Positions 1-60,369 of a DNA stretch of 60,369 nt are shown in pieces. Under the pieces are notes generated by a model that was not told where the DNA came from, did not search any database, and saw only the letters and a program-made list of their open reading frames with translations. The stretch's first letter is position 1. Each line of letters starts with the position of its first letter. Location of the stretch: positions 1 through 60,369 of the IMG/VR virus record IMGVR_UViG_3300042514_000542. One strand, written 5' to 3'. The stretch comes from a virus. The position numbers and the translations under genes were made by a program.

Positions 1-3000
1 ATTGATAACGAGGTTACAAGACTTCGTAAATATATTGCGGTATATTCGGGTGGTGGTTCCGTAGCAATGCAATTTGCTGATGGGGGAACCATGAATGGTG
101 ATCTAAATGTTAGTGGTAATTTAACAGTGGTTGGAACCATCAGTGCATCCCAATATCTTGGAATTCCTTATCCATCAGAAAATGATACATTAGATATTGT
201 CACATCTAGGGGTAATATCACCAATAATTCAATAAAGGTTAATACTCTTTCCGCCAACTCGGCTCATCTCACATCAGTAATAGAGGCATCTGCATTCGTT
301 ACCACAGGTGGCACATCTTCGGATTTTGTGAAAGGAGATGGATCTCTGGATAGTAATACTTATATAACAGAAGAAGCCTTTTTATCAAATCTTGTTTTAT
401 ATCCCACAACGGCAGCGAGTGACATAGCTGGTTATTCTAAAATGGTTGCGAGTGTTACAGATATTGACTATAATGCAGTGGCGGTAGATGTATCCACGGG
501 GGATATAACGGGGACTGATGTATTTATATCCAGCTTGATTTCCGCACCTGATCTGATCGTAGGTGAAGTTGATACGATTAATTTAACCGTTATCGGTAAT
601 ATTAAAAAGGTGTCTGGTGGCACTAATAAAAATGCATCTTTTCACTTCCATGCTTATAAAAGATCTATAGGTGGTGTTGAAACTTTATTGGGGGTGAGTT
701 CCAATACCGCAACAGTTGCATCGGCAATATATGAAGAATATGACGCATCGCTTTTACTGAACACCAGCGATTGGATTGATACTGACAGACTTGTATTGAA
801 ATTATATGGAACTCTGGTAGGTTCTGGTGGTGGAAGTAGTCCTGTATTCAATTTTATGTTTGGGGGCGATACACCCGTGCGAGTGTTATTACCTCTACCA
901 ACTAATGTTCAGCTAACCAATTATATACCTTATGTTGGAGCATCCAAAGACATCAATCTTGGAACGCATGATGTCACTACAACGGGTAGTATTAGTGCTA
1001 ATAATATATCCTTACAAGGAGATTTAACTTCCGACGCTAATCGTTTTAACGATTCGACCAGTTTCCTTCGACCTTCAAATGATGTTAGAAACTGGTATCT
1101 AACTGGCAAAACATTTTCAGTTGCGGTAGAAGAATCAAGCCCAACAGGTATATTCTTTAAGCCTGATGGAACTTTGATGTATATCATTGGATCGGGTGGA
1201 GATCGCATAAATGTTTATACTTTAGGAACTCCTTGGGATGTAACAACCGCAGTGTTTTCGTATGGTAATCTCTCTGTTGCCGCACAGGACAATGCTCCAA
1301 ATGATCTATATATATCTCCAGACGGGATGAAGCTATACATGCTTGGCAGTCAAGGTGATGATGTCAACGAATACAATTTGGTGTCTCCTTGGGTTCTTAC
1401 TGGAATGACCTTTGTTACCAGTCGTTTGGTTGGACAAGGAGAGACTACACCATCAGGTCTAGATTTTAAACCAGATGGAACAAAGATGTATGTTGTTGGA
1501 TCTACTATTGATACTGTGCTTGAATACACATTATCGACACCTTGGAGTGTCGCAACCGCGACTTATATTCAAGGATTTTCCGTTGTGTTACAAGAAACAG
1601 TTCCAACAGGATTAAGCTTCAATAGTGACGGCACTCGACTATATATCATAGGTGCAACAGGGGACGATATCACAGAATATCGTTTGTCATCACCATACGA
1701 TATTTCGACAGCGGTTTTTTTCACCACTGGATTTACATTTACTGCTGAAACTGCTCCGCAAGGTATCTATTTTAACGGTAATCAAAATAAAGCTTATGTG
1801 GTTGGTTCTGCGAGAGTTGTTTATGAACTTGGAACAGATCCACAATTAAAATACCATGGAGACTCCTTTACCGTTGATTCTCAAATGTTTGTCGGTGGTC
1901 GCTCAGAATTTTCTGAAGAGGCTTATTTTAACTCAACCGTGAGAACCAACGGTTCACTTATTATCAACGGAACCATATCTGGAGCGGGTAGTATCACCAG
2001 TAACAACACGTTCACACTTACTCGAAACCTTGCAAACGTTTCGTCTGACGGTTTTATAAGCACAAACACGACTGTCGCAACTAACCTTATACCTGTTCAG
2101 CGTTCTCCTAGAAGTAGGTGGTCTGGAACCGTATGGGATACTGGTGCGGCAGCTTCACGCACGGTAAACTGGACGGCAGAAGCAATACCAACCAGTGGCA
2201 ACCCAGCTTCTTCAAGACTTGCGTTTTCCTATGATTTAAATGCTGGTGGTTATTCAGAACTGCTGTGTTTCAATTCAGATGGGAATGTGGGTATTGGAAC
2301 GACAACACCTTCCGCGAGACTTCACAGCTTAGGAACCACAGAACAACTACGTGTAGGTTTTGATGCTTCCAATTACCTAAGCACCACGGTCAATTCGTCG
2401 GGTCTGGTTACTTTTGATGCTGTTGGTGCTGGTGCTGGGTTCAGGTATAATGACAATATTGGCATTGGAACCAATCCAACAACAGGAACCAAACTTGTGG
2501 CTAGAAGCACCTTTGGTATCACAAATACACTCTTAGACTTACAATCCTCTAATGGAACATCCACATTTCAAGTGGATAGCGCAGGAAGACTTGGTATAGG
2601 TATAACTCCTTCTTATACACTAGACCTAGCGGGGGCTAGTGCTGGTATTCGCGTAGACCGTGCGGGTGCGGAGGGCTTTATTGCATTATTCAACTCTGGT
2701 GTTGGCGGTCAGATTCGTGCTGTGAGCGGTGGTGGATTAAAATTCACTGATAGTGGCGGTGGAACCTCTTGGGGATATTTTAGCTCTACAGGAAATCTAG
2801 GCATAGGAACCACATCACCTTCCGCCAAACTCCACACCATATCCACAACAGAACAACTACGTGTAGGTTTTGATGCTTCCAATTACCTAAGCACCACGGT
2901 CAATTCGTCGGGTCTGGTTACTTTTGATGCTGTTGGTAGTGGTGCAGGGTTTGCTTTTAGTGATCCTATTACTGCTACGGCACAACCTGTCTTAAGTGCA

Positions 3001-3969
3001 TCATCTGGAAATGATGTGGTGACTAGAAGCACTTTCTGGGATTCGTTATTTGATTACAGGGGTGTTGCAACTCTCACCTCGATACAGGCGGGAGGTAGTC
3101 AAACCAATGCACAACAAGCTAATGCGAATGGATCTCTATATTTTGGAACAACACCTTTGAGCGGTGATGCTGGTATTTACGTCCAGTTCGTTATGTGGAA
3201 CAACTCACCACACGGCACGAGCCAAGCACCGAATAATGCTGGGGGTGCGCCATTTATAGATCACAGGGTTAATAGCATTATTAATTTTGACCTGACTACT
3301 CCATCCAACTCTATCGCTAGAGACATTATTGTTAGGGCATTTATGGGGAATATGGGGGTGAGTGGGACGAATAATGCTAGGCTTGGCGCAAGTCAAACTA
3401 CATTCGGATACGGTATTAGAATGGACAAACATCCTATCAACAATACTTACCGTGTGAGGTTGGTTGGTCGAACAGCGACGGGAGCAAACATCACGGGAGC
3501 TACAAACACAACTCCGATTGTGGTAACACAAAACGCACACGGACTCCAGAATGGTGACGAAGTGGAAATTACCAATATCGTGGGTAATACCGCAGCAAAT
3601 GGTATCTTTACGGTAGCTAATAGAACTACAAATACGTTTGAGCTTTCTGGAAGCGTTGGAAACGGTGCTTATGTGTCGGGGGGAAATGCACAGAAAATAT
3701 CAACCACTAGCATTGAGGTTGACCCATTTACTTTTTACAAATTTTTCCTAAATTGGAATTATTCAACCCGCACTGTGACACTTCACTTGGGTAGTTACAG
3801 TAGTCCAGCAGTCTTAACTTTGAGCGGGTTGGTGGTGGGAACTGTCATCACAACAAATCAGTTGGGAACGAATTTCAAAATTGGGATGATGGCAGGAGCA
3901 GATATCACTGGTCTTGGATTTCTTGGGATTAATTATAACGCTCCCGTTATGATAACAAACAGATATTAA
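1..3969 (+). CDS. Long tail fibre / adhesin-like protein (5' partial)
   Basis: The frame is open from base 1, so the true start lies before the window; the visible part is 1322 residues. It looks like a trimeric tail-fibre or receptor-binding protein. The N-terminal part has short fibre-like repeats. Nucleotides about 1130-1850 encode five repeats of about 50 residues (P-x-G-hydrophobic-F-x-x-D-G-T, then Y-hydrophobic-G, then Y-x-L-x-x-P-W), a pattern typical of beta-propeller blades. Then follow four GIGT-type repeats common in fibres, including an exact 90-bp duplication. Nucleotides 3535-3705 (HGLQNGDEVEI, GNTAANG) resemble the FCCH-like module often seen in phage structural proteins. Location just upstream of head genes fits a virion protein. 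Exact fibre identity is not determinable. Confidence 0.75.
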   Translation: MDNEVTRLRKYIAVYSGGGSVAMQFADGGTMNGDLNVSGNLTVVGTISASQYLGIPYPSENDTLDIVTSRGNITNNSIKVNTLSANSAHLTSVIEASAFVTTGGTSSDFVKGDGSLDSNTYITEEAFLSNLVLYPTTAASDIAGYSKMVASVTDIDYNAVAVDVSTGDITGTDVFISSLISAPDLIVGEVDTINLTVIGNIKKVSGGTNKNASFHFHAYKRSIGGVETLLGVSSNTATVASAIYEEYDASLLLNTSDWIDTDRLVLKLYGTLVGSGGGSSPVFNFMFGGDTPVRVLLPLPTNVQLTNYIPYVGASKDINLGTHDVTTTGSISANNISLQGDLTSDANRFNDSTSFLRPSNDVRNWYLTGKTFSVAVEESSPTGIFFKPDGTLMYIIGSGGDRINVYTLGTPWDVTTAVFSYGNLSVAAQDNAPNDLYISPDGMKLYMLGSQGDDVNEYNLVSPWVLTGMTFVTSRLVGQGETTPSGLDFKPDGTKMYVVGSTIDTVLEYTLSTPWSVATATYIQGFSVVLQETVPTGLSFNSDGTRLYIIGATGDDITEYRLSSPYDISTAVFFTTGFTFTAETAPQGIYFNGNQNKAYVVGSARVVYELGTDPQLKYHGDSFTVDSQMFVGGRSEFSEEAYFNSTVRTNGSLIINGTISGAGSITSNNTFTLTRNLANVSSDGFISTNTTVATNLIPVQRSPRSRWSGTVWDTGAAASRTVNWTAEAIPTSGNPASSRLAFSYDLNAGGYSELLCFNSDGNVGIGTTTPSARLHSLGTTEQLRVGFDASNYLSTTVNSSGLVTFDAVGAGAGFRYNDNIGIGTNPTTGTKLVARSTFGITNTLLDLQSSNGTSTFQVDSAGRLGIGITPSYTLDLAGASAGIRVDRAGAEGFIALFNSGVGGQIRAVSGGGLKFTDSGGGTSWGYFSSTGNLGIGTTSPSAKLHTISTTEQLRVGFDASNYLSTTVNSSGLVTFDAVGSGAGFAFSDPITATAQPVLSASSGNDVVTRSTFWDSLFDYRGVATLTSIQAGGSQTNAQQANANGSLYFGTTPLSGDAGIYVQFVMWNNSPHGTSQAPNNAGGAPFIDHRVNSIINFDLTTPSNSIARDIIVRAFMGNMGVSGTNNARLGASQTTFGYGIRMDKHPINNTYRVRLVGRTATGANITGATNTTPIVVTQNAHGLQNGDEVEITNIVGNTAANGIFTVANRTTNTFELSGSVGNGAYVSGGNAQKISTTSIEVDPFTFYKFFLNWNYSTRTVTLHLGSYSSPAVLTLSGLVVGTVITTNQLGTNFKIGMMAGADITGLGFLGINYNAPVMITNRY
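2338..2427 (+). repeat. 90-bp exact direct repeat, copy 1
   Basis: Identical to 2848-2937, in the same reading frame of the tail-fibre gene, 510 bp apart. It encodes the TTEQLRVGFDASNYL region. Confidence 0.9.
2848..2937 (+). repeat. 90-bp exact direct repeat, copy 2
   Basis: Second copy of 2338-2427. Identity at the DNA level, including synonymous positions, suggests recent duplication or gene conversion. Confidence 0.9.
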
Positions 3970-3974
3970 TCATT

Positions 3975-4346
3975 ATGTATAACGTAATCAAAACAACAGA
4001 ACTAAAGGCCGTTGAAGAAGTCAACGCCATGAACACTCATGCCGAAAACGCATTGAGACAATTACAATCCTTTGCAAAACAAGCTTATGATGTTTTTTGG
4101 TTTGGCGAAACCAGTCCTACCGTTAAGGTAAAACTATTAGGAGAACAAGCAATACGAATATTTACCGACTCCTCGCAAGTGCAGGGATTTTTGGCGAGTA
4201 AAGTGGATGGATATGTGCCATTGGGTGTTCCTGAAGGGTATAGTGTTTCATTTAAAGAAGACGGTAGTGCGGAGATAACTTATACACCACCAGTCGTCGA
4301 AGAAATAGAAGTTGTTGAAGAAGAAGTAGATTTAGGTGGTGTGTGA
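3975..4346 (+). CDS. Hypothetical protein downstream of tail fibre
   Basis: 123 residues, not recognised. The N-terminal half is helical (ELKAVEEVNAMNTHAENAL); the C-terminus is acidic (VVEEIEVVEEEVDLGGV). It starts 5 nt after the fibre stop and its TGA overlaps the next ATG (TGATG), so it is translationally coupled to the gp4-like gene and probably belongs to the structural operon. A small fibre- or head-associated protein is possible but unproven. Confidence 0.7.
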   Translation: MYNVIKTTELKAVEEVNAMNTHAENALRQLQSFAKQAYDVFWFGETSPTVKVKLLGEQAIRIFTDSSQVQGFLASKVDGYVPLGVPEGYSVSFKEDGSAEITYTPPVVEEIEVVEEEVDLGGV

Positions 4347-4804
4347 TGGGATTATTAGGACTTAAAAAAAATCCAAAATTTTACCAAGGGTTTTATAACC
4401 CTCAAAACCCATCCAAATATATAGGTAAGGGTGATATTATATATCGTTCAGGATTGGAATTAAAGTTCATGAAATGGTGCGATAAGACAGATACTATATT
4501 GAGATGGTCGTCTGAAACTATAGTTATACCATATTGGGATAGTGTTCAAAAAAAGAATCGCAAATATTATGTGGATAACTTTGTGGAAATACTAGAGGGG
4601 GATATAATTAAAAAGTATCTAGTTGAAATCAAACCACATAAACAGACTTTAGAACCCAAATCAACAAAAGGGAAGCGAAAGGCCAATCTATTATATGAGA
4701 CTGTCATGTATCAGAATAATCTCGATAAGTGGAAGTATGCCAAGGACTTCGCCAAAAAACATGACATGGAATTCATTATTATAACTGAAAAAGAATTAAA
4801 TTAG
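4346..4804 (+). CDS. 4: Head-completion nuclease, T4 gp4-like
   Basis: 152 residues. It resembles the T4 gp4 head-completion family, a TnsA-like endonuclease fold acting on packaged heads or DNA ends. Landmarks: YRSGLELKFMKW (Glu38), IPYWD, Asp77 in YYVDNF, and the VEIKP motif (Glu94, Lys96), matching the E..D..ExK core. I chose the ATG at 4346 that overlaps the previous TGA rather than the GTG 3 bp upstream. It ends with tandem TAG TAG codons, notable because an amber suppressor tRNA is encoded in this window. The gp21 gene follows after a late promoter. Confidence 0.8.
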   Translation: MGLLGLKKNPKFYQGFYNPQNPSKYIGKGDIIYRSGLELKFMKWCDKTDTILRWSSETIVIPYWDSVQKKNRKYYVDNFVEILEGDIIKKYLVEIKPHKQTLEPKSTKGKRKANLLYETVMYQNNLDKWKYAKDFAKKHDMEFIIITEKELN

Positions 4805-4823
4805 TAGATTTACAATATTATTC

Positions 4824-4831
4824 TATAAATA
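4824..4831 (+). promoter_or_regulatory. Late promoter for gp21
   Basis: Perfect T4-type TATAAATA, 5 nt before the ATG at 4837. Confidence 0.85.
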
Positions 4832-4836
4832 TATAT

Positions 4837-5505
4837 ATGGCGTTAAAATTGAAACTCATATCCGAGAATCCACAAGCATTTGATAACTTCGAATACTTGG
4901 AAGAACAGGCTAACCTAAAGGGACAATCCACTCTATACATCAAGGGTCCATTCATAGGTTGTGACCAAATCAATAAGAACAAAAGAATGTATGGTCTTGA
5001 TGATACCCGTAAAGATGTTCAGAGGTATATTCAAGAAATGGTTATTCCGGGTAGAGCAATGGGAGAACTCAATCACCCATCAAGCGCAGATGTTAATTTA
5101 GAAAGAGCTTGTCATATGGTGACTGAACTATATGAAGCTGATGGTGGATTTCATGGTAAATCAAAAGTTTTATCAACTCCTTGTGGGCAAATTTTAAGAT
5201 CGCTTATTAATGATGGTGTCAAAATTGGTGTATCCACTAGGGCATTAGGATCACTTAAGGAATCGAGTGATTATAACTTGGTTCAGAATATGTATCTGGT
5301 TGCTATTGATGCTGTTGCCGATCCATCATATCCAAAAGCTTTCGTTAATGGTATTTTAGAATCTAAAAGTTTCGTTGTTGATGGGGAAGGTAGATTTGAA
5401 GAATTGTATGACAATTTCGAAAAAACAATCTCAAAACTTCCAAAGAAAGACGTTGATTCGTTCCTTCGTGAACAAGTAATACGTTTTATTAACGCTTTAG
5501 GATAA
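4837..5505 (+). CDS. 21: Prohead core protease, T4 gp21-like (peptidase S77)
   Basis: 222 residues. This is the prohead maturation protease that cleaves scaffold and capsid precursors after assembly. The family signature is clear: catalytic His80 in RAMGELNHPSS and Ser133 in KIGVSTRALG, with AVADPSYP downstream. The length fits the family (T4 gp21 is 212 residues). It sits in the canonical order gp21, small core protein, gp22, gp23. Expression is from its own late promoter with only 5 nt before the ATG. Confidence 0.93.
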   Translation: MALKLKLISENPQAFDNFEYLEEQANLKGQSTLYIKGPFIGCDQINKNKRMYGLDDTRKDVQRYIQEMVIPGRAMGELNHPSSADVNLERACHMVTELYEADGGFHGKSKVLSTPCGQILRSLINDGVKIGVSTRALGSLKESSDYNLVQNMYLVAIDAVADPSYPKAFVNGILESKSFVVDGEGRFEELYDNFEKTISKLPKKDVDSFLREQVIRFINALG

Positions 5506-5508
5506 ATA
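5501..5508 (+). promoter_or_regulatory. Late promoter for the core protein gene
   Basis: GATAAATA overlaps the gp21 stop codon (TAA at 5503-5505), 5 nt before the ATG at 5514. Confidence 0.75.
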
Positions 5509-5513
5509 TAGTT

Positions 5514-5960
5514 ATGCCATCTAAAACGGAAAAACAAAAAAAATTCTTTGGTGCTGCTATGGGTGCTAAAAAGGGACAGTCTAATGTTTCTGGTGCTGCT
5601 AAGAAAGTAGCCAAAGAAATGCCAAAGAAAGAAATTAAGAAATTTCTTAAGACAGAGGGTGAAGAAGACGAGCAATCAGTCAAAAAAGCTATGGATAAGA
5701 ATGGGGGAAAAGTGTCATACGATGCACCAAAAGTGAAACAACGAAAACATTTCGCACCAGCAACTAAAACTGAAAAACCAAAAAAAAGTAAGGGTTCTTA
5801 CGAAAGGTCGAAAACTTTTGATGAAAATGTTAACATTGAGAAGTTTATTGAGAGTATTTTAACAAAAAACTATGCTGCTGCTGATAAATATATAAAGCAA
5901 GCGGTTGAGTGTAAACTTCAAAGTAAAATTGAACAAGAACTTTCAACACCTTTATTCTAA
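5514..5960 (+). CDS. Prohead core protein with DUF3008-like N-terminus
   Basis: 148 residues, strongly basic first half, mixed-charge C-terminus. The N-terminus (MPSKTEKQKKFFGAAMGAKK ... AKKVAKEM) resembles DUF3008, a short basic phage domain. The C-terminal part (VNIEKFIESILTKNYAAAD ... IEQELSTPLF) resembles the helical T4 gp67-type core peptide precursor. Position between gp21 and gp22 is that of gp67/gp68. I infer a small prohead core protein cleaved by gp21. Confidence 0.75.
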   Translation: MPSKTEKQKKFFGAAMGAKKGQSNVSGAAKKVAKEMPKKEIKKFLKTEGEEDEQSVKKAMDKNGGKVSYDAPKVKQRKHFAPATKTEKPKKSKGSYERSKTFDENVNIEKFIESILTKNYAAADKYIKQAVECKLQSKIEQELSTPLF

Positions 5961-5963
5961 ATA
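5956..5963 (+). promoter_or_regulatory. Late promoter for gp22
   Basis: TCTAAATA then CTATT and ATG at 5969; the TAA stop of the previous gene (5958-5960) is part of the promoter. Confidence 0.8.
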
Positions 5964-5968
5964 CTATT

Positions 5969-6853
5969 ATGAAGAAAAATCTAAAAAGTTTATTCAGTGA
6001 AGACGTTCAGAAAGTTCTGACCGAAGAAACCCTTACTGCTATCGAAGAAGCATTTAATGACAAGGTTAAATTGTCCGTTGATGCTGCCCTTATCGAACAG
6101 GATGATATCTATGCGGAAAAGCTCGAAACTCTTGTAACCACTCTCGATACCGATAGAGCGAAGAAGATGAAGAGAGTTGTTGAAGCTGTCGATAAATCAA
6201 ATGCATCTAAACTAGTTAAAATTGTTAAGATGTATGAAAGAGATTCTAAGGTTGAAGCTAAGAAGTTTAAAAAAGTTATGGTTGAATCTATCAGCGCATA
6301 TCTTGATGAATTTCTTAAAGAATCTGTCAATCAAAAAGATATCGAACAGGCAGTTAAAAATAAGACCGCATTTAATGTTCTAGAAAATTTACGCAATGTT
6401 CTCGCGGTTGATTCTGTCATGATGAAAGAATCCGTTCAAGAGGCTGTGATTGATGGTAAATCACAAATCACAAAACTTCAAAAAGAAAATGCTGAACTCA
6501 AGAAACAGTTCAAAGCACTTTATGAGCAAAATCAAAAAACTGAAGTTGGATCATTACTTGAATCCAAAATCTCCAAGTTCCCAGAATCTAAAAAAGGATT
6601 CCTTAAGAGAGCATTAGCTGATAAGTCAGTGAAGTTCATTGAAGAGAACTTTGATTATACCGTTCGCCTCTTTGATAAACAAGAAAAATCAAAACTTCAA
6701 ACCTTAAAAGAAGACGCTATTAATAAGCGTGAAATTAAACCCGATTTTGTAACTTCCTTCAAAAAAGAAAAAGTTATAGAAGAAAAGGTAAATAATAACA
6801 GTCTTAAGAATGATTACCTTAGTGTCCTCTCTCGCGGGAAAGGTACTAAATAA
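5969..6853 (+). CDS. 22: Prohead scaffolding core protein, T4 gp22-like
   Basis: 294 residues, almost entirely helical and Lys/Glu-rich, as expected for the major scaffold protein of the prohead core. It has a coiled coil at about residues 160-195 (ITKLQKENAELKKQFKALYE) and a family-like distal region (SKISKFPESKKGFLKRAL). It lies between the small core protein and the capsid gene, the T4 order. gp21 is expected to digest it during maturation. Confidence 0.87.
   Translation: MKKNLKSLFSEDVQKVLTEETLTAIEEAFNDKVKLSVDAALIEQDDIYAEKLETLVTTLDTDRAKKMKRVVEAVDKSNASKLVKIVKMYERDSKVEAKKFKKVMVESISAYLDEFLKESVNQKDIEQAVKNKTAFNVLENLRNVLAVDSVMMKESVQEAVIDGKSQITKLQKENAELKKQFKALYEQNQKTEVGSLLESKISKFPESKKGFLKRALADKSVKFIEENFDYTVRLFDKQEKSKLQTLKEDAINKREIKPDFVTSFKKEKVIEEKVNNNSLKNDYLSVLSRGKGTK
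6845..6852 (+). promoter_or_regulatory. Probable late promoter for gp23
   Basis: ACTAAATA overlaps the gp22 stop. It lies 61 nt before the gp23 ATG, giving the capsid mRNA an unusually long leader for this genome. Confidence 0.6.
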
Positions 6854-6869
6854 TTTCACCAAGAACTAT

Positions 6870-6883
6870 GAGGTCGCAAGACC
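6870..6883 (+). promoter_or_regulatory. GNRA-capped hairpin in gp23 leader
   Basis: AGGTC-GCAA-GACCT: 5-bp stem closed by a GCAA tetraloop, 30 nt upstream of the capsid start codon. Possibly stabilises the capsid mRNA. Confidence 0.5.
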
Positions 6884-6913
6884 TGAACTAATATATAGAA
6901 AGAAAACTATCAT

Positions 6914-8365
6914 ATGAAAATTCCTCAAAGTATTGACCCAAAGAATGTCAACGCAATCGTTGATAAATGGAAAGACATTTTGGACTACAGCTCGAAAGAT
7001 GTTGCAGAAATCCAAAACGAACACGTTTATCGCACGACTGCTATTCTTATGGAAAACCAAGAGAGATGGTGTTTAGAAGAAGCTGGCACATCTGCTGGTA
7101 TCTTTGGCGCAACGACTGCTGCGGGTTCAGGCCCAGGTGCAATGGTTAATGGCGACAATTATGCTGCTGGAGATTCCCGTCTTCCAAAAATCCTCATTCC
7201 TATGATCAGACGTACTTTCCCCGAATTAATCTCCAATGAGATTTGCGGTGTTCAACCTATGGGTGGACCTGTCGGTTTGGCTTTTGCCCTTCGTTATCAA
7301 TATCAATCTGAGTTTCTCAGCGATGTTGACGGTGTTGGTAAAACTGCTGCTGCTGGCGGAACTTCTCCCGGTTTAGGATATACAGGTAATGCTAATGCTG
7401 TTACCAATGAATTAGGTTATCAATTACTTGATACCCGTTTCACTGGTGTTTCATCTAGTGCGCTATCTGGACATGCTGAATGGTTGTTTGCTAACCAAGA
7501 TCGTGGTGTCGCTCAATTACTTGAGAACTACGAAGCTACTGGACGCATTCCTCAAATTGAGATGAAATTCGAAAAAACCTCTGTTGAGGCTGGGACTCGT
7601 AGATTAGCTACACGTTGGAGTATCGAACTTGAACAAGACATTAAAAATATGCAAGGCATCGACATCGATGGCGAGCTTACTAATGCAATGTCTTACGAAA
7701 TTCAAGCCGAAATCGACCGTGAAGTTGTTATGCGTATGCTTCAAGCCGCATTCAATGCAGGTTTTGGGGCTGGATACTCCTTCTGGAGTCCGGTAAGTGC
7801 TGATGGTCGTTGGACCGCTGAAAGAAATCTTACATTCTATCAAAAACTTATTATCGAAGCTGGTCGTATGGCTGCTCGTAACCGTAGAGGTGCTGCTAAC
7901 TTTGTTATCGCAACTCCGCGTGTATGTAGCATTCTCGAAATGCTTCCTGATTTTAAGGTTTACGAAATCAATGGCACAGTCTCGACTGCTGGTGTTGGTA
8001 TCGCAAAGGTAGGAACCGTTGGATCTCGCTTCACCGTCTATCGTGATACAAGAACTGAAGTTCAGAATACTACTTACTATCCTGCTAACAACTACTACAC
8101 ACCGACTCGTACTGAGCCTGTTGAGTATGCGCTGATGGGTTATAAGGGTTCTGAATATTATGATACTGGTATTATCTATTGCCCATATATCCCGATCATG
8201 GTACAACGTGCTATCGATCCTATTAACTTCACCCCTCGCGTTGGTCTAATGACCCGTTACGGTATCGTTAATAATATTTTTGGTGCTAATCTTTATTACC
8301 ATTTAATTATCGTTAAAGGACTTGGTGTTGCCTTTACACCGGGATCAGTAAGTGTCTATCTGTAA
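6914..8365 (+). CDS. 23: Major capsid protein, T4 gp23-like
   Basis: 483 residues. It shows T4-type capsid features: an N-terminal helical prosequence (about residues 1-60), the run LPKILIPMIRRTFPELISNE followed by GVQPMGGPVG, the MKFEKTSVEAGTRRLATRWS region, and a conserved C-terminus. A gp21-type cleavage site in the prosequence is expected but I cannot place it. The gene follows gp22 and is ended by a strong terminator. The leader has a tetraloop hairpin and a purine-rich stretch (AGAAAGAAA) upstream of ATG. Confidence 0.95.
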   Translation: MKIPQSIDPKNVNAIVDKWKDILDYSSKDVAEIQNEHVYRTTAILMENQERWCLEEAGTSAGIFGATTAAGSGPGAMVNGDNYAAGDSRLPKILIPMIRRTFPELISNEICGVQPMGGPVGLAFALRYQYQSEFLSDVDGVGKTAAAGGTSPGLGYTGNANAVTNELGYQLLDTRFTGVSSSALSGHAEWLFANQDRGVAQLLENYEATGRIPQIEMKFEKTSVEAGTRRLATRWSIELEQDIKNMQGIDIDGELTNAMSYEIQAEIDREVVMRMLQAAFNAGFGAGYSFWSPVSADGRWTAERNLTFYQKLIIEAGRMAARNRRGAANFVIATPRVCSILEMLPDFKVYEINGTVSTAGVGIAKVGTVGSRFTVYRDTRTEVQNTTYYPANNYYTPTRTEPVEYALMGYKGSEYYDTGIIYCPYIPIMVQRAIDPINFTPRVGLMTRYGIVNNIFGANLYYHLIIVKGLGVAFTPGSVSVYL

Positions 8366-8415
8366 TTTATTACAATAGCAGTTACGATTTCTAAGTAAAG
8401 CTGATAAATCAAAAC

Positions 8416-8450
8416 AAAAAGGAGGGGAACCGAAGATCCCCTCCTTTTTT
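8416..8450 (+). terminator. Rho-independent terminator after gp23 (bidirectional)
   Basis: GGAGGGGA (8421-8428) pairs with TCCCCTCC (8437-8444), loop of 8, flanked by A5 and T6. It also faces the convergent minus gene at 8468. Confidence 0.93.
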
Positions 8451-8467
8451 ACGTACTAAAATATGGA

Positions 8468-10432
8468 CTAAATCTTAATCTCGCCCATATACCCTATACA
8501 TTTTTCAATGTGATTGATAACTTTACCCTGTTCTTCTCTGATATCCAGCAACAATTCACTTTTTTCTATATTTGATGGTTCGCCAGATTCCCTTAATTTT
8601 CGGACCAATTCAAATACATCAGTAATTTTCCACAATCTTTTTGTTTCATTTTTATAGTTCACTAAATCTACATTGAATGTTCTCTTAAACCATTCGTAGA
8701 AAATCTTAAATTTAGCATCTGTATACCTTTCATCCCTCTTGAAATAATATGTGTTGTTATCTCCAGCCATTATAATAAATCTATATATTCTCTCGAATGC
8801 ATTAACTGTAGATCTTAGATCGTAAAACAGACCTCCAATCGCTAAGTTTTCCCACTCCACAACCTTCAGTGGAGTTATAACCTCTAAAGATTGTAAATGT
8901 ATATTTGCACTAGAATTCCAAGTCGTAAAAGAATTAAGAGCCGATTTATATAATTCTAATGCTTCATTAATGTCATTTATTTTTTTAGTATCATATGCTT
9001 GCCAATCATAAGTGGAACATATTTTATATAAATTATATCTTAATACTTTATAGTCTATATTCTGTAACCATGGTAATGAATACTTAATAGTGTCGTATAT
9101 GTAGTCTTCATCTGGTTCATATTTATCTTCATATCCATGAATCTGAATATTCGCATCAATTTCAATCTCAATACCATCACCCAATGAATTAACCGTAACC
9201 CTCGGTGAACCGTCGTTGAAATTTCTACCCATATTACCCTTTAAGTGTGAAAATATTCCATGTGCTACAAGTTTCTCATACTCAGATGGGATATTATCTG
9301 ATGATGAATATATATCGTTTAAATATTCAAAAGGTTTGACTATATCTTTACCGAAATCGATTGTAATTTTCAACTCCACATTTACAACATGTCCATTATT
9401 GGTAGTGTCAAATGTTATTTGATTTCCTAATTCCTTTTCATTGTTTTGATTCAATAGTTCACTAACCACTTCGTCTGTTATTTCACTCCCAGTATTGAAC
9501 TCGAAATCAACTGGAGTATCTCCGTCATTATATAATTTTGGGTTCTTATATACTCTTTCACCACCAGTTAATTTTCTATTTAAATTTATAGACACCCACT
9601 CTTTTATATGCTGGTAAAATTCTGGATAATTAGATCCATATCTAGTTCCTACTGTATAAACCTTCCCTACATCAGAATTATGGGGTTTCATCAAAATCCT
9701 AGATAATGGTTTTTGAAGTTTACATTTAGGTTCCCCATTCGCAATATACATTTCATCTTCTGTTACAACATAAGCGACTAATGTTCCCTCATCAATATCT
9801 TGAGGTATATACTTTTTGTTTATTCCGGCCTTTTGTGCCGTCTTAGGATAATTAATTCGTTCTAGACCTAAATCCATACACGATGTCCAACTCCTGTCCG
9901 TAGATGCTCCAGCAATATCATATGGATGTCTGGAGATGACAATCACAAAATCCCCGTTAGATGATCGTATAGGATCATTTTTGAATTCGTGTAGTAATGG
10001 TTTACCTGTAACTGTTTTAGTTGTCTTTTTACCATCAACTCTGTGGGTGACTTCGATCTCCCCATCTTCTTCAAATTTTTGTAAAAGTTTTCCTATTTTA
10101 AGTGGATTTTTTCTGTCAACTTCTGTAGCGAAAGAAATCTCATCCACTATTTTATATTTATATGCAATACCCTTTATATAATCTTCCATACTATCTATTT
10201 GGTATTTTTTTTGGATTAAAAAATTTTCTATTTTTCTCTTTAATGGACTATCGATATTACTATAATCAATCTTCAAATTTCGAAATATTCTGTTTTTACC
10301 CTTAAAAATTTCATCTAATCTATCATTATATGCCCCAGAATACTTCTTGGATAGCATTTTTTTCTTGGCGTTTTTTAGGGAAATCGCTTCTGCTATAATA
10401 TAATGGTTTAATAATTCCTTGAATGAATCCAT
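8468..10432 (-). CDS. Large hypothetical protein, likely late
   Basis: 654 residues, not confidently recognised. It begins MDSFKELLNHYIIAEAISLK, a short amphipathic leader shared in style with several other late genes here. Residues about 150-310 hold a module with RSWTSCMDLG, EGTLVAYVV and YPEFYQHIKEW; similar modules occur in other large phages, but I know no proven function. The start is the ATG at 10432 because TAAATA ends 5 nt upstream; a longer in-frame start at 10486 would overlap the divergent promoter. It ends with TAG. A virion-packaged protein is possible. Confidence 0.7.
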   Translation of the reverse strand: MDSFKELLNHYIIAEAISLKNAKKKMLSKKYSGAYNDRLDEIFKGKNRIFRNLKIDYSNIDSPLKRKIENFLIQKKYQIDSMEDYIKGIAYKYKIVDEISFATEVDRKNPLKIGKLLQKFEEDGEIEVTHRVDGKKTTKTVTGKPLLHEFKNDPIRSSNGDFVIVISRHPYDIAGASTDRSWTSCMDLGLERINYPKTAQKAGINKKYIPQDIDEGTLVAYVVTEDEMYIANGEPKCKLQKPLSRILMKPHNSDVGKVYTVGTRYGSNYPEFYQHIKEWVSINLNRKLTGGERVYKNPKLYNDGDTPVDFEFNTGSEITDEVVSELLNQNNEKELGNQITFDTTNNGHVVNVELKITIDFGKDIVKPFEYLNDIYSSSDNIPSEYEKLVAHGIFSHLKGNMGRNFNDGSPRVTVNSLGDGIEIEIDANIQIHGYEDKYEPDEDYIYDTIKYSLPWLQNIDYKVLRYNLYKICSTYDWQAYDTKKINDINEALELYKSALNSFTTWNSSANIHLQSLEVITPLKVVEWENLAIGGLFYDLRSTVNAFERIYRFIIMAGDNNTYYFKRDERYTDAKFKIFYEWFKRTFNVDLVNYKNETKRLWKITDVFELVRKLRESGEPSNIEKSELLLDIREEQGKVINHIEKCIGYMGEIKI

Positions 10433-10437
10433 GTTTA

Positions 10438-10443
10438 TATTTA
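10438..10443 (-). promoter_or_regulatory. Late promoter for the 8468-10432 gene
   Basis: TAAATA on the minus strand, 5 nt before the ATG at 10432. Confidence 0.7.
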
Positions 10444-10462
10444 ATAATTTAAACGAAATAAC

Positions 10463-10468
10463 TAAATA
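10463..10468 (+). promoter_or_regulatory. Late promoter for the 10474 gene
   Basis: TAAATA, then ATAGT, then ATG at 10474; divergent from the promoter at 10438-10443. Confidence 0.75.
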
Positions 10469-10473
10469 ATAGT

Positions 10474-10923
10474 ATGTTATATACATTCAGTACACAACTC
10501 CTTTCTGCTCAAAAAACAGGAACACCTAATTTAATCGGAACAACGTTATCAGCAGTTGGTGTAACATTCCTATCTGGTGCGAATGTACCTTTTGCAACAC
10601 AAAAAGTCGTAGTATTATCTCTATCCACAACTGAAGAGGGAATCGCTTTCAATCCGGTGAGTATTTCGATTGCTTCCAATAACCTTTCAACATTTAACTT
10701 ATCGTCATATCCTTTATCGACTGTTAATGTTTTAGGATCTAGATTTGTAATTCCAACAGCACTCCATAGCTCAACATTTGCATTACTTGAAGTCGTGCCA
10801 AAAACATACACAATATTTACATGGTTATCAACATCAGCCGTTATTGATCCTCTAAGTACTACCAACACTCAAAACGTTATGACACCCGATAGACGTAGAT
10901 TGAGATTACTAGGATACGCATAA
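10474..10923 (+). CDS. Hypothetical structural-type protein
   Basis: 149 residues, rich in Ser/Thr/Val and predicted mostly beta (VTFLSGANVPFATQKVVVLS, NLSTFNLSSYPLSTVNVLGS). Not recognised. Late promoter control and position before baseplate genes suggest a virion protein. A strong terminator follows. Confidence 0.7.
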   Translation: MLYTFSTQLLSAQKTGTPNLIGTTLSAVGVTFLSGANVPFATQKVVVLSLSTTEEGIAFNPVSISIASNNLSTFNLSSYPLSTVNVLGSRFVIPTALHSSTFALLEVVPKTYTIFTWLSTSAVIDPLSTTNTQNVMTPDRRRLRLLGYA

Positions 10924-10955
10924 ATAGACACTTTTCGTCCATTTTTTAATATTTA

Positions 10956-10989
10956 AACACATCAGAATTCATTTTCTGATGTGTTTTTT
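10956..10989 (+). terminator. Rho-independent terminator
   Basis: AACACATCAGAA (10956-10967) pairs perfectly with TTCTGATGTGTT (10974-10985), loop of 6, then a T run. Confidence 0.92.
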
Positions 10990-10990
10990 G

Positions 10991-11018
10991 TTGACAACAT
11001 CATCTATCCCGTTAATTA
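10991..11018 (+). promoter_or_regulatory. Candidate sigma70-type promoter
   Basis: TTGACA at 10991-10996 and a weak TAATTA at 11013-11018 (16-bp spacing), just upstream of ATG 11023. Confidence 0.45.
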
Positions 11019-11022
11019 CACC

Positions 11023-11562
11023 ATGCACATGTCCGATAAGAACTATATAGCAACACCAGAAGATGTAGAATTTGTAAAACAATGGATTGATAAATTTGAA
11101 AAAAGTTGTTTTGCAACACAAAAAGTGGAGGAAGTGCAAGATTGGTCTAAATTTAGAGAAGCACAGGAAACTTATATGTTTAAAGGTTCAATACCATCAC
11201 TTTATAAACCTCAAACATTTTATCAATCAAAGAATTTTACATTTTATTTAGAGAGTGGTGATCGTGTATATATACCAAACGTGAAAATCGTAAAATCTGA
11301 AAAAGAGTTTAAAGAATTTATAAACAATAGTGGATATCTAATCTATAGATGCTTAGTTGGTGAGGATGGGTCCACTGGTGTTAGAAGTGGTTTCGCGGTT
11401 TATTACCATAAAGATTTTGGTAAAGTTGGGTGGTTGAAAGGTAGATTACAATTCCAATTACAAAAATTTTGTAGTGAAAGCTTCATTCATTGGTTCTATG
11501 GTATCAAAAAGTTCCAATTTCCCAATATTCAGATTAATGGGACAAACAAATCTTGTGATTAA
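11023..11562 (+). CDS. Hypothetical protein
   Basis: 179 residues, not recognised; basic, aromatic-rich (FYQSKNFTFYLESGDRVYIPN, GKVGWLKGRLQFQLQKF). A GTG at 10981 would lie inside the terminator stem and is unlikely. ATG 11023 (or 11029) lies just downstream of a TTGACA promoter-like sequence. The TAA stop overlaps the late promoter of the gp5-like gene. Confidence 0.65.
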   Translation: MHMSDKNYIATPEDVEFVKQWIDKFEKSCFATQKVEEVQDWSKFREAQETYMFKGSIPSLYKPQTFYQSKNFTFYLESGDRVYIPNVKIVKSEKEFKEFINNSGYLIYRCLVGEDGSTGVRSGFAVYYHKDFGKVGWLKGRLQFQLQKFCSESFIHWFYGIKKFQFPNIQINGTNKSCD

Positions 11563-11565
11563 ATA
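11560..11565 (+). promoter_or_regulatory. Late promoter for gp5-like hub gene
   Basis: TAAATA, then CTATT, then GTG at 11571; overlaps the previous stop codon. Confidence 0.8.
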
Positions 11566-11570
11566 CTATT

Positions 11571-12317
11571 GTGTTTGTTAGAGGAAGCGGAAGTGGTAAT
11601 GAGTATCGTAGAGTTGATAACTCTTTTTATCGAGGAATTGTGGTCAAGAATAATGACCCAGCCAAACTTAATAGAGTTAAGGTATATATCCCAGAACTCA
11701 CTAATCAACCATATGATGACTGGTTTGAGAAATTTGAAACTTTTATATTAAAGTCACCGGGAACTAATTCTAATCCGAAAACAGAAAGTGAGAAAAAAAC
11801 CAATGGTGATTGGGAAGATACTAAACTATTTGAAGAAGTTTGTAAAGGTATTCCATGGGCTGAACAATGTTCACCCCTAGTAGGTGAATCTGGAAGTTTT
11901 CGATATTATAAGGATGGTGAAATATCAACCATCTCCGATTGTAATTACGTGGATGGATTTGAAGTTATAAACAAAGAATCACCAACCATAGATATCGGAT
12001 CGTTTTCCCCTGCATATTTATATGAAAATATAGCAACTACACTTGGAGATGCCTTCTCAAATCCTATCGGTAACTTTTCAGTTAAATGTAATCCATATTC
12101 CTTCTCATATAGACCTTCAAACCATGTCAATAAATCCAAAGGATTATTTGGTGTTCCTGAAGTTGGGTCTAAGGTTTGGGTATTTCACTATGAGGGTGAT
12201 CTAAACTTTCCCATTTATTTTGGTGTTTATAGGGATTATAGAGAGATGTCTATGATTAATAATACGGACAATGAAGAAATGATTAGTTCTAAGTATCCAT
12301 TAGATTTCGATAACTAA
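11571..12317 (+). CDS. 5: Baseplate hub protein, gp5 N-terminal (OB-fold) homologue
   Basis: 248 residues. It resembles the N-terminal OB domain of T4 gp5, which seats the spike in the gp27 hub: YRGIVVKNNDPAKLNRVKVY at the start and GVPEVGSKVWVFHYEGD / FPIYFGVYRD at the end. No lysozyme domain is present. The start is GTG, fixed by the late promoter 5 nt upstream. The spike part is a separate gene immediately downstream, so the T4 gp5 polypeptide is split in two here. Confidence 0.78.
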   Translation: MFVRGSGSGNEYRRVDNSFYRGIVVKNNDPAKLNRVKVYIPELTNQPYDDWFEKFETFILKSPGTNSNPKTESEKKTNGDWEDTKLFEEVCKGIPWAEQCSPLVGESGSFRYYKDGEISTISDCNYVDGFEVINKESPTIDIGSFSPAYLYENIATTLGDAFSNPIGNFSVKCNPYSFSYRPSNHVNKSKGLFGVPEVGSKVWVFHYEGDLNFPIYFGVYRDYREMSMINNTDNEEMISSKYPLDFDN

Positions 12318-12321
12318 TACT

Positions 12322-12327
12322 TAAATA
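12322..12327 (+). promoter_or_regulatory. Late promoter for spike gene
   Basis: TAAATA, then TTTTA, then ATG at 12333. Confidence 0.75.
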
Positions 12328-12332
12328 TTTTA

Positions 12333-14018
12333 ATGGGATTAGTATATAAAAATCGACTTATAATTAGCCAAAGAGGTGGTGGTCTGGATATAGACAACAC
12401 AACCGAACAGGAAAAGGTTAAATTATCACATAGAAGTGGATCTAGTATTAACATAACGAATGTTGTAACTTCGGAGTTAGCAACCAATAATAAACAGACA
12501 AATGTTGTCCACGACTTATTTGAAACTGTGGGTAACGATAAAACTACATTCACTGGTGGTGATGTAAGTGAAAGAGTTGTAGGTAATTCTTTTTCTATAA
12601 GAGGAGTGGCATCACAGGCAGAATTAGATGCCTATAAATTATGGAAAGATACTTATTCTGAAGTAGCCAAACTTAACAGTGAATTTAAAATAAAGCGTGG
12701 TGGTTCGGGATATCCCAATGGTAATGATACCGACTTATCGGGAACCAGAGATGACAATCCAGTAATAGGATCTAAGACATATACGGTGGAGAATAAATTC
12801 TCTGGATATACCGGTATACCTCTACGAAATAAAGATGTTGATCAAGTTGTTGATTATACAACAGTTCCAGATAAGGGTAAAACTAAACCAGCAGAAGAGA
12901 GAACGATTAAAGAAAGAGATATTAATCAATCCGCTGGAAGTAGCGGATCTAATGCACCCGGTGTATTAGAATTTGGTGCATCGAAGTCTGCCGCAACCGA
13001 AAATGGTGATTGGGCTGATAACGATCCAGCTAAGAAAATTAACGAAGCTATATTAGCTATTCAAGATAAGCTTTTAGCTATTGAACAAAAAATGGGCTTG
13101 GGTGATGACGTATCTTATGTGAAAAGAAATAAGATAGAACAAGTTGGTGCAGAATTTAATGATTATCCATCTATAAGAATTGACGAAAAAGGTAGAAGTC
13201 AACCATTTGAAATGTTGGTATCCGAAACCGGAACATATAAAAATCATGATTATATCCCCCATGTGGAGGAAGTAGATAATTCATCTAACTTCCCATGTGG
13301 TAATGATGATGCAGTTATAGGTAATAAATTTTCCAGAACTGTTGGTAGTGGTGGTATAGGTTTAAAGACTACAGGACCAATGGAACTTGGTGGAACTACT
13401 CTAAAGGCTGGATTTAAAAAGATTAACATTAACTCATCTCATGGTATTCAAATAGCGTCTGAGAATTCTTTAGAATTACAATCATTAAAGACAATTACCC
13501 TAAGAACTAATAGACAGGTGTATGTGGAATCCTCCCTTGGGGTTAAGGGTAATGTTATTGTTGGGGGTGGTTTAAGTGTTGAAGGGGAGACTTATCTACA
13601 ACACGTTACAGCACCACTTGAGGTTCAGCAAACGCAGGATACGATCATTATGGGTAAATTTGCAGCAGATGAAAATCGTAAGTTAGTTATAGGAGAAGCT
13701 AATGTAGGGGGTGCTTGGTATCCCGTGTATGCTAATAAGACGGATAATCTTATTGTGAATTACCCACATAGTCACCACTTCAATAATATACCTTTGAGAT
13801 TAACTAAATCGAATAAGGATGTTCGCAATATGGCTGCATCCGAAAAGATCAATACGCATAATAACGTATCCCAAGCGTTGCCACAGTTACATGAGAGGAA
13901 GACCCCGAAGAATGATGAGTCAGCGGCGAAAGATAGCATTTTGTCTACCATAAATGGAGAAAGTTCAGTAGTATCATACAAACTTTCTAATGGACTTACG
14001 ATTAACATATATAAATAA
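12333..14018 (+). CDS. 5: Baseplate central spike, gp5 C-terminal-like
   Basis: 561 residues. It begins with RLIISQRGGGLDIDN, typical of the strand after the gp5 OB domain, and has a long beta-rich middle with a coiled segment (INEAILAIQDKLLAIEQKM). Residues about 360-450 have beta-helix character (GIQIASENSLELQSLKTITLR ... VIVGGGLSVEGETYLQ). The end, HSHHFNNIPLRLTKSN and NTHNNVSQALPQLHERK, matches the tail region of gp5-type spikes. It forms the membrane-piercing needle with the upstream hub protein. A degenerate copy of its C-terminus lies at 15145-15267. Confidence 0.75.
   Translation: MGLVYKNRLIISQRGGGLDIDNTTEQEKVKLSHRSGSSINITNVVTSELATNNKQTNVVHDLFETVGNDKTTFTGGDVSERVVGNSFSIRGVASQAELDAYKLWKDTYSEVAKLNSEFKIKRGGSGYPNGNDTDLSGTRDDNPVIGSKTYTVENKFSGYTGIPLRNKDVDQVVDYTTVPDKGKTKPAEERTIKERDINQSAGSSGSNAPGVLEFGASKSAATENGDWADNDPAKKINEAILAIQDKLLAIEQKMGLGDDVSYVKRNKIEQVGAEFNDYPSIRIDEKGRSQPFEMLVSETGTYKNHDYIPHVEEVDNSSNFPCGNDDAVIGNKFSRTVGSGGIGLKTTGPMELGGTTLKAGFKKININSSHGIQIASENSLELQSLKTITLRTNRQVYVESSLGVKGNVIVGGGLSVEGETYLQHVTAPLEVQQTQDTIIMGKFAADENRKLVIGEANVGGAWYPVYANKTDNLIVNYPHSHHFNNIPLRLTKSNKDVRNMAASEKINTHNNVSQALPQLHERKTPKNDESAAKDSILSTINGESSVVSYKLSNGLTINIYK
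14010..14017 (+). promoter_or_regulatory. Late promoter for the repeat protein
   Basis: Perfect TATAAATA inside the last codons of the spike gene, 11 nt before ATG 14029. Confidence 0.75.
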
Positions 14019-14028
14019 TATCATAACA

Positions 14029-15087
14029 ATGAATAGTGAAAATATCGAAATTCCAGCACCAGAGAAGCCATATATGGTTCTACCAAAAGGGTTGAGACTC
14101 CCACCACCTGAAAATATCATATTGGAGAACTCCCGTATAGTGAGCATTGCTGGTTGGTCTGATGAGGAAATTACCAATGTGATCTTAGAATACGAAAAAT
14201 ATAACAAGGCTGATGATACTAATACTAATACTGATACTGTTGCGAGAGAGTTGGTTTTACATTACGTAAGATCAAAACGACCAATAACCTACACACTTTT
14301 GGAGGGACTTAAGATTTACATAAATGACTATAAAGAAAGTATAACGCTTTTAAACAGTGTTGGTAAACTGATTCAAGCACCACCAGGATTATACATGACA
14401 CTACCCGCTGGGTTGAAACTCCCACAATCACCAGAATACCTCACCTCCGATGCTTTTGCCATCGAAGGCAAGAAATGGTCAGAGGAGTTCGAAAACGGTT
14501 TTATCACATTGGTATCTACCCGTTGGATGAACATTGATGGTTGGTCTGATGAGGAAATTGCCGATGTGATCTTAGAATACGAAAAATATAATCGTGGTGT
14601 TAAATGGGCTGAGAAGGTTGCTGAGGCTGCTGCTGAGGCTGCTGCTGAGGCTGCTGAGAAGGTTGCTGCTGAGGCTGCTGAGAAGGTTGCTGCTGAGAAG
14701 GTTGCTGCGAGAGATAAGATGTTGCCTTTCGTAAGAGGAAAACGACCACTATTGTACAAACTGTCTGGTGGGCTTAAGATTTACATAGATGACTCGTATG
14801 AAGGTCAAATGATGACCAACCATTTCGATGACCTGGTTCCAATGCCGTTGGGGCCATATATGATACTACCCAAAGGGTTGAGACTCCTACCACCGCCCGG
14901 AACATATCAAAAGAAAAGCCAATACGATGATTACTTTCCAGAAGTTATGGCTAGTGGATTAATAATTGAGACATTCCTCGATCCAAGCGGTTATTGGATA
15001 CTGGAGAAACCCCGTGTAGTATTCATTAATGGTTGGTCTGATGAGAAACTTGCTGATACACTCGTAGAACACGAAAAACATAATTAA
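14029..15087 (+). CDS. Triplicated-repeat protein with Ala/Glu linker
   Basis: 352 residues, not recognised. It has three units, each with a Y-M-x-LP-x-GL-x-L-P strand (PYMVLPKGLRLPPP, LYMTLPAGLKLPQSP, PYMILPKGLRLLPPP) and a GWSDEEIADVILEYEKYN helix. Two units also carry a KRP-x-x-Y-x-L-x-x-GLKIYI motif. Between units two and three is a helical Ala/Glu/Lys linker encoded by near-perfect GCT/GAG repeats. Start ATG 14029 is preferred over 13990 because of the late promoter. Position after the spike suggests a virion or baseplate accessory. Confidence 0.7.
   Translation: MNSENIEIPAPEKPYMVLPKGLRLPPPENIILENSRIVSIAGWSDEEITNVILEYEKYNKADDTNTNTDTVARELVLHYVRSKRPITYTLLEGLKIYINDYKESITLLNSVGKLIQAPPGLYMTLPAGLKLPQSPEYLTSDAFAIEGKKWSEEFENGFITLVSTRWMNIDGWSDEEIADVILEYEKYNRGVKWAEKVAEAAAEAAAEAAEKVAAEAAEKVAAEKVAARDKMLPFVRGKRPLLYKLSGGLKIYIDDSYEGQMMTNHFDDLVPMPLGPYMILPKGLRLLPPPGTYQKKSQYDDYFPEVMASGLIIETFLDPSGYWILEKPRVVFINGWSDEKLADTLVEHEKHN
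14627..14709 (+). repeat. Tandem GCT/GAG codon repeat
   Basis: Repeats of GCTGCTGAGGCT and GAGAAGGTTGCTGCT encode an Ala/Glu/Lys helix; likely to vary in length by slippage. Confidence 0.85.
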
Positions 15088-15144
15088 AGGACTTACATCC
15101 TGCTCTATGATGTTGTATTCTATGTCGAATAATCCAACCACTAA

Positions 15145-15267
15145 TCTCTTCAACGTTGTGACGTTTGGGTATCTACCGAAAATATCAACACCCACAATAA
15201 TATCTCTCAAGCGTTGCCACAAACGCATGAGAGAAAATTGGCAACTATCAAAGAATCTGATCAATAA
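15145..15267 (+). pseudogene. Decayed copy of the gp5-like spike C-terminus
   Basis: An open stretch without a start codon encodes NINTHNNISQALPQTHERKL, nearly identical to INTHNNVSQALPQLHERKT near the end of the spike protein (12333-14018). Upstream in-frame stops and loss of similarity show a fragment. It overlaps the 3' end of the antisense clpP gene. It fits a lost second spike gene or a recombination scar. Confidence 0.75.
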
Positions 15268-15871
15268 TTCCATATTCAAGACATTCTTGAGCCGTGAGAT
15301 ATATATCTCGTTTCATAAGTTCATCTAATCTCTTCATTGGGATTTTAGTATATTCTTTGTAGATGTTCTTCAAACACTTCATCAGTGCTGTGGCACTTTC
15401 CATAGCGTCTTCCATCTCAGAAAACTTACCATACATATCACCAGATAGTTGATGTATGAGTAGTGTCGCATGTCTACCCATAAATCTTTTATGTCCTGCA
15501 ATAGTTATAAGTGTTCCAGCAGATGCTACACAGCCATCGACATATGTATAAATTTTGGATTTTAGACTGGATAGTTTATCTAGTGTTGATAACGCTGAAT
15601 ATATCTCACCACCATTTGTTTTTATATGTAGATGGATGATTGGTGTGAATGAATCACCCAAAACATTCTTAGTATTTTGTAACTTTAGATCAACCTCCAA
15701 TAGTAGTTTATTAAGCTCTAAAATAGATCCATCATTAACATCTTCATAGAAGAAGATATTATTTTCAACTAATTTTAAGGATGATCCCCCATCCGTGTTA
15801 ATCATTATAGTTTGTGGGTCGTCCATAGTGTCCATAGACATTCTTTGTTTATTTGTTTGTTTCCAATTCAT
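15248..15871 (-). CDS. clpP: ClpP-like serine protease (S14)
   Basis: 207 residues. Family core is complete: Ser117 in GCVASAGTLI, His140 in LLIHQLSGD, Asp189 in KRDIYLTAQECLEYGIIDQI. The segment PIIHLHIKTNGGEI matches the ClpP oxyanion region. I chose ATG 15871 because an AAGGA ribosome-binding sequence lies 7 nt upstream; a GTG at 15886 is the alternative. It overlaps nothing upstream but lies 4 nt after nrdA, so it is in one operon with nrdA and nrdB. Substrates are unknown; phage ClpP proteins may act in proteolysis with host Clp ATPases or in head maturation. Confidence 0.9.
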   Translation of the reverse strand: MNWKQTNKQRMSMDTMDDPQTIMINTDGGSSLKLVENNIFFYEDVNDGSILELNKLLLEVDLKLQNTKNVLGDSFTPIIHLHIKTNGGEIYSALSTLDKLSSLKSKIYTYVDGCVASAGTLITIAGHKRFMGRHATLLIHQLSGDMYGKFSEMEDAMESATALMKCLKNIYKEYTKIPMKRLDELMKRDIYLTAQECLEYGIIDQIL

Positions 15872-15875
15872 AATA

Positions 15876-17603
15876 TTATCCTTCACATGATTTACATGTC
15901 ATAATTGACCTAGCCAACATTTGTGATGGGTTGGTGCTTCTCTGATAATAGAGACTCTTAATTCCTTGCTCCCAAGCAAAGATCATAAGCTCATTAACAT
16001 CCTTTGGTTTGATATCTGGTGGTATCATTAGATTTATAGATTGCCCTTGGTCGATGAACTTCTGTCTTTGTGCTGCTTGAATTATAATTTCCTTTTGAGG
16101 AATCTCTCCAAAAGTTTTAAACACATCCTTTTCATCTTGAGTTAGGAAATCTAAATGTTGGACAGAACCTCCATGAATTAGGATGTCTTTCCAAACTGCT
16201 TGTGTATTTTGCCCCTTAGTTTCTAGGAATGATACCAAATATGGATTCTTGAAAGTGAATTTACCCTTAGCCAAATCCTTGGTAAAGTAATTACTATTCA
16301 ATGGTTCGATACTTGGAGATACTTGACCTAGAATGAATGAGCTACTTGTAGTGGGTGCAACTGCCATAGTTGTGACATTCCTTCTACCATAACCCTGTAA
16401 TAAAGGTGGTTCTCCGAATTCAGAGGATAATTTAGAAGTGGCTGAATCACTTTTATTCTTAATAAAACTCCAAACTTCAGTATTTAGAAACTTAGCATCC
16501 ATCGATTCGAATGCAATCATTTTAGATTGTAGTAAAGAATGCCATCCCAAAATTCCAATACCTAATGCTCTCTGATTGAATGCGAAGGCTCTAGGTGCTT
16601 CCATGAAGGGCTTCCCTTCAGTTTTAGTAATGAATTCTGACATTACTGCATCTAGAAAATAAACAAGTGTTTCAACTGCATCCGTTTCTTTCCACTCGTC
16701 CCAAGTTTCCAAGTTCACAGACGAAAGATCGCACACAAAGGATTCTTCATTTGAATTAGATAACATAATCTCAGAACATAAGTTTGAGTTATGAATTGTT
16801 AATCCCTTATCCTTATAAACTTGTGGTGCTTGATTATTAGCATTATCTGAGAAGAAGATATATGGATATCCAGTTTCAAAACGCTTCTTAATAACTAGAC
16901 CCCAAATCTTACGTGCGTGTTTATCCCCATCAATCATGGATTTCATCCATTCATCAGATACACAAACACCGATGGACATGTTTTGAATCGAATGTCCATC
17001 TGATTTAATTTTTAGAAATTCCTCAATATCTGGATGATCGATTGGTAGATATCCAGCGAATGAACCTCTACGAACATTCCCTTGAGAAACGATATCCATC
17101 ATCTTCTCATAAAGTTCCATGAAGTGAACCGCACCAGTTGAAGTGCCACCAGTAGAGATTTCAGAGCCTCTACCACGTAATTTCCCAAAGTATGCACTGG
17201 TTCCACCACCATACTTTGTCATCATAGAGACTTCGGCTAATTTATAGCCTGTAATAGCCTCCAGAGTATCATCTACATAACTTCCGAAGCAACTGATAGG
17301 TAGACCCCTATCCCTTCCAAAATTGCTCCATATGGGGCTAGAAAGGGAGTAATACCCCCTCTTCATATATCCGACGAATTTATTAGAAAAATTTCTAATA
17401 TGTTCAGGATATGTTAAATCGTCCCACTCATCCCATTTTGATGTTGGAACTAAATTCTTCTCCCAATACGCAATCTTTAGATATTTCTCTGCTGCTTTTG
17501 CAATATCTTTTATTCTACCCTCTGCGGTTTCACCCTCTAATAAATACCCACGTTCTAGGAATTTCCTAGAGTCCTTGTTTAACCAATAATAGTCTTCTCT
17601 CAT
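15876..17603 (-). CDS. nrdA: Ribonucleotide reductase class I alpha subunit
   Basis: 575 residues, the catalytic subunit that converts ribonucleotides to deoxyribonucleotides. Catalytic residues are visible: Cys105 (PISCFGS), Asn274-Cys276-Glu278 (HNSNLCSEI), Cys291 (VCDLSSVNLE), the tyrosine pair in LYYQRSTNP, and the C-terminal redox pair CKSC (570/573). It is much shorter than E. coli NrdA and lacks the N-terminal ATP cone, so allosteric activity control by dATP is probably absent. It lies in the order nrdB-nrdA-clpP with 6 nt between nrdB and nrdA. Confidence 0.96.
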   Translation of the reverse strand: MREDYYWLNKDSRKFLERGYLLEGETAEGRIKDIAKAAEKYLKIAYWEKNLVPTSKWDEWDDLTYPEHIRNFSNKFVGYMKRGYYSLSSPIWSNFGRDRGLPISCFGSYVDDTLEAITGYKLAEVSMMTKYGGGTSAYFGKLRGRGSEISTGGTSTGAVHFMELYEKMMDIVSQGNVRRGSFAGYLPIDHPDIEEFLKIKSDGHSIQNMSIGVCVSDEWMKSMIDGDKHARKIWGLVIKKRFETGYPYIFFSDNANNQAPQVYKDKGLTIHNSNLCSEIMLSNSNEESFVCDLSSVNLETWDEWKETDAVETLVYFLDAVMSEFITKTEGKPFMEAPRAFAFNQRALGIGILGWHSLLQSKMIAFESMDAKFLNTEVWSFIKNKSDSATSKLSSEFGEPPLLQGYGRRNVTTMAVAPTTSSSFILGQVSPSIEPLNSNYFTKDLAKGKFTFKNPYLVSFLETKGQNTQAVWKDILIHGGSVQHLDFLTQDEKDVFKTFGEIPQKEIIIQAAQRQKFIDQGQSINLMIPPDIKPKDVNELMIFAWEQGIKSLYYQRSTNPSQMLARSIMTCKSCEG

Positions 17604-17609
17604 AATAAT

Positions 17610-18611
17610 TTAAAATAAATCTTCCTCACCGAATGATTGGTTTTTCTTCGAATATTCCGTGGGTCTACCATGGAAAAAATCAACCATATTGTTTCCCAAC
17701 AATTCTTCATCGAACCATTCTGTCGGACTAAGAAGATCATAGTCTATCTCGAATACTTTGTCAAGTCCTATTTGGGTTAACGATTCGTTGATTCTATTTT
17801 TAATGAATTCCTTCAAGATTGGAGCAGACAGTCCGGGTTCATTAATACCATTAACCATCCAATCTACGATTTTACTTTCGGATTCAAAAGCTTGTTCAGC
17901 TTCATGTGCGATTCTCCCCAAAAGTTCTTGATCAAAAAGTTCTGGATATTCTTCTCTAATTGTATTAATAAGTTTAATTCCAACTAGTGCATGAATGTTT
18001 TCTTCGTTTCTAGTATACTTTACTTGTTGATCGGTATCTTTTAATACATTCTTCTCACGGGCAAACCAATTAATAATATAAAATTGTGAAAATAACGATA
18101 CGTTTTCTACAAATAGTGTGAATAGTATAAGCGCATACAAGTATTGTTTCTTAGAATCCTTGTAAAATTTATGTGTATACTTTCTAAGATACTTAACTCT
18201 ACCTTGAATCCATTCAAGTTTTAGATTCTCCTCAAAAATATCCTCAATATCCAATACTGATAGAAGACGTTCATATGCATTGTTGTGAATAACTTCAACA
18301 TTCGCCATAACATAACCAAGGTCCTGTAAAGATGGGTGTGGTAAATTCTCGCCAAGTTTAGCCCAAAAGGTTTTCACTGCGACTTCAATCTGTCCAATTG
18401 CGGATAGTGTTCGAATTATGATTTCTTTTTCTTGTTCTGTTAGAACAGTTTTAAATTGGTGTAGATCGGATTTGAATGAGAACTCCTTATCCGTCCAGAA
18501 GCCATTATGCATTGCTTCTATAAATGTCTCAGTCCATGGATATCTGTTTGGTTTGCGGCTAATCTGTTCATCGAAAAGTTTGAGTTGTGCTGGTGCTGGT
18601 TCAATTATCAT
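17610..18611 (-). CDS. nrdB: Ribonucleotide reductase class I beta subunit
   Basis: 333 residues, the radical-generating subunit. Metal ligands and radical residue can be placed: Glu76 (AIGQIEVAVKTFW), Glu106 and His109 with Tyr113 (NVEVIHNNAY), Glu169 (LFVENVSLF), Glu204 and His207 (RNEENIHAL). The radical tyrosine is therefore retained. It is the first gene of the nrdB-nrdA-clpP operon, with a sigma70-type promoter at 18627-18654. Confidence 0.96.
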   Translation of the reverse strand: MIIEPAPAQLKLFDEQISRKPNRYPWTETFIEAMHNGFWTDKEFSFKSDLHQFKTVLTEQEKEIIIRTLSAIGQIEVAVKTFWAKLGENLPHPSLQDLGYVMANVEVIHNNAYERLLSVLDIEDIFEENLKLEWIQGRVKYLRKYTHKFYKDSKKQYLYALILFTLFVENVSLFSQFYIINWFAREKNVLKDTDQQVKYTRNEENIHALVGIKLINTIREEYPELFDQELLGRIAHEAEQAFESESKIVDWMVNGINEPGLSAPILKEFIKNRINESLTQIGLDKVFEIDYDLLSPTEWFDEELLGNNMVDFFHGRPTEYSKKNQSFGEEDLF

Positions 18612-18626
18612 AGTTATCTAAAGTTG

Positions 18627-18654
18627 ATTGTAGGGGAAGGTAGATCAAAGTCAA
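18627..18654 (-). promoter_or_regulatory. Sigma70-type promoter of nrdB operon
   Basis: On the minus strand TTGACT (18654-18649), 16-bp spacer, TACAAT (18632-18627), then 15 nt to ATG. It lacks the AAAACCGAA box. Confidence 0.65.
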
Positions 18655-18749
18655 TCCATTCGCCTGAGTTATTTATCCTCAAAATTTTGAATTATCGGAA
18701 CTGAAAAGATCATATCCATGGAACTAAATATAAGTAATTGCCAATCTAT

Positions 18750-18755
18750 TAAATA
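18750..18755 (+). promoter_or_regulatory. Late promoter for the 18761 operon
   Basis: TAAATA, then GTAAT, then ATG at 18761. Confidence 0.75.
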
Positions 18756-18760
18756 GTAAT

Positions 18761-19102
18761 ATGTGGATTAATGACATAGGTAAATTATATACGGAATCTT
18801 GGGGTCTGGGTAGTCCAAATAGACCTGGTGATGCCCGTGGGATGTTACCAGCAAGGGAAACTAAGGATAGTGTAAGAATGAAGGGTATCTTCGGTGCTGG
18901 CGACTCACCATCTAATGCCTTAGCTGTAAGTCAAGCGAGCGGTCAAAATCCATTTGAACAGGAAGAGGATCAAATGATTAGTAAAAATACTGTATTAAAA
19001 ATGATTGAGACACACATAGGACATCTGGATTCGAAGAATCGTCTAGATCAATCAGGTATATTACATTTAGGAAAATTAAAACAAGAAATAAAAGGATTAT
19101 GA
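18761..19102 (+). CDS. Hypothetical protein
   Basis: 113 residues, not recognised. The Gly/Pro-rich first half (WGLGSPNRPGDARGMLP, IFGAGDSPSNALAVSQAS) looks disordered; the C-terminal half is helical. It overlaps the next gene by 4 nt (ATGA), starting a three-gene coupled operon. Confidence 0.7.
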   Translation: MWINDIGKLYTESWGLGSPNRPGDARGMLPARETKDSVRMKGIFGAGDSPSNALAVSQASGQNPFEQEEDQMISKNTVLKMIETHIGHLDSKNRLDQSGILHLGKLKQEIKGL

Positions 19103-19428
19103 GAAAAAGTTTAACAAGTTTGTATGAGAAGATGCTCGATTCGGGTATAGAGGAAACTATTGTCGAAGAATCTAATACGTTTTCTAAATTTGATTTAAAG
19201 GATTATACTGAAATAATTTATGAAGGTAAGTCGGGTCATGGTGATGTAAAAGCGGTTACTAATATGATGAAGGATGCTGAGTCTAAAGGGTTGATTAAAA
19301 TAAAAGATACCAAAAAAGGATGGATGTTATTTTCGACTCAAAACCCACAAATGAAAGAAACCATTGATCGTGGTGAGAGGGCATTACACTATCTTAGGAG
19401 ATTTCTTCAGAAAGTGGGATATAAATGA
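19099..19428 (+). CDS. Hypothetical protein
   Basis: 109 residues, not recognised. It begins MRKSLTSLYEKML, a short helical leader like those of other late proteins in this phage, then EIIYEGKSGHGDVKAVTNMM and WMLFSTQNPQMKETI. Both ends overlap neighbours by 4 nt, so translation is coupled. Confidence 0.68.
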   Translation: MRKSLTSLYEKMLDSGIEETIVEESNTFSKFDLKDYTEIIYEGKSGHGDVKAVTNMMKDAESKGLIKIKDTKKGWMLFSTQNPQMKETIDRGERALHYLRRFLQKVGYK

Positions 19429-20489
19429 AATCCTTTAAAGAATTTTATCTTTCAGAGAACACCTTCAAAAGTGTTGATGACAGTATTAATTACGATCCTG
19501 AACAACTTAGGATGGGGATAGCCATTGAGAAGGAACATACTACGGATGCTAAGACTGCTGAAATTATTGCAAAGCATCATTTGGCGGAAGACCCGAAGTA
19601 TTATACTAAACTCAAGAAGATGGAATCGGGATTTAAAGAATCCTACCTATCCGAAATGGCACTATCCAACTTACAAAAGATTGGACAGTGGGATAATAAG
19701 AAAAATCGACATGGGTATGATAAACAATCCATTGGAATTCTAAGTTCGCCATCTGGACTTAGAAAGTTAGAGCAAAAATTTAATAGAATTGGTAATTGGG
19801 ATTTTAATTTATATTTTCTAAAAAATACCAATGCTTGGAAAGAAAATGAAACTGGGATGGTTACACCCCAAGAGTTAGAGAGACGATTGGGTTTAACGGT
19901 CGGTAAAGATTTTCCAACACCAGACGAGAATGATATTACAATTATCTTCACTGGTAATGCTGCTGCGGAAAGAGTTCCCCTAACACCTTGGACTATTGCT
20001 CATAGGATCGGACATTCTTTTGCAGCAACCTTTCGTAGAAAATATAATGATAACTCTATAGAATACTTTGAAAAAGAAATCAACAATTCCCTAATAGGTA
20101 TTTTAAAAGCTTATGGAGTTGACACTGATAGATATAGAGGATTTAGTTCAAGAGATATAATTTATAGTAATGACTACGTAGTTAGAAATTTATTAGAGTC
20201 TATTGGTAAGTTTCGTAGTGCTAGAATGAAGAAGTTACCCAGAACAGGTGAGTTCATATATGAATGTTTTGCTCAGTATCTATTATCCGATGGCGAACTT
20301 TCGTTCAACGATCCCCCAAGATTTTTAAAATCTAGTAATAAAAAAGCTTGGGGAAATGAAATCGGGGGAACTTACAGACTTCAGGATGAAGATACTGCCA
20401 ACGAATACATTCAACAATTAGGAATTAATTATTCGGAATTATTCAACTACTATCTAGGTTCTCACATCGAAACTATTTCGATAATGTGA
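19425..20489 (+). CDS. DUF5661-like protein with HRxxH motif
   Basis: 354 residues. It begins MKSFKEFYLSENTF. Residues about 24-68 (DPEQLRMGIAIEKEHTTD, AKHHLAEDPKYYTKL) match the DUF5661 pattern. The C-terminal region has TPWTIAHRIGHSFA, in which the HRIGH resembles a degenerate HExxH metal site, and FIYECFAQYLLSDGELSF. Enzymatic function cannot be claimed. Last gene of the 18761-20489 operon; a separate promoter follows. Confidence 0.72.
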   Translation: MKSFKEFYLSENTFKSVDDSINYDPEQLRMGIAIEKEHTTDAKTAEIIAKHHLAEDPKYYTKLKKMESGFKESYLSEMALSNLQKIGQWDNKKNRHGYDKQSIGILSSPSGLRKLEQKFNRIGNWDFNLYFLKNTNAWKENETGMVTPQELERRLGLTVGKDFPTPDENDITIIFTGNAAAERVPLTPWTIAHRIGHSFAATFRRKYNDNSIEYFEKEINNSLIGILKAYGVDTDRYRGFSSRDIIYSNDYVVRNLLESIGKFRSARMKKLPRTGEFIYECFAQYLLSDGELSFNDPPRFLKSSNKKAWGNEIGGTYRLQDEDTANEYIQQLGINYSELFNYYLGSHIETISIM

Positions 20490-20490
20490 G

Positions 20491-20518
20491 TTGACAATCC
20501 AAAAATGTGTGGTAAATT
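20491..20518 (+). promoter_or_regulatory. Sigma70-type promoter for VWA gene
   Basis: TTGACA (20491-20496), 16-bp spacer, TAAATT (20513-20518), then 8 nt to ATG 20527. Confidence 0.6.
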
Positions 20519-20526
20519 TCTTGTGT

Positions 20527-21207
20527 ATGGATTCAAATTACACACACATCAGTATGGTCATCGACAGAAGCGGAAGTATGTCTTCTTGTTGGAGTGACGT
20601 TAAAGGAGGATACGCAGAACTCGTAAAACAGAATAAAGAAGCTGAAGGTAAATGCACATTTACTGTAGCGGCATTTGACACTCAATACGATCTATTGGAG
20701 GATTTTACAGACATTAAAGATGTCAAGGAAACTTTATCAGTGAATCCTAGAGGTGGTACGGCACTATTAGATGCTATTGGAAAGACCATTGTATCCGTTG
20801 GTGAGAAGCTTGCTAAACTCGATGAGAAAGATCGCCCTATGAAAGTTCTTATGGTTATTCAGACTGACGGTTATGAGAATGCATCTACAGAATTTAAAAA
20901 AGATCAAATTAAGAAACTTATTGATGAACAATCCAATACGTATAAATGGGAATTCCAATTCATTGGTGCAAGTCTGGAATCTGTGGAAGAGGCTGAATCA
21001 TGGGGTATTAAGGGATGTAATACGTCAACTGTAACACTGGTTGAAAACCAAGAGGCTTGGCACACACTAGGATCTAAAATGAAAAACATGAGGGCTGCTA
21101 CCACTATGGATTCATATTCTAGGGCTGCAACCTTTACGGAAGATGATAAAAAAGTATTAAATGCTCAGTCTGCAACAGAGAAATGGTCTAAAATTTTAGA
21201 AAAATAA
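20527..21207 (+). CDS. von Willebrand factor A domain protein
   Basis: 226 residues, a single VWA domain with a complete metal-ion-dependent adhesion site: DRSGSMSS near the N-terminus, Thr in RGGTALLD, and Asp in QTDGYEN. Cytoplasmic, no signal peptide. Phage VWA proteins are common but their partners are mostly unknown. I chose ATG 20527, immediately after a TTGACA promoter, over an upstream in-frame TTG at 20491 that would be part of the promoter. Confidence 0.87.
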   Translation: MDSNYTHISMVIDRSGSMSSCWSDVKGGYAELVKQNKEAEGKCTFTVAAFDTQYDLLEDFTDIKDVKETLSVNPRGGTALLDAIGKTIVSVGEKLAKLDEKDRPMKVLMVIQTDGYENASTEFKKDQIKKLIDEQSNTYKWEFQFIGASLESVEEAESWGIKGCNTSTVTLVENQEAWHTLGSKMKNMRAATTMDSYSRAATFTEDDKKVLNAQSATEKWSKILEK

Positions 21208-21237
21208 ATCCATTAAGACTAAATAACTTTAACAAAA

Positions 21238-21297
21238 ATGTCACGAACAGAACAAAAAGGAATGTATATCGGCAATAACCCGTTTGATGGTTGTTGA
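21238..21297 (+). CDS. Possible 19-residue peptide
   Basis: MSRTEQKGMYIGNNPFDGC after a TAAATA sequence at 21220-21225 (12-nt gap). No homology known; tentative. Confidence 0.3.
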   Translation: MSRTEQKGMYIGNNPFDGC

Positions 21298-21310
21298 GGA
21301 AGTCGTATTT

Positions 21311-21337
21311 TTGTATTAATTAAAACCGAAATATAAA
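21311..21337 (+). promoter_or_regulatory. Early promoter box running into a terminator
   Basis: TTGTAT, ATTAATTAAAACCGAA and TATAAA; the expected +1 lies inside the terminator stem at 21335-21361. Confidence 0.5.
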
Positions 21338-21363
21338 GGCTTCCACAAAACGGAAGCCTTTTT
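21335..21363 (+). terminator. Rho-independent terminator
   Basis: AAAGGCTTCC (21335-21344) pairs with GGAAGCCTTT (21352-21361), loop of 7, then T run. Confidence 0.9.
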
Positions 21364-21370
21364 CGTTACA

Positions 21371-21433
21371 ATGGTGAAACTAAGATTACCAGAAAATCTT
21401 GAAAGTGGTGAAAGACTAATAAAAAACGATTGA
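21371..21433 (+). CDS. Possible 20-residue peptide
   Basis: MVKLRLPENLESGERLIKND lies between the terminator and the tRNA promoter; its TGA is part of TTGACA. Tentative. Confidence 0.3.
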   Translation: MVKLRLPENLESGERLIKND

Positions 21434-21457
21434 CATTAATTAAAACCGGAGTAAAAT
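21430..21457 (+). promoter_or_regulatory. Promoter of the first tRNA block
   Basis: TTGACA (21430-21435), 16-bp spacer containing TTAATTAAAACCG, TAAAAT (21452-21457), 12 nt before tRNA-Glu. Confidence 0.85.
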
Positions 21458-21469
21458 CCGGTTTGTAAA

Positions 21470-21541
21470 GCTCCTATCGTCTAACGGTTAGGACATTTGG
21501 TTTTCATCCAAAAAATCGGGGTTCGATTCCCCGTGGGAGTG
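21470..21541 (+). tRNA. tRNA-Glu (TTC)
   Basis: Full cloverleaf; acceptor GCTCCTA/TGGGAGT; anticodon stem TTTGG/CCAAA, loop TTTTCAT; T-loop TTCGATT. CCA is not encoded. Confidence 0.93.
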
Positions 21542-21545
21542 CTTC

Positions 21546-21617
21546 GCATATAAGAAGTCGGTGACTTCGCCAGCCACTTAAACGGTTGGAGAGACTAGTT
21601 AAACTCTAGTATATGCC
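21546..21617 (+). tRNA. tRNA-like structure, isotype uncertain (possible TAA)
   Basis: Acceptor pairing GCATATA/TATATGC, D-like arm GAAG/CTTC, anticodon-like stem CCAGCC/GGTTGG with an 8-nt loop ACTTAAAC, T-like stem ACTAG/CTAGT with loop TTAAACT. The T-loop lacks TTCGA, so this may be a degenerate tRNA. Confidence 0.4.
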
Positions 21618-21625
21618 ACATAATC

Positions 21626-21694
21626 GCGGTGAGGTAGTCTGGTGACTACGGTAGGCTCATAACCTACAGAGATGTGTTCGATTCCATCGCTGCA
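21626..21694 (+). tRNA. tRNA with CAT anticodon, copy 1
   Basis: Acceptor GCGGTGA/TCGCTGC; anticodon stem GTAGG/CCTAC, loop CTCATAA; T-loop TTCGATT. Met, initiator or Ile2 cannot be separated by eye. Confidence 0.88.
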
Positions 21695-21703
21695 ACATAT
21701 AAT

Positions 21704-21777
21704 CGCAGGTAAGTGGTCTGGTTTGACCATTCGGCCCTCATAAGGCTGAGAGGTAGGTTCGATTCCTACACCCGCAT
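21704..21777 (+). tRNA. tRNA with CAT anticodon, copy 2
   Basis: Anticodon stem CGGCC/GGCTG, loop CTCATAA; T-arm GTAGG/CCTAC. The acceptor has mismatches at the first and fourth pairs. Confidence 0.85.
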
Positions 21778-21785
21778 CATATAAC

Positions 21786-21861
21786 TGGAGGGTGGCCAAG
21801 TGGTTAAGGCAACGGCTTCATACGCCGAAGATCGTGGGTTCGACTCCCACCCCTCCTACCA
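21786..21861 (+). tRNA. tRNA with CAT anticodon, copy 3
   Basis: Acceptor GGAGGG/CCCTCC with T1-T72 mismatch; anticodon loop TTCATAC; T-arm GTGGG/CCCAC; CCA is encoded (21859-21861). Confidence 0.85.
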
Positions 21862-21865
21862 TAAT

Positions 21866-21938
21866 GCGTGTTAACGATGGGATTATGATTTTTCCGTAAA
21901 GTGAATCATAGAGGTTTCGATTACCTTTAGCCGCACCA
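21866..21938 (+). tRNA. tRNA-like structure, degenerate
   Basis: Good T-arm (GAGGT-TTCGATT-ACCTT) and a terminal CCA, but acceptor mismatches and an extended arm ATGATT/AATCAT with a 13-nt loop. No anticodon can be assigned. Confidence 0.4.
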
Positions 21939-21956
21939 AAATTTTAAAATATATAT

Positions 21957-22283
21957 ATGACACTAAATGAATACCAACAAAAAGCATTAACCACCAAAGG
22001 TTATGGTGCAGGAAATAATATAATTTATCCAACATTAGGACTTACAGGTGAATCCGGTGAAGTTGCTGACAAGGTTAAGAAAGTCCTACGTGATAACAAT
22101 GGAGAATTTACCGATGAAATTAAATTAGAGATTGCCAAAGAGCTTGGTGATACAGTTTGGTATATTGCAGCACTAGCGGATGATCTTGGATTCACTTTCC
22201 AAGAAATTGCTGAGATGAATCTAGCTAAGTTATCCTCTAGAAAAGCTAGAGGTGTTATTAGTGGAAGTGGAGATAATAGATGA
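21957..22283 (+). CDS. mazG: MazG-like nucleotide pyrophosphohydrolase
   Basis: 108 residues. MazG-family all-alpha NTP pyrophosphohydrolase: GLTGESGEVADKVKK and EIAKELGDTVWYIAALAD supply the metal-binding ExxE/ExxD helices. Phage MazG proteins hydrolyse nucleoside triphosphates and may modulate nucleotide pools or (p)ppGpp. The gene starts 18 nt after a tRNA-like 3' end and overlaps the next gene by 4 nt. Confidence 0.9.
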   Translation: MTLNEYQQKALTTKGYGAGNNIIYPTLGLTGESGEVADKVKKVLRDNNGEFTDEIKLEIAKELGDTVWYIAALADDLGFTFQEIAEMNLAKLSSRKARGVISGSGDNR

Positions 22284-22483
22284 AATATTGCAGTGTTGTC
22301 GATGTAGTTCAATGGGTGTGGAAAACTGTTTGGGATATAGATAAATCTAAAGCACAAATTCGAAGAGATTTGGTGCAAGGTGCTATACGATTAAACGATA
22401 GAAAACTGAAAATTGATGATGTATTTATCTTGAATGATGAGGAAGCATTGGTCTATGACGTTAAGAAAACAGGCTTAAAATGA
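22280..22483 (+). CDS. S4-like RNA-binding mini-protein
   Basis: 67 residues. The segment SKAQIRRDLVQGAIRLNDRK resembles the S4 RNA-binding core found in ribosomal protein S4 and at the C-terminus of tyrosyl-tRNA synthetase. A free-standing S4-like domain inside a tRNA array suggests a tRNA- or rRNA-binding role; this is inference. Overlaps both neighbours by 4 nt. Confidence 0.65.
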   Translation: MKYCSVVDVVQWVWKTVWDIDKSKAQIRRDLVQGAIRLNDRKLKIDDVFILNDEEALVYDVKKTGLK

Positions 22484-22803
22484 ACGAAAAAATTAAAAAT
22501 CTTTATAATCTATTAATAGTATTATTCCAATGGGTTGAGGGTGGAGATTTTATTATCTACACAACAATTAATGGTGATAGATTACTTACAAAAGTTTCAT
22601 GTTCCAAATATGCTAAATTTGTAATAAATGATTTTAAAGCATTGGAAAACAAATATGGGAAGAGTATTTACACAATGCTTGAACCAGAAAAGATTAAAAC
22701 ACTTTTTGCGATTTCTGATCAATACGAATGGTTTTCCAGAAAAGAATTGGTTGAATTTTTAGAGAGTGAGTTTAGTAATAAGTTATTTATTATGGGTGAG
22801 TAA
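22480..22803 (+). CDS. Hypothetical protein overlapping tRNA-Tyr
   Basis: 107 residues, not recognised (FQWVEGGDFIIYTTINGDRL). Its last three codons and TAA stop (22801-22803) lie within the 5' acceptor of tRNA-Tyr, so processing of that tRNA would cut the mRNA at its end. Confidence 0.7.
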   Translation: MNEKIKNLYNLLIVLFQWVEGGDFIIYTTINGDRLLTKVSCSKYAKFVINDFKALENKYGKSIYTMLEPEKIKTLFAISDQYEWFSRKELVEFLESEFSNKLFIMGE

Positions 22804-22875
22804 AGTCGGCGGCTCCGACAGCAGGACTGTAAATTCTGTCCCTTCGGGGGAGTGGATCGACACCACACTTACCCA
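22794..22875 (+). tRNA. tRNA-Tyr (GTA)
   Basis: Class II. Acceptor GGGTGAG/CTTACCC; anticodon stem CAGGA/TTCTG, loop CTGTAAA; long variable arm TCCC-TTCG-GGGGA; discriminator A. Confidence 0.92.
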
Positions 22876-23033
22876 CATTGTTTTCTCCTATTATTCAAGC
22901 AATCATAAACAAATACAACAATTTCTTTGGATTGTGGATTATACACAGTGTTATGAGTTGGATGAAAGGTTAGGATGGATATGAGCATTAGTAATAAAAG
23001 GTTCATAAACCTCTTACAATGTCAAAATATATA

Positions 23034-23105
23034 GGGGCGACCGTAAGCGGAAAGGGTCTGGTTGTAACTCAACGAGATGAGGGTTCGAATCCCATAGCTC
23101 CACCA
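23034..23105 (+). tRNA. tRNA, isotype uncertain (possibly Val)
   Basis: Acceptor GGGGCGA/TAGCTCC with A73 and encoded CCA; T-loop TTCGAAT. The anticodon arm is irregular: best pairing TGGTT/AACGA gives loop GTAACTC (AAC, Val); other registers give GTA or TGT. Val is the only amino acid otherwise lacking a tRNA here. Confidence 0.6.
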
Positions 23106-23114
23106 ATTAAAATT

Positions 23115-23408
23115 ATGACACATTATATAAGAACAAAAAACAATACTACCATTGTTGATCTTGAAGAGGGAAAAAATGATTTCCACACCGCAATAAATAT
23201 AGAAAATTACTCAAAGGGTTTATTATTATTGCCTGATAATTCTTTGAAACAGGAATTTATAAAAGATTTTTCATACTTATCAGAACTTAGGGGGGTTTGG
23301 TTTGAAGTTATTGAGCCAAATAATCCAGATAAAACAATGCGAGAATTTATCAAGGCTAGTTTCAATTTTGTTTGTGAAAGATGGGATTTATGTTACATTA
23401 CAGATTAA
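23115..23408 (+). CDS. Hypothetical protein
   Basis: 97 residues, not recognised (MTHYIRTKNNTTIVDLEEG, SELRGVWFEVIEPNNPDK). ATG 23115 is 9 nt after the encoded CCA of the preceding tRNA; a longer in-frame extension would run through that tRNA. Its TAA overlaps the late promoter of the next gene. Confidence 0.7.
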   Translation: MTHYIRTKNNTTIVDLEEGKNDFHTAINIENYSKGLLLLPDNSLKQEFIKDFSYLSELRGVWFEVIEPNNPDKTMREFIKASFNFVCERWDLCYITD

Positions 23409-23411
23409 ATA
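23406..23411 (+). promoter_or_regulatory. Late-type promoter for the amber-interrupted gene
   Basis: TAAATA, 11 nt before ATG 23423. Confidence 0.55.
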
Positions 23412-23422
23412 AGAATGTCGTT

Positions 23423-23902
23423 ATGAAAAACACATAGGTAGCTGATGCCGCAACATCAGCATATAAAGACGGTGCATTCCTTCGTGGATTGCGTGTAAGA
23501 GTTAAGGAACTAGCGCAAGAGGCGAAATATATACGCCTTGAAGAGACTAGAATAAAATCCAAACAGAAGATCTATTCTAGATCGTGGAGTGACGAATGCC
23601 GAAAGGTTGAATTACCATGTGGAATTAAAGAATGGAATAATTCAATGGATTTTAGGAAATTACAAGCTCATAGAACTGTAGAGGTGAGATATGCGGCGAG
23701 AGCAGCACAACTTGCTTATGGATTTCTAAGAGGAGTTCCTTATAAAGTTATTGAATCCAAGACATATACCGATGTCTACAAGATGAACCAAATTAAAAAA
23801 GAGGTGAAGAGGTTGGCTACGAAATTTGGTGGACTAGGATATGGTAAGACTTTCGATGAGGAAGTTGAAAAATGGTTCAATCAGGTTGAAGTTAGTGCTT
23901 GA
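23423..23902 (+). CDS. Amber-interrupted gene (in-frame TAG at codon 5)
   Basis: ATG AAA AAC ACA is followed by TAG (23435-23437) and then by a frame that stays open to TGA 23902. Residues after the TAG (VADAATSAYKDGAFLRGLRV) look coding well before the first usable alternative start, TTG 23489. A perfect 7-bp stem (GCTGATG 23441-23447 with CATCAGC 23454-23460) lies just after the TAG. The product, about 159 residues with readthrough, is basic and not recognised. An amber-suppressor tRNA is encoded 38 nt downstream. I infer suppressed readthrough; a pseudogene with restart at TTG 23489 is the alternative. Confidence 0.65.
23441..23460 (+). promoter_or_regulatory. Stem-loop immediately after in-frame TAG
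   Basis: GCTGATG/CATCAGC, 7 bp, loop CCGCAA, starting 3 nt after the TAG. Could influence readthrough or initiation. Confidence 0.5.
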
Positions 23903-23926
23903 CATTAATTAAAACCGAGTTATCCT
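23899..23926 (+). promoter_or_regulatory. Promoter of suppressor tRNA
   Basis: TTGACA (23899-23904, includes the TGA stop of the previous gene), AATTAAAACCGA box, TATCCT (23921-23926), 14 nt before the tRNA. Confidence 0.75.
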
Positions 23927-23940
23927 TCGGGATAGCTAAA

Positions 23941-24012
23941 GCTGAGTTGGCAGAGTGGTTATGCGGTTGTCTCTAAAACAACTTTACATGGGTTCGAATC
24001 CCATACTTAGCA
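23941..24012 (+). tRNA. Amber suppressor tRNA (CTA)
   Basis: Canonical cloverleaf: acceptor GCTGAGT/ACTTAGC, anticodon stem GTTGT/ACAAC, loop CTCTAAA, T-arm ATGGG-TTCGAAT-CCCAT, discriminator A. Anticodon CTA reads UAG. The loop differs by one base from the usual tRNA-Trp loop CTCCAAA; the charged amino acid is unknown. Confidence 0.92.
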
Positions 24013-24015
24013 CAT

Positions 24016-24197
24016 GATAAAGTGGCTACTTGGAGTAGTTGGTTCCTGATTCCCACTTGAAAATCAGGATCTCGAAAGGGATTAATTAATGGGTAAAATG
24101 ACATTCAACGTAATGCACGAATGAAGTCTCAAACGCCAACAGGAAAAGGGTAGCCTGAAACAAAAGACCTTACCATGTTCGAATCATGGCTTTATCA
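24016..24197 (+). tRNA. Interrupted tRNA-like element (possible Ser TGA)
   Basis: 5' part: GATAAAG, D-arm CTAC/GTAG, arm CCTGATT/AATCAGG containing CTTGAAA (Ser TGA loop), variable-like hairpin TCTC-GAAA-GGGA. 3' part: perfect T-arm CCATG-TTCGAAT-CATGG and CTTTATC, which pairs exactly with GATAAAG. About 90 nt (24083-24172) separates the parts. The next gene starts 5 nt after its 3' end. Confidence 0.45.
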
Positions 24198-24202
24198 ACA
24201 GT

Positions 24203-24475
24203 ATGTTTAGATTCAAAATGACACATTTAACTTTTGGAACATCTAAAGAGTTTTCTGAAGATGATGCACCAGATTGGTTAAAGTATGGTGGTATAAAAGG
24301 ATCTACTATGGATGCTAGATGGTTCTGGAATGATCATGTAATGAAATTAGAAGTAGGAGAAACGATAGATACAGATTTTCAAAGAATTGAGAGATTAGAA
24401 GACTGTGACCATGAATGGGAAGCTACATACAGCGAAGCATGGTGCAAAAAATGTGATAAAATTGAAAGGTATTGA
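24203..24475 (+). CDS. Hypothetical small zinc-ribbon-like protein
   Basis: 90 residues. The C-terminus, CDHEWEATYSEAWCKKCDKI, has a C-x-H / C-x-x-C spacing seen in small zinc ribbons. The N-terminal half (FGTSKEFSEDDAPDWLKYGG) is not recognised. Confidence 0.68.
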   Translation: MFRFKMTHLTFGTSKEFSEDDAPDWLKYGGIKGSTMDARWFWNDHVMKLEVGETIDTDFQRIERLEDCDHEWEATYSEAWCKKCDKIERY

Positions 24476-24483
24476 TAAAAGGC

Positions 24484-24500
24484 TGTTGGGTAGCTCCCAA
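24484..24500 (+). promoter_or_regulatory. Hairpin between gene and tRNA-Asn
   Basis: GTTGGG/CCCAAC, 6 bp, loop TAGCT, followed by a second pairing TTTGGA/TCCAAA. No T run; perhaps a processing or stability element. Confidence 0.35.
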
Positions 24501-24560
24501 CTGATTTGGATAACAAAAGCGTGATAAGTCCAAAGAGAATAAAAATAAAACGCGCACAAA

Positions 24561-24632
24561 TGACGAGTAGCACAGCGGCAGTGCGGGTGACTGTTAATCA
24601 CTAGGTCGTAGGTTCGATCCCTACCTTGTCAG
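24561..24632 (+). tRNA. tRNA-Asn (GTT)
   Basis: Acceptor TGACGAG/CTTGTCA; anticodon stem GGTGA/TCACT, loop CTGTTAA; T-arm GTAGG/CCTAC; discriminator G. Confidence 0.93.
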
Positions 24633-24656
24633 CATAAGAAATAATCAATTGGTGTT

Positions 24657-25001
24657 ATGTATATAGAAAATAAAATATTCACTGAAATGATTTCGGATTA
24701 TTATAAGTGTGGGGATTTAAATCCCAAACTTCTTATATTCTTTAAAGAAATTACTTTAGGTTTATTAGAAACGGAAAGATTCAGAGGATATTCAAAACAT
24801 TGGAAAGATGAAATGGTATTCGAAAGTATCTTTCATATGAAGAGAGCATTAGTCGAAAGAAAGTTCAACTTGGATAGAGAAACTAATCCATTCTCATATT
24901 TTAATAGAATTGCTAATACTTCTTTTAGAGAATGGATTAGAAAAGAAAATGGTCATAACGAAAAATGTTTTGACTATTATGAATATATAAACGGGAGATA
25001 A
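24657..25001 (+). CDS. 55: Late sigma factor, T4 gp55-like
   Basis: 114 residues. T4 gp55 is a minimal sigma factor that directs host RNA polymerase to TATAAATA late promoters. The central block matches the family: RFRGYSKHWKDEMVFESIFH followed by NPFSYFNRIANTSFREWIRK (T4 has FSGYTQSWKQEMI and [21 protein letters not shown]). It is much shorter than T4 gp55 (185 residues), lacking an obvious C-terminal sliding-clamp-binding extension. The many TAAATA promoters in the window fit its presence. Confidence 0.82.
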   Translation: MYIENKIFTEMISDYYKCGDLNPKLLIFFKEITLGLLETERFRGYSKHWKDEMVFESIFHMKRALVERKFNLDRETNPFSYFNRIANTSFREWIRKENGHNEKCFDYYEYINGR

Positions 25002-25046
25002 ATTGGGTCGTCATTACACAGCGACATGAAATAATTGTGTTGATAA

Positions 25047-25122
25047 CGGGAATTGATGTAACTTGGTAGCATGAGACATTTGGATTGTTTTTGTTCGGAT
25101 TCAAATTCCGAGTTCCCGACCA
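25047..25122 (+). tRNA. tRNA-Pro (TGG)
   Basis: Acceptor CGGGAAT/GTTCCCG; anticodon stem AGACA/TGTTT, loop TTTGGAT; T-arm TCGGA/TCCGA; discriminator A and encoded CCA. Confidence 0.92.
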
Positions 25123-25719
25123 CTATCTTTTAATTCTGCTAGATTTATCATTCAGAAACTTATAATTTTCAGTTAAAGAATGACAGTTTGGACATAGTAG
25201 CGTTAAATTATCCTCTATACAGTTAGATGCATCACCGTCTATATGGTGTATTTCTAAATAAGAAATATCAGAATACGGATTCTTTTCACTCCAACCACAT
25301 TCGACACACTCGTTGTTAAATTTATTTTTAATATATCTTCTGACAAATGATGAGATGTTTAGATTCTTATTCAGCACATATCCACAATGCTTTCCTGATT
25401 TCCAATCATTAAGTAATGTATTCTCTTTATGATTTAATTCACATTCCTTATTGCAAAATTTTCTATTATTCTTTGACCAATTTCTCCTTTTCATTACAAT
25501 GCTATTACAATTCAAGCAATAACAATTCACATCATTAGATGATTTCGTTGGTAAATTCTCCCTTTTTCTACTTTTATATTCCACAGCATCTCTAATCGCT
25601 TTATTTCTGACGTTTGGATTGCAGTGATAAGACACAGTAGATTTGGAACATCCTAATATATTCACAATTTCATCATAACTTTTTCCAGATTCTCTAAGTT
25701 CTAAAATTTCATTCTTCAT
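25123..25719 (-). CDS. HNH homing endonuclease
   Basis: 198 residues. N-terminal helix-turn-helix-like segment (SGKSYDEIVNILGCSKSTVS), a middle Cys4-type zinc site (CYCLNCNS ... CNKEC), and a C-terminal HNH nuclease with ECGW, LEIHHIDGD, NLTLLCPNCH. It lies antisense within the tRNA array and abuts tRNA-Pro, so it is probably a free-standing homing endonuclease that invaded the array. It carries a perfect late promoter of its own. Confidence 0.9.
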   Translation of the reverse strand: MKNEILELRESGKSYDEIVNILGCSKSTVSYHCNPNVRNKAIRDAVEYKSRKRENLPTKSSNDVNCYCLNCNSIVMKRRNWSKNNRKFCNKECELNHKENTLLNDWKSGKHCGYVLNKNLNISSFVRRYIKNKFNNECVECGWSEKNPYSDISYLEIHHIDGDASNCIEDNLTLLCPNCHSLTENYKFLNDKSSRIKR

Positions 25720-25724
25720 AATAG

Positions 25725-25730
25725 TATTTA
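25725..25730 (-). promoter_or_regulatory. Late promoter for HNH gene
   Basis: TAAATA then CTATT then ATG at 25719, identical in layout to the gp22 promoter. Confidence 0.8.
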
Positions 25731-25786
25731 ATACTTAGAACCCATTTTACAAATTTAAAATATTCAATTCGGAGTTCGAATATCAA

Positions 25787-25814
25787 TTGACATTAATTAA
25801 AACCGAACTATAAT
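25787..25814 (+). promoter_or_regulatory. Early promoter (full consensus)
   Basis: TTGACA, 16-bp spacer with AATTAAAACCGAA, TATAAT (25809-25814), then exactly 6 nt to ATG 25821. Confidence 0.9.
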
Positions 25815-25820
25815 ACGCAT

Positions 25821-26051
25821 ATGAACGATAATATACTACATGTCGCAAAGACACTTTATATGTTCCATGAAGAAGAACCTGAATGGAATGAACAGATGGA
25901 ACGTATGTGGAATAATCTACAACCAAAGAGAAATTATAGTAATCCGTATTCAGTTGCTCAAGATGAATATATCAGAATGGCTAAGGGTATTATGGTGTTA
26001 ATCAATGAAGAACTTTATAATAATCATTATAAAGACATTCCTTATGATTAA
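25821..26051 (+). CDS. Hypothetical protein
   Basis: 76 residues, acidic, Trp/Met-rich (FHEEEPEWNEQMERMWNNLQ); not recognised. Expected to be translated from a leaderless mRNA; its stop codon is part of the next promoter. Confidence 0.72.
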   Translation: MNDNILHVAKTLYMFHEEEPEWNEQMERMWNNLQPKRNYSNPYSVAQDEYIRMAKGIMVLINEELYNNHYKDIPYD

Positions 26052-26065
26052 AACCGAACTATAAT
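26050..26065 (+). promoter_or_regulatory. Early promoter box before tRNA-like element
   Basis: TTAAAACCGAAC and TATAAT (26060-26065); expected +1 about 26072, the first base of the paired element. Confidence 0.7.
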
Positions 26066-26071
26066 AATTCA

Positions 26072-26155
26072 ACCTTCCGCGCCTCTCTAAATTGTAGGTA
26101 TTGAATTGAGTGATCATAAATTTAATATTGTTTTATGAAGCGTAATTCGGAAGGT
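26072..26155 (+). ncRNA. tRNA-like folded element
   Basis: ACCTTCCG (26072-26079) pairs perfectly with CGGAAGGT (26148-26155); inside is a 9-bp arm TATTGAATT/AATTTAATA with an 11-nt loop. No T-loop consensus. It starts at the predicted +1 and ends 5 nt before tRNA-Lys. Confidence 0.45.
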
Positions 26156-26160
26156 GTTAT

Positions 26161-26237
26161 GAGAGTGAAGCTTATTAGGTAAAGCCCCAGACTTTTAATC
26201 TGGTGTCTTTCCGGTTCAAATCCGGGGACTCTCACCA
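26161..26237 (+). tRNA. tRNA-Lys (TTT)
   Basis: Acceptor GAGAGT/ACTCTC; anticodon stem CCAGA/TCTGG, loop CTTTTAA; T-loop TTCAAAT; CCA encoded. Confidence 0.92.
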
Positions 26238-26241
26238 AAAA

Positions 26242-26313
26242 CCGAGTATAGCTTTAATGTAGAAGTCTCCGACTGTGAATCGGACTGTTCTGGTTCAAGT
26301 CCAGATGCGCGGA
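26242..26313 (+). tRNA. tRNA-His (GTG)
   Basis: Anticodon stem TCCGA/TCGGA, loop CTGTGAA; T-arm TCTGG/CCAGA; acceptor CCGAGTA/TGCGCGG with one mismatch. Its 5' end lies in an AAAACCGA sequence. Confidence 0.85.
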
Positions 26314-26322
26314 TATAAAATT

Positions 26323-26478
26323 ATGAACCTAGAAAACTTAAACACATTCAAACAAATGATGGACATACTAGAAAGTATGTATGATATGGCTCAATCAGAA
26401 AGTTGGGATGAATCTGACGCACAGGATCTAATTATGTGTGGTGCTAAACTATACTTAGAAATTAAAAATAATACTTAA
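26323..26478 (+). CDS. Hypothetical small acidic protein
   Basis: 51 residues (MNLENLNTFKQMMDILESMY), helical and acidic, not recognised. It starts 9 nt after the tRNA-His 3' end; the longer frame from 26275 would lie inside the tRNA. Confidence 0.68.
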   Translation: MNLENLNTFKQMMDILESMYDMAQSESWDESDAQDLIMCGAKLYLEIKNNT

Positions 26479-26479
26479 T

Positions 26480-26668
26480 ATGATAGTTCAACTCAACCCA
26501 ACGATCCCGTTGATAACACCAAAGGGAAAAGGATTTGCACATTTGGTTATTGATTATTCACAGGAGCATGATCTAATGTGGGTAGTGTTCATTAACGAAA
26601 GTGGTGAATGCTGGACTTTTAAAAATAGTGAAGTAAGAATAGTAGATAATCTATCTTTGGGTAGGTGA
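26480..26668 (+). CDS. Hypothetical protein, SH3-like fold possible
   Basis: 62 residues. ITPKGKGFAHLVIDYSQEHD followed by LMWVVFINESGECWTFKNSE resembles small beta-barrel phage proteins that begin with a property-of-flow motif. Function unknown. Begins 1 nt after the previous stop. Confidence 0.68.
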   Translation: MIVQLNPTIPLITPKGKGFAHLVIDYSQEHDLMWVVFINESGECWTFKNSEVRIVDNLSLGR

Positions 26669-26675
26669 AGATAAA

Positions 26676-26749
26676 GCGGGTGTAGCTTAATGGTAAAGCG
26701 ACTGACTTCCACTCAGTATACCTCAGTTCGATTCTGAGTATCCGCTCCA
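26676..26749 (+). tRNA. tRNA-Gly (TCC)
   Basis: Acceptor GCGGGTG/TATCCGC; anticodon stem ACTGA/TCAGT, loop CTTCCAC; T-arm CTCAG/CTGAG; discriminator T; CCA encoded. Confidence 0.92.
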
Positions 26750-26751
26750 CA

Positions 26752-27192
26752 ATGAAAAATCAATATCCAATAGCATTTGAAAGAGGAAAGTTAGTGAAAT
26801 ATCTAAAGCCTCACAAGTATACCAAAAAATATGAGGAATATTCATTAGAATTATACGAAGATCAAACACTTCTTGAATTGATTGGTTGGGTTGAAGAACA
26901 TGGTGGTGAATTTAAAAATGCTCTCGTAAGACATGAATATGGTGGATATGGTGATGATGGTCACATGGAACTGTATTTGAAAATACCCTTGAGTGAAAAG
27001 GAAATAGAAGATCAAGAAAAAGAATACGAAAAACTGTTATCCGAATGGAACGAGTGGAAAGAACTTTCCAAAACAGCTAAGGATACCGAAGAAGCTAAAA
27101 ATAAAGCCACCAGAGCAAAAGCCCTAAAGACTCAAGAAAATAATCTTTTAGCTAAATTGAGAAAAATCAGAGAACAACAAAATAAATTATGA
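26752..27192 (+). CDS. Hypothetical coiled-coil protein
   Basis: 146 residues. N-terminal globular part (ELIGWVEEHGGEFKNALVRH), then a Lys/Glu coiled coil from about residue 82 to the end. Starts 2 nt after the tRNA-Gly CCA and overlaps the next gene by 4 nt. Confidence 0.72.
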   Translation: MKNQYPIAFERGKLVKYLKPHKYTKKYEEYSLELYEDQTLLELIGWVEEHGGEFKNALVRHEYGGYGDDGHMELYLKIPLSEKEIEDQEKEYEKLLSEWNEWKELSKTAKDTEEAKNKATRAKALKTQENNLLAKLRKIREQQNKL

Positions 27193-27398
27193 CATTAGAA
27201 AAATACATAAAAAATTTACAAGAATTTGTAGAGGAAAATCCAGAAATGAAAGATGCGTTGGTGGTGACATCAGCAGATGCAGAGGGTAACAGTTTTGAAC
27301 CTGTGTATCATACACCTAGTTCTGGACGCTACCAAGACTGCGAATTTCGACAAGAGTTATATGAAGATGAAAAATTTAATGCAGTTTGTGTAAACTAA
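27189..27398 (+). CDS. Hypothetical protein
   Basis: 69 residues; KDALVVTSADAEGNSFEPVY and GRYQDCEF resemble a small conserved phage protein family without assigned function. Coupled to the upstream gene. Confidence 0.7.
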   Translation: MTLEKYIKNLQEFVEENPEMKDALVVTSADAEGNSFEPVYHTPSSGRYQDCEFRQELYEDEKFNAVCVN

Positions 27399-27401
27399 AT
27401 T

Positions 27402-27590
27402 ATGATAATTACAATAGGAGTATGGGTAATACCAGTAGTGGTGAATGTAGTGTGGATTTTACTTATGGTAAGATCCGTGATGGAGTGTAGTAGTGGGTGG
27501 TTTACTGGATTGGCTGAAATGATATTTGGAACAATTGGAACACTTATCATATGGTTAGTTTTCTTCGCAGTAATGTATTTTTGTAAGTAG
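27402..27590 (+). CDS. Small membrane protein
   Basis: 62 residues with two hydrophobic segments (about residues 3-23 and 38-60). It ends with TAG, whose final G (27590) is the first base of tRNA-Thr. Amber suppression here would extend translation into the tRNA. Confidence 0.68.
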   Translation: MIITIGVWVIPVVVNVVWILLMVRSVMECSSGWFTGLAEMIFGTIGTLIIWLVFFAVMYFCK

Positions 27591-27660
27591 CCTTGTTAGT
27601 TTAATGGTAAAACGTGGGATTTGTAACCCCTTGACGAGAGTTCGATTCTCTCACTCGGCT
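27590..27660 (+). tRNA. tRNA-Thr (TGT)
   Basis: Anticodon loop contains TTTGTAA closed by GGG/CCC; T-loop TTCGATT; acceptor GCCTTGT/ACTCGGC with one mismatch. Shares its first base with a stop codon. Confidence 0.82.
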
Positions 27661-27681
27661 CCGTAACTCATTGATTGTAAA

Positions 27682-27758
27682 TGTGGTGTAACTCAGTTGG
27701 TTAGAGTATCCGCCTGATAAGTGGAAAGTCGTTGGTTCGAGTCCAACCATCACAACCA
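27682..27758 (+). tRNA. tRNA-Ile (GAT)
   Basis: Acceptor TGTGGTG/CATCACA; anticodon stem TCCGC/GTGGA, loop CTGATAA; T-arm GTTGG/CCAAC; A73 and CCA encoded. Confidence 0.93.
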
Positions 27759-27760
27759 TA

Positions 27761-27832
27761 GGGAGATTAGTAGAATGGATATAACGTCAGAATACGAATC
27801 TGGAAAAAGTGGTTCGATCCCATTATCTCTCA
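27761..27832 (+). tRNA. tRNA-Arg (ACG)
   Basis: Acceptor GGGAGAT/ATCTCTC; anticodon stem TCAGA/TCTGG, loop ATACGAA; T-loop TTCGATC; CCA not encoded. Confidence 0.9.
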
Positions 27833-27837
27833 CAAAA

Positions 27838-27908
27838 GGGGCTATAATTTAGCGGTAAAATAGCGGTTTTGCAAATCGTTTTCGTCAGTTCGACTCTGAC
27901 TAGCTCCA
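27838..27908 (+). tRNA. tRNA-Ala (TGC)
   Basis: Acceptor GGGGCTA/TAGCTCC; anticodon stem GCGGT/ATCGT, loop TTTGCAA; T-arm GTCAG/CTGAC. Confidence 0.92.
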
Positions 27909-27923
27909 CATAAGATTTCTATT

Positions 27924-27996
27924 GGGCATGTATTCCAACGGTAGAGAAAGTGCGCTTAGAACGCATAAAGTGTCAGTTCGAATCTGACCATGCCCA
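27924..27996 (+). tRNA. tRNA-Leu (TAG), short variable loop
   Basis: Acceptor GGGCATG/CATGCCC; anticodon stem GTGCG/CGCAT, loop CTTAGAA; T-arm GTCAG/CTGAC. Unlike typical bacterial tRNA-Leu it lacks a long variable arm. Confidence 0.85.
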
Positions 27997-28001
27997 CACA
28001 A

Positions 28002-28075
28002 CCCATGGTAGCTGATTTGGTTCAAGCGGCAGATTGAAGATTTGCAGTAGGTCGGTTCGATTCCGACACATGGGA
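28002..28075 (+). tRNA. tRNA-Phe (GAA)
   Basis: Acceptor CCCATG/CATGGG; anticodon stem GCAGA/TTTGC, loop TTGAAGA; T-arm GTCGG/CCGAC. Confidence 0.92.
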
Positions 28076-28081
28076 CACATT

Positions 28082-28270
28082 ATGAAACAGAAAATTCCAA
28101 CAATTGAAATCCAGTTGGAAAAGGTTATAGTAAGTTCAGAAGGTAAGATAAAACTGGACGGTGATTGGAAAATGGAAATAGATCCCAATATCATTGTCGA
28201 TTGGGGAGAAGACATTGATCCAGAATTATCCGAACTAATGTTTTACGAATTACATAGAGATTATAGATAA
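28082..28270 (+). CDS. Hypothetical small protein
   Basis: 62 residues, acidic, beta-rich (IPTIEIQLEKVIVSSEGKIK, DPNIIVDWGEDIDPELSEL). Starts 6 nt after tRNA-Phe. Not recognised. Confidence 0.68.
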   Translation: MKQKIPTIEIQLEKVIVSSEGKIKLDGDWKMEIDPNIIVDWGEDIDPELSELMFYELHRDYR

Positions 28271-28274
28271 AGAA

Positions 28275-28652
28275 TCACCAATCATTACAGGCAGCTTGCT
28301 GTGGACTTCCCTTTTTAGCATTATCGCAATTATGTCTAGCCCTAAAAGATTTCTTACGTTTTGTATTACCACTTTTACCAGTTACTTTTACACCAGCTTG
28401 ACCCCAATGAATTCTCTTAACACTTCCATCTGGTTGTGTTGCACACTTAGTCCATTTCTTACCCTTACGATCAGATGATGTTTTCCCAGTAGCTTTGGTG
28501 CATTCTTCTGCATCCTCTTCTCCTACTTCTTCCTCTTCAACACAGTTATTAACGGTCTTACCATCTTTAATTTTTGTGCCACGTTTAACATACCCATCCC
28601 AGCACATCTTTTCATATAACAGGGAAATATTTTCTCGATCTTTTGAATACAT
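28275..28652 (-). CDS. DUF5872-like cationic protein
   Basis: 125 residues. The C-terminal half, KTSSDRKGKKWTKCATQ, HWGQAGVKVTGKSG, KSFRARHNCDNAKKGSPQQA and the final CNDW, matches the DUF5872 pattern found in large phages. The N-terminus MYSKDRENISLLYEKM resembles helical leaders of other late proteins. ATG 28652 lies 5 nt after a minus-strand TAAATA. Probably a late, possibly virion-associated protein of unknown role. Confidence 0.75.
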   Translation of the reverse strand: MYSKDRENISLLYEKMCWDGYVKRGTKIKDGKTVNNCVEEEEVGEEDAEECTKATGKTSSDRKGKKWTKCATQPDGSVKRIHWGQAGVKVTGKSGNTKRKKSFRARHNCDNAKKGSPQQAACNDW

Positions 28653-28657
28653 GTTAT

Positions 28658-28663
28658 TATTTA
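28658..28663 (-). promoter_or_regulatory. Late promoter for DUF5872-like gene
   Basis: TAAATA on the minus strand, 5 nt before ATG 28652. Confidence 0.75.
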
Positions 28664-28680
28664 ATCTAAACATAAATAAC

Positions 28681-28708
28681 TTGACTTTAATTAAAACCGA
28701 ATTATAAT
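28681..28708 (+). promoter_or_regulatory. Early promoter of tRNA-Asp/Gln block
   Basis: TTGACT (28681-28686), AATTAAAACCGAA box, TATAAT (28703-28708), 5 nt before tRNA-Asp. Confidence 0.88.
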
Positions 28709-28713
28709 ATAAA

Positions 28714-28787
28714 GGAACATTAGCATAGTGGTTTAATGCACCCGCCTGTCGAGCGGGTTATCGTCGGTTCGAATCCGTCATGTTCCG
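28714..28787 (+). tRNA. tRNA-Asp (GTC)
   Basis: Acceptor GGAACAT/ATGTTCC; anticodon stem CCCGC/GCGGG, loop CTGTCGA; T-loop TTCGAAT; discriminator G. Confidence 0.93.
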
Positions 28788-28796
28788 CATGTAAAT

Positions 28797-28872
28797 TGAG
28801 GGGTAGTGTAATGGTCTAGCACTGGTGGTTTTGATCCACCCAGAGAGGTTTCGAATACCTCTCCCTCTACCA
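28797..28872 (+). tRNA. tRNA-Gln (TTG)
   Basis: Anticodon stem GGTGG/CCACC, loop TTTTGAT; T-arm GAGGT/ACCTC; A73 and CCA encoded; acceptor GAGGGG/TCCCTC with T1-T72 mismatch. Confidence 0.9.
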
Positions 28873-28875
28873 TAT

Positions 28876-28896
28876 TAATTAAAACCGAAGTATAAT
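28876..28896 (+). promoter_or_regulatory. Early promoter box for the 28904 gene
   Basis: AATTAAAACCGAA plus TATAAT (28891-28896), 7 nt before ATG 28904; no TTGACA. Confidence 0.75.
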
Positions 28897-28903
28897 ACAG
28901 TAT

Positions 28904-29248
28904 ATGTCCGACTATCCAAAAGCCTATACAAGCAAAGACAGAATATCCAGAAAACCTCATACCTGTTGTGAGTGTGGTGGTAGAATTTTCTATAAAGAAA
29001 AGTATCATTACTTCACAGCCATATGGGATGAAAGATGGGGAACTTTTAAAACTTGTATGGATTGTGTTGAACTAAGGAAAACCTTTGAATCTGGTTTAAA
29101 ATATGATGAAAGACCTTGTGTTGGTGATTTATTTGAACATATTTTTGAAGGTAATTATAAACCTGATATCCAAACAGCGATTGACATTATGGATAAGCGT
29201 GGTAAATTTGTTCAACCTTGGATGAGAGATCGTTTAAAGAAAAAATAA
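28904..29248 (+). CDS. Hypothetical zinc-binding protein
   Basis: 114 residues. HTCCECGGRI and FKTCMDCVEL form a CxxC pair typical of a small zinc ribbon; a helical C-terminal part follows. No function known. It is preceded by an early promoter box and ends 3 nt before tRNA-Ser. Confidence 0.75.
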   Translation: MSDYPKAYTSKDRISRKPHTCCECGGRIFYKEKYHYFTAIWDERWGTFKTCMDCVELRKTFESGLKYDERPCVGDLFEHIFEGNYKPDIQTAIDIMDKRGKFVQPWMRDRLKKK

Positions 29249-29251
29249 CAT

Positions 29252-29337
29252 GGGTGATAGCGTCAAGGCGACAAACGGGATTTGAACTCCCGGCATACTC
29301 TAAAAGGTATAGGGTTCGATTCCTTTATCACCCGCCA
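29252..29337 (+). tRNA. tRNA-Ser (TGA)
   Basis: Class II. Acceptor GGGTGAT/ATCACCC; anticodon stem CGGGA/TCCCG, loop TTTGAAC; variable arm TACTC/AGGTA; G73 and CCA encoded. Confidence 0.92.
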
Positions 29338-29349
29338 CATTTTAAAATT

Positions 29350-29748
29350 ATGAAGACAGATCAAGAACTATTAGATAAATGGAAACGTGTTGTAAATTTC
29401 TCCAGTGGATATCTGGAAGACACCCCAACAGAATTGAAATTATATGTATCCCAAAAATTGGAAGAATATGAGGACATGTGTTTTAGATGGGGTGACGAAG
29501 GAAAAATTAAGGATAACTCTAAATTCCCTAAATGTTTTATTCCTCAAGTTAGAGCTACACTTGGTAATCCAATAATTACATATGATGTCATGATTAACGG
29601 TAGGTTAGGTCTTGTTGTCGAAAATGGTAAGTGTTGGGACAAATATCAAGGTAGAGTAGGTATCCATTACGAACCAGAAGATATACACTGCCATACATCA
29701 CCAATGGGTGTATATAAGTGGGTTGATGAAAAATGGGAATATTGCTAA
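29350..29748 (+). CDS. Hypothetical protein
   Basis: 132 residues, not recognised (KWKRVVNFSSGYLEDTPTEL, MINGRLGLVVENGKCWDKY). ATG 29350 is 12 nt after the tRNA-Ser CCA; an upstream in-frame start would read through the tRNA. Confidence 0.7.
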   Translation: MKTDQELLDKWKRVVNFSSGYLEDTPTELKLYVSQKLEEYEDMCFRWGDEGKIKDNSKFPKCFIPQVRATLGNPIITYDVMINGRLGLVVENGKCWDKYQGRVGIHYEPEDIHCHTSPMGVYKWVDEKWEYC

Positions 29749-29755
29749 AAGTATT

Positions 29756-29845
29756 GGAAGTGTGACAGAGTATGGTTATTGTGCTAATTTGCTAAATTAA
29801 GGCTATCCCTCAAAGGATACGGAGGTTCAAATCCTTTCACTTCCG
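29756..29845 (+). tRNA. tRNA-Ser (GCT)
   Basis: Class II. Acceptor GGAAGTG/CACTTCC; anticodon stem TAAT/ATTA, loop TTGCTAA; variable arm TATCC/GGATA; G73. Confidence 0.9.
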
Positions 29846-29846
29846 C

Positions 29847-29993
29847 ATGACACATAGAACGAAATTAAAATGTATTGTAAATCCTATTCTAAGATTTATT
29901 CAATATAATAGTGATGAACCTTATGTAATTACATCAAAATTTAAAGATGGTGTATTCTTGGGTTATTCATTTCAAAGAGTCAAATACCGTTAA
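29847..29993 (+). CDS. Small conserved-type phage protein
   Basis: 48 residues beginning MTHRTKLKCIVNPILRFIQY and ending FLGYSFQRVKYR, a layout I have seen in small phage proteins of unknown function. The ATG lies 1 nt after the discriminator base of tRNA-Ser(GCT), so tRNA 3' processing would create an almost leaderless mRNA. Its TAA is part of the next promoter. Confidence 0.7.
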   Translation: MTHRTKLKCIVNPILRFIQYNSDEPYVITSKFKDGVFLGYSFQRVKYR

Positions 29994-30011
29994 TTAAAAC
30001 CGAAATACAAT
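29991..30011 (+). promoter_or_regulatory. Early promoter box for the M23-like gene
   Basis: TAATTAAAACCGAAA and TACAAT (30006-30011), exactly 6 nt before ATG 30018. Confidence 0.8.
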
Positions 30012-30017
30012 ACGAAC

Positions 30018-30557
30018 ATGTGGTATCCATTAAACATTCATACAAACAATAGAGGTCTTCCAATTAACGCACATCCGGGTTCTTTTGGACACGCTAGAAA
30101 ATATAACTTCCACGAAGGAATTGATTTATACGGCAACGAAGGAGATTGGGTTTATGCCATGAAGGATGGTGTGGTAATATCCAATGAACGCTTCACAGGA
30201 CCATCTGTGGGTCATGATTGGCATCTGTCTCAAGCCGTAACAATCAAATCCGATACTGAATATTTTGTATATGGCGAACTTAAAAGTGATCTAAAGATTG
30301 GTGAATTCGTTAAAATGGGTACTAAGATTGGAGAACTTGTTCCTGTATTACCTAAAGAGAAAATCAGACCAGATATTCCAGAACATAGTAACGTGATGTT
30401 ACATCTTGAGAAATGGAATTTTAAATATGATCCAGTCGTTGGGTGGAAACCTTGGAAGACTAGATATGATAGACCAGAGTGGTTGGAAGATCCCACAAAT
30501 GATTTAATTGAAGCACTTAGAAATAAGCATCATCCTGTAAAACTATTAACAATGTAA
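30018..30557 (+). CDS. M23/LytM-like peptidase domain protein
   Basis: 179 residues. FHEGIDLYGNEGDWVYAMKD supplies the HxxxD zinc ligands and the G-x-x-V-x-A turn of M23 peptidases; GELKSDLKIGEFVKMGTKIG and the late MLHLEKW (HxE instead of the usual HxH) follow. No signal peptide. The altered second motif leaves activity uncertain. Expressed from an early promoter, so it is not an obvious lysis enzyme. Confidence 0.72.
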   Translation: MWYPLNIHTNNRGLPINAHPGSFGHARKYNFHEGIDLYGNEGDWVYAMKDGVVISNERFTGPSVGHDWHLSQAVTIKSDTEYFVYGELKSDLKIGEFVKMGTKIGELVPVLPKEKIRPDIPEHSNVMLHLEKWNFKYDPVVGWKPWKTRYDRPEWLEDPTNDLIEALRNKHHPVKLLTM

Positions 30558-30559
30558 TT

Positions 30560-31252
30560 ATGAAAGTATTAATAACAAGCGGCGGTTGCAAAGTTCCAAT
30601 TGACGATGTAAGACATATTGGGAATTTTTCCAGTGGAAGATATGGTAAGGAATTATGCAACGAATTTACAAAAAATGGGAATGATGTAATCTTCTTCCAC
30701 GAAAAGGGAAGCGATAGACCTGAATATTTATATGTAAAAGATAATGTGGTGAATCCTACATACGTTGCATATAAAGATTACTATGACTATTTAAAAGTTA
30801 AAGATCTTATCAAAGAGGAACAACCCGATTTGATTCTTTCTGCTGCTGCAATATCTGATTATATTGTGGATAAGACAGAAGGTAAAATTTCTTCCGATAA
30901 TGATGAACTTACTATAAAACTCAAGAAAGGTGAAAAGGTGCTTCAATCGTTTAGAGAACTAGCACCCAAAGCCTTTATAGTCGGTTTCAAATTACTTGTA
31001 AGTCCGACTTATGAAGAGAAATATGAAGCAGTAAAGAAACAGTTGAAATATGTTGACGCTGTGGTTTACAATGATCTTACAGAACTTCGAAAGGGAAATG
31101 ATAAAAGAGAGTTAATATTCCAAGCCGATGATGGTAACATAGTCTCTGCTAAGAATATGACGGTTTCTGAAATCGTTGAAGAGTTATCTATATCTTCAAA
31201 GGTTTCAAAAGTATTTAAACACTATGAAATATTACTTAGGGAATTGACATGA
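30560..31252 (+). CDS. coaB: Phosphopantothenoylcysteine synthetase (CoaB domain)
   Basis: 230 residues. CoaB joins phosphopantothenate and cysteine in coenzyme A synthesis. Signatures: ITSGGCKVPIDDVRHIGNFS-SGRYG nucleotide-binding start, LILSAAAISDY, GKISS, and a later VVYNDL. In most bacteria CoaB is the C-terminal half of a CoaBC fusion; here it is a separate protein immediately upstream of coaC, in reversed order, overlapping by 4 nt. This is rare for phages. Confidence 0.9.
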   Translation: MKVLITSGGCKVPIDDVRHIGNFSSGRYGKELCNEFTKNGNDVIFFHEKGSDRPEYLYVKDNVVNPTYVAYKDYYDYLKVKDLIKEEQPDLILSAAAISDYIVDKTEGKISSDNDELTIKLKKGEKVLQSFRELAPKAFIVGFKLLVSPTYEEKYEAVKKQLKYVDAVVYNDLTELRKGNDKRELIFQADDGNIVSAKNMTVSEIVEELSISSKVSKVFKHYEILLRELT

Positions 31253-31770
31253 ATGTATTATTAGGAGTAACAGGAAGTATAGCTGCAAAGCTGACACGCA
31301 AATTATCACAAAGCATCAAAGATTCTGGTCACGAAATAAAAACTGTTTATACTAATTCAGCTTATCATTTCACCCAGAGAACGATATATGGTGGTTATGG
31401 TGATGATGAAGAATGGGAATATTATCATGATAATGATAGTGTCCTCCACATCGACCTAGTAAAATGGGCGGATGTATTTGTAATAGCACCATGCACAGCA
31501 AATACATTAGCAAAAATAGCCAATGGGATTTGTGATAATCTTTTAACATCTTGTGTTAAAGCTTGGCCTAGAGATAAAACAAGAAATATAATACTAGCTC
31601 CAGCTATGAATTCAGAGATGTGGTATAATAAAATTACACAAGATCACATCAATACATTATCGTATGATAGGTTCGATATAATTGAACCTATCGAAAAAAA
31701 ATTATATTGTGGTGATACTGGTATTGGTGCTATGGCACATATTGACGATATAGTAAATAGTATTGAGTGA
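31249..31770 (+). CDS. coaC: Phosphopantothenoylcysteine decarboxylase (CoaC flavoprotein)
   Basis: 173 residues. FMN-dependent decarboxylase of coenzyme A synthesis. Signatures: GVTGSIAAKL, the active-site His in VLHIDL, APCTANTLAKIANGICDNLL, and the PxMNxxMW motif (APAMNSEMW), with CGDTGIGAM near the C-terminus (substrate-clamp cysteine). Complete family length for a free-standing CoaC. Coupled to coaB. Confidence 0.92.
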   Translation: MNVLLGVTGSIAAKLTRKLSQSIKDSGHEIKTVYTNSAYHFTQRTIYGGYGDDEEWEYYHDNDSVLHIDLVKWADVFVIAPCTANTLAKIANGICDNLLTSCVKAWPRDKTRNIILAPAMNSEMWYNKITQDHINTLSYDRFDIIEPIEKKLYCGDTGIGAMAHIDDIVNSIE

Positions 31771-31771
31771 T

Positions 31772-32005
31772 ATGAAAGATAAAGTAGAAGGAATTTTAGA
31801 AAACATGAAAAAACTTCAATGTACCTTGGAAAAGGAACAGAATCAATGTAGTCATGATAATGTTAAGGTAGAGAAGAATTCAAATACTGGCAACTATGAT
31901 CCTAGTGATAATCAGTATTGGGTGAATGTAGAATGTCTAGATTGTGGAAAATATATGATCTTTGATTATGAAAAAGATAGAGAACAGTATCTAAAATATT
32001 GTTGA
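31772..32005 (+). CDS. Hypothetical small zinc-ribbon-like protein
   Basis: 77 residues. Helical N-terminus, then CSHDN and CLDCGKYMIFDYE, a possible zinc site. ATG 31772 follows the coaC stop by 1 nt. It ends 6 nt before tRNA-Trp. Confidence 0.7.
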   Translation: MKDKVEGILENMKKLQCTLEKEQNQCSHDNVKVEKNSNTGNYDPSDNQYWVNVECLDCGKYMIFDYEKDREQYLKYC

Positions 32006-32011
32006 TGTAAA

Positions 32012-32083
32012 AGACCCATCGTATAATGGTTAATACCTCGGATTCCAAATCCGAAGATCTGCGTTCGATTCGTAGTGGGTCTG
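32012..32083 (+). tRNA. tRNA-Trp (CCA anticodon)
   Basis: Acceptor AGACCCA/TGGGTCT; anticodon stem TCGGA/TCCGA, loop TTCCAAA; T-arm CTGCG/CGTAG; G73. Confidence 0.93.
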
Positions 32084-32089
32084 CTTAAT

Positions 32090-32160
32090 GTCTCGTTGGT
32101 CAAATGGTAAGGCGGCGGATTGCAAATTCGCAGTTGGGGGTTCGATTCCCTCACGGGACT
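32090..32160 (+). tRNA. tRNA-Cys (GCA)
   Basis: Acceptor GTCTCGT/ACGGGAC; anticodon stem GCGGA/TTCGC, loop TTGCAAA; T-loop TTCGATT. Its last base abuts the antisense endolysin stop. Confidence 0.92.
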
Positions 32161-32849
32161 CACAAAATAGTTATAGCACTTCTAACAACATTAATGTTTC
32201 TAGACTTAGCATATACACCATCACCATCTCTACCACCACTAGCACCAGTATTTGCCTCGACAGTTGAAAACACACCTGACGCATTACTATCCGATGTAGC
32301 GATTCCTATATGGGAAAATGAAAACACAACCAATTGACCCTTTTTAATTTTTTTGGGTTTACGAATTATATCAGTTTTATTGGGAAGATTATCAGCCCAA
32401 GATTCAAATCCAAATGCTGCTGCTGTTTTTGGTCTTTCTGCTTCTGTGAAAATTCCAGCCTCTTTAATACACCAGCACATACATGCTGCGCAATAAGGTT
32501 CCCTGTTCTTATATCCATCTGGATAATTTGTAGCCGTCCAATATTTAGCGATACCATCTCCGTGATTTCTACCAGCATTCTCATATATACCGACTTGTGT
32601 TTTTGCTATATCGACAACTTTAATGCTGTTATTGGATACTGTTGGGGTTATATTAAACTTATCTAATATAGCACCGATTGTGATCGGACCAACTTCACCA
32701 TCGGGAGTAACCTTTAGAAACGTTTGAATACTTTTAATACTATTTAAAGTTCCCAATTTATCTGCAACTGCCTTTGTAGTGATTGGTCCAAATACACCAT
32801 CATCTTTAATTTTCAGGAATTGTTGTATCTTCTGTATTTGTGCTTTCAT
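32160..32849 (-). CDS. Endolysin: peptidoglycan-binding repeats plus CHAP-like domain
   Basis: 229 residues. Two N-terminal peptidoglycan-binding units (FLKIKDDGVFGPITTKAVAD and FLKVTPDGEVGPITIGAI), then a cysteine peptidase or amidase domain with EPYCAACMCWCI (Cys) and FSHIGIA (His), GDGVYAKSRN near the end. It degrades the cell wall at lysis. ATG 32849 was chosen because a purine-rich GAAGAAAAAA lies upstream and the repeat begins there. Last gene of the lysis cassette. Confidence 0.87.
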   Translation of the reverse strand: MKAQIQKIQQFLKIKDDGVFGPITTKAVADKLGTLNSIKSIQTFLKVTPDGEVGPITIGAILDKFNITPTVSNNSIKVVDIAKTQVGIYENAGRNHGDGIAKYWTATNYPDGYKNREPYCAACMCWCIKEAGIFTEAERPKTAAAFGFESWADNLPNKTDIIRKPKKIKKGQLVVFSFSHIGIATSDSNASGVFSTVEANTGASGGRDGDGVYAKSRNINVVRSAITIL

Positions 32850-33078
32850 TATTTTTTCTTCGTTTTGATTTTGCAGCATTTATTTTCATTACGGAATCTA
32901 CTGATCCACCTAAAATGAATAATGAACCTATAGTTAGAGCGAATTGGATATATGGTGTAGGATCTACAGTATATTTAATTTGAAAAATAATCATGATTAT
33001 ACTATAGCCGAGTAAAACACCCATCCATTTTTGGCGATTTCCACCCATGAACTTTTCTTTATCTAAAGGATCTCTCAT
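32806..33078 (-). CDS. Holin-like membrane protein
   Basis: 90 residues with two transmembrane segments (MGVLLGYSIIMIIF and QFALTIGSLFILGG) and a highly charged C-terminal tail. Size, topology and position beside an endolysin and spanin suggest a holin. It overlaps the spanin stop (TAATG) and the endolysin start by 44 nt. Confidence 0.68.
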   Translation of the reverse strand: MRDPLDKEKFMGGNRQKWMGVLLGYSIIMIIFQIKYTVDPTPYIQFALTIGSLFILGGSVDSVMKINAAKSKRRKNNESTNTEDTTIPEN

Positions 33079-33782
33079 TACCAACGTAATCTTGCTAAGG
33101 GGTTTACAGACATCCAAATATTTTTCACCACAAGCAGAAGGATATAAATACCTATAGCATACCAGAAAAGTTTCTTATATACCATAGCATCGGACTTTTC
33201 TTTAATTAATTTTTCCTTTTCTTTTTGGACTGCTATAACTTCTATATTTTTATTTTCCAAACTAACCTTTACCTGAGTTAGCTTTTCTTGTGCTTCTTTA
33301 GCCTCCGCTTCTTTTTTATCTGATTTCTCTAAGGCATCTGCTGCTAATTTCTTTGCATCCGCTAGGGTTTTCGCTTGTTGTTTTGTGAGATTATCTAATT
33401 CATTGGCTTTTGTTTCCAAAAATAAATTACGGGTTTCCACCTTTTTAACTTGATTGATCAAATTAATCGCTTCCAATTCTGTGATTGCTACCTTGGCGAG
33501 TGCTTTCTCTTTGATCTTCTCTGCTTGGGCTAATGCTTCTGAAATTTCAATTTTCTGCTCAATAAGTGCAGCAACAGTTTCATTGACCTTGCCTTGTTGT
33601 TGGGTATTTTCATTTATACCTTTATCAATATTATCTTGTGCTGCACGAATGTCAGGTCGCGCACTTTCTTCAACTTTAGGATTATTAGGAATATCAGATG
33701 GGGTTATATTCCGTAAACCACATCCAGAAATTATAATGGATGTGATTATTAAAAATAGAATATTGGTTTTCAGTTGTTTCAT
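33078..33782 (-). CDS. Unimolecular spanin-like lipoprotein
   Basis: 234 residues. The N-terminus is a lipoprotein signal with lipobox ISGC (Cys about residue 21). A long coiled coil (about 55-195) rich in Ala/Glu/Lys follows, ending in a C-terminal transmembrane helix (YAIGIYILLLVVKNIW). Outer-membrane lipid anchor plus inner-membrane helix is the u-spanin architecture that fuses the membranes in the last lysis step, which implies a Gram-negative host. Confidence 0.75.
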   Translation of the reverse strand: MKQLKTNILFLIITSIIISGCGLRNITPSDIPNNPKVEESARPDIRAAQDNIDKGINENTQQQGKVNETVAALIEQKIEISEALAQAEKIKEKALAKVAITELEAINLINQVKKVETRNLFLETKANELDNLTKQQAKTLADAKKLAADALEKSDKKEAEAKEAQEKLTQVKVSLENKNIEVIAVQKEKEKLIKEKSDAMVYKKLFWYAIGIYILLLVVKNIWMSVNPLARLRW

Positions 33783-33783
33783 A

Positions 33784-34074
33784 TTAATTAATTAACTTAA
33801 GTATAACCCCCAATAAAGCACCCCCAATAAGTTGAATCGCTATTAGGAATCCAATAAGTTTCGATTTATCATTCTGTAGAATAGATATATCTATAGAATT
33901 CTTCTTAATATCATCTTCAATATTTTTAAGATCGGCAGCAGTTGCATAATTTTGCTTCATTTCACTCAATGAAGCTTGTATAGCACTACCTTGCGCTCTA
34001 AGCTCTTTCAAAGTCTCACCCACTTCTCTCCTCCATTCTTTATGAAGCTCATTTAATTCAGATCTCTCAGTCAT
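33784..34074 (-). CDS. Small C-terminally anchored membrane protein of lysis cassette
   Basis: 96 residues: helical charged N-terminus (LHKEWRREVGETLKELRAQG) and one C-terminal transmembrane segment (LIGFLIAIQLIGGALLGVIL). Resembles haemolysin XhlA- or holin-accessory-type proteins. First gene of the lysis operon, from a late promoter 11 nt upstream. Confidence 0.68.
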   Translation of the reverse strand: MTERSELNELHKEWRREVGETLKELRAQGSAIQASLSEMKQNYATAADLKNIEDDIKKNSIDISILQNDKSKLIGFLIAIQLIGGALLGVILKLIN

Positions 34075-34085
34075 GTCACTAATAT

Positions 34086-34091
34086 TATTTA
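34086..34091 (-). promoter_or_regulatory. Late promoter of lysis cassette
   Basis: TAAATA on the minus strand, 11 nt before ATG 34074. Confidence 0.65.
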
Positions 34092-34099
34092 GTGATAAC

Positions 34100-34129
34100 T
34101 TGACAATATCGGTTCCTGTGATATAAATA
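34100..34129 (+). promoter_or_regulatory. Dual early/late promoter
   Basis: TTGACA (34100-34105), 16-bp spacer, then TATAAATA (34122-34129), which serves as both a -10 and a perfect late box; ATG 34139 is 9 nt downstream. Confidence 0.75.
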
Positions 34130-34138
34130 AAACTCGCT

Positions 34139-34561
34139 ATGAGAAAAATAATTACACTACTAGCATTTTTAACAATAGTTGGCTGCTATCCAACACCAAC
34201 TTTGGCAAACAATTCAGATTCTAAAATGGAAATTATGGCAAGAGTGACCTACTATTGGCCTGGAAATGGTGGTCAGAGTGGTCGTAAGACTGCCACTGGT
34301 AATATCGCCACTGGTGGTAAGACTGCCGCTGTAGACCCAAAGATCATTCCATATGGAAGTAAGATCATTATACCTAAAATGGAAAAGGTTTTTGTAGCCC
34401 ACGATACAGGTTCGGCAGTGGTTTCGAGAAAAGCTTCCAAAAATTTAGGAAAGAATAATGTCGTGATTGATATTTTTTGTGAAAATAGAGCAGAAGCTCA
34501 AAGAAAAATCAAATCATATCCAATGTTTATGAAGATTCAAATAGAAAAACCGAAAAAATGA
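34139..34561 (+). CDS. Secreted 3D-domain protein (MltA-like beta-barrel)
   Basis: 140 residues. Signal peptide with a lipobox-like IVGC at about residue 16. The rest matches the 3D domain (three conserved aspartates): GGKTAAVDPKIIPYGSKI, FVAHDTGSAV, VVIDIFCENRAEA. Related domains occur in lytic transglycosylases such as MltA and in resuscitation-promoting factors. Probably acts on peptidoglycan in the periplasm. Overlaps the next gene by 4 nt. Confidence 0.82.
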   Translation: MRKIITLLAFLTIVGCYPTPTLANNSDSKMEIMARVTYYWPGNGGQSGRKTATGNIATGGKTAAVDPKIIPYGSKIIIPKMEKVFVAHDTGSAVVSRKASKNLGKNNVVIDIFCENRAEAQRKIKSYPMFMKIQIEKPKK

Positions 34562-35355
34562 AATGTATTATATGTAGACCATTCGATGGCCTATGTGATG
34601 TGTTATCTAGAATATATGCTTGTATAGAATATTGTGAAAAATATGATTGTATAATGTGTATAGATACTATGACTAGTAGGGGTTATGATTTTCATCACTA
34701 TTTTGAATTTATAAATCAGAATGATAAAATAATTAATTATTCTGATATATCATCAAACTTAGATGATTATCATATAATAGAAGTTGATAAGTTTATACAT
34801 ATAGATAACAGTGATCATAATAATATTTCGTATCATCATGATCGAGGTGGTGATCATGAATATGCTTTGGAGTTATTGAAGATTGTGAAATTGACTAAAG
34901 AAACGCGAGAATTCGTGAAATCTAAATTAAAAATATTACCCGAACATTATGATTCTTTACATGTTCGAAACACTGATATATTATCAGATTGGGAGTCTGC
35001 ATTCAAGAATATATCGAAAGATGTAGATGGTCGTAATCTGCTAGTTTGTAGTGATCACCAATACATATTAGATGTATCTGATGCGTATTTTGATAAATCT
35101 GTGGTATATCACACGACGGAAAATGCAAGTGTTGATGGTCGTCCCATACATAACCGTAGATATATAAGAAATGATGAGATACAATCACAGTTATTATCAG
35201 CTATTGTGGACTTGTTAGCTTTGGGGATGAGTGATAAGATGCATTGCCCCATCATTGAATATAACCCAAAAACCAGTCATAGATCAGGGTTTAATCACCT
35301 AGCGGAAGATTTAACCAAAAATAAATGGATAGTGAAACAATTATTAGATAGATAA
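34558..35355 (+). CDS. Glycosyltransferase-like (fucosyltransferase/NodZ type)
   Basis: 265 residues. The order LHVRNTD (H-x-R-x-x-D), LLVCSD, VVYHTTE and SQLLSAIVDLLALGMSDKM, SGFNHLAEDL is that of GT11/GT23-type glycosyltransferases (GDP-fucose-dependent). It may modify host surface glycans, phage DNA or virion proteins; the acceptor is unknown. Confidence 0.62.
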   Translation: MKCIICRPFDGLCDVLSRIYACIEYCEKYDCIMCIDTMTSRGYDFHHYFEFINQNDKIINYSDISSNLDDYHIIEVDKFIHIDNSDHNNISYHHDRGGDHEYALELLKIVKLTKETREFVKSKLKILPEHYDSLHVRNTDILSDWESAFKNISKDVDGRNLLVCSDHQYILDVSDAYFDKSVVYHTTENASVDGRPIHNRRYIRNDEIQSQLLSAIVDLLALGMSDKMHCPIIEYNPKTSHRSGFNHLAEDLTKNKWIVKQLLDR

Positions 35356-35368
35356 TAGTCAAAATCAA

Positions 35369-35376
35369 TATAAATA
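35369..35376 (+). promoter_or_regulatory. Late promoter for the 35386 gene
   Basis: Perfect TATAAATA, 9 nt before ATG 35386. Confidence 0.75.
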
Positions 35377-35385
35377 ATACATATA

Positions 35386-36786
35386 ATGGAAAATATTCAA
35401 TACAGCACACCAATTATACTGACAGCATCTATAGATCCACACGGATGTTGGTATCTAGAAAGAAATGATCCAAAAACGAGAGAAAATGATTATATAGAAT
35501 CTCTCAAAGGATGGTTAACCGAAACGGATTTCAATATTGTATTCTGTGAGAATTCTGGATATGATTTATCCAACATTAAAAAATGTATCGAAGGGTATGA
35601 ACATAGGGTGGAGATATTACAATTTTTCGGACAAGATTATCCTAGACATCTCGGTAAAGGATATGGAGAAAATAGAATTTTGGAATATACACTGAATAAT
35701 TCGGTATTCATTAAAAATTCTCATCATGTCGCTAAGGTCACGGGAAGATTGTTTGTGGAGAATATGAAAAATATTTTTGATGAATATGTCGAGTGTGACA
35801 TCTTAACTCAAGATGGTTGGTCGTCTGAGGTGTTTATATCATCCAAAGAATTTCTTTCAGATTTTGTAACTAATTATAATAATATAGATGATAGAATTGG
35901 GCGATATTTCGAACATGCGCTCGGAGAATGTTCACGTAAATATAAGGCAAAACATATGACAGAATGCTCCATCATTGGCATCCGAGGTACTAATGGAATA
36001 CCACATGAAAAAAAAAAAACTGATATAGAGACATTTATATTCATTCATAACCAAGACATTATTCTTAAATTTGAGCAGACCAAAAAGTTCTCAGATCTTT
36101 CATGTTATACCTACGTATTTCTTGGTAATGGGCCAACCGATAAATTGAAAAATATTGAGAATTTAATTATAGCTACCGATTTTGAAGATAATCTAGAACA
36201 ATACCCAAATATGTGTGCTTATTCGGGATGGTATCTATTATATCGAAATAAGTTAATTAAAACGAAATACGTAACACTATTAGAATATGATGTAGTCTTA
36301 ACGGTAGACTTTGAAAAAAGACTCAAAGAGTCTTTAACTGATGATATCAATATCTATGGATATGTTCCGGTAGGAATGGATGGCCAGTTACTTTATGGTA
36401 GTGGTGCGAAAAGTATAATAAATTATTATAATTCAAACTTTAATATTGATTTAAGAGACAATATCACCAAAATCTGCATTAGAAAAAATATTGATAGGTG
36501 GATTTCTACAAGTAATGTCACACTAAATTCAGACTTTTTTCACAAGTATATGGATGAAAATGTAAAACTTTTTCAAAGTATAGCATATCATAAATTAGTA
36601 GGACATGCTATAGAAAGACTACTATCAATGTATTATATAATCAATGATATCCCAGTTCTAATTATTGATAGAGTGTTATACCATTACCAATTAGACTCAC
36701 ATTTCACTCAGCCAATTATTAGTAAAAAATTTTACGATTTAAATGTTGATCTAATCAGTGAAAATATAATCACAGCGCGACGTTGA
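35386..36786 (+). CDS. Glycosyltransferase-like protein
   Basis: 466 residues. Two parts: an N-terminal part (ILTASIDPHGCWYLERNDP, LGKGYGENRILEYTL, KVTGRLFVENM) similar in pattern to small glycosyltransferases, and a C-terminal part with TKYVTLLEYDVVL (DxD-like) and GYVPVGMDGQLLYG. Specificity unknown. The gene contains a run of 12 adenines (36008-36019), a potential slippage site. Confidence 0.55.
   Translation: MENIQYSTPIILTASIDPHGCWYLERNDPKTRENDYIESLKGWLTETDFNIVFCENSGYDLSNIKKCIEGYEHRVEILQFFGQDYPRHLGKGYGENRILEYTLNNSVFIKNSHHVAKVTGRLFVENMKNIFDEYVECDILTQDGWSSEVFISSKEFLSDFVTNYNNIDDRIGRYFEHALGECSRKYKAKHMTECSIIGIRGTNGIPHEKKKTDIETFIFIHNQDIILKFEQTKKFSDLSCYTYVFLGNGPTDKLKNIENLIIATDFEDNLEQYPNMCAYSGWYLLYRNKLIKTKYVTLLEYDVVLTVDFEKRLKESLTDDINIYGYVPVGMDGQLLYGSGAKSIINYYNSNFNIDLRDNITKICIRKNIDRWISTSNVTLNSDFFHKYMDENVKLFQSIAYHKLVGHAIERLLSMYYIINDIPVLIIDRVLYHYQLDSHFTQPIISKKFYDLNVDLISENIITARR
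36008..36019 (+). repeat. Poly(A)12 tract in coding sequence
   Basis: Twelve consecutive A within the glycosyltransferase-like gene, encoding Lys codons; insertion or deletion would truncate the protein. Confidence 0.9.
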
Positions 36787-36794
36787 TATCGTAA

Positions 36795-36814
36795 CACCAA
36801 TGAGCTAGTTGGTG
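36795..36814 (+). terminator. Weak terminator-like hairpin
   Basis: CACCAA/TTGGTG, 6 bp, loop of 8, flanked by TATC/GATA; short T-containing tail. Confidence 0.4.
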
Positions 36815-36822
36815 ATATATAT

Positions 36823-36851
36823 TTGACAAATAATAATTTTAACACTAAATA
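36823..36851 (+). promoter_or_regulatory. Dual early/late promoter
   Basis: TTGACA (36823-36828), 17-bp spacer, TAAATA (36846-36851), 8 nt before ATG 36860. Confidence 0.65.
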
Positions 36852-36859
36852 TAGATTGT

Positions 36860-37057
36860 ATGATTAAACGAGAAAGTTCAAATATGGTACGATTATGTTG
36901 CGGGAAAAAAGGATGCCCGACTATCGAAGATCTTGGAAATGGAATGGTTAGGATCACTGATGATTTCGGTAAGGATGTGACGATGACAAAGGAAGAAGCT
37001 GAAATTGTTTCTGATGGTGTTAAAGTCTTAAACGGTGAAAAATTAATTCTTGGTTGA
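36860..37057 (+). CDS. Small cysteine-containing hypothetical protein
   Basis: 65 residues. VRLCCGKKGCPTIEDLGNGM and VRITDDFGKDVTMTKEEAEI form a compact conserved-looking unit with a CC..C motif, known from small phage and bacterial proteins without function. An internal ATG at 36884 is an alternative start. Confidence 0.7.
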   Translation: MIKRESSNMVRLCCGKKGCPTIEDLGNGMVRITDDFGKDVTMTKEEAEIVSDGVKVLNGEKLILG

Positions 37058-37340
37058 ATTCATCATACAAAGCTTCGCTTTAATAGGTTGTTGCTTTATA
37101 ATAAAATATGGGACCATATTAGACTTTATAAGAAACCCCATAAAAAAATACAAATTTTTTAACGATTTATTTAATTGCTCATTATGTATAGGTTTTCACG
37201 TTGGATTTTGGACACAAACCCTTTCCACATCATTCTCATTGGGTGCTGCATTACAGCTTGGATTTTATTCATCGGCAATATGTTGGTTCGCTGATCACAT
37301 TATTGATGTGATGCAAACATACATTTATGGCCGAAATTAA
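37050..37340 (+). CDS. DUF1360-like membrane protein
   Basis: 96 residues, two to three hydrophobic segments, with NCSLCIGFHVGFW (CxxC-x2-F-x-x-G), the hallmark of DUF1360 phage proteins. Starts with TTG overlapping the preceding stop by 8 nt; no ATG is available upstream of the conserved part. Confidence 0.7.
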   Translation: MVEFIIQSFALIGCCFIIKYGTILDFIRNPIKKYKFFNDLFNCSLCIGFHVGFWTQTLSTSFSLGAALQLGFYSSAICWFADHIIDVMQTYIYGRN

Positions 37341-37524
37341 ATTAATAATTATATGGAATGATCTAAGGGTTTGGGAAGATGTATATGACACTACAAACCC
37401 TCATGAGACTGCATGGATGAGTAAAAACTATAAAAAATCTACATATTCCATATTAGAGATCCCCAAAAATTTAGAAGTGTTTAAGCAAACACCAGAAGAT
37501 GATATATTAGATAGCTTGATCTAA
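37327..37524 (+). CDS. Hypothetical small protein
   Basis: 65 residues (IKLIIIWNDLRVWEDVYDTT), not recognised. Overlaps the upstream gene by 14 nt. Confidence 0.65.
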   Translation: MAEIKLIIIWNDLRVWEDVYDTTNPHETAWMSKNYKKSTYSILEIPKNLEVFKQTPEDDILDSLI

Positions 37525-37530
37525 TAAATA
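37525..37530 (+). promoter_or_regulatory. Late promoter for metallopeptidase-like gene
   Basis: TAAATA, then ATATA, then GTG 37536. Confidence 0.75.
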
Positions 37531-37535
37531 ATATA

Positions 37536-38174
37536 GTGGAATCATTCGCACTATATTATGAAAAATTTTCTCTAAATCCAAGAAATTGGTTTATGAGTAA
37601 AGAAGAGAAGTTGAGGATAAGAGAACAAGATATTGAAATGCGTAAAGTCGCAATGCGACACGCTAGAGAAAACTTCAAAAAGATGAAAGACCTTTTGGCT
37701 TCAAAAGGTTATAGAATTCACAAGCACGACTTTTCTTATACTGTTAGGGGTGATAAGAAGGTGGGGATGGAACCTCCAAGACGAGATAAAATTAAGATTG
37801 GTGATCGTCAACTAGACATCCCATATCTCAAAACATTGTTTACAATGGCACATGAAGTTGGACATGTCTTACAATGGGATGATTCGACTAATAATAAACA
37901 TAAATTTGATGAGTTTTATTTATCTCAACTACGTGCTGAAATAGATAATGGTTATAATCATAGATTAAATCTGGAACATATACACAAAGTTTGGTATGAA
38001 TTAGATGCTTGGATTCAGGGTATGCAATTTATACCTATGGAATATAAACAAATATATAAAAAGTATGCATTTGATGCATATAAAACATATATGAATAGAG
38101 GTCCGAAGTATTATTATAATGATATGCTTCTTAGAACCCTATTAATTAAATTGAATGCTAAAGACCACTTTTAA
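37536..38174 (+). CDS. HExxH zinc metallopeptidase-like protein
   Basis: 212 residues. LFTMAHEVGHVLQWD contains HExxH; the downstream ELDAWIQG could supply the third ligand (Glu). The N-terminal 90 residues are basic and helical. Start is GTG, fixed by the late promoter. It overlaps the antisense end of the CCA-adding enzyme gene by 17 nt. Target unknown; a virion-associated or late protease is possible. Confidence 0.75.
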   Translation: MESFALYYEKFSLNPRNWFMSKEEKLRIREQDIEMRKVAMRHARENFKKMKDLLASKGYRIHKHDFSYTVRGDKKVGMEPPRRDKIKIGDRQLDIPYLKTLFTMAHEVGHVLQWDDSTNNKHKFDEFYLSQLRAEIDNGYNHRLNLEHIHKVWYELDAWIQGMQFIPMEYKQIYKKYAFDAYKTYMNRGPKYYYNDMLLRTLLIKLNAKDHF

Positions 38175-39660
38175 CATTCGGTATCATCTGTTTGGCTTTC
38201 TTATAAACCATCTGTTCCGTAATCTCTCTATTACTAAGTAACATTTCCGCAACCCAATCCTGTAATTTAGGAAGGTATAATCCCAATTGCTTTCTATCCG
38301 TTTGGAACTGTGGAAACCATTGCATTAACATATTCCCATTAATGATCGAGGAGATTCTCTTTTTGAGTTCTTCACCACCACCGGGAATAACATTTAATTT
38401 AGCCTCGGCTCTTTCAATCTTATCTAAGAACTCCTGCTTATTGAAAAGACCTGGACCACGGGAGGCTTCATCGCAATATCCAACAGCTTTAATGGTTTCC
38501 CAAGCTGGGTTATGTATAATTCTTCTTAGAACTTTAAGACTTAGTTTATCCAGTCCATGAACATGCATATGGTTTGCTACCGCAGCTAAAATATTCTTCT
38601 TATCATCTGGCCCAAGTTTAGCAAAACGTAATCTCTTAAAGATATTCTCAACAATGGGAACACCAGCAGATTCATGGGAGTGATAATTGCTAAAACCATT
38701 TGGTTTGATCCCCCTAGTTGTAGCCTTTCCAAAATCGTGGAATAATACAGCGAGATTTATAACTGGATCTGTATATGGTGATACTCTTAAGCATTCATGT
38801 ATATGACCCAGAACTTGCGAATCTCCTTCTGGATGATGTGCTGGATCATGGTCAAAACCTTCCATATCTGTAAATTCTGGAAGAATATCATGTAGGATTC
38901 CTGCGTCTTGTAATTTTTTCAGGAAGTTTGATAGGGTTGGTCCAGACTTAGCAGCCTTATACATTTCTTGGGAAATGCTCTCCTGTGAAATTAATTTAGG
39001 ATTTAATAATAGGTGTTTTAATTCCTTGGCAGCTTCCAATGTATCTGGTTCAATATCAAAGTCCATCTTGGCAGCAAATCTAAAGACTCTAAGAAGTCTG
39101 GTAGCGTCTTCCTTAAATCTTTCCTTGGCATTGCCAACAGCACGGATTACCTTATTCTCAAGATCCTTTAAACCTCCTTGGTAGTCAACGATACGACCAT
39201 GATAATCCAGACCAAAACTATTGATTGTAATATCACGCCTTTTTGTATCAGTCTCAAAACTATCAACTTCTGTGGATATGTTTTGTTGTCTACCCATTGC
39301 CGTTTGAGCATCTTCTCTAAACTTTGCTAAATCGAATGCATAATTATTATATAAAATGGTGTATACTGGTTGAGTATCATTCTTTGATATGTTTCTCAAC
39401 TCGAAATGATTAGATAAATCATCAAAGGAAATATTAGTTGCCATATCGACATCATCGATCTCATTACCCATAAGAAGATCCCTTGGAACACCACCAACAA
39501 TATATATCTCCCCTGTTGGAAATAATCCCATGATTTTGGTCATTAGTTCAAGACCAACACGTAATTCCTCAGATGAAGCTAAGGCTTGCTCCCATTTATC
39601 GGAAAAGTCTTCTACATTGTAGTTTACACTCTCTTTAAAGAATTTTGAAAAGGTTATCAT
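38158..39660 (-). CDS. cca: CCA-adding enzyme / poly(A) polymerase family nucleotidyltransferase with HD domain
   Basis: 500 residues. Class II tRNA nucleotidyltransferase core: GGVPRD (56-61), catalytic Asp70/Asp72 in EIDDVDMAT, RRDITINSFG (141-150), DATRLLRVFRFAAK, followed by a C-terminal HD phosphohydrolase domain (LFHDFGK, His308-Asp309). This enzyme adds or repairs the 3' CCA of tRNAs. About half of the tRNAs in this window do not encode CCA, so the role fits. It begins MITFSKFFKES, a leader shared with other late proteins, suggesting possible packaging in the head. Ends with TAG. Confidence 0.9.
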   Translation of the reverse strand: MITFSKFFKESVNYNVEDFSDKWEQALASSEELRVGLELMTKIMGLFPTGEIYIVGGVPRDLLMGNEIDDVDMATNISFDDLSNHFELRNISKNDTQPVYTILYNNYAFDLAKFREDAQTAMGRQQNISTEVDSFETDTKRRDITINSFGLDYHGRIVDYQGGLKDLENKVIRAVGNAKERFKEDATRLLRVFRFAAKMDFDIEPDTLEAAKELKHLLLNPKLISQESISQEMYKAAKSGPTLSNFLKKLQDAGILHDILPEFTDMEGFDHDPAHHPEGDSQVLGHIHECLRVSPYTDPVINLAVLFHDFGKATTRGIKPNGFSNYHSHESAGVPIVENIFKRLRFAKLGPDDKKNILAAVANHMHVHGLDKLSLKVLRRIIHNPAWETIKAVGYCDEASRGPGLFNKQEFLDKIERAEAKLNVIPGGGEELKKRISSIINGNMLMQWFPQFQTDRKQLGLYLPKLQDWVAEMLLSNREITEQMVYKKAKQMIPNVKSGL

Positions 39661-39670
39661 ATAGTATTCT

Positions 39671-39676
39671 TATTTA
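39671..39676 (-). promoter_or_regulatory. Late promoter for CCA-adding enzyme
   Basis: TAAATA on the minus strand, 10 nt before ATG 39660. Confidence 0.6.
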
Positions 39677-39677
39677 A

Positions 39678-39683
39678 TAAATA
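39678..39683 (+). promoter_or_regulatory. Divergent late promoter
   Basis: TAAATA, then ATAAG, then GTG 39689; back to back with 39671-39676. Confidence 0.7.
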
Positions 39684-39688
39684 ATAAG

Positions 39689-40090
39689 GTGAGGACAATC
39701 GAAGAAAGTAATAAAACTATGGGGAACTTGGTGGAAGAGGCTATGTTTTTTGGGAAAACAGGTTCTAAATCTAAAAATTCAGTATTGCGTAAAATTGAAA
39801 AGGATACCGAAAATTATTTAACGGATGGTGGTAGATTCCCATTAACGGACGAATTAAAAATCGAAGTCAATGATGCTCATGGTTTGGCTGGGGTATTATC
39901 CCCTAGTGGACAGAAGGCTAGTTTAAGACTCATAGATGAATTACAGGGGGGTGTTTCTTTGGAGCTTAAGATTAGCACGGATGGGGCATGGAGAATACTC
40001 AACAAGGGTCAAGTTGTTGGTGGTGGGGAAGACCTAGACGAACGTGTGGTGTGGGATGCTTGGCTTGGGGAATTACTAAAGAATTACTAA
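39689..40090 (+). CDS. Hypothetical protein
   Basis: 133 residues, not recognised (FPLTDELKIEVNDAHGLAGV, DERVVWDAWLGELLKNY). GTG start follows the late promoter by 5 nt. Its TAA overlaps the next ATG. Confidence 0.68.
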   Translation: MRTIEESNKTMGNLVEEAMFFGKTGSKSKNSVLRKIEKDTENYLTDGGRFPLTDELKIEVNDAHGLAGVLSPSGQKASLRLIDELQGGVSLELKISTDGAWRILNKGQVVGGGEDLDERVVWDAWLGELLKNY

Positions 40091-40626
40091 TGATAACATT
40101 TAAAGCATTTTTTGAGTCTTTCAAGAGTTCGGGCATCGACATGAATCGTGCCTATGAGGTCTTCAACCAAGAATACCAAAAGTCAACAGGTAAATCTTGG
40201 GATAAGGGTAAATTTTTAAGCAGGGCGCAGAATTGGGACTTCTATGGCGATGATAATGGATTTATAACTGCTCGCCAACAAAAGAGTGGATTTGTTAAAC
40301 TTGTTGGTGCTGCTGGTTCCGATAAATCAAAATATAAAGGATTTAAGGAACTTGCATCAAAACATCTACCAGTTTGGGGTATGGTAGATGATAAACTATT
40401 TGAACTTCTCACTAAGTTGGGATATCGGGGTCCAAACAAAATCGAACTCTTTATGTTTAAGAAGATGATGACACCTGAAAAGATGGCTAGTGTTTTGGGT
40501 GGTGCTGTCATCAATAATATTGAAGGAAATAAAGTTACACTCACATATCCTGATATTGGAACTGTTACAAAATATTATATAGCTTCTCCCGAATATTGGA
40601 AGAAGGTTAGAGGTAATATTATTTAA
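40090..40626 (+). CDS. Hypothetical late protein with MITFK leader
   Basis: 178 residues. Begins MITFKAFFESF; contains SGFVKLVGAAGSDKSKYKGF and LPVWGMVDDKLFELLTKLGY, a pattern I have seen in large T4-like phages without assigned function. Translationally coupled (TAATG). Overlaps the end of the convergent gene by 4 nt. Confidence 0.68.
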   Translation: MITFKAFFESFKSSGIDMNRAYEVFNQEYQKSTGKSWDKGKFLSRAQNWDFYGDDNGFITARQQKSGFVKLVGAAGSDKSKYKGFKELASKHLPVWGMVDDKLFELLTKLGYRGPNKIELFMFKKMMTPEKMASVLGGAVINNIEGNKVTLTYPDIGTVTKYYIASPEYWKKVRGNII

Positions 40627-43600
40627 ATTTTTACATCATGGAACATAGTTCCCGCCTTTGCTGTGTCGGCCACCCATTGGTCAAATCCTTTTATTGTGTC
40701 TGTATATGGCTCATCGTAAACTTGCCAACCATTAGTATCTTTAGAATATTCTTGAATCTTATAATTTGATGAGTTAACATCTAATACAACGTATTTTATA
40801 TCACCGGATGTCGTCAAAAAGGTATCACCAATTGAATACTTTGGTTTATATGCTGCTTGCTTTTTAGCTGCCACTTTTACCTTGGCGAATCTTGAGATTT
40901 TGAACATCGATGTTACACCATTATCACCTTGTAATTCTACCAAATCAGAGAGGAGTAGTATTTTTCGAATAGTATATACCGCGCCAACAGTTAGTAAGTC
41001 CATCAACCCACTATTATCTAGACATTTAATCTTATCGCCAACAGATAACCCCTCCGTAGTTTGCAATGGTTTGGGTTTAGGTTGAGTAGGAAGAGGTTTT
41101 TGGCTTCCTATATCTGCCCCTGCCGTAAGCTGTTTGAGTTGTGCTTTTAAGTCTTCAAGGTCAGCTTCATGATCTTCATTATCGGTTTCTAATGGTTCTG
41201 AGTGAGAACCTTCATCATTTGTATCTGTTGGTGATTCTAATTTTTTTGCGAACCTATAGAATTCAAATCCACCCACATTACCAGTATTTGATATTACTCT
41301 TATATATTTATTGGAAGTAGATTGCACAATGTATGATTTTCCCTTGGATAAGAGATTCTCATAATCTTCGTTATCTACACATATAACAGTATCACCAACA
41401 CTGAGATCAATAGTTGATTCGAGAGGTGTAAGGTTTAACTCATTCATTATATCTTCTATGGGTTCCCATTCTGTATCATCGGAGGGTTTTGGAATTTCTT
41501 TACCTAGAACAGATTCATCCTTTTCGATCTTTTCAACATAGTTGAAATCTTCATATCTTGTAACACCACCCTGATCCTGATCCTGATCCATTTTGATCGT
41601 AACTTCTTTATAGAAATTGTTTACCGCTATAAGTGTTCCCCTTTTACCTTTAAATGATCCCTTAATGATTTTAACGTAATCCCCCACTTTGAAAGGTATT
41701 TCCTTCATAGGATTGTTATAATCATACTTGATTAGATCATTTGGATCAATACTTTTGTATTTACCAGTAATACTATCGTATACAGTAACATGGCCGGGGG
41801 TTTCGGAACTATCCTTGTAATATTCATACACATTACCATCTGGGTCTTCAACCTTATCATACCTTTCGAAAGGTTTATGAACAATCTTGATATCTTCTTT
41901 TAATTCGCTTTGACGAATCGGTGATATATCACCATCTTCCCATTCCACAGAATATATAGGATCGGTACGTTTCGCTCTTAATACATCACGAATAGATCCC
42001 ACTCTCCCATCTTGAGTTTTCACACTTGCGCCAACTTTAAATTTAGGTTTCCCACGGAAAACTGTCTTTAAAGTCTTTGATTTATTCATCACATCCGTTT
42101 GCGAATATTCATCCTTATATACTGTGGTTCCAAAATATTTAAACCAAATACCATCAAGTTTATCTTGAAATGATATTGGTATCTCTTTTCTATTATCAAT
42201 TAAAGACTCCTTAATAAATGATGCTAAATCACTATTTTCTCCATATAGAGAAAGAAGGGTATCTAAAAAAATCTCTTTACTTCCACGATATATATGGCTA
42301 TTCCACATAATTGGCATAATAGCAGCGACATATTCATTTCTACCCTTCATCATAGGTAATAATCGAATCAGTTGTTCTATGATGAGGTCTTCTTCATATA
42401 TATAGTTGTCAGTTCCTATTCCCAAGGATAGATAAACTACAAACTCATGTAACTTGTCCTTAATATATTCATCAGGTAATTTTTTCATCACCCTTGACAT
42501 AACACCCATCGTATTGGTGGGGGAATTTCTTCTTGTTGATGACACATGTAATATCTCTTCAAAGTGCCTCAAAGTTGAGGGACTTATATTATATGCAAGT
42601 TTCTGTAATATTGTTGATAGGTTTTCGTCAGTTAGAGACGATATATAAGTATGATCTAGAACATAATCCATATGTGTACCTAAGTAGTTATTGGTGATAA
42701 ACTCGAATACATCATTACCTATAAACTTATCATCAATTTCTGGCTCTTTTGATAAAAAAATACCTATGAGTTTGGCTATATCACCACCTCCCAATCCCGA
42801 GCGGGGTAGCTCAATCATGAGATCAGGGTTCCCCTCATATGCCATCATGATAAGTCTAAATGTCTTACTATCCTTGATTGCTTCCCTCACATTGGGTTTG
42901 ATCTTATCTTCATTACCCTTTTGAAACCTATCTAAGAGATATGCACGGAGAGTGGCATTTTTTTGAACTACGTCACCACTGTCTTCGTGACCCCAATCAA
43001 CATATGAAGATAAACGTTTCGATTTTTCGATTTTTCGTCTATCGACATGATCCAGTTCTACAATCAAGGAATTGACCCAAATAACACCCTGCCACGGCTC
43101 GTTTTCATGGATTGTCGATTCTCCCAAGTCGTCTATCATACCATCATAGAATCTCATTAGGATTCTTGTCCACATAATGGGTGGTCTGGTTTTGGTTTCC
43201 CTTAGTTTTCCATCATCGTCAGGAAATACTTGGGTTCGATTAAAGCTTTGAGCCAATGCTCTAGTGACCGTCCAAAACTTTTGGAAAGGGGTTTTCTGAT
43301 AAGATAATGGTGTGTCCAAGAGAATACCTTCAGGATCATATTTATATTCTGGAAACATCTCTCTCAATTTTTCAAAATCTCTTTCTAGATCCTGTTCAGA
43401 GTAGGTTGATGATCTGGCACATCTTTCTGGATTCCTTGGTTTATATATCCAAATGATGGGACGTTCAATGGCAAAGTGCGCTTTCCCCACACTTAACCAA
43501 TTATCCCAATAAACCTTTAAAGGAAACCCATAAATTCCAATTGGTGTACTAAAGCTTGAGTGGGGGTTAATACCTAATCTCTTAGTCTTTTTATCAAAAG

Positions 43601-43787
43601 ACTTTTTACGATTTAATTTTCGTTTATCACCATATGGAAGGGGTTCAGGTTCTTTCATAACCCTTGGCTCCAGAATATTAGCAAATGATACCAATACATC
43701 AGGGTCATCCTTGTATTTGGATAGAACAGCAAAGGGACTTTGGTTCCTTTCACATATGACTTCGAATATATCCTCAAAACGGGGCAT
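40623..43787 (-). CDS. Giant KOW/SH3-repeat protein
   Basis: 1054 residues. The N-terminal about 600 residues are helical and unrecognised. The C-terminal part carries at least five beta-barrel modules starting with a V/I-G-D/A-x-V motif: FKVGASVKTQDGRVGSIRDV, FKVGDYVKIIKGSFKGKRGT (KOW-like), LSVGDTVICVDNEDY, LSVGDKIKCLDNSGL and YSIGDTFLTTSGDIKYV. An acidic low-complexity linker and a Pro-rich stretch separate them. Such barrels bind nucleic acid or protein. Late promoter 5 nt upstream; possibly packaged in the virion. Confidence 0.7.
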   Translation of the reverse strand: MPRFEDIFEVICERNQSPFAVLSKYKDDPDVLVSFANILEPRVMKEPEPLPYGDKRKLNRKKSFDKKTKRLGINPHSSFSTPIGIYGFPLKVYWDNWLSVGKAHFAIERPIIWIYKPRNPERCARSSTYSEQDLERDFEKLREMFPEYKYDPEGILLDTPLSYQKTPFQKFWTVTRALAQSFNRTQVFPDDDGKLRETKTRPPIMWTRILMRFYDGMIDDLGESTIHENEPWQGVIWVNSLIVELDHVDRRKIEKSKRLSSYVDWGHEDSGDVVQKNATLRAYLLDRFQKGNEDKIKPNVREAIKDSKTFRLIMMAYEGNPDLMIELPRSGLGGGDIAKLIGIFLSKEPEIDDKFIGNDVFEFITNNYLGTHMDYVLDHTYISSLTDENLSTILQKLAYNISPSTLRHFEEILHVSSTRRNSPTNTMGVMSRVMKKLPDEYIKDKLHEFVVYLSLGIGTDNYIYEEDLIIEQLIRLLPMMKGRNEYVAAIMPIMWNSHIYRGSKEIFLDTLLSLYGENSDLASFIKESLIDNRKEIPISFQDKLDGIWFKYFGTTVYKDEYSQTDVMNKSKTLKTVFRGKPKFKVGASVKTQDGRVGSIRDVLRAKRTDPIYSVEWEDGDISPIRQSELKEDIKIVHKPFERYDKVEDPDGNVYEYYKDSSETPGHVTVYDSITGKYKSIDPNDLIKYDYNNPMKEIPFKVGDYVKIIKGSFKGKRGTLIAVNNFYKEVTIKMDQDQDQGGVTRYEDFNYVEKIEKDESVLGKEIPKPSDDTEWEPIEDIMNELNLTPLESTIDLSVGDTVICVDNEDYENLLSKGKSYIVQSTSNKYIRVISNTGNVGGFEFYRFAKKLESPTDTNDEGSHSEPLETDNEDHEADLEDLKAQLKQLTAGADIGSQKPLPTQPKPKPLQTTEGLSVGDKIKCLDNSGLMDLLTVGAVYTIRKILLLSDLVELQGDNGVTSMFKISRFAKVKVAAKKQAAYKPKYSIGDTFLTTSGDIKYVVLDVNSSNYKIQEYSKDTNGWQVYDEPYTDTIKGFDQWVADTAKAGTMFHDVKI

Positions 43788-43792
43788 ATGAT

Positions 43793-43798
43793 TATTTA
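43793..43798 (-). promoter_or_regulatory. Late promoter for the giant KOW protein
   Basis: TAAATA on the minus strand, 5 nt before ATG 43787. Confidence 0.7.
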
Positions 43799-43808
43799 CC
43801 CAAATTAT

Positions 43809-43814
43809 TAAATA
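43809..43814 (+). promoter_or_regulatory. Divergent late promoter
   Basis: TAAATA, then TGTAT, then ATG 43820. Confidence 0.7.
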
Positions 43815-43819
43815 TGTAT

Positions 43820-44269
43820 ATGGTTTTTAACAAGACTTATAGAAAATTAATGGAATATTACGAACCATCGGGAATTCTTCTAGAAGGTGTTCTTAATTCT
43901 GTTCCAAGAGATCTTTTAGGTATGGAAACCTCCTATGAGAACTTTCCCATAAAAGCACCTTATGGTTTCTGGGTAGATCGTAGTGGTAACTGGATAACTG
44001 TTCCATATATCGGTCACAGTCCAACGGCTCTCGGCATTATAAGAAAGGCCAATAAATACCTAGTGGAAAAAGGTATGGAACGAGTGGAAGATTATAGTCC
44101 CTATAAACCTCTTTATAGTGAAGGTTGGATGAGAGTTCAGTTGACAACAGGCACAGTCTTCTACGAATTCAAACCAGCAAACCAGATAGCAACGACACCC
44201 CAAAACAGATTTTTGGAGATGTGTAAGGAGATGTATAATATTCCAAATGCTGAAAATGATAGCGATTAA
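43820..44269 (+). CDS. Hypothetical protein
   Basis: 149 residues: FWVDRSGNWITVPYIGHSPT and WMRVQLTTGTVFYEF resemble a recurrent small protein of large phages; function unknown. I prefer ATG 43820 to 43814, because the first ATG is inside the late promoter. Confidence 0.68.
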   Translation: MVFNKTYRKLMEYYEPSGILLEGVLNSVPRDLLGMETSYENFPIKAPYGFWVDRSGNWITVPYIGHSPTALGIIRKANKYLVEKGMERVEDYSPYKPLYSEGWMRVQLTTGTVFYEFKPANQIATTPQNRFLEMCKEMYNIPNAENDSD

Positions 44270-44276
44270 TTCCAAT

Positions 44277-45350
44277 ATGATAACATTTAAACATTACATA
44301 ATACGAGAGGGTAAGCTCAAGGATTCAAAGAAAGTATTGAAATTGGGTGATTATCCAATGTTTACCGTTTTTATCGCCAAGGGGGATAATATCTCTGAAA
44401 GACTTATGGCATATAAAGAAAACGAGGATTATTATTCCAAGGCATTTGAACTTGCTAGAGAGAGAATTACGAGGCTGGGTCTTCCCTCCATGCATGTCAA
44501 TGTGGTGTTTAAGGACACGCCCGATGCTTATGGATTGGCTCATGGAAATCCAGACACTAAAACGAGTGTGGTTAGGTCTGTATCATTGAGTGTAAGATTT
44601 ATTGATTTTGGATCAAGACCGAGCATGGACAATATAAAGTATTCATTCTCTGCGTTGGTAGATACGATAGTTCATGAATGGGCGCATATGTGGATGTTCA
44701 ATAATGGAAAGGCTTTTCGTGATGCAATCAAACAGTATCACGAAGCATTGGTATATTCGAACATAGATAAAATACCATATAACTATGGTGATACTGAAAG
44801 AATATTCACCACATTCTATAAAGATATTGCAATTCTTTTTAAGACATATAAATTTAATCTTAAAGAAAACCCACAATATATGTCCCTAAAGAGCGTCAGA
44901 AAGGATATGCAACGTATTTTCTTAGACACTCTAAATGAATATGGTATGTATGCTCTTGCCGTAGATAAGGATGTATTGAATCCATATATAGATAAAATAT
45001 CTGATATAGTTTACCATAATGTGGGGAAGAATCCCAAATCTGTTTTTAAGTATATTGAAAGTTTAAATTTGGAAAAAGTGTTTGAGGGACAGATTAAACA
45101 GGAGACACAACGAAGCATTTCCAAGAGATCCGATATTAGAAAACAATTATCAGATATGATTAAATTTACTGGAGCATATGGAATGACAAATCCCGATGAA
45201 GCATGGGCAACCGCTATTGAAAAATTCAAGATACTAGATCCATACCATAAAAAAAGAATTCGTGAACTGATGCAAGTAAAAGGTCAAAGAGAACTCCCCA
45301 ATAGAAGAATGCAGAAACATCTTAATATGGTGAATAATCTTGACAACTAA
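44277..45350 (+). CDS. HExxH metallopeptidase-like late protein
   Basis: 357 residues. Begins MITFKHYIIREG. VDTIVHEWAHMWMF contains HExxH and NPDEAWATAIEKF may supply the third ligand. The central part is helical. It is the second HExxH protein in 8 kb and shares no clear similarity with the one at 37536. Start ATG 44277 lies 7 nt after the previous stop. Confidence 0.75.
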   Translation: MITFKHYIIREGKLKDSKKVLKLGDYPMFTVFIAKGDNISERLMAYKENEDYYSKAFELARERITRLGLPSMHVNVVFKDTPDAYGLAHGNPDTKTSVVRSVSLSVRFIDFGSRPSMDNIKYSFSALVDTIVHEWAHMWMFNNGKAFRDAIKQYHEALVYSNIDKIPYNYGDTERIFTTFYKDIAILFKTYKFNLKENPQYMSLKSVRKDMQRIFLDTLNEYGMYALAVDKDVLNPYIDKISDIVYHNVGKNPKSVFKYIESLNLEKVFEGQIKQETQRSISKRSDIRKQLSDMIKFTGAYGMTNPDEAWATAIEKFKILDPYHKKRIRELMQVKGQRELPNRRMQKHLNMVNNLDN

Positions 45351-45367
45351 TATAGTCATGGTATCAT
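45340..45367 (+). promoter_or_regulatory. Sigma70-type promoter
   Basis: TTGACA (45340-45345), 16-bp spacer, TATCAT (45362-45367), 7 nt before ATG 45375. Confidence 0.6.
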
Positions 45368-45374
45368 GTTACAC

Positions 45375-45689
45375 ATGACTACAGTGGTTCACATCAATGA
45401 TCCATACGACATCTATATAGGTCGTCCTTCAATTTGGGGCAATCCGCATAGTCATTTACCCGAAAGTGCCGCAGAATACATCGTAGCGACTCGAAAAGAA
45501 GCCATAGAGAAGTATCGGGAATACATTCTAAACAGTAACTATCTAATGTCAAGGTTACACGAACTCGATGGAAAGGTTCTTGGATGCCACTGTAAACAAA
45601 AAGGTAAAAATGTTCCTTGCCACGGAGACGTATTAGTAGAGCTTATCGAAAAAATGAACTATACTAAGGTTGATTTGGAAGATTTTTAA
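45375..45689 (+). CDS. DUF4326-like protein
   Basis: 104 residues. VVHINDPYDIYIGRPSIWGN, EAIEKYREYI and LDGKVLGCHCKQ ... PCHGDVLVEL match DUF4326, a family in phages and bacteria that may bind metal through its Cys/His residues. Role unknown. An upstream ATG (45366) lies within the -10 sequence, so 45375 is preferred. Confidence 0.83.
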   Translation: MTTVVHINDPYDIYIGRPSIWGNPHSHLPESAAEYIVATRKEAIEKYREYILNSNYLMSRLHELDGKVLGCHCKQKGKNVPCHGDVLVELIEKMNYTKVDLEDF

Positions 45690-47464
45690 ATCCTCAGTTC
45701 TTGGGTGAAGTAATCTATAGCAGCCTCACTATCGTAGTCATCAAATCCATAATATGGAACATCCATATCACCTTCAATTTCGGGGTCGGGATCGAATGGG
45801 TCACTATCATGCTCAATAGACAACCCAATTGAATCTATACTAAATTTAGCAAGCAGAGGACTATCATACCAATGATCACTATTTTCAAAGACCACACTGA
45901 AAGAATGGTCTATTGTATCTGATAAAACATCCGTTTCTTGTGGAATAAATATCAAAGACTCTATACCGGATTTAAAATACTTAACCAGTTGTGAGTATGT
46001 TCCACTTTCATACCCAGCACGGATAGCATCCCTTAACGTATCAATCGTATCAGGATCATTTACTTTCAGAAGAGTATATACATCCTTTATAGTTATATCT
46101 GACGGGTCGATATCCAATTCTTCTAATAAGTCTGGATATTCAGTAATCCATTCTTTTACTGCTTCCATTATTCTAAAATTGACAACATTGTTTCCCATCA
46201 CACGTTCCAACAAATCTATTAAATCTTCTTCTGGCGCACGGTAATCCATATCCTCAGTTAAATTTTTATCCCCCGATATATAGTCACCATATGAATATAG
46301 ATTTGGTGGTTGGTAGGTGTCAACAAGCTCATTCCAATTTTCCCATACCCTATAATAGATAAAATTATCTTTCAATTGAATTTTAGCCATAATCTCTTCG
46401 GGAGTGCTATACTGAGCATGTCCCCCGCCCGATCCCGATATGAAAAGGTTTGCAATTTCTCTTTTAATATCATCCTCTCCCATTAATCCCAATTTTACCT
46501 TTTCGGTAAATGGAAGTAGGTCTGGTCTTAATTCACGTATCTTTTGTTGTCTTTCCTCTGATAGTTCTCTGAATTTAAATAATTCTGGTCTTAGTCTAAA
46601 TAACATTTCCGATTGTTCTTCAGAGAGATCGGATATATCGAAGTTGTTATCGGCGGCATAACCACCCCCAACAATACGTTTAATTAAATAGTCTTCACCA
46701 TCACCTCTACTACTGGTATTAACCTTATATGTTAATAATTTTAGAATGTGTGGATGATACTTTGGATTGGGCTTTTCATTTGCCCTCCCCTTCATTTCCC
46801 CAAGGGTGCTATTATCATTCAGAATGAAGGTCAGGGATGGTCTAGCAAAAACCCTACCACCCTGTTTCACCACCTTCCTCAAAGATAATACAGTATCCGT
46901 ATCTCTGGCACTGGCGGTATTACCACAATGACCCATAGCACCTCCCTCGATCTTACAAGACCTTCTATCCAAATCAAACCAAACAAATCCATCATCAAAC
47001 TTTATAAGTTCAGAAATGGAGCCATCCACCAATTCATCAGTAATATCGATCCATTGTTCCCTATCAGTCTTCCACTCACTCTCCCAATCTCTAAACTTTA
47101 AGAGTGCTTCAGTTACACCATCTCTATAATCATATCTTTGAATCTTATTTATGGGTAAAGAGAGATAATGTTCTAAGCTATTTAGAGTCTGCCTAGCTAG
47201 ATTTATTTGCTGTGTGGGGAAAGAATCAGCCCTCGTCAATTCTTTTAATATGGAAGTCCTTACAGATTTGAGAAACCAAACCACAATATTATCCTTCTTA
47301 AGAACTCCAATACTTCTCTGAACGATATCGTTCAGATTTTTCGAAAGTGTATCGTCCTGTTCCAATACTTTCCCGAACATTTGCATATATCTCTCAGTTC
47401 TAGCTTTGACACCCTCTTCCAGAACATGGAGATATATTTGATAGAATTTCGAAAATGTTAACAT
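45686..47464 (-). CDS. PcfJ-like large late protein
   Basis: 592 residues. Begins MLTFSKFYQIYLHVLEEG. Residues about 175-255 (SCKIEGGAMGHCGNTASA, DTVLSLRKVVKQGG, SLTFILNDNSTLGEMKGRAN) have the G-x-CG / SLR / T / MKGRAN order of PcfJ-like domains found in mobile elements and phages. The C-terminal half is acidic and helical. Function unproven. Late promoter 6 nt before the ATG. Confidence 0.68.
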   Translation of the reverse strand: MLTFSKFYQIYLHVLEEGVKARTERYMQMFGKVLEQDDTLSKNLNDIVQRSIGVLKKDNIVVWFLKSVRTSILKELTRADSFPTQQINLARQTLNSLEHYLSLPINKIQRYDYRDGVTEALLKFRDWESEWKTDREQWIDITDELVDGSISELIKFDDGFVWFDLDRRSCKIEGGAMGHCGNTASARDTDTVLSLRKVVKQGGRVFARPSLTFILNDNSTLGEMKGRANEKPNPKYHPHILKLLTYKVNTSSRGDGEDYLIKRIVGGGYAADNNFDISDLSEEQSEMLFRLRPELFKFRELSEERQQKIRELRPDLLPFTEKVKLGLMGEDDIKREIANLFISGSGGGHAQYSTPEEIMAKIQLKDNFIYYRVWENWNELVDTYQPPNLYSYGDYISGDKNLTEDMDYRAPEEDLIDLLERVMGNNVVNFRIMEAVKEWITEYPDLLEELDIDPSDITIKDVYTLLKVNDPDTIDTLRDAIRAGYESGTYSQLVKYFKSGIESLIFIPQETDVLSDTIDHSFSVVFENSDHWYDSPLLAKFSIDSIGLSIEHDSDPFDPDPEIEGDMDVPYYGFDDYDSEAAIDYFTQELRI

Positions 47465-47470
47465 ATAGAG

Positions 47471-47476
47471 TATTTA
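47471..47476 (-). promoter_or_regulatory. Late promoter for PcfJ-like gene
   Basis: TAAATA on the minus strand, 6 nt before ATG 47464. Confidence 0.7.
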
Positions 47477-47551
47477 ATTCAAAATCGAGCCTATGGGGAA
47501 ATTCTCGAAAAATTACTAAAAAATTTTTTGTATTTGAAAAAGCCTTATAGG

Positions 47552-47617
47552 AAAAATTGGAAAAAATGGTAATAAAATTTTTATAGTAAAAATTGGTAAA
47601 AATGGTAATAAAATTTT
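47552..47617. repeat. Two AT-rich direct repeats (iteron-like)
   Basis: Two copies of an about 30-bp unit (AAAAATTGG, then AAAAATGGTAATAAAATTTT) at 47552-47582 and 47588-47617, at the late/early boundary. Confidence 0.75.
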
Positions 47618-47634
47618 CCATGGGGGCCTAGGCG

Positions 47635-47699
47635 AAAAAAAAGCTGTTAGATATATATACCAATTCCTAACAGGAACATATATATATATATCTAACAGC
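47635..47699 (-). terminator. Strong minus-strand terminator with long hairpin
   Basis: GCTGTTAGATATATATA (47643-47659) pairs over 17 bp with 47683-47699; a small inner hairpin TTCCT/AGGAA sits in the loop. On the minus strand it is followed by T8. Confidence 0.88.
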
Positions 47700-47712
47700 A
47701 GTAGAAAATGAT

Positions 47713-47755
47713 ATATAAAAGAGTTGGGAATGTTATATATACATTCCCAACTCTT
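47713..47755 (-). terminator. Minus-strand terminator ending the early region
   Basis: AAGAGTTGGGAATGT pairs perfectly over 15 bp (47719-47733 with 47741-47755), loop of 7; on the minus strand TTTTATAT follows. Confidence 0.88.
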
Positions 47756-47763
47756 ACTATCAC

Positions 47764-48132
47764 TTATTCACCCGTTAGGGCTGCGAGCTTGGCGCGAAGC
47801 TCCGCAAGCTCCGCTTGCGCGTCCTTGAGCTTGGCGGCGGCTGTATTGACTCGCACTGTTTCCAAACGCTCCGCAAGCACTTCCATCACCACCACCTCGA
47901 AAGCATCGAAGCTTTCGCTCCCCGTGATGTTTCCTTCCTCGTCGATGACGGGGCGGGTCTGCTCGCGGTTTGCCTCAACGAAGCGGTGCATAGCGTCCAC
48001 AATCTCACGATTGCTTGCGGTGGTGATGTCCCCGCCCTTATTAGGCGCGGAAAAGCTTGCGGCCTCATCCTTCACAAATTGGATTGCACTTTCGGAGGTG
48101 GCGATGACGTTTTGTTTTTTCGTGGTTTGCAT
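47764..48132 (-). CDS. GC-rich helical hypothetical protein
   Basis: 122 residues, helical, Ala/Glu-rich with a C-terminal coiled coil (AAAKLKDAQAELAELRAKLA). The DNA is clearly GC-rich compared with every neighbour, indicating foreign origin or a different host-adapted history. It has a long leader with a 12-bp hairpin and a variant promoter. Weak architectural resemblance to the 57459-57785 protein. Confidence 0.72.
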   Translation of the reverse strand: MQTTKKQNVIATSESAIQFVKDEAASFSAPNKGGDITTASNREIVDAMHRFVEANREQTRPVIDEEGNITGSESFDAFEVVVMEVLAERLETVRVNTAAAKLKDAQAELAELRAKLAALTGE

Positions 48133-48178
48133 ACTATCTAATTGTTTTCTACTTTGTTTTTCCGTGTCTCACTTAGAA

Positions 48179-48216
48179 GAGCATCGCAAGTTTCAACGGA
48201 CTAACTTGCGATGCTC
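48179..48216 (-). promoter_or_regulatory. 12-bp hairpin in leader of the GC-rich gene
   Basis: GAGCATCGCAAG (48179-48190) pairs perfectly with CTTGCGATGCTC (48205-48216), loop of 14. No T run, so not a simple terminator; an operator or attenuator is possible. Confidence 0.65.
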
Positions 48217-48218
48217 AA

Positions 48219-48238
48219 ATTCTCATTCTGTTTTAATT
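48219..48238 (-). promoter_or_regulatory. Variant early promoter (AAAACAGA type)
   Basis: AATTAAAACAGAATGAGAAT; drives the GC-rich gene through a leader of about 80 nt. Overlaps the stop of the upstream peptide gene. Confidence 0.6.
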
Positions 48239-48328
48239 AGACCCTTGCGATTTGATCCACTCGGCAATATCTGCCGCCAAGTCAATATCTTCGGTGCTAA
48301 CAACAATAGACATATTTTGTTTTTCCAT
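48233..48328 (-). CDS. Small hypothetical peptide (31 residues)
   Basis: MEKQNMSIVVSTEDIDLAAD, then IAEWIKSQGSN. Acidic. It follows a variant early promoter by 8 nt; its stop codon is part of the next promoter, as in the other early cassettes. Confidence 0.6.
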   Translation of the reverse strand: MEKQNMSIVVSTEDIDLAADIAEWIKSQGSN

Positions 48329-48336
48329 GCGTCCTT

Positions 48337-48356
48337 AGTCTAAGTCTGTTTTAATT
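48337..48356 (-). promoter_or_regulatory. Variant early promoter
   Basis: AATTAAAACAGACTTAGACT, 8 nt before ATG 48328. Confidence 0.6.
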
Positions 48357-48552
48357 AGACTTGAAAGATGCGTTTTTTAGTAAGATCTTGAAAAGTATTA
48401 CCACGCTTGGCAACCCTTTCTTCTAACCTTTCCAGGAATTCATTGCGCAAGCTAATGATCGCGCCCCTTGTAGCTTGTGGGTAGGGACGGGCGGCACGCT
48501 TGGCAAGCTTGTTAGCGCGCTCAATGACGGTATCGTGTGTGTATGTATTCAT
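48355..48552 (-). CDS. Basic hypothetical protein
   Basis: 65 residues, strongly basic (ANKLAKRAARPYPQATRGAI, ERLEERVAKRG), helical; could bind nucleic acid. Relatively GC-rich, in the same cluster as the 47764 gene. Confidence 0.65.
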   Translation of the reverse strand: MNTYTHDTVIERANKLAKRAARPYPQATRGAIISLRNEFLERLEERVAKRGNTFQDLTKKRIFQV

Positions 48553-48561
48553 GACTCCCCC

Positions 48562-48581
48562 AGTCTCATTCTGTTTTAATT
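48562..48581 (-). promoter_or_regulatory. Variant early promoter
   Basis: AATTAAAACAGAATGAGACT, 9 nt before ATG 48552. Confidence 0.65.
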
Positions 48582-48644
48582 ACAGCCCCCCCCCTCTCAT
48601 GGAAAACATGAGACATAATGACACACACGCGCACCCATGCGTAA

Positions 48645-48664
48645 ATTCTCATTCTGTTTTAATT
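48645..48664 (-). promoter_or_regulatory. Variant early promoter without clear gene
   Basis: AATTAAAACAGAATGAGAAT; downstream only a 13-codon frame and a hairpin (CTCATG/CATGAG). Confidence 0.5.
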
Positions 48665-48791
48665 ATACATTCATCCCCTTCATAAGATTTCCTTATGATC
48701 TTTTCCTTATAGTCCTAAGACTTAGTAGTATCGGTATCACTACTATCTTCCGGTGAGGCTACCCACGCTTATGCCTTGATAACATATTGTT
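48664..48791 (-). ncRNA. Possible short structured early RNA
   Basis: Region between two promoters without a credible gene. On the minus strand it contains AGTAGT/ACTACT, CTAAG/CTTAG and CATAAG/CTTATG hairpins. Candidate small RNA from the promoter at 48792-48811. Confidence 0.35.
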
Positions 48792-48811
48792 ATTCTACTT
48801 CGGTTTTAATT
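48792..48811 (-). promoter_or_regulatory. Early promoter without clear gene
   Basis: AATTAAAACCGAAG and TAGAAT; the ATG 6 nt downstream opens only an 8-codon frame. Confidence 0.65.
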
Positions 48812-48830
48812 ACACCCATTCCCTCTATTA

Positions 48831-49055
48831 CTATTGGGAAATCTTTGCTTGAAGAGCTTCAATCTCTTGATGAAGAGCAATCTTCTTAAGTTCTACGATG
48901 ATTGTCTTAAGAACATCGAAAGGATAAACCAGTATGGAATAGTTTCCATATACAAAGTTCACAATCCTGTTATTAAGGTTTGCTTGGTTTGATGCACGCT
49001 TGGCAGCATCTATAAGTGTTTCGGAATTGTTCTTAGTAATGTTGATCGGTTTCAT
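48831..49055 (-). CDS. Hypothetical protein
   Basis: 74 residues, mixed (INITKNNSETLIDAAKRASN, LKTIIVELKKIALHQEIEAL); helical, not recognised. Early promoter 9 nt upstream. Confidence 0.7.
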   Translation of the reverse strand: MKPINITKNNSETLIDAAKRASNQANLNNRIVNFVYGNYSILVYPFDVLKTIIVELKKIALHQEIEALQAKISQ

Positions 49056-49064
49056 GATACCCTA

Positions 49065-49084
49065 ATTCTAGTTCGGTTTTAATT
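49065..49084 (-). promoter_or_regulatory. Early promoter for the 49055 gene
   Basis: AATTAAAACCGAAC, TAGAAT, 9 nt to ATG. Confidence 0.8.
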
Positions 49085-49225
49085 AATGAGATTTGGTATG
49101 TGTGACAATTTGACGCACTGTATATGTTTTATAACACTTAGATAAGTTTATCAAATCAAATTGTTTGTCATATCGACAAAGTTATACTGGTGATAATGAT
49201 ATAATTATATCAATGAGTAATGGGA

Positions 49226-49399
49226 TTAATTAGTTGGAGTATGTATGACTTGCTCACCAGACTTCTCACAAAGAACTACGGTAACATCATAAGACTTCTT
49301 AGCCTTAAATGTTGTAGCAGCTTTTTGTTGAGCTTCATAAGAAGTGTTGGCATAGACTTCAATCGACTTACCTTTATAGAATGCTTTGTATCCGTTCAT
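49226..49399 (-). CDS. Small conserved-type phage protein
   Basis: 57 residues: MNGYKAFYKGKSIEVYANTS, YEAQQKAATTFKAKKSYDVT, ending VIHTPTN. The layout is that of a small protein family frequent in tailed phages, function unknown. Own promoter 6 nt before ATG. Confidence 0.75.
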   Translation of the reverse strand: MNGYKAFYKGKSIEVYANTSYEAQQKAATTFKAKKSYDVTVVLCEKSGEQVIHTPTN

Positions 49400-49405
49400 G
49401 TTACT

Positions 49406-49425
49406 ATTCTAGTTCGGTTTTAATT
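49406..49425 (-). promoter_or_regulatory. Early promoter for the 49399 gene
   Basis: AATTAAAACCGAAC, TAGAAT, 6 nt to ATG; contains the stop codon of the upstream gene. Confidence 0.85.
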
Positions 49426-49879
49426 ACATGTGGTTCCAATCAATGGATACCAACTTACCATTCTTCAATCCCATATTGAAATCATGGGTATCACATACAT
49501 CAAATTTATTATGTAAGAACTTAACAAACTTGACATACTTCTTATATATCTTAGTCTCCATCTTTTCTGAAGTCTCAAAAGGCCATAGATCTACCTTAAA
49601 CTTCTCACACTTCTCTTGAATCATGACATTAAATTCATGATTACCTTTGAAGTATTGTAGGTTAGCAAAATGTTTATCACATGGGACTTCCTTAATCTCA
49701 TTATAACTACGTTGAATCTTAATGACATACTCATATCCCTTACGAGAATATACAGTTGATTCACAACCTCTTCCAATCACATTAAATCCTTTTGATTCAA
49801 GATACTCATAAGCCTTCTCAATATCAGTCATTTGAAGAAGTTTATTAACCAAAAACATTGTAACGCTGTTCAGTTTCAT
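49424..49879 (-). CDS. Protein-kinase-like fold protein
   Basis: 151 residues. GFNVIGRGCESTVYSRKGYE then YVIKIQ resembles a glycine loop and lysine strand; CDTHDFNMGLKNGKLVSIDW resembles the catalytic loop and metal-binding Asp of kinase-like proteins. It is short for a kinase. It could modify host proteins early in infection, but activity is unproven. Confidence 0.62.
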   Translation of the reverse strand: MKLNSVTMFLVNKLLQMTDIEKAYEYLESKGFNVIGRGCESTVYSRKGYEYVIKIQRSYNEIKEVPCDKHFANLQYFKGNHEFNVMIQEKCEKFKVDLWPFETSEKMETKIYKKYVKFVKFLHNKFDVCDTHDFNMGLKNGKLVSIDWNHM

Positions 49880-49885
49880 GCTATA

Positions 49886-49905
49886 AGTCTAGTTCGGTTT
49901 TAATC
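49886..49905 (-). promoter_or_regulatory. Early promoter for kinase-like gene
   Basis: GATTAAAACCGAAC, TAGACT, 6 nt to ATG. Confidence 0.8.
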
Positions 49906-50003
49906 ACTAAAAAGTTCAGATTTTCTCTAGGGAAAAATCACTTATATCCCTTACAGTATATAGGATTTCTCAAAACATCATTTCTGTTAGATTTAATCGT
50001 TTT

Positions 50004-50261
50004 TCAATCAAATTCTTTCCTAATACCATCCTTTTCATAGTCTCCATAACCCTTCATATATTCTTCTATCTCTTTAGGAGTTAGATTAGTCTCTCTTTCT
50101 CCCATAGAATCATAATAATGAGGTTTTGGACTTCTACTATAATAGTAATCAGCTTCACCTCTTTCTTTAGGTGTTTGAGTATATCTTGACTTAGTTACAT
50201 TCTTATTACAGAAGTGAACACTCATTGACATGATACTCTCATTACATTTCGGGCAGTTCAT
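50004..50261 (-). CDS. Hypothetical zinc-finger-like protein
   Basis: 85 residues. N-terminal MNCPKCNESIMSMSVHFCNK has CxxC and a later HxC, a possible zinc finger; the rest is Tyr/Glu-rich and probably disordered. Confidence 0.7.
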   Translation of the reverse strand: MNCPKCNESIMSMSVHFCNKNVTKSRYTQTPKERGEADYYYSRSPKPHYYDSMGERETNLTPKEIEEYMKGYGDYEKDGIRKEFD

Positions 50262-50267
50262 AACCCT

Positions 50268-50287
50268 ATTCTAGTTCGGTTTTAATT
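50268..50287 (-). promoter_or_regulatory. Early promoter for the 50261 gene
   Basis: AATTAAAACCGAAC, TAGAAT, 6 nt to ATG. Confidence 0.85.
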
Positions 50288-50435
50288 AATCTATGTATGT
50301 AATAAAAGACATGAATAATATAAGACCAGCACATATACCAGTAGCACCTGCTGCATCATTTAAATTTACTTGTAATAGGATTCCCATTACCATAATAAGT
50401 AAGAGTGATATAATGAATGAATAAAGTGGTTTCAT
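50286..50435 (-). CDS. Small membrane protein
   Basis: 49 residues with two hydrophobic helices (FIISLLLIMVMGILL and GICAGLILFMSFITY). It lies 8 nt after the 50944 gene and is probably cotranscribed with it. Confidence 0.65.
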   Translation of the reverse strand: MKPLYSFIISLLLIMVMGILLQVNLNDAAGATGICAGLILFMSFITYID

Positions 50436-50443
50436 TGTATTGT

Positions 50444-50944
50444 TTAATCAATAGTAAGTTCCTTCTTAGCCTTCACAAGATCATCAATGATACTGATAGG
50501 GAATGTTTGACATCCCACTTTAATAGTATTCTCTGTTACAGTTGCATTATGAGCTTCATTAAGTTTTACTTCTACTTCCTTTGGTTTTTCAATGATTCTA
50601 CCATAGTCAAGATAAGTTCCAGATGTTCTATTCCACAACCTGATAGTATTAGACTCGATTATGATACTTTGAACTTTATGCTGTAGGATTTTATTATTAT
50701 TATTTCTCCAATATACAGAAGTTCCAATCATCTTATAAGCTTTTACAATCTTATCTTCGAATGTTTCTGTTTCCACAAGTTCAAAGTAATCCGGATCCCA
50801 TGAAGAAGATATTTCTTCAAACCTAATACATGTTGGATTTATACTTTCAACGGTTAGAACTTTATCTTTATGATCCCAATTATTTTTAAATTGATATTTT
50901 TTGATTCTACGAACTTTATCTCCTACTTTAAATTTAACTTTCAT
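50444..50944 (-). CDS. KOW/SH3-like protein with C-terminal GCQT module
   Basis: 166 residues. N-terminal KVKFKVGDKVRRIKKYQF is a KOW-like barrel start, paralogous to the start of the 51963 gene. The C-terminal motif NTIKVGCQTFPISIIDDL recurs in the 60194 gene (NVGIAVGCQTITFEKF). Modular early protein, possibly nucleic-acid binding. Confidence 0.7.
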   Translation of the reverse strand: MKVKFKVGDKVRRIKKYQFKNNWDHKDKVLTVESINPTCIRFEEISSSWDPDYFELVETETFEDKIVKAYKMIGTSVYWRNNNNKILQHKVQSIIIESNTIRLWNRTSGTYLDYGRIIEKPKEVEVKLNEAHNATVTENTIKVGCQTFPISIIDDLVKAKKELTID

Positions 50945-50950
50945 ATTATT

Positions 50951-50970
50951 ATTCTACTTCGGTTTTAATT
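50951..50970 (-). promoter_or_regulatory. Early promoter for the 50944 gene
   Basis: AATTAAAACCGAAG, TAGAAT, 6 nt to ATG. Confidence 0.85.
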
Positions 50971-51087
50971 AATCCTATATTCTCCTATCTTCCTATTACT
51001 ATAAAACTTTTACCAATTCATTACTTGTGTTATTATGACATACTTATACTGTGTCATTTTGTCCCATCATATAAGTTTATTGGGGTC

Positions 51088-51963
51088 TTATTGAACTAAT
51101 TCAAACGTATTATTAATGATGTAAGATGTTTTTTCATTGTAACCGGGAATATTAATAAATATCACTTCACCGTCTTTATGCATCACTTCATACTTCATAC
51201 CCTTCTTTCTAATGGGTGTGTCAACAAGATTAATAACCCAATCACCAACTTTTACATCATAAATAGTTCTATGAATTTTAGGTTTTTCGTCTTGTAATAG
51301 TTTATTAAGAATATCCAGTGTAAATTCCCCTGCACCAATTTTTACTGATTCAATTTTACGATCACCATTAGCATAGTTATTCTCATTAGCCTTTAGAAAC
51401 TTCCTAGCTGATTGTAGAATACTATTATCAATTTTGGCACAACCAAAGTCATAACCATAAGAAGTCTTCTTTGCTGAATAACCATTAATCTTCACATCTT
51501 CCCAAGGTTCTGGTTTATATTCCTCAATAGGGAGAATAACGGGATATAACATCCTATTAGTATTATCCCATCTTCCTACAAGACATATAACAATACCATA
51601 CTTGTCCAAGGTATCATTGAAATCTTTAATGAGTGTTTGAGTTGGGTTGTTAAGTTCATTGACATTTGTATAACATTGAACGCCAGCTACCAGACCCGAT
51701 TTTGAGGTGTTTTCTTTGTTAAAAGGTTTGATTCTTTTACCAATATAGGACTTTGCCAGTTTGATTTGTTCTTCAATGGTGAGAGTTTTATTCACCAATT
51801 CAAACCTATATGGATACCAGAAACTAGGAACACCTTCAAGATATACATAGCTATCACTAACAGTGCTAATGGTATGAATAGATCCCAGAGGTAATAGATA
51901 CTCTCCACCCCTATCCATATTAATAACCTTTACTTTATCTCCAACCTTAAATGTGTGTGTCAT
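51088..51963 (-). CDS. Modular early protein with KOW-like ends
   Basis: 291 residues. Begins HTFKVGDKVKVINMDRGGEY, a barrel like that of the 50944 protein; ends with another (IYDVKVGDWVINLVDTPIRK). A middle region (LTIEEQIKLAKSYIGKRIKP) precedes ESVKIGAGEFTLDILNKLL, a relative of the GCQT module. Function unknown. Confidence 0.7.
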   Translation of the reverse strand: MTHTFKVGDKVKVINMDRGGEYLLPLGSIHTISTVSDSYVYLEGVPSFWYPYRFELVNKTLTIEEQIKLAKSYIGKRIKPFNKENTSKSGLVAGVQCYTNVNELNNPTQTLIKDFNDTLDKYGIVICLVGRWDNTNRMLYPVILPIEEYKPEPWEDVKINGYSAKKTSYGYDFGCAKIDNSILQSARKFLKANENNYANGDRKIESVKIGAGEFTLDILNKLLQDEKPKIHRTIYDVKVGDWVINLVDTPIRKKGMKYEVMHKDGEVIFINIPGYNEKTSYIINNTFELVQ

Positions 51964-51969
51964 ATTGTT

Positions 51970-51988
51970 ATTCTATTTCGTTTTAATT
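51970..51988 (-). promoter_or_regulatory. Early promoter, box with one-base deletion
   Basis: AATTAAAACGAAA and TAGAAT, 6 nt to ATG; one C is missing from the AAAACCGAA box. Confidence 0.75.
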
Positions 51989-52026
51989 ACGAGCCTTTTT
52001 ATGTCTTGCTCAGGACGTTTGTTATA

Positions 52027-53544
52027 TTAGTCTTCCTTGTTCCTACGGGTAGGGCAATCTGTGATATGAACCAATTGTTTCATGGCACGGGTTGTCGCAA
52101 CGTATTGTAAGTTTTGTTCTTGTTCCAATTGCCAAGGTTGAACTGCATACTTGCTAGGGCTAAACTGTGCATCCCCAAGCCAATATACTCTTTCCCATTC
52201 CAATCCCTTAGCCTTATGAATGCTTGAGAGAGTGACAATATCAGGACAGTTCTTATCATCCGCATCAGTGAACATCTCTGTGATAAGTTTTTCCAAAGAA
52301 CCCAAGTCATTTTGTCCCAAGGACTGACAACGTTCAATAAGAATAATCATGGTATCCATCTTATCTTCAAGCAATTGAAGCTTGGCATAGGATGCTTTCT
52401 CAAACTCTTTGTTAAAGAACTCCACAAGCTTTTGAGTGAAGTCTGTAAGATCAGTAACCCTTTTCCACTTACGAACAAGCTTCTTAAGATCATTACCAAT
52501 ATCCCTACCTTCAATGCGGCATCCAATACCTTGTCTAATAAGAGCAAAGGCCAATGCTACGTTAGGTGCATTATTCCTACAAATAATACCATCTTTACCG
52601 CTGAAATTCATTGTAGGAACTTCATCCAAGAACTTATCATAAGTAGTTGAGAGAATTTCACCATCAGGGGATTGATCCCAAGCTTCAATATCCTCGAAAT
52701 ACTTCTTAGCTTCTGTGATGATATTCTTACCGCAACGATAGCAGGTTGTAAGAGGAAGTTCCGTGCAATTGAACATATCCTTAATAAGATTCATGGAATC
52801 ATTCTCAGCACCAGTAAAGCCATAGATAGCTTGTCCTTCATCACCGATAGACATAAGACGACCGGAAGGCTTAAGAAGAACCTTAAGAAGAAGTTTGCGG
52901 CATACATTAGTATCCTGTGCTTCGTCAATGATTACCCAATCATATTGTGTTCCCTGAATCTTATAGATCAAAGGAAGATATTGCATATCATCAAAGTCAA
53001 TGACCTTGGCATCACGATTGGAGTCCTTAAGAACATCCTTGGCAATCTCAATAACTTGTCCAAGGTCTGCATCAAAGTTCATCTCAATATCATGATGTTG
53101 AATAATGTCCATCCATGCTTTAGTATCATCAATAGATGTTTGTCCTTCAACTCCAAAGGCATTCTGCTTTGCAAAGCCTACAAGCTTTGTAATGAAGTTA
53201 CGAGTAACTCCAAGTTCAGGAGTATTACAATACTTATCTGTAATCCAAAAGACCTTAGAACCATCAACCTTGTGCCATCCAAGAGCCTTATAAAGAAGTT
53301 CTTTACCAGCGGAATGAACTGTGGCAGCTTTGGCATTAGGTAATGCCATGTTGGAAAGCTTATTCTGAAGTTGCACACTTGCTTTCTTATTAAAAGCCAT
53401 TGCAAGAACATTACCCTTCATATATTGAATGGAATGAACCGCAGTAGTTGTCTTACCACTTCCTGCACGGGCTTTGATAATAAGATTACCATTACCATTA
53501 AGAACCCAATCGTAAATGTCTTGCTGTTGTTTGCTTGCTTGCAT
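52027..53544 (-). CDS. UvrD/Rep-like SF1 helicase
   Basis: 505 residues. Superfamily 1A DNA helicase with all motifs: I IKARAGSGKTTT, II VIIDEAQD, III GDEGQAIYGFTGA, IV CYRCG, V LSSIHKAKGLEWE, VI LQYVATTRA. Shorter than UvrD (about 720 residues), similar to phage Dda-class accessory helicases in role; likely supports replication or recombination. Own early promoter with TAGAAT 6 nt before ATG. Confidence 0.93.
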   Translation of the reverse strand: MQASKQQQDIYDWVLNGNGNLIIKARAGSGKTTTAVHSIQYMKGNVLAMAFNKKASVQLQNKLSNMALPNAKAATVHSAGKELLYKALGWHKVDGSKVFWITDKYCNTPELGVTRNFITKLVGFAKQNAFGVEGQTSIDDTKAWMDIIQHHDIEMNFDADLGQVIEIAKDVLKDSNRDAKVIDFDDMQYLPLIYKIQGTQYDWVIIDEAQDTNVCRKLLLKVLLKPSGRLMSIGDEGQAIYGFTGAENDSMNLIKDMFNCTELPLTTCYRCGKNIITEAKKYFEDIEAWDQSPDGEILSTTYDKFLDEVPTMNFSGKDGIICRNNAPNVALAFALIRQGIGCRIEGRDIGNDLKKLVRKWKRVTDLTDFTQKLVEFFNKEFEKASYAKLQLLEDKMDTMIILIERCQSLGQNDLGSLEKLITEMFTDADDKNCPDIVTLSSIHKAKGLEWERVYWLGDAQFSPSKYAVQPWQLEQEQNLQYVATTRAMKQLVHITDCPTRRNKED

Positions 53545-53550
53545 GATACT

Positions 53551-53570
53551 ATTCTAGTTCGGTTTTAATT
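53551..53570 (-). promoter_or_regulatory. Early promoter for helicase
   Basis: AATTAAAACCGAAC, TAGAAT, 6 nt to ATG 53544. Confidence 0.87.
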
Positions 53571-53717
53571 AGGCTCAACTTCTACTGTAACACCGTGCAT
53601 ATATACCCAAGTTTTCTTATGGTAATATGCTTGTGATCTACACCACGAAGTTCTACCACGAAAGTCCATATATGCCACTATACCATTAGGGTATGTAATC
53701 TTTAGAGAGTATTTCAT
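53565..53717 (-). CDS. Small hypothetical protein
   Basis: 50 residues: MKYSLKITYPNGIVAYMDFR, then GRTSWCRSQAYYHKKTWVYM. Beta-rich; its MKYS start resembles that of the 54114 protein. Overlaps the upstream gene by 4 nt. Confidence 0.68.
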   Translation of the reverse strand: MKYSLKITYPNGIVAYMDFRGRTSWCRSQAYYHKKTWVYMHGVTVEVEPN

Positions 53718-53911
53718 ATGGCACTTACAGTCATTGTATCGAAATCCACTTTTGTAGGAAATGTATTAGCGATTTCACCAGCCCATTTCTTACACACTCC
53801 AAAGAATACTTCTTCCCCCTTGTTGAAGTATGCCCACTTCTTATCAATAGGATCGAAGAACTTATAATCAAATAGAATGTTTTTACTTTCGATTAGAATT
53901 TTTACTTTCAT
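53714..53911 (-). CDS. Hypothetical protein
   Basis: 65 residues: MKVKILIESKNILFDYKFFD and KWAYFNKGEEVFFGVCKKWA; not recognised. First of a two-gene unit. Confidence 0.7.
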   Translation of the reverse strand: MKVKILIESKNILFDYKFFDPIDKKWAYFNKGEEVFFGVCKKWAGEIANTFPTKVDFDTMTVSAI

Positions 53912-53917
53912 AACCCT

Positions 53918-53937
53918 ATCGTAGTTCGGTTTTAATT
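53918..53937 (-). promoter_or_regulatory. Early promoter for the 53911 gene
   Basis: AATTAAAACCGAAC, TACGAT, 6 nt to ATG. Confidence 0.8.
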
Positions 53938-53961
53938 ATTCACAGTAATTTATATATCCAT

Positions 53962-54114
53962 TTATAATAAAGCTCTGTACTTTACATTGACATCAACAAT
54001 GTCATCATCATCAAATTCACCAGATAGAACTTTTTCTTCGGCATCTTCTTGTGAATCTGCTTCGATTTCAAATTCTGTATATTTTTCTTGATATAGTGTT
54101 ACTGAGTATTTCAT
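53962..54114 (-). CDS. Small acidic protein
   Basis: 50 residues: MKYSVTLYQEKYTEFEIEAD, then SQEDAEEKVLSGEFDDDDIV. The pattern of a strand followed by S-x-x-x-A-x-x-K helix is frequent in small phage proteins. No promoter box directly upstream; it follows a tRNA on the minus strand. Confidence 0.68.
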   Translation of the reverse strand: MKYSVTLYQEKYTEFEIEADSQEDAEEKVLSGEFDDDDIVDVNVKYRALL

Positions 54115-54129
54115 ATTATTAATTAAAGA

Positions 54130-54202
54130 TGGGAAGGAACTATAAGACTCGAACTTATACCACCGCGATCAACGGCATTCTATCCAGTTAAACTAAGTCC
54201 TT
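54130..54202 (-). tRNA. tRNA, probably Ile (GAT), atypical
   Basis: Acceptor AAGGACT/GTTCCTT with one mismatch and a terminal CCA; anticodon stem GCCG/CGGT, loop TTGATCG giving GAT but with an unusual C37; T-arm ATAAG-TTCGAGT-CTTAT. Confidence 0.65.
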
Positions 54203-54209
54203 CGTTATA

Positions 54210-54395
54210 TTAATACATGTTGGAGTTGGAAGTAGAACTCGTAGCCATAAGACCACGATCTTTAATGATAGCAGTTGGACGACTACCAATAGACTTCTTA
54301 ATAACAATTCCAACATTCTTAGCTTTGGTGAAGCTGATTTGTGGAAAAGAACTCTTAAGTTGCTTTTGTGGGGCGCGGAAGTAATTGTTGCTCAT
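54210..54395 (-). CDS. Basic hypothetical protein
   Basis: 61 residues, basic (FRAPQKQLKSSFPQISFTKA, KKSIGSRPTAIIKDRG); probably small and partly disordered. Not recognised. It ends 7 nt before the tRNA at 54202. Confidence 0.65.
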   Translation of the reverse strand: MSNNYFRAPQKQLKSSFPQISFTKAKNVGIVIKKSIGSRPTAIIKDRGLMATSSTSNSNMY

Positions 54396-54404
54396 TGTAG
54401 TGTA

Positions 54405-54424
54405 ATTGTAGTTCGGTTTTAATT
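54405..54424 (-). promoter_or_regulatory. Early promoter for the 54395 gene
   Basis: AATTAAAACCGAAC, TACAAT, 9 nt to ATG. Confidence 0.8.
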
Positions 54425-54710
54425 AGTTACTAGCCATCTTAACTAGAAGAGTGATTTCAGTATCCTCATCTTCTGAATCTTTCATATAGATAGTTGTTCC
54501 ATCAAAGTAAATCTCTTGTTCTTCTTCAATGAATGCCACACTATATTCATTGAAGTCTGAATCATCCCAAGAGCAATACAACCATTGATGATCTGAATCA
54601 CCAGTAAGTTCATCAACAGATGGATAACAAAGACCATCACGATCAATAATAACAGCCCAAGACTTCTCAATAAGATCAAAGGCTTCCTGTAATGTAATTA
54701 GTTTCTTCAT
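54423..54710 (-). CDS. Acidic hypothetical protein
   Basis: 95 residues, very acidic (YCSWDDSDFNEYSVAFIEEE, MKDSEDEDTEITLL). Acidity could mean DNA mimicry, but nothing else supports that. Confidence 0.7.
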   Translation of the reverse strand: MKKLITLQEAFDLIEKSWAVIIDRDGLCYPSVDELTGDSDHQWLYCSWDDSDFNEYSVAFIEEEQEIYFDGTTIYMKDSEDEDTEITLLVKMASN

Positions 54711-54716
54711 GTCGTA

Positions 54717-54736
54717 ATTGTAGTTCGGTTTTAATT
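54717..54736 (-). promoter_or_regulatory. Early promoter for the 54710 gene
   Basis: AATTAAAACCGAAC, TACAAT, 6 nt to ATG. Confidence 0.85.
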
Positions 54737-54738
54737 AA

Positions 54739-54891
54739 TCAAAACAGCCTAATAATACATGCAAATATGATATTACCACATATGATGAATACCCAAGTTT
54801 CCCATTCATCGAGGGTGCATCCAATTATACCTAGAAATAAACCCCAAAAGAATCCAAATATAATTTGTAGTAGTAGTAGTAGTATAAGCAT
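54739..54891 (-). CDS. Small membrane protein
   Basis: 50 residues, two hydrophobic helices (LILLLLLQIIFGFFWGLFLG and WVFIICGNIIFACIIRLF). It begins 9 nt after the Pth2-like gene and is likely cotranscribed. Confidence 0.62.
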   Translation of the reverse strand: MLILLLLLQIIFGFFWGLFLGIIGCTLDEWETWVFIICGNIIFACIIRLF

Positions 54892-54899
54892 ATTTTTAA

Positions 54900-55469
54900 T
54901 TAGTTACTTGCCAGTCGAAAACCCTTAAGGTATTGCCTAAGCTTTTCTTGATAAGATGATTCATTGAAATCACCATCCTTTGCACCATAGATTGTTTCTG
55001 GAACAATGAATGCAATGGCACTAAGAGAGTTATTAAGATCAGGCTCATAAAAGCCTGTATGATTAATACCAAATTCCCACAACTCTGTTTTACGTTGGAT
55101 CATATCATTAGAACCACCACCATCCAATAGAATGAATGTCTTATGATAAGCTGCAAACATTTTATATTGTTCGATATGCCCATAGGTAAGACTGTATTCG
55201 ACAGCAGCATGACCCGCCTGAATACCTTTTTGTATGCCTGAAAGGTTATACATAACAAAAAAATACATTCTAAGTCCGTTATGTTTAGGGCTTCCTACCA
55301 CTGGTTCGATTTCATGGGGATTAAACCCTACAAAATCACTATCATGTTCCTTGATCAGAACACCAAGACTACCATTTCCATAAGCCCCGACCTCTTTAAT
55401 AAGACCGCTTTTAAGAACTTTAAACTTAGAACCAATAGGATATTTTTTTACCACTTCTTCTCTTGTCAT
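54900..55469 (-). CDS. Peptidyl-tRNA hydrolase Pth2-like protein
   Basis: 189 residues. An N-terminal barrel-like segment (PIGSKFKVLKSGLIKEVGAY) precedes a domain beginning YFFVMYNLSGIQKGIQAGHA, which resembles the G-x-x-x-x-Q-x-x-HA signature of Pth2, and AAYHKTFILLDGGGSN. Pth2 recycles peptidyl-tRNAs. The match is to the motif pattern only; a related phage family of other function is possible. It would fit the translation theme of the genome. Confidence 0.55.
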   Translation of the reverse strand: MTREEVVKKYPIGSKFKVLKSGLIKEVGAYGNGSLGVLIKEHDSDFVGFNPHEIEPVVGSPKHNGLRMYFFVMYNLSGIQKGIQAGHAAVEYSLTYGHIEQYKMFAAYHKTFILLDGGGSNDMIQRKTELWEFGINHTGFYEPDLNNSLSAIAFIVPETIYGAKDGDFNESSYQEKLRQYLKGFRLASN

Positions 55470-55475
55470 AATACT

Positions 55476-55495
55476 ATTGTATTTCGGTTTTAATT
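55476..55495 (-). promoter_or_regulatory. Early promoter for Pth2-like gene
   Basis: AATTAAAACCGAAA, TACAAT, 6 nt to ATG 55469. Confidence 0.85.
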
Positions 55496-55501
55496 AAGAA
55501 A

Positions 55502-55593
55502 TGGTAGGGACGGTCGGAATTGAACCGACAAAGGAGTTATCCACTCCATACCCGATTATGAGTCGGAACCATTACCATTCTGGCCACATCCCT
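55502..55593 (-). tRNA. Class II tRNA with CAT anticodon
   Basis: Acceptor AGGGATG/CGTCCCT, A73 and CCA encoded; anticodon stem TCCGA/TCGGG, loop CTCATAA; long variable arm GGAG/CTCC; T-arm GTCGG-TTCAATT-CCGAC. CAT in a tRNA with a long variable arm is unusual. Confidence 0.85.
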
Positions 55594-55631
55594 TTTAATA
55601 TACCTGCTCTAACCAATTGAGCTACAAGCAC
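55594..55631 (-). pseudogene. Truncated tRNA, 5' half only
   Basis: GTGCTTG followed by a canonical D-arm (GCTC-AATTGGTTA-GAGC); the sequence then runs directly into the class II tRNA with no T-arm or 3' acceptor. Confidence 0.65.
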
Positions 55632-55639
55632 TTATGTAT

Positions 55640-55720
55640 TTATTTAAATATAACATCGCATATTGCGTATCCTATAACAGCACCTATGAATAATAGTATT
55701 AGAAGTATTAGAAGTTCCAT
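55640..55720 (-). CDS. Very small membrane peptide
   Basis: 26 residues, MELLILLILLFIGAVIGYAI then CDVIFK: one hydrophobic helix. It starts 5 nt after the 55932 gene. Real but tentative. Confidence 0.5.
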   Translation of the reverse strand: MELLILLILLFIGAVIGYAICDVIFK

Positions 55721-55725
55721 AATGT

Positions 55726-55932
55726 TTATTCGTATTTCTTAAAGATAACTTTATCCCTTCCATATTTATAACATAGTCCAATAATTAATATAAAAATACC
55801 CATGAATGATAACATCACACACATCAAAAGATCCATGAGTGTGACATATGAATGGCATCGAAATAGAGTTAAACATCCATAGAATCCTGATAGAAACCAG
55901 AGGATGATTGAAATGATAATGATTGATTCCAT
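55726..55932 (-). CDS. Small membrane protein
   Basis: 68 residues with two transmembrane helices (IIIISIILWFLSGFYGCLTL and LLMCVMLSFMGIFILIIGL) and a basic C-terminus. Not recognised. Confidence 0.7.
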   Translation of the reverse strand: MESIIIISIILWFLSGFYGCLTLFRCHSYVTLMDLLMCVMLSFMGIFILIIGLCYKYGRDKVIFKKYE

Positions 55933-55938
55933 GTTATT

Positions 55939-55958
55939 ATTATAGTTCGGTTTTAATT
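55939..55958 (-). promoter_or_regulatory. Early promoter for the 55932 gene
   Basis: AATTAAAACCGAAC, TATAAT, 6 nt to ATG. Confidence 0.87.
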
Positions 55959-55964
55959 AATAAG

Positions 55965-56048
55965 TGCCGCCACCCGGACTCGAACCGGGATACCCATAAG
56001 GGCGACGGATTTTAAATCCGTAGTGTCTACCAATTCCACCATGGCGGC
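55965..56048 (-). tRNA. tRNA-Leu (TAA)
   Basis: Class II. Acceptor GCCGCCA/TGGCGGC; anticodon stem ACGGA/TCCGT, loop TTTAAAA; variable arm; T-arm CCCGG-TTCGAGT-CCGGG; discriminator A. Confidence 0.94.
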
Positions 56049-56058
56049 ATTATACTAC

Positions 56059-56271
56059 TTAATCAACAATCTCATATTCGTAATTTTCAATCTTTTCAAA
56101 TGCTACTTCCCATCCATCAAGTTGTATGATTTGTGCCATTTCCATCATATCATACTTCTCCAAAGAGTCAAACTTATCCTCAAACTCTTGTGCGACTTTT
56201 TCCGCCAGTTCTTCCGATTCATTAGTCCTAAGAGTATAGAACCTAAGATCATTGTGCATCTTTGCTGTCAT
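56059..56271 (-). CDS. Acidic hypothetical protein
   Basis: 70 residues, acidic and helical (ESEELAEKVAQEFEDKFDSL). It ends 11 nt upstream of tRNA-Leu. Not recognised. Confidence 0.7.
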   Translation of the reverse strand: MTAKMHNDLRFYTLRTNESEELAEKVAQEFEDKFDSLEKYDMMEMAQIIQLDGWEVAFEKIENYEYEIVD

Positions 56272-56277
56272 ACCTAA

Positions 56278-56297
56278 ATTATAGTTCGGTTTTAATT
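56278..56297 (-). promoter_or_regulatory. Early promoter for the 56271 gene
   Basis: AATTAAAACCGAAC, TATAAT, 6 nt to ATG. Confidence 0.87.
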
Positions 56298-56463
56298 ACA
56301 GAATGCTTGCTGCCTTATCCCACATAACATCAACTAGTGGTTGAATTGTCTCATGTTTTCCGGGTGTTGATGTAATAGTAAGTTCTCCATCTTCTTCCCT
56401 TTGAATACGAAAGATATAAATCTCACCATCAACTTCAATAGTTGTAGTAATTTCCCTTTTCAT
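56296..56463 (-). CDS. Small hypothetical protein
   Basis: 55 residues: MKREITTTIEVDGEIYIFRI, then QREEDGELTI and VDVMWDKAASIL. A beta strand pair and helix; not recognised. Overlaps the upstream gene (TAATG). Confidence 0.68.
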   Translation of the reverse strand: MKREITTTIEVDGEIYIFRIQREEDGELTITSTPGKHETIQPLVDVMWDKAASIL

Positions 56464-56735
56464 TAGAGATATTTCTTAAGGATTTCAAAATCATCAGTAG
56501 ATACTTCTACCACTTTGGAAACTTTATACATAAGTTGCCCACCAGCATCTTCATACCAACCATATTCATTAGGGGGAGTATTATCTTCTCTATCATGACT
56601 TTCCCCTTGAATAGCATATTCGATAGCGTCCTCCACATTATCCACAGAATGAATAAGATGTTTGGAACCTTTCCCAAATTCTCCATCTTGAATTTTAAGA
56701 TGGACTAGGTAGTTTTTAGGTGTTTCGTCTTTCAT
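56463..56735 (-). CDS. Hypothetical protein
   Basis: 90 residues: NYLVHLKIQDGEFGKGSKHL, DNVEDAIEYAIQGE, STDDFEILKKYL. Ferredoxin-like alternation of strands and helices is suggested; function unknown. First gene of a two-gene unit. Confidence 0.7.
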   Translation of the reverse strand: MKDETPKNYLVHLKIQDGEFGKGSKHLIHSVDNVEDAIEYAIQGESHDREDNTPPNEYGWYEDAGGQLMYKVSKVVEVSTDDFEILKKYL

Positions 56736-56741
56736 AACCTA

Positions 56742-56761
56742 ATTATAGTTCGGTTTTAATT
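56742..56761 (-). promoter_or_regulatory. Early promoter for the 56735 gene
   Basis: AATTAAAACCGAAC, TATAAT, 6 nt to ATG. Confidence 0.87.
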
Positions 56762-56890
56762 AATGGGCTTTGCCTTTATCTTCTTTGCGTTTTTTATAAT
56801 TACATCTTTGTTCTGAATAATGAATGGGAGAATGATAGGAATAGCATCAACAAAAGCATTCCATAGAAAGATAAGAATTTTACTTTTCAT
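56756..56890 (-). CDS. Small hypothetical membrane-associated protein
   Basis: 44 residues, MKSKILIFLWNAFVDAIPII then a basic tail (NAKKIKAKPIN). Overlaps the upstream gene by 4 nt. Confidence 0.65.
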   Translation of the reverse strand: MKSKILIFLWNAFVDAIPIILPFIIQNKDVIIKNAKKIKAKPIN

Positions 56891-57228
56891 TTTCTAAATC
56901 CTTGAAATCCAATTAGACCTAAGAATAATCCACCAACAGTTCTTAGAACAAACAGTGTCCCGAAACTACATGCAATGAAAGGATCGATAAATCGTTCATT
57001 GACGAACCACATAATAAATGCGATCAGGGGAATACATACAATAGCCATAGTAGCATCGGCATATTCATCAATCTTTAATAGTTTGGAGAATGTCCAACAT
57101 CCAAACAAACTTATAATAAGTCCAATGATATATCCGAAAAGACCAAATGGTACTAAAAGATTTCCAAATAGAAAGATTGGAAGTCCTACCCACCAAGGTA
57201 AGTCAAATATGTATCTTATATATCTCAT
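56887..57228 (-). CDS. Multi-pass membrane protein
   Basis: 113 residues, about four hydrophobic segments (GLPIFLFGNLLVPFGLFGYI, AIVCIPLIAFIMWFV, GTLFVLRTVGGLFLGLIGF). Unlike most early genes it has no promoter box directly upstream; instead a 230-nt structured region precedes it. Confidence 0.72.
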   Translation of the reverse strand: MRYIRYIFDLPWWVGLPIFLFGNLLVPFGLFGYIIGLIISLFGCWTFSKLLKIDEYADATMAIVCIPLIAFIMWFVNERFIDPFIACSFGTLFVLRTVGGLFLGLIGFQGFRK

Positions 57229-57458
57229 TTAATTACAAAGTTTTAAATTACTTATTAATCAATACTCCTTATCGTGGGTCAACCTAGGATAAATGCCCCA
57301 CACATTTCACATTTATACGCTATTGAAGTAGACATGACTAAACTCGAATACGTCCTTATATAAGGAATACTGATTGATAAGTAATTTAATTGGTAAACCC
57401 CTATCCTACTTAACCATGTCATCAACACTGTTAGAGGTAGGATAGGGTTATAACCTTT
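57229..57458 (-). ncRNA. Structured intergenic region (candidate leader or small RNA)
   Basis: No gene here. A long imperfect stem joins 57245-57272 to 57357-57386; inside are GTGGG/CCCAC pairings; next to it a perfect 11-bp hairpin joins CCCTATCCTAC (57399-57409) to GTAGGATAGGG (57437-57447). It lies between the 57785 and 57228 genes. Confidence 0.5.
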
Positions 57459-57785
57459 TTATGCAGCAACTTCTTCAGTTGCTTCTTCAGCGGAATCATA
57501 TACAACTTCTTCGGTAGGAGTTGCAGTAGCTTCTGCTTTTGCAGCGACAAGTTGTGCTTCAATCTTAGCGATCTTAGCAATAATCTTAGCCTTTTGCTTC
57601 TCAATGGTAACTGTAGTTACCGCTTTAGTGAAGTCCTCATCAGAGGTGTCACCAAGGACAATAAGGGCAGCAGCAATGAACTCTTTATCAGAGACATTGA
57701 ACTTTTCCTTAAGGGTTGTGATGGTCGCCTTTGATTCGTCAGAGACATTCACAACGATTTGTTTCGTTTTTTGTTTCGTTTCCAT
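57459..57785 (-). CDS. Helical hypothetical protein with acidic tail
   Basis: 108 residues: QIVVNVSDESKATITTLKEK, a helical middle, and an Ala/Glu tail (EEVVYDSAEEATEEVAA). Organisation is similar to the 48132 protein (start METKQKTKQ vs MQTTKKQ; helical C-terminus). Followed by a hairpin at 57399-57447 that may terminate its mRNA. Confidence 0.7.
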   Translation of the reverse strand: METKQKTKQIVVNVSDESKATITTLKEKFNVSDKEFIAAALIVLGDTSDEDFTKAVTTVTIEKQKAKIIAKIAKIEAQLVAAKAEATATPTEEVVYDSAEEATEEVAA

Positions 57786-57794
57786 AACAGCTTT

Positions 57795-57814
57795 ATTATA
57801 TTTCGGTTTTAATT
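57795..57814 (-). promoter_or_regulatory. Early promoter for the 57785 gene
   Basis: AATTAAAACCGAAA, TATAAT, 9 nt to ATG. Confidence 0.82.
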
Positions 57815-57816
57815 AA

Positions 57817-58044
57817 TCAGAAATCCTCTTCTTCAATTTGTTCTTTGATTTCGTCAATATATTCTTGAAGAGAATCGTCAAATCCTACTACGATAGCAGC
57901 CTTATAAAGAACATGATCTTTTGGATCATTCCCATCCTTTATAAATTGTTTCAAATCTTCATATTCAGAATCGGATTCATCTATATAATTTCCAAGTTCC
58001 ATAGCAGCATCAAAGAACTCTTGACTTACAGTAATTGTTTTCAT
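57817..58044 (-). CDS. Acidic hypothetical protein
   Basis: 75 residues, strongly acidic (MELGNYIDESDSEYEDLKQF, EYIDEIKEQIEEEDF). Not recognised. Confidence 0.7.
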   Translation of the reverse strand: MKTITVSQEFFDAAMELGNYIDESDSEYEDLKQFIKDGNDPKDHVLYKAAIVVGFDDSLQEYIDEIKEQIEEEDF

Positions 58045-58050
58045 ATCGTA

Positions 58051-58070
58051 ATTGTATTTCGGTTTTAATC
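58051..58070 (-). promoter_or_regulatory. Early promoter for the 58044 gene
   Basis: GATTAAAACCGAAA, TACAAT, 6 nt to ATG. Confidence 0.85.
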
Positions 58071-58322
58071 AATGTCAATTTTATGAACACTCATAACCAT
58101 ATCTTCTTTGAGGTCTGGTTTAGGTTTATAGTTAGCTATAAGTGATTCCAGAAATGTTACATCCTTGGTCATATAATGATCAGTGTATATCCTACTGAAA
58201 TCGCTCCACCAATATACACTTCTACTAAACTTCATATCGTTAATGTCTGCGTATTCTGGGAAAAATATCCCCTTTCTAATAGCAAACATTCCATTATTAA
58301 ATTTTACGATTTTTACTTTCAT
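58065..58322 (-). CDS. Hypothetical protein
   Basis: 85 residues: MKVKIVKFNNGMFAIRKGIF, SRSVYWWSDFSRIYTDHYMT. A pattern recurring among small phage proteins; function unknown. Overlaps the upstream gene by 4 nt. Confidence 0.7.
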   Translation of the reverse strand: MKVKIVKFNNGMFAIRKGIFFPEYADINDMKFSRSVYWWSDFSRIYTDHYMTKDVTFLESLIANYKPKPDLKEDMVMSVHKIDID

Positions 58323-58642
58323 TGATCTTTATTTTCAATTTTATTGTGAAGTATAACTGCCATCAAAAGAGTGGTAGTAAGGAGATATGTGAATCCGAAC
58401 GCTTGGATATTATGTGTATAGAGAATCCAATAGTTGATACCCCATATCATAAGTTGTGGGATATGACTACTGAAATTAAATTTGGATAGTTTAACCATGT
58501 TTTTCTTCACAGTCATACCTACAACTATCAGAGATACTAACATCCAAGCCAAGACTTTAAAGAGTGTAATATCTAACACGAATGCAGTGTATACTATTAG
58601 AACTTCTATACCTAGAACTATTAATGTGTAAATTAGTTTCAT
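58319..58642 (-). CDS. Multi-pass membrane protein
   Basis: 107 residues with about four transmembrane segments (LIYTLIVLGIEVLIVYTAFV, VLAWMLVSLIVVGMTV, LMIWGINYWILYTH). ATG 58642 directly follows the TAA of the upstream gene. Not recognised. Confidence 0.7.
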   Translation of the reverse strand: MKLIYTLIVLGIEVLIVYTAFVLDITLFKVLAWMLVSLIVVGMTVKKNMVKLSKFNFSSHIPQLMIWGINYWILYTHNIQAFGFTYLLTTTLLMAVILHNKIENKDQ

Positions 58643-58643
58643 A

Positions 58644-58874
58644 TTATTCTTCGTATCCAAGTTTATGTGTTTCAATCCAACGATAGACAACCTCATCATC
58701 CTTAGTGATTTCCTTTGTCATAAGACCATGTTCAAATGCTTCCTTATAAGTATCAGATACACCTAGATTATATGGTCTTGTGTACTTAGGGAAACACGCA
58801 ACCGATACAAACATAAATGCAATGATTGCAAGTAGGAAAAGAACACCTAAAATGTTTTTAATTTCTTCTAACAT
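58644..58874 (-). CDS. Small membrane protein
   Basis: 76 residues: one N-terminal transmembrane helix (GVLFLLAIIAFMFVSVA) and a soluble C-terminus (YKEAFEHGLMTKEITKDDE). First gene of a three-gene coupled unit with a variant promoter. Confidence 0.68.
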   Translation of the reverse strand: MLEEIKNILGVLFLLAIIAFMFVSVACFPKYTRPYNLGVSDTYKEAFEHGLMTKEITKDDEVVYRWIETHKLGYEE

Positions 58875-58877
58875 AAT

Positions 58878-58895
58878 ATTCTTTCGGTTTTTATC
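58878..58895 (-). promoter_or_regulatory. Divergent copy of the early promoter box
   Basis: GATAAAAACCGAAAGAAT, 3 nt before ATG 58874 by this reading; overlaps the stop of the upstream peptide gene. Confidence 0.5.
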
Positions 58896-58986
58896 AACGG
58901 GATAAGTTACTTGACAGCATGATAATACATACAATGATGGTTATCAATACTCCCATAAGAAGTGACCACATAGTTGATTCTGACAT
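58894..58986 (-). CDS. Small membrane peptide
   Basis: 30 residues, MSESTMWSLLMGVLITIIVC then IIMLSSNLSR: one hydrophobic helix. It lies 4 nt after the preceding peptide gene. Confidence 0.52.
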   Translation of the reverse strand: MSESTMWSLLMGVLITIIVCIIMLSSNLSR

Positions 58987-58990
58987 AATG

Positions 58991-59074
58991 TTAATAGATT
59001 AGTGATAGGGAAACCGCAGTAACAATAGCACCAACTAAGGCTCCAAGGAAGAATGTGATTATAATTTCTTTCAT
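58991..59074 (-). CDS. Small membrane peptide
   Basis: 27 residues, MKEIIITFFLGALVGAIVTA then VSLSLIY: one hydrophobic helix. It has a canonical early promoter 6 nt upstream, which supports expression. Confidence 0.6.
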   Translation of the reverse strand: MKEIIITFFLGALVGAIVTAVSLSLIY

Positions 59075-59080
59075 GTTGCT

Positions 59081-59100
59081 ATTGTAGTTCGGTTTTAATT
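59081..59100 (-). promoter_or_regulatory. Early promoter for the 59074 peptide gene
   Basis: AATTAAAACCGAAC, TACAAT, 6 nt to ATG. Confidence 0.85.
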
Positions 59101-59106
59101 AAATGG

Positions 59107-59214
59107 ATTAGGGTGATAGAATTATTCTTTGAAAGATCTAGATGGGAAGCCTAGATAAGTGTCGGGAACAATTCCCGTCTTTTATTCTCTATACTTTTGA
59201 GCGTTTACCCTAAA
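59107..59214 (-). ncRNA. Candidate three-way-junction RNA element
   Basis: TTAGGGT (from 59107) can pair with ACCCTAA near 59208-59214, enclosing hairpins ATCTAG/CTAGAT and CGGGAA/TTCCCG. No gene in this 120-nt gap. Function unknown. Confidence 0.35.
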
Positions 59215-59219
59215 TTATT

Positions 59220-59735
59220 TCAATCTACATCAGATGGTAGGTCAAGAAGATTGTCTAGCTTAATAGTAAAGCACAGAAGATCTTTCTCTGGTTCAAGAAG
59301 TTTTTTAGCATCACTATTGGTAAGATAGGTAGCAAACTCATCCTTGGTAACTTCCTTACCATCAGCATAGAATACTGTTTGAGTCTTATGGTTATTACCT
59401 TGACTTGGATATAGGCGAAGATACAGTTCATCTTTGTGTTCAATGACATAGGGGAACCAAGACTTCTTAGTAAGCTTATCCTCATACCATTGACCCCATG
59501 GTAGTTCTTGAACTTCACCACGTTCACCAGCAGCAATAGCATCCTTTACAGCAGAGAGGTTAGCATAATTAACTCCAGCTTGAACAACAGCAACAGAACG
59601 TTTTTCAAGTAGAACATTCTTATGTTCAGCTTTAGGTTTAGGATTAGACTTCCATGCAGCCTTAACAAAGTTACCCTTTGCATTAAGGATTTTATCACGG
59701 ACGGATGCAGCATCTAGTTTAGTATTCGTTTTCAT
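59220..59735 (-). CDS. Hypothetical protein
   Basis: 171 residues. AGVNYANLSAVKDAIAAGER, VQELPWGQWYEDKL, FPYVIEHKDELYLRLYPS form a pattern known from other phages without assigned function. Basic N-terminus. Own early promoter. Confidence 0.73.
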   Translation of the reverse strand: MKTNTKLDAASVRDKILNAKGNFVKAAWKSNPKPKAEHKNVLLEKRSVAVVQAGVNYANLSAVKDAIAAGERGEVQELPWGQWYEDKLTKKSWFPYVIEHKDELYLRLYPSQGNNHKTQTVFYADGKEVTKDEFATYLTNSDAKKLLEPEKDLLCFTIKLDNLLDLPSDVD

Positions 59736-59744
59736 TGTAGTAGT

Positions 59745-59764
59745 AGTATAGTTCGGTTTTAATT
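59745..59764 (-). promoter_or_regulatory. Early promoter for the 59735 gene
   Basis: AATTAAAACCGAAC, TATACT, 9 nt to ATG. Confidence 0.8.
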
Positions 59765-60194
59765 AATGTTTATCCTTCTTAAACTCATCAACCTTATCCG
59801 AAATCTCTTGGAATTTTTCAAAGGTAATGGTTTGACAGCCCACAGCAATACCCACATTATTAATTTTAGCTGTATATCCAGCCACATCGTTGACTTCATA
59901 AACCTTTGGAGGATTAGGATTAGTGAAAAAATCAATAATCTTTGAAATATCTTCTGGATACTCGAAAGGATATTTACTTTCTTCTCGAACGCGAGATCCA
60001 ATGGTATAATCATGTTTGATATACAGAACCGGATAATCCATATCCATTTGATGTAGCCTAGGGTTTGGTTCCTTAAACCCCATAACAGTAATGGGACATT
60101 GGGTGAAGTTGTGTAACAGATGATAAACGGCAAGTTTATCTTCTTTGGTGTGTGTTTTGATTGACAGTTCTTTATATTCGTTTTTCATATTCAT
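59763..60194 (-). CDS. Hypothetical protein with C-terminal GCQT module
   Basis: 143 residues. The C-terminal NVGIAVGCQTITFEKFQEIS is shared in pattern with the 50944 protein. The N-terminal 90 residues (LLHNFTQCPITVMGFKEPNP) are unrecognised. Start ATG 60194 is fixed by the promoter 6 nt upstream. Confidence 0.7.
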   Translation of the reverse strand: MNMKNEYKELSIKTHTKEDKLAVYHLLHNFTQCPITVMGFKEPNPRLHQMDMDYPVLYIKHDYTIGSRVREESKYPFEYPEDISKIIDFFTNPNPPKVYEVNDVAGYTAKINNVGIAVGCQTITFEKFQEISDKVDEFKKDKH

Positions 60195-60200
60195 GTTTAT

Positions 60201-60220
60201 ATTATATTTCGGTTTTAATT
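60201..60220 (-). promoter_or_regulatory. Early promoter for the 60194 gene
   Basis: AATTAAAACCGAAA, TATAAT, 6 nt to ATG. Confidence 0.87.
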
Positions 60221-60369
60221 AAGGGTTGTTTAAATTATCAATAAACTTCCAAGCATCTTTCTCGGAATTGAAACAGATATGGCTACCACCGGAATATATA
60301 AACTTGAACCAGAAAGGCCACCACTTATATCTTTCTTCGGGATAATAGAAATACACACCCGGAATCCAT
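60219..60369 (-). CDS. Hypothetical protein (5' end outside window)
   Basis: About 49 visible residues, aromatic-rich (VYFYYPEERYKWWPFWFKFI, FNSEKDAWKFIDNLNNP). The start lies beyond 60369. Its stop codon is part of the next promoter, like the other early cassettes. Confidence 0.6.
   Translation of the reverse strand, partial: WIPGVYFYYPEERYKWWPFWFKFIYSGGSHICFNSEKDAWKFIDNLNNP

Follow-up and report, generated by a model that had tools for sequence, protein, structure and literature searches.

Fixed promoter-to-ATG spacing predicts leaderless mRNAs in a family of T4-like jumbo phages

Between positions 49,065 and 60,220 of IMG/VR record IMGVR_UViG_3300042514_000542, a 206,590-bp T4-like jumbo phage whose bacterial host has not been identified, one cassette recurs in which a stop codon, a promoter and a start codon are joined. 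The window, i.e., the whole stretch of DNA from which the reading set out, comprises the first 60,369 nt of this record. A sequence-only reading of the window had proposed that the -10 hexamer lies at so constant a distance from the ATG that transcripts would begin at or next to it, and the question raised by this locus is whether the cassettes are promoters laid out to yield leaderless mRNA. In the absence of RNA 5'-end or ribosome data, we consider this interpretation well supported, including for the late genes, which would achieve the same via TAAATA, and assign it a probability of roughly 0.88. The cassettes are listed below by position in the whole stretch; the box is a 13-mer that ends 1 bp before the -10 hexamer, and the distance given is that from hexamer to ATG.

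49053..49084, minus strand: box, TAGAAT, 9 nt, ATG of ORF 48831-49055
49397..49425, minus strand: box, TAGAAT, 6 nt, ATG of ORF 49226-49399
49877..49905, minus strand: GATTAAAACCGAA, TAGACT, 6 nt, ATG of ORF 49424-49879
50259..50287, minus strand: box, TAGAAT, 6 nt, ATG of ORF 50004-50261
50942..50970, minus strand: box, TAGAAT, 6 nt, ATG of ORF 50444-50944
51961..51988, minus strand: variant AATTAAAACGAAA-TAGAAT, 6 nt, ATG of ORF 51088-51963
53542..53570, minus strand: box, TAGAAT, 6 nt, ATG of UvrD-like helicase 52027-53544
53909..53937, minus strand: box, TACGAT, 6 nt, ATG of ORF 53714-53911
54393..54424, minus strand: box, TACAAT, 9 nt (ATG preceded by ACA), ORF 54210-54395
54708..54736, minus strand: box, TACAAT, 6 nt, ATG of ORF 54423-54710
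55467..55495, minus strand: box, TACAAT, 6 nt, ATG of ORF 54900-55469
55930..55958, minus strand: box, TATAAT, 6 nt, ATG of ORF 55726-55932
56269..56297, minus strand: box, TATAAT, 6 nt, ATG of ORF 56059-56271
56733..56761, minus strand: box, TATAAT, 6 nt, ATG of ORF 56463-56735
57783..57814, minus strand: box, TATAAT, 9 nt (ATG preceded by GTT), ORF 57459-57785
58042..58070, minus strand: TTGACA -35 and GATTAAAACCGAA, TACAAT, 6 nt, ATG of ORF 57817-58044
59072..59100, minus strand: box, TACAAT, 6 nt, ATG of a short ORF, start 59074
59733..59764, minus strand: box, TATACT, 9 nt (ATG preceded by ACA), ORF 59220-59735
60192..60220, minus strand: box, TATAAT, 6 nt, ATG of ORF 59763-60194
48783..48811, minus strand: box, TAGAAT, 6 nt, ATG that opens an 8-codon ORF only
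25795..25823, plus strand: TTGACA -35 and box, TATAAT, 6 nt, ATG of ORF 25821-26051
28877..28906, plus strand: box, TATAAT, 7 nt, ATG of ORF 28904-29248
29992..30020, plus strand: box, TACAAT, 6 nt, ATG of ORF 30018-30557

All 22 cassettes counted in the sequence-only reading (19 within 49065-60220, together with those at 25795, 28877, and 29992) were present as described, with a distance of 6 nt in 17, 9 nt in 4 (49084, 54424, 57814, and 59764) and 7 nt in 1 (28877); the one at 51988 is a variant, AATTAAAACGAAA, with the spacer base missing. In the complete record the pattern AATTAAAACCGAA-N-TANNNT occurs 56 times, as against 0 in a reversed-pattern control. A box leads 53 ORFs of at least 25 codons across the genome, and the distance is 6 nt in 41 of them, 9 in 6, 7 in 3, 8 in 2, and 5 in 1 (41/53 at 6 nt; P ~4e-22 versus a uniform spread over 4-9 nt), so that the free variation which would have spoken against the proposal was not seen. 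When starts were called from coding potential only, TA[TCG]AAT/ACT was found 6 nt upstream in 31 genes versus 0-8 at any other distance. Upstream stop codons, said to be often built into the box, end within it in 26/53 cassettes genome-wide. The cassettes are thus real, but not every early gene has one: 43 of the 109 minus-strand genes at 48-110 kb carry a box promoter. The early status of these genes is itself inferred, from layout and promoter type, with no timing data.

The same geometry was observed beyond the window, across the whole record and in a large set of relatives. In a 212-kb relative, 50/56 box-led ORFs are at 6 nt, as are 36/53 on other contigs; throughout IMG/VR, 23 stretches match the exact pattern when the distance is set to 6 nt, and only 4 when it is set to 7 nt. 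More distant relatives have another box, AAACACTA in genomes G3 and G9 and TAAAAACTAGA in G10 and G11, with the 6 nt spacing kept. Orthologous early genes of G0 and G3 were rarely alignable at the N terminus (0/2 pairs), which we count against the proposal. One IMG/VR scan gave 362 confirmed gp23 relatives among the candidates, and the family, which ranges from 34 to 39% GC and has three box types, is widespread in the environment. Because the nearest gp23 relatives in INPHARED are only ~33% identical, no isolate with RNA data is close. A gp23 comparison with genome contigs matched only two distant gut contigs (48-49% identity), neither of which holds its late elements strictly at the 5-nt spacing described below; they were set aside as evidence on the host. 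A recoded stop codon was also rejected: a tRNA with a CTA anticodon is present, but TAG terminates 11/289 genes and the ORFs are intact under the standard code.

The strongest evidence for the leaderless reading is the start-site signature, itself a property of the DNA. By a published rule, transcription starts 7 bp downstream of the -10, with a purine at +1 and a pyrimidine at -1 (PMC5730371), and the observed pyrimidine-purine step fits this rule. Among early promoters with the 6-nt distance, the base before the ATG is T or C in 171/172, compared to 820/1282 control genes (64%; Fisher P 1.5e-29). In the 9-nt class, a purine stands 7 bp from the -10 in 25/26 cases, with a pyrimidine immediately before it in 21/26, and the base right before the ATG is mixed; the step keeps its 7-bp distance from the -10 and is not shifted with the ATG. 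Four boxes lead a tRNA or non-coding RNA and not an ORF (21438, 23907, 26046, and 28689), including the following.

26046..26065, plus strand: box and TATAAT not followed by an ORF; promoter for a conserved non-coding RNA
26072..26155, plus strand: predicted structured non-coding RNA, near-identical in relative G1; fold z-score -3.9
28689..28708, plus strand: box and TATAAT 5 nt ahead of tRNA-Asp (28714), this tRNA also without a leader

The first pair of the predicted fold at 26072 falls precisely on the expected start site, 6 nt past the -10; the -1 base of this RNA is A and not a pyrimidine, which counts against the leaderless reading. The inference of leaderless transcripts is upheld by these features, by the spacing kept with other boxes and by the lack of a clear Shine-Dalgarno signal, with the RNA 5' ends remaining unmapped.

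We propose that RNA polymerase would read the -10 hexamer (TATAAT, TACAAT or TAGAAT) aided by AATTAAAACCGAA directly upstream, which would substitute for the -35 box in most copies. RNA would start 7 bp downstream of the -10, the position that the polymerase prefers, i.e., at the A of the ATG, so the mRNA is predicted to begin with AUG, or with a 3-nt leader in the 9-nt minority. What assists the polymerase is a separate question, and the odds appear balanced that a phage-coded activator or sigma-modifier binds the box, which would make these middle-type promoters, like those of T4 that depend on MotA, and not early promoters read by the host enzyme alone. TTGACA -35 elements at 15-18 bp are enriched overall in G0, G1, and G9 (7-10 versus 0-2), yet are missing from most box promoters, and the box changes between phage clades with the -10 constant, as expected of a co-evolving phage protein; at the same time, TTGACA is present at 16 bp in some copies. 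T4 middle promoters likewise combine a -10 hexamer with a phage-specific box that replaces the -35. The MotA box has its centre near -30 and is separated from the -10 by 12-13 bp. This position is not met in the phage family, where the box, unrelated in sequence, directly abuts the hexamer and ends 1 bp before it. Nor was a MotA homologue identified among the few small proteins scanned, without a MotA profile, and a phage-coded reader remains an inference.

Under the leaderless reading, initiation would have to dispense with a Shine-Dalgarno helix; a 70S ribosome presumably binds the 5' AUG directly, a step that is likewise inferred. In none of the seven genomes studied did Shine-Dalgarno motifs clearly exceed those in shuffled sequence, G3 being the only one somewhat above (33 versus 19.7), and identical code finds enrichment in T4, Sf-CH1b, X1, and HTVC008M. 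Of the genes that lack a promoter of their own, more than half begin within 15 nt of the upstream stop or overlap it, with peaks at -4 and +1, and would start by stop-start coupling to the preceding gene. About 45 genes per genome have neither a recognised promoter at the start nor a close upstream stop; some are probably wrong start calls, and leadered genes among them are not excluded.

As to cause rather than mechanism, we can neither favour nor disfavour the view that the phage merely mirrors a host which relies heavily on leaderless and Shine-Dalgarno-free initiation, with nothing phage-specific involved. Actinobacteria and Deinococcus-Thermus have more than 20% leaderless genes (PMC3160421), the Deinococcus -10 sits 6-7 bp from the ORF (PMC12340547), and a search for a phage S21 or S1-domain protein that might retune the ribosome as a translation switch found none. 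However, such hosts retain Shine-Dalgarno sequences for other genes, and no clear ones are seen in the phage family, even within operons; moreover, the host is not identified, and the GC range and three box types of the family do not favour simple mirroring. Bacteroidota-type promoters were rejected: for most of the seven genomes, the sigma-ABfr pattern (TTTG ... TANNTTTG) is no more frequent than its reversed control (16 versus 10 in G11). A phmmer search for the RegA translational repressor gave no match, which is a weak negative.

The layout had been put forward for the early region. It holds for the early genes but is not confined to them, as late genes share an equivalent geometry. In all seven genomes, TAAATA exactly 5 nt before the ATG is a clear mode (33-45 genes per genome; 168 cases in 48 pooled loci), as in this example.

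5958..5971, plus strand: late leaderless promoter, TAAATA, 5 nt, ATG of ORF 5969-6853; adjoins the major capsid gene

The T4 late TATA box is numbered from -13 (PMC2988020), so that with TAAATA at 5 nt the +1 is inferred to fall on the A of the ATG. This T4-type late element would be read by the phage gp55 sigma, which was detected in all seven genomes (PHROG 234, E 1.7e-26); a clamp loader was also detected. The TAAATA core is present and the full octamer TATAAATA is rare. In the comparison phages T4, a cyanophage, and Xanthomonas phage X1, TAAATA is mostly 24-28 nt upstream and Shine-Dalgarno motifs are enriched.

Two further explanations bear on the spacing itself. Translation could come mainly from longer read-through transcripts started upstream, with the box an operator, attenuator or processing site. 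This is physically possible because the boxes lie between tightly packed same-strand genes and often contain upstream stops, but we hold it to be very improbable: the consensus -10 is at a fixed distance, the pyrimidine-purine step is at position 7, the would-be leader lacks a Shine-Dalgarno sequence, and boxes are found ahead of isolated genes as well as of a tRNA and a structured RNA. Still less credible is that the spacing is a by-product of one cassette multiplied by recombination too recently to diverge, since the 13-mer is indeed nearly invariant within one genome but information content is high only at the box, the -10 and -1 and falls sharply at the element edges, with little in the upstream flank, the coding start or most of the 6-nt spacer, the spacing is kept with another box in relatives, and an unrelated late element is placed likewise.

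The broadest form of the proposal, in which a whole T4-like jumbo lineage gave up Shine-Dalgarno initiation, with all promoter classes starting RNA at the AUG and the rest of the genes stop-start coupled, as a translational takeover by a route little used by the host and supported by a phage initiator-like tRNA, is speculative and in our view rather unlikely. Leaderless mRNA is usually viewed as a minority mode of bacteria and a rare phage curiosity, whereas this family appears to use it early and late; the openly licensed literature yielded no description of a phage whose geometry is leaderless throughout. How efficiently leaderless mRNA supports massive protein synthesis could be examined in one system, as could whether phages use it to evade host control of initiation and, because three box versions exist, the co-evolution of a promoter element and its reader. 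A practical yield is a rule for locating start codons and promoters in these genomes, along with a hint for the host search.

Among known systems, the bacterial TA-led leaderless genes (Zheng 2011, PMC3160421; the Deinococcus -10 motif, PMC12340547; Mycobacterium, PMC3898074) share TANNNT ~12 bp ahead of the start codon (a gap of 6 nt), a purine at +1, a pyrimidine at -1 and the absence of a leader. The phage promoters show the corresponding sequence features, with the first T of TANNNT ~12 bp before the start, no clear Shine-Dalgarno signal and the pyrimidine-purine step on the start codon. They differ in that they belong to a lytic phage, a conserved 13-bp element abuts the -10, there is little or no trace of Shine-Dalgarno sequences, and the late promoters, assigned to a phage sigma, have the same placement. 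T4 late promoters (gp55, TATAAATA) resemble those of the family in the TAAATA core at the -10 position, the encoded gp55 homologue and genes on both strands; in the family, however, the element lies 5 nt from the ATG, whereas in T4 it lies at 24-28 nt with an intervening Shine-Dalgarno sequence, and the first two bases of the octamer are relaxed (CTAAATA, TTAAATA). Some late genes of Pelagibacter phage HTVC008M have TAAATA 5 nt before the ATG (6 in 49 kb; genome-wide, 14 versus 4 in the control), but most of its genes retain a strong Shine-Dalgarno sequence. Huge phages with an S1-like protein (PMC7162821) are also large with rare Shine-Dalgarno sequences; an S1-domain protein was not found here, and promoter placement is not known to be described for them. 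In lambda, the cI mRNA begins at the AUG as proposed here, but this concerns a single gene, in contrast to more than 100 promoters in the phage family.

The window encodes a T4-type major capsid protein approximately 33% identical to cyanophage gp23, together with a gp20 portal, a T4-type terminase, a B-family polymerase, a ribonucleotide reductase and 23 tRNA genes. The window covers bases 1-60369 of the complete genome (G0; 206,590 bp), which belongs to a T4-like jumbo phage; no isolate is closely related to it. A tRNA with a CTA anticodon (23941-24013, + strand) was assigned to the Pyl type by ARAGORN; TAG is the stop codon of 11 of the 289 G0 genes, and an amber suppressor without recoding is possible.

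The presumed early genes follow a cassette comprising a conserved box, a -10 hexamer (TATAAT, TACAAT or TAGAAT), a short gap and the ATG. From a fixed -10-to-ATG distance in 22 cassettes, the sequence-only reading had predicted leaderless early mRNAs, i.e., mRNAs beginning at the start codon. All 22 are present at exactly the distances claimed, and the whole-genome motif search proposed as a check gave 6 nt in 41 of 53 box-led ORFs. The stop codon of the upstream gene, described as often built into the box, ends inside it in 26/53. The strict cassette pattern occurs 56 times in G0 and never in a reversed control, and the 6-nt peak persists when start codons are picked from coding potential alone. 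Along 48811-60220 (- strand) the -10 shifts from TAGAAT/TAGACT (48.8-53.6 kb) through TACAAT (53.9-55.5 kb) to mixed TATAAT and TACAAT, a change that may represent graded strength or timing. At 48238, 48356, 48581 and 48664 (- strand), in a region with short or no ORFs, the box takes the variant form AATTAAAACAGA, after which comes TGAGAAT, TGAGACT or TTAGACT; comparable boxes in the related genome G1 read AATTAAAACCAAA-GTAAGAT.

Relatives were sought by a helicase search, which yielded four contigs (67-79% identity), and the genomes G9, G10, G11 and G12 were added to the comparison. G1 (211,724 bp) shares the G0 box, with 6 nt in 50 of 56 ORFs. The G0 box is absent from G3, which instead carries AAACACTA and then a TANNNT hexamer, likewise 6 nt before the ATG. 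Three related versions can be distinguished, AATTAAAACCGAA (G0, G1), AAACACTAGAA (G3, G9) and TAAAAACTAGA (G10, G11), all of which end adjoining the -10 and share the 6-nt distance; no clear box was found in G12 (150 kb, possibly partial). Despite different boxes, the early promoter is kept at orthologous gene starts (five gene pairs for G0/G3, six for G0/G9, three for G0/G10). In the IMG/VR collection, the exact cassette pattern was found in 23 stretches with 6 nt versus 4 with 7 nt. The box changes between relatives, but the -10-to-ATG distance does not.

The preferred start of bacterial polymerase lies 7 bp downstream of the -10, on a purine (+1) that follows a pyrimidine (-1) (PMC5730371); the preference is also found in M. 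tuberculosis (PMC3898074). At the 6-nt early promoters of the seven genomes, the base before the ATG is T in 86, C in 85 and A in 1, versus 64% pyrimidine (15% C) in control genes, whose starts carry no promoter. Where the ATG lies 9 nt from the -10, a purine occupies position 7 in 25/26 and a pyrimidine precedes it in 21/26, while the base before the ATG is mixed; thus, the signature tracks the -10 and not the ATG. With RNA 5' ends inferred from these base preferences, the start site is fixed relative to the -10, and it is usually there that the ATG sits. A further marker of the start site is the box at 26046, which has no gene behind it but a sequence almost unchanged in G1. The predicted fold of that sequence opens with a base pair at 26072, which lies exactly 6 nt past the -10:

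26072-26155, + strand, predicted structured non-coding RNA, directly behind the box, nearly identical in G1

This near-identity contrasts with an average protein identity of 64%. The RNA had no match in Rfam, and an exact-sequence search of viral contigs returned only G1.

The T4-type late element TAAATA lies exactly 5 nt before the start of 38 (G0), 33 (G1) and 45 (G3) genes, with few at most other distances, and 5 nt is the commonest distance in each of the seven genomes. Among 48 gp23-flanking loci from other contigs, it occurs at 5, 6 and 7 nt in 168, 50 and 31 cases, respectively. A pyrimidine occupies -1 in 224 of 254 late 5-nt promoters. The T4 late TATA box starts at -13 (PMC2988020); an 8-bp element would therefore end at -6, and five further bases would bring +1 to the A of the ATG. 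The presumed cognate sigma factor, gp55 (PHROG 234), is encoded in 7/7 genomes. As read from sequence, late genes are arranged like early ones, the promoter being set on the ATG. A second gp55-like late sigma factor (24657-25001, + strand; 114 aa; PHROG 234, E value 2.8e-12), approximately 37% identical to the main G0 protein (genome position 177897-178343), is present only in G0 among the seven genomes.

Clear Shine-Dalgarno use is absent across the seven genomes: four-base matches equal shuffles in G0, G9, G10 and G11, fall below them in G12 and slightly exceed them in G1 and G3. Genes with no promoter at their start are largely coupled: in G0, 106/184 either overlap an upstream stop codon or start no more than 15 nt from one, and the distances peak at the ATGA overlap and at +1. 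This arrangement is most simply modelled as a leaderless gene in the lead, with the genes behind it translated by coupled reinitiation. The ORFs at 26752, 28082 and 29847 (+ strand) start 0-5 nt past the 3' terminus of a tRNA gene (at 29847 the two abut exactly), and tRNA 3' processing there would also yield nearly leaderless mRNA.

We propose that the mRNA would start on the ATG and that initiation would be of the 70S type. The element, its spacing and conservation, the start-site signature and gp55 are direct observations; where the RNAs begin, that initiation is of the 70S type, what reads the box and when the genes are expressed are all inferred. Because the box stands in place of the -35 in most copies, adjoins the -10 and differs between clades, a co-evolving phage protein is suggested as its putative reader, although no such protein was found. 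TTGACA is present at a few box promoters and at other promoters; the distances of these promoters to the ATG also peak at 6-7 nt, and host-type promoters thus follow the same placement rule. A search for a phage S21 or S1-domain protein found none. A C1-A72 mismatch is a mark of initiator tRNA. Two CAT-anticodon tRNAs (21625-21696 and 21704-21778, + strand) have acceptor ends read by eye as this mismatch; such tRNAs also occur in G3 and G10, though not in every relative.

The same code was applied to T4, Sf-CH1b, X1, Syn9 and HTVC008M. Unlike in the G0 group, TAAATA lies mostly 23-28 nt from the start in T4, at 24-28 nt in Sf-CH1b and at 25-31 nt in X1, and Shine-Dalgarno sequences are enriched in all three (T4, 27/48 genes versus 6.5 in shuffles); the Syn9 sample (19 genes) was too small to judge. 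The Pelagibacter phage HTVC008M is intermediate, sharing the 5-nt distance at six late starts in 49 kb but having strong Shine-Dalgarno sequences elsewhere. No description of such a phage-wide leaderless arrangement was found in the open-licence literature searched. TA-led leaderless genes have been defined in bacteria (PMC3160421) and put to experimental test in Deinococcus, in which 6-7 bp separate the -10 from the ORF (PMC12340547). The geometry is that of the G0-group cassettes, whose genes would, by geometry, be TA-led leaderless genes. What is new is the scale inside a phage, one placement common to early, host-type and late promoters, the lack of clear Shine-Dalgarno enrichment, and the conserved box.
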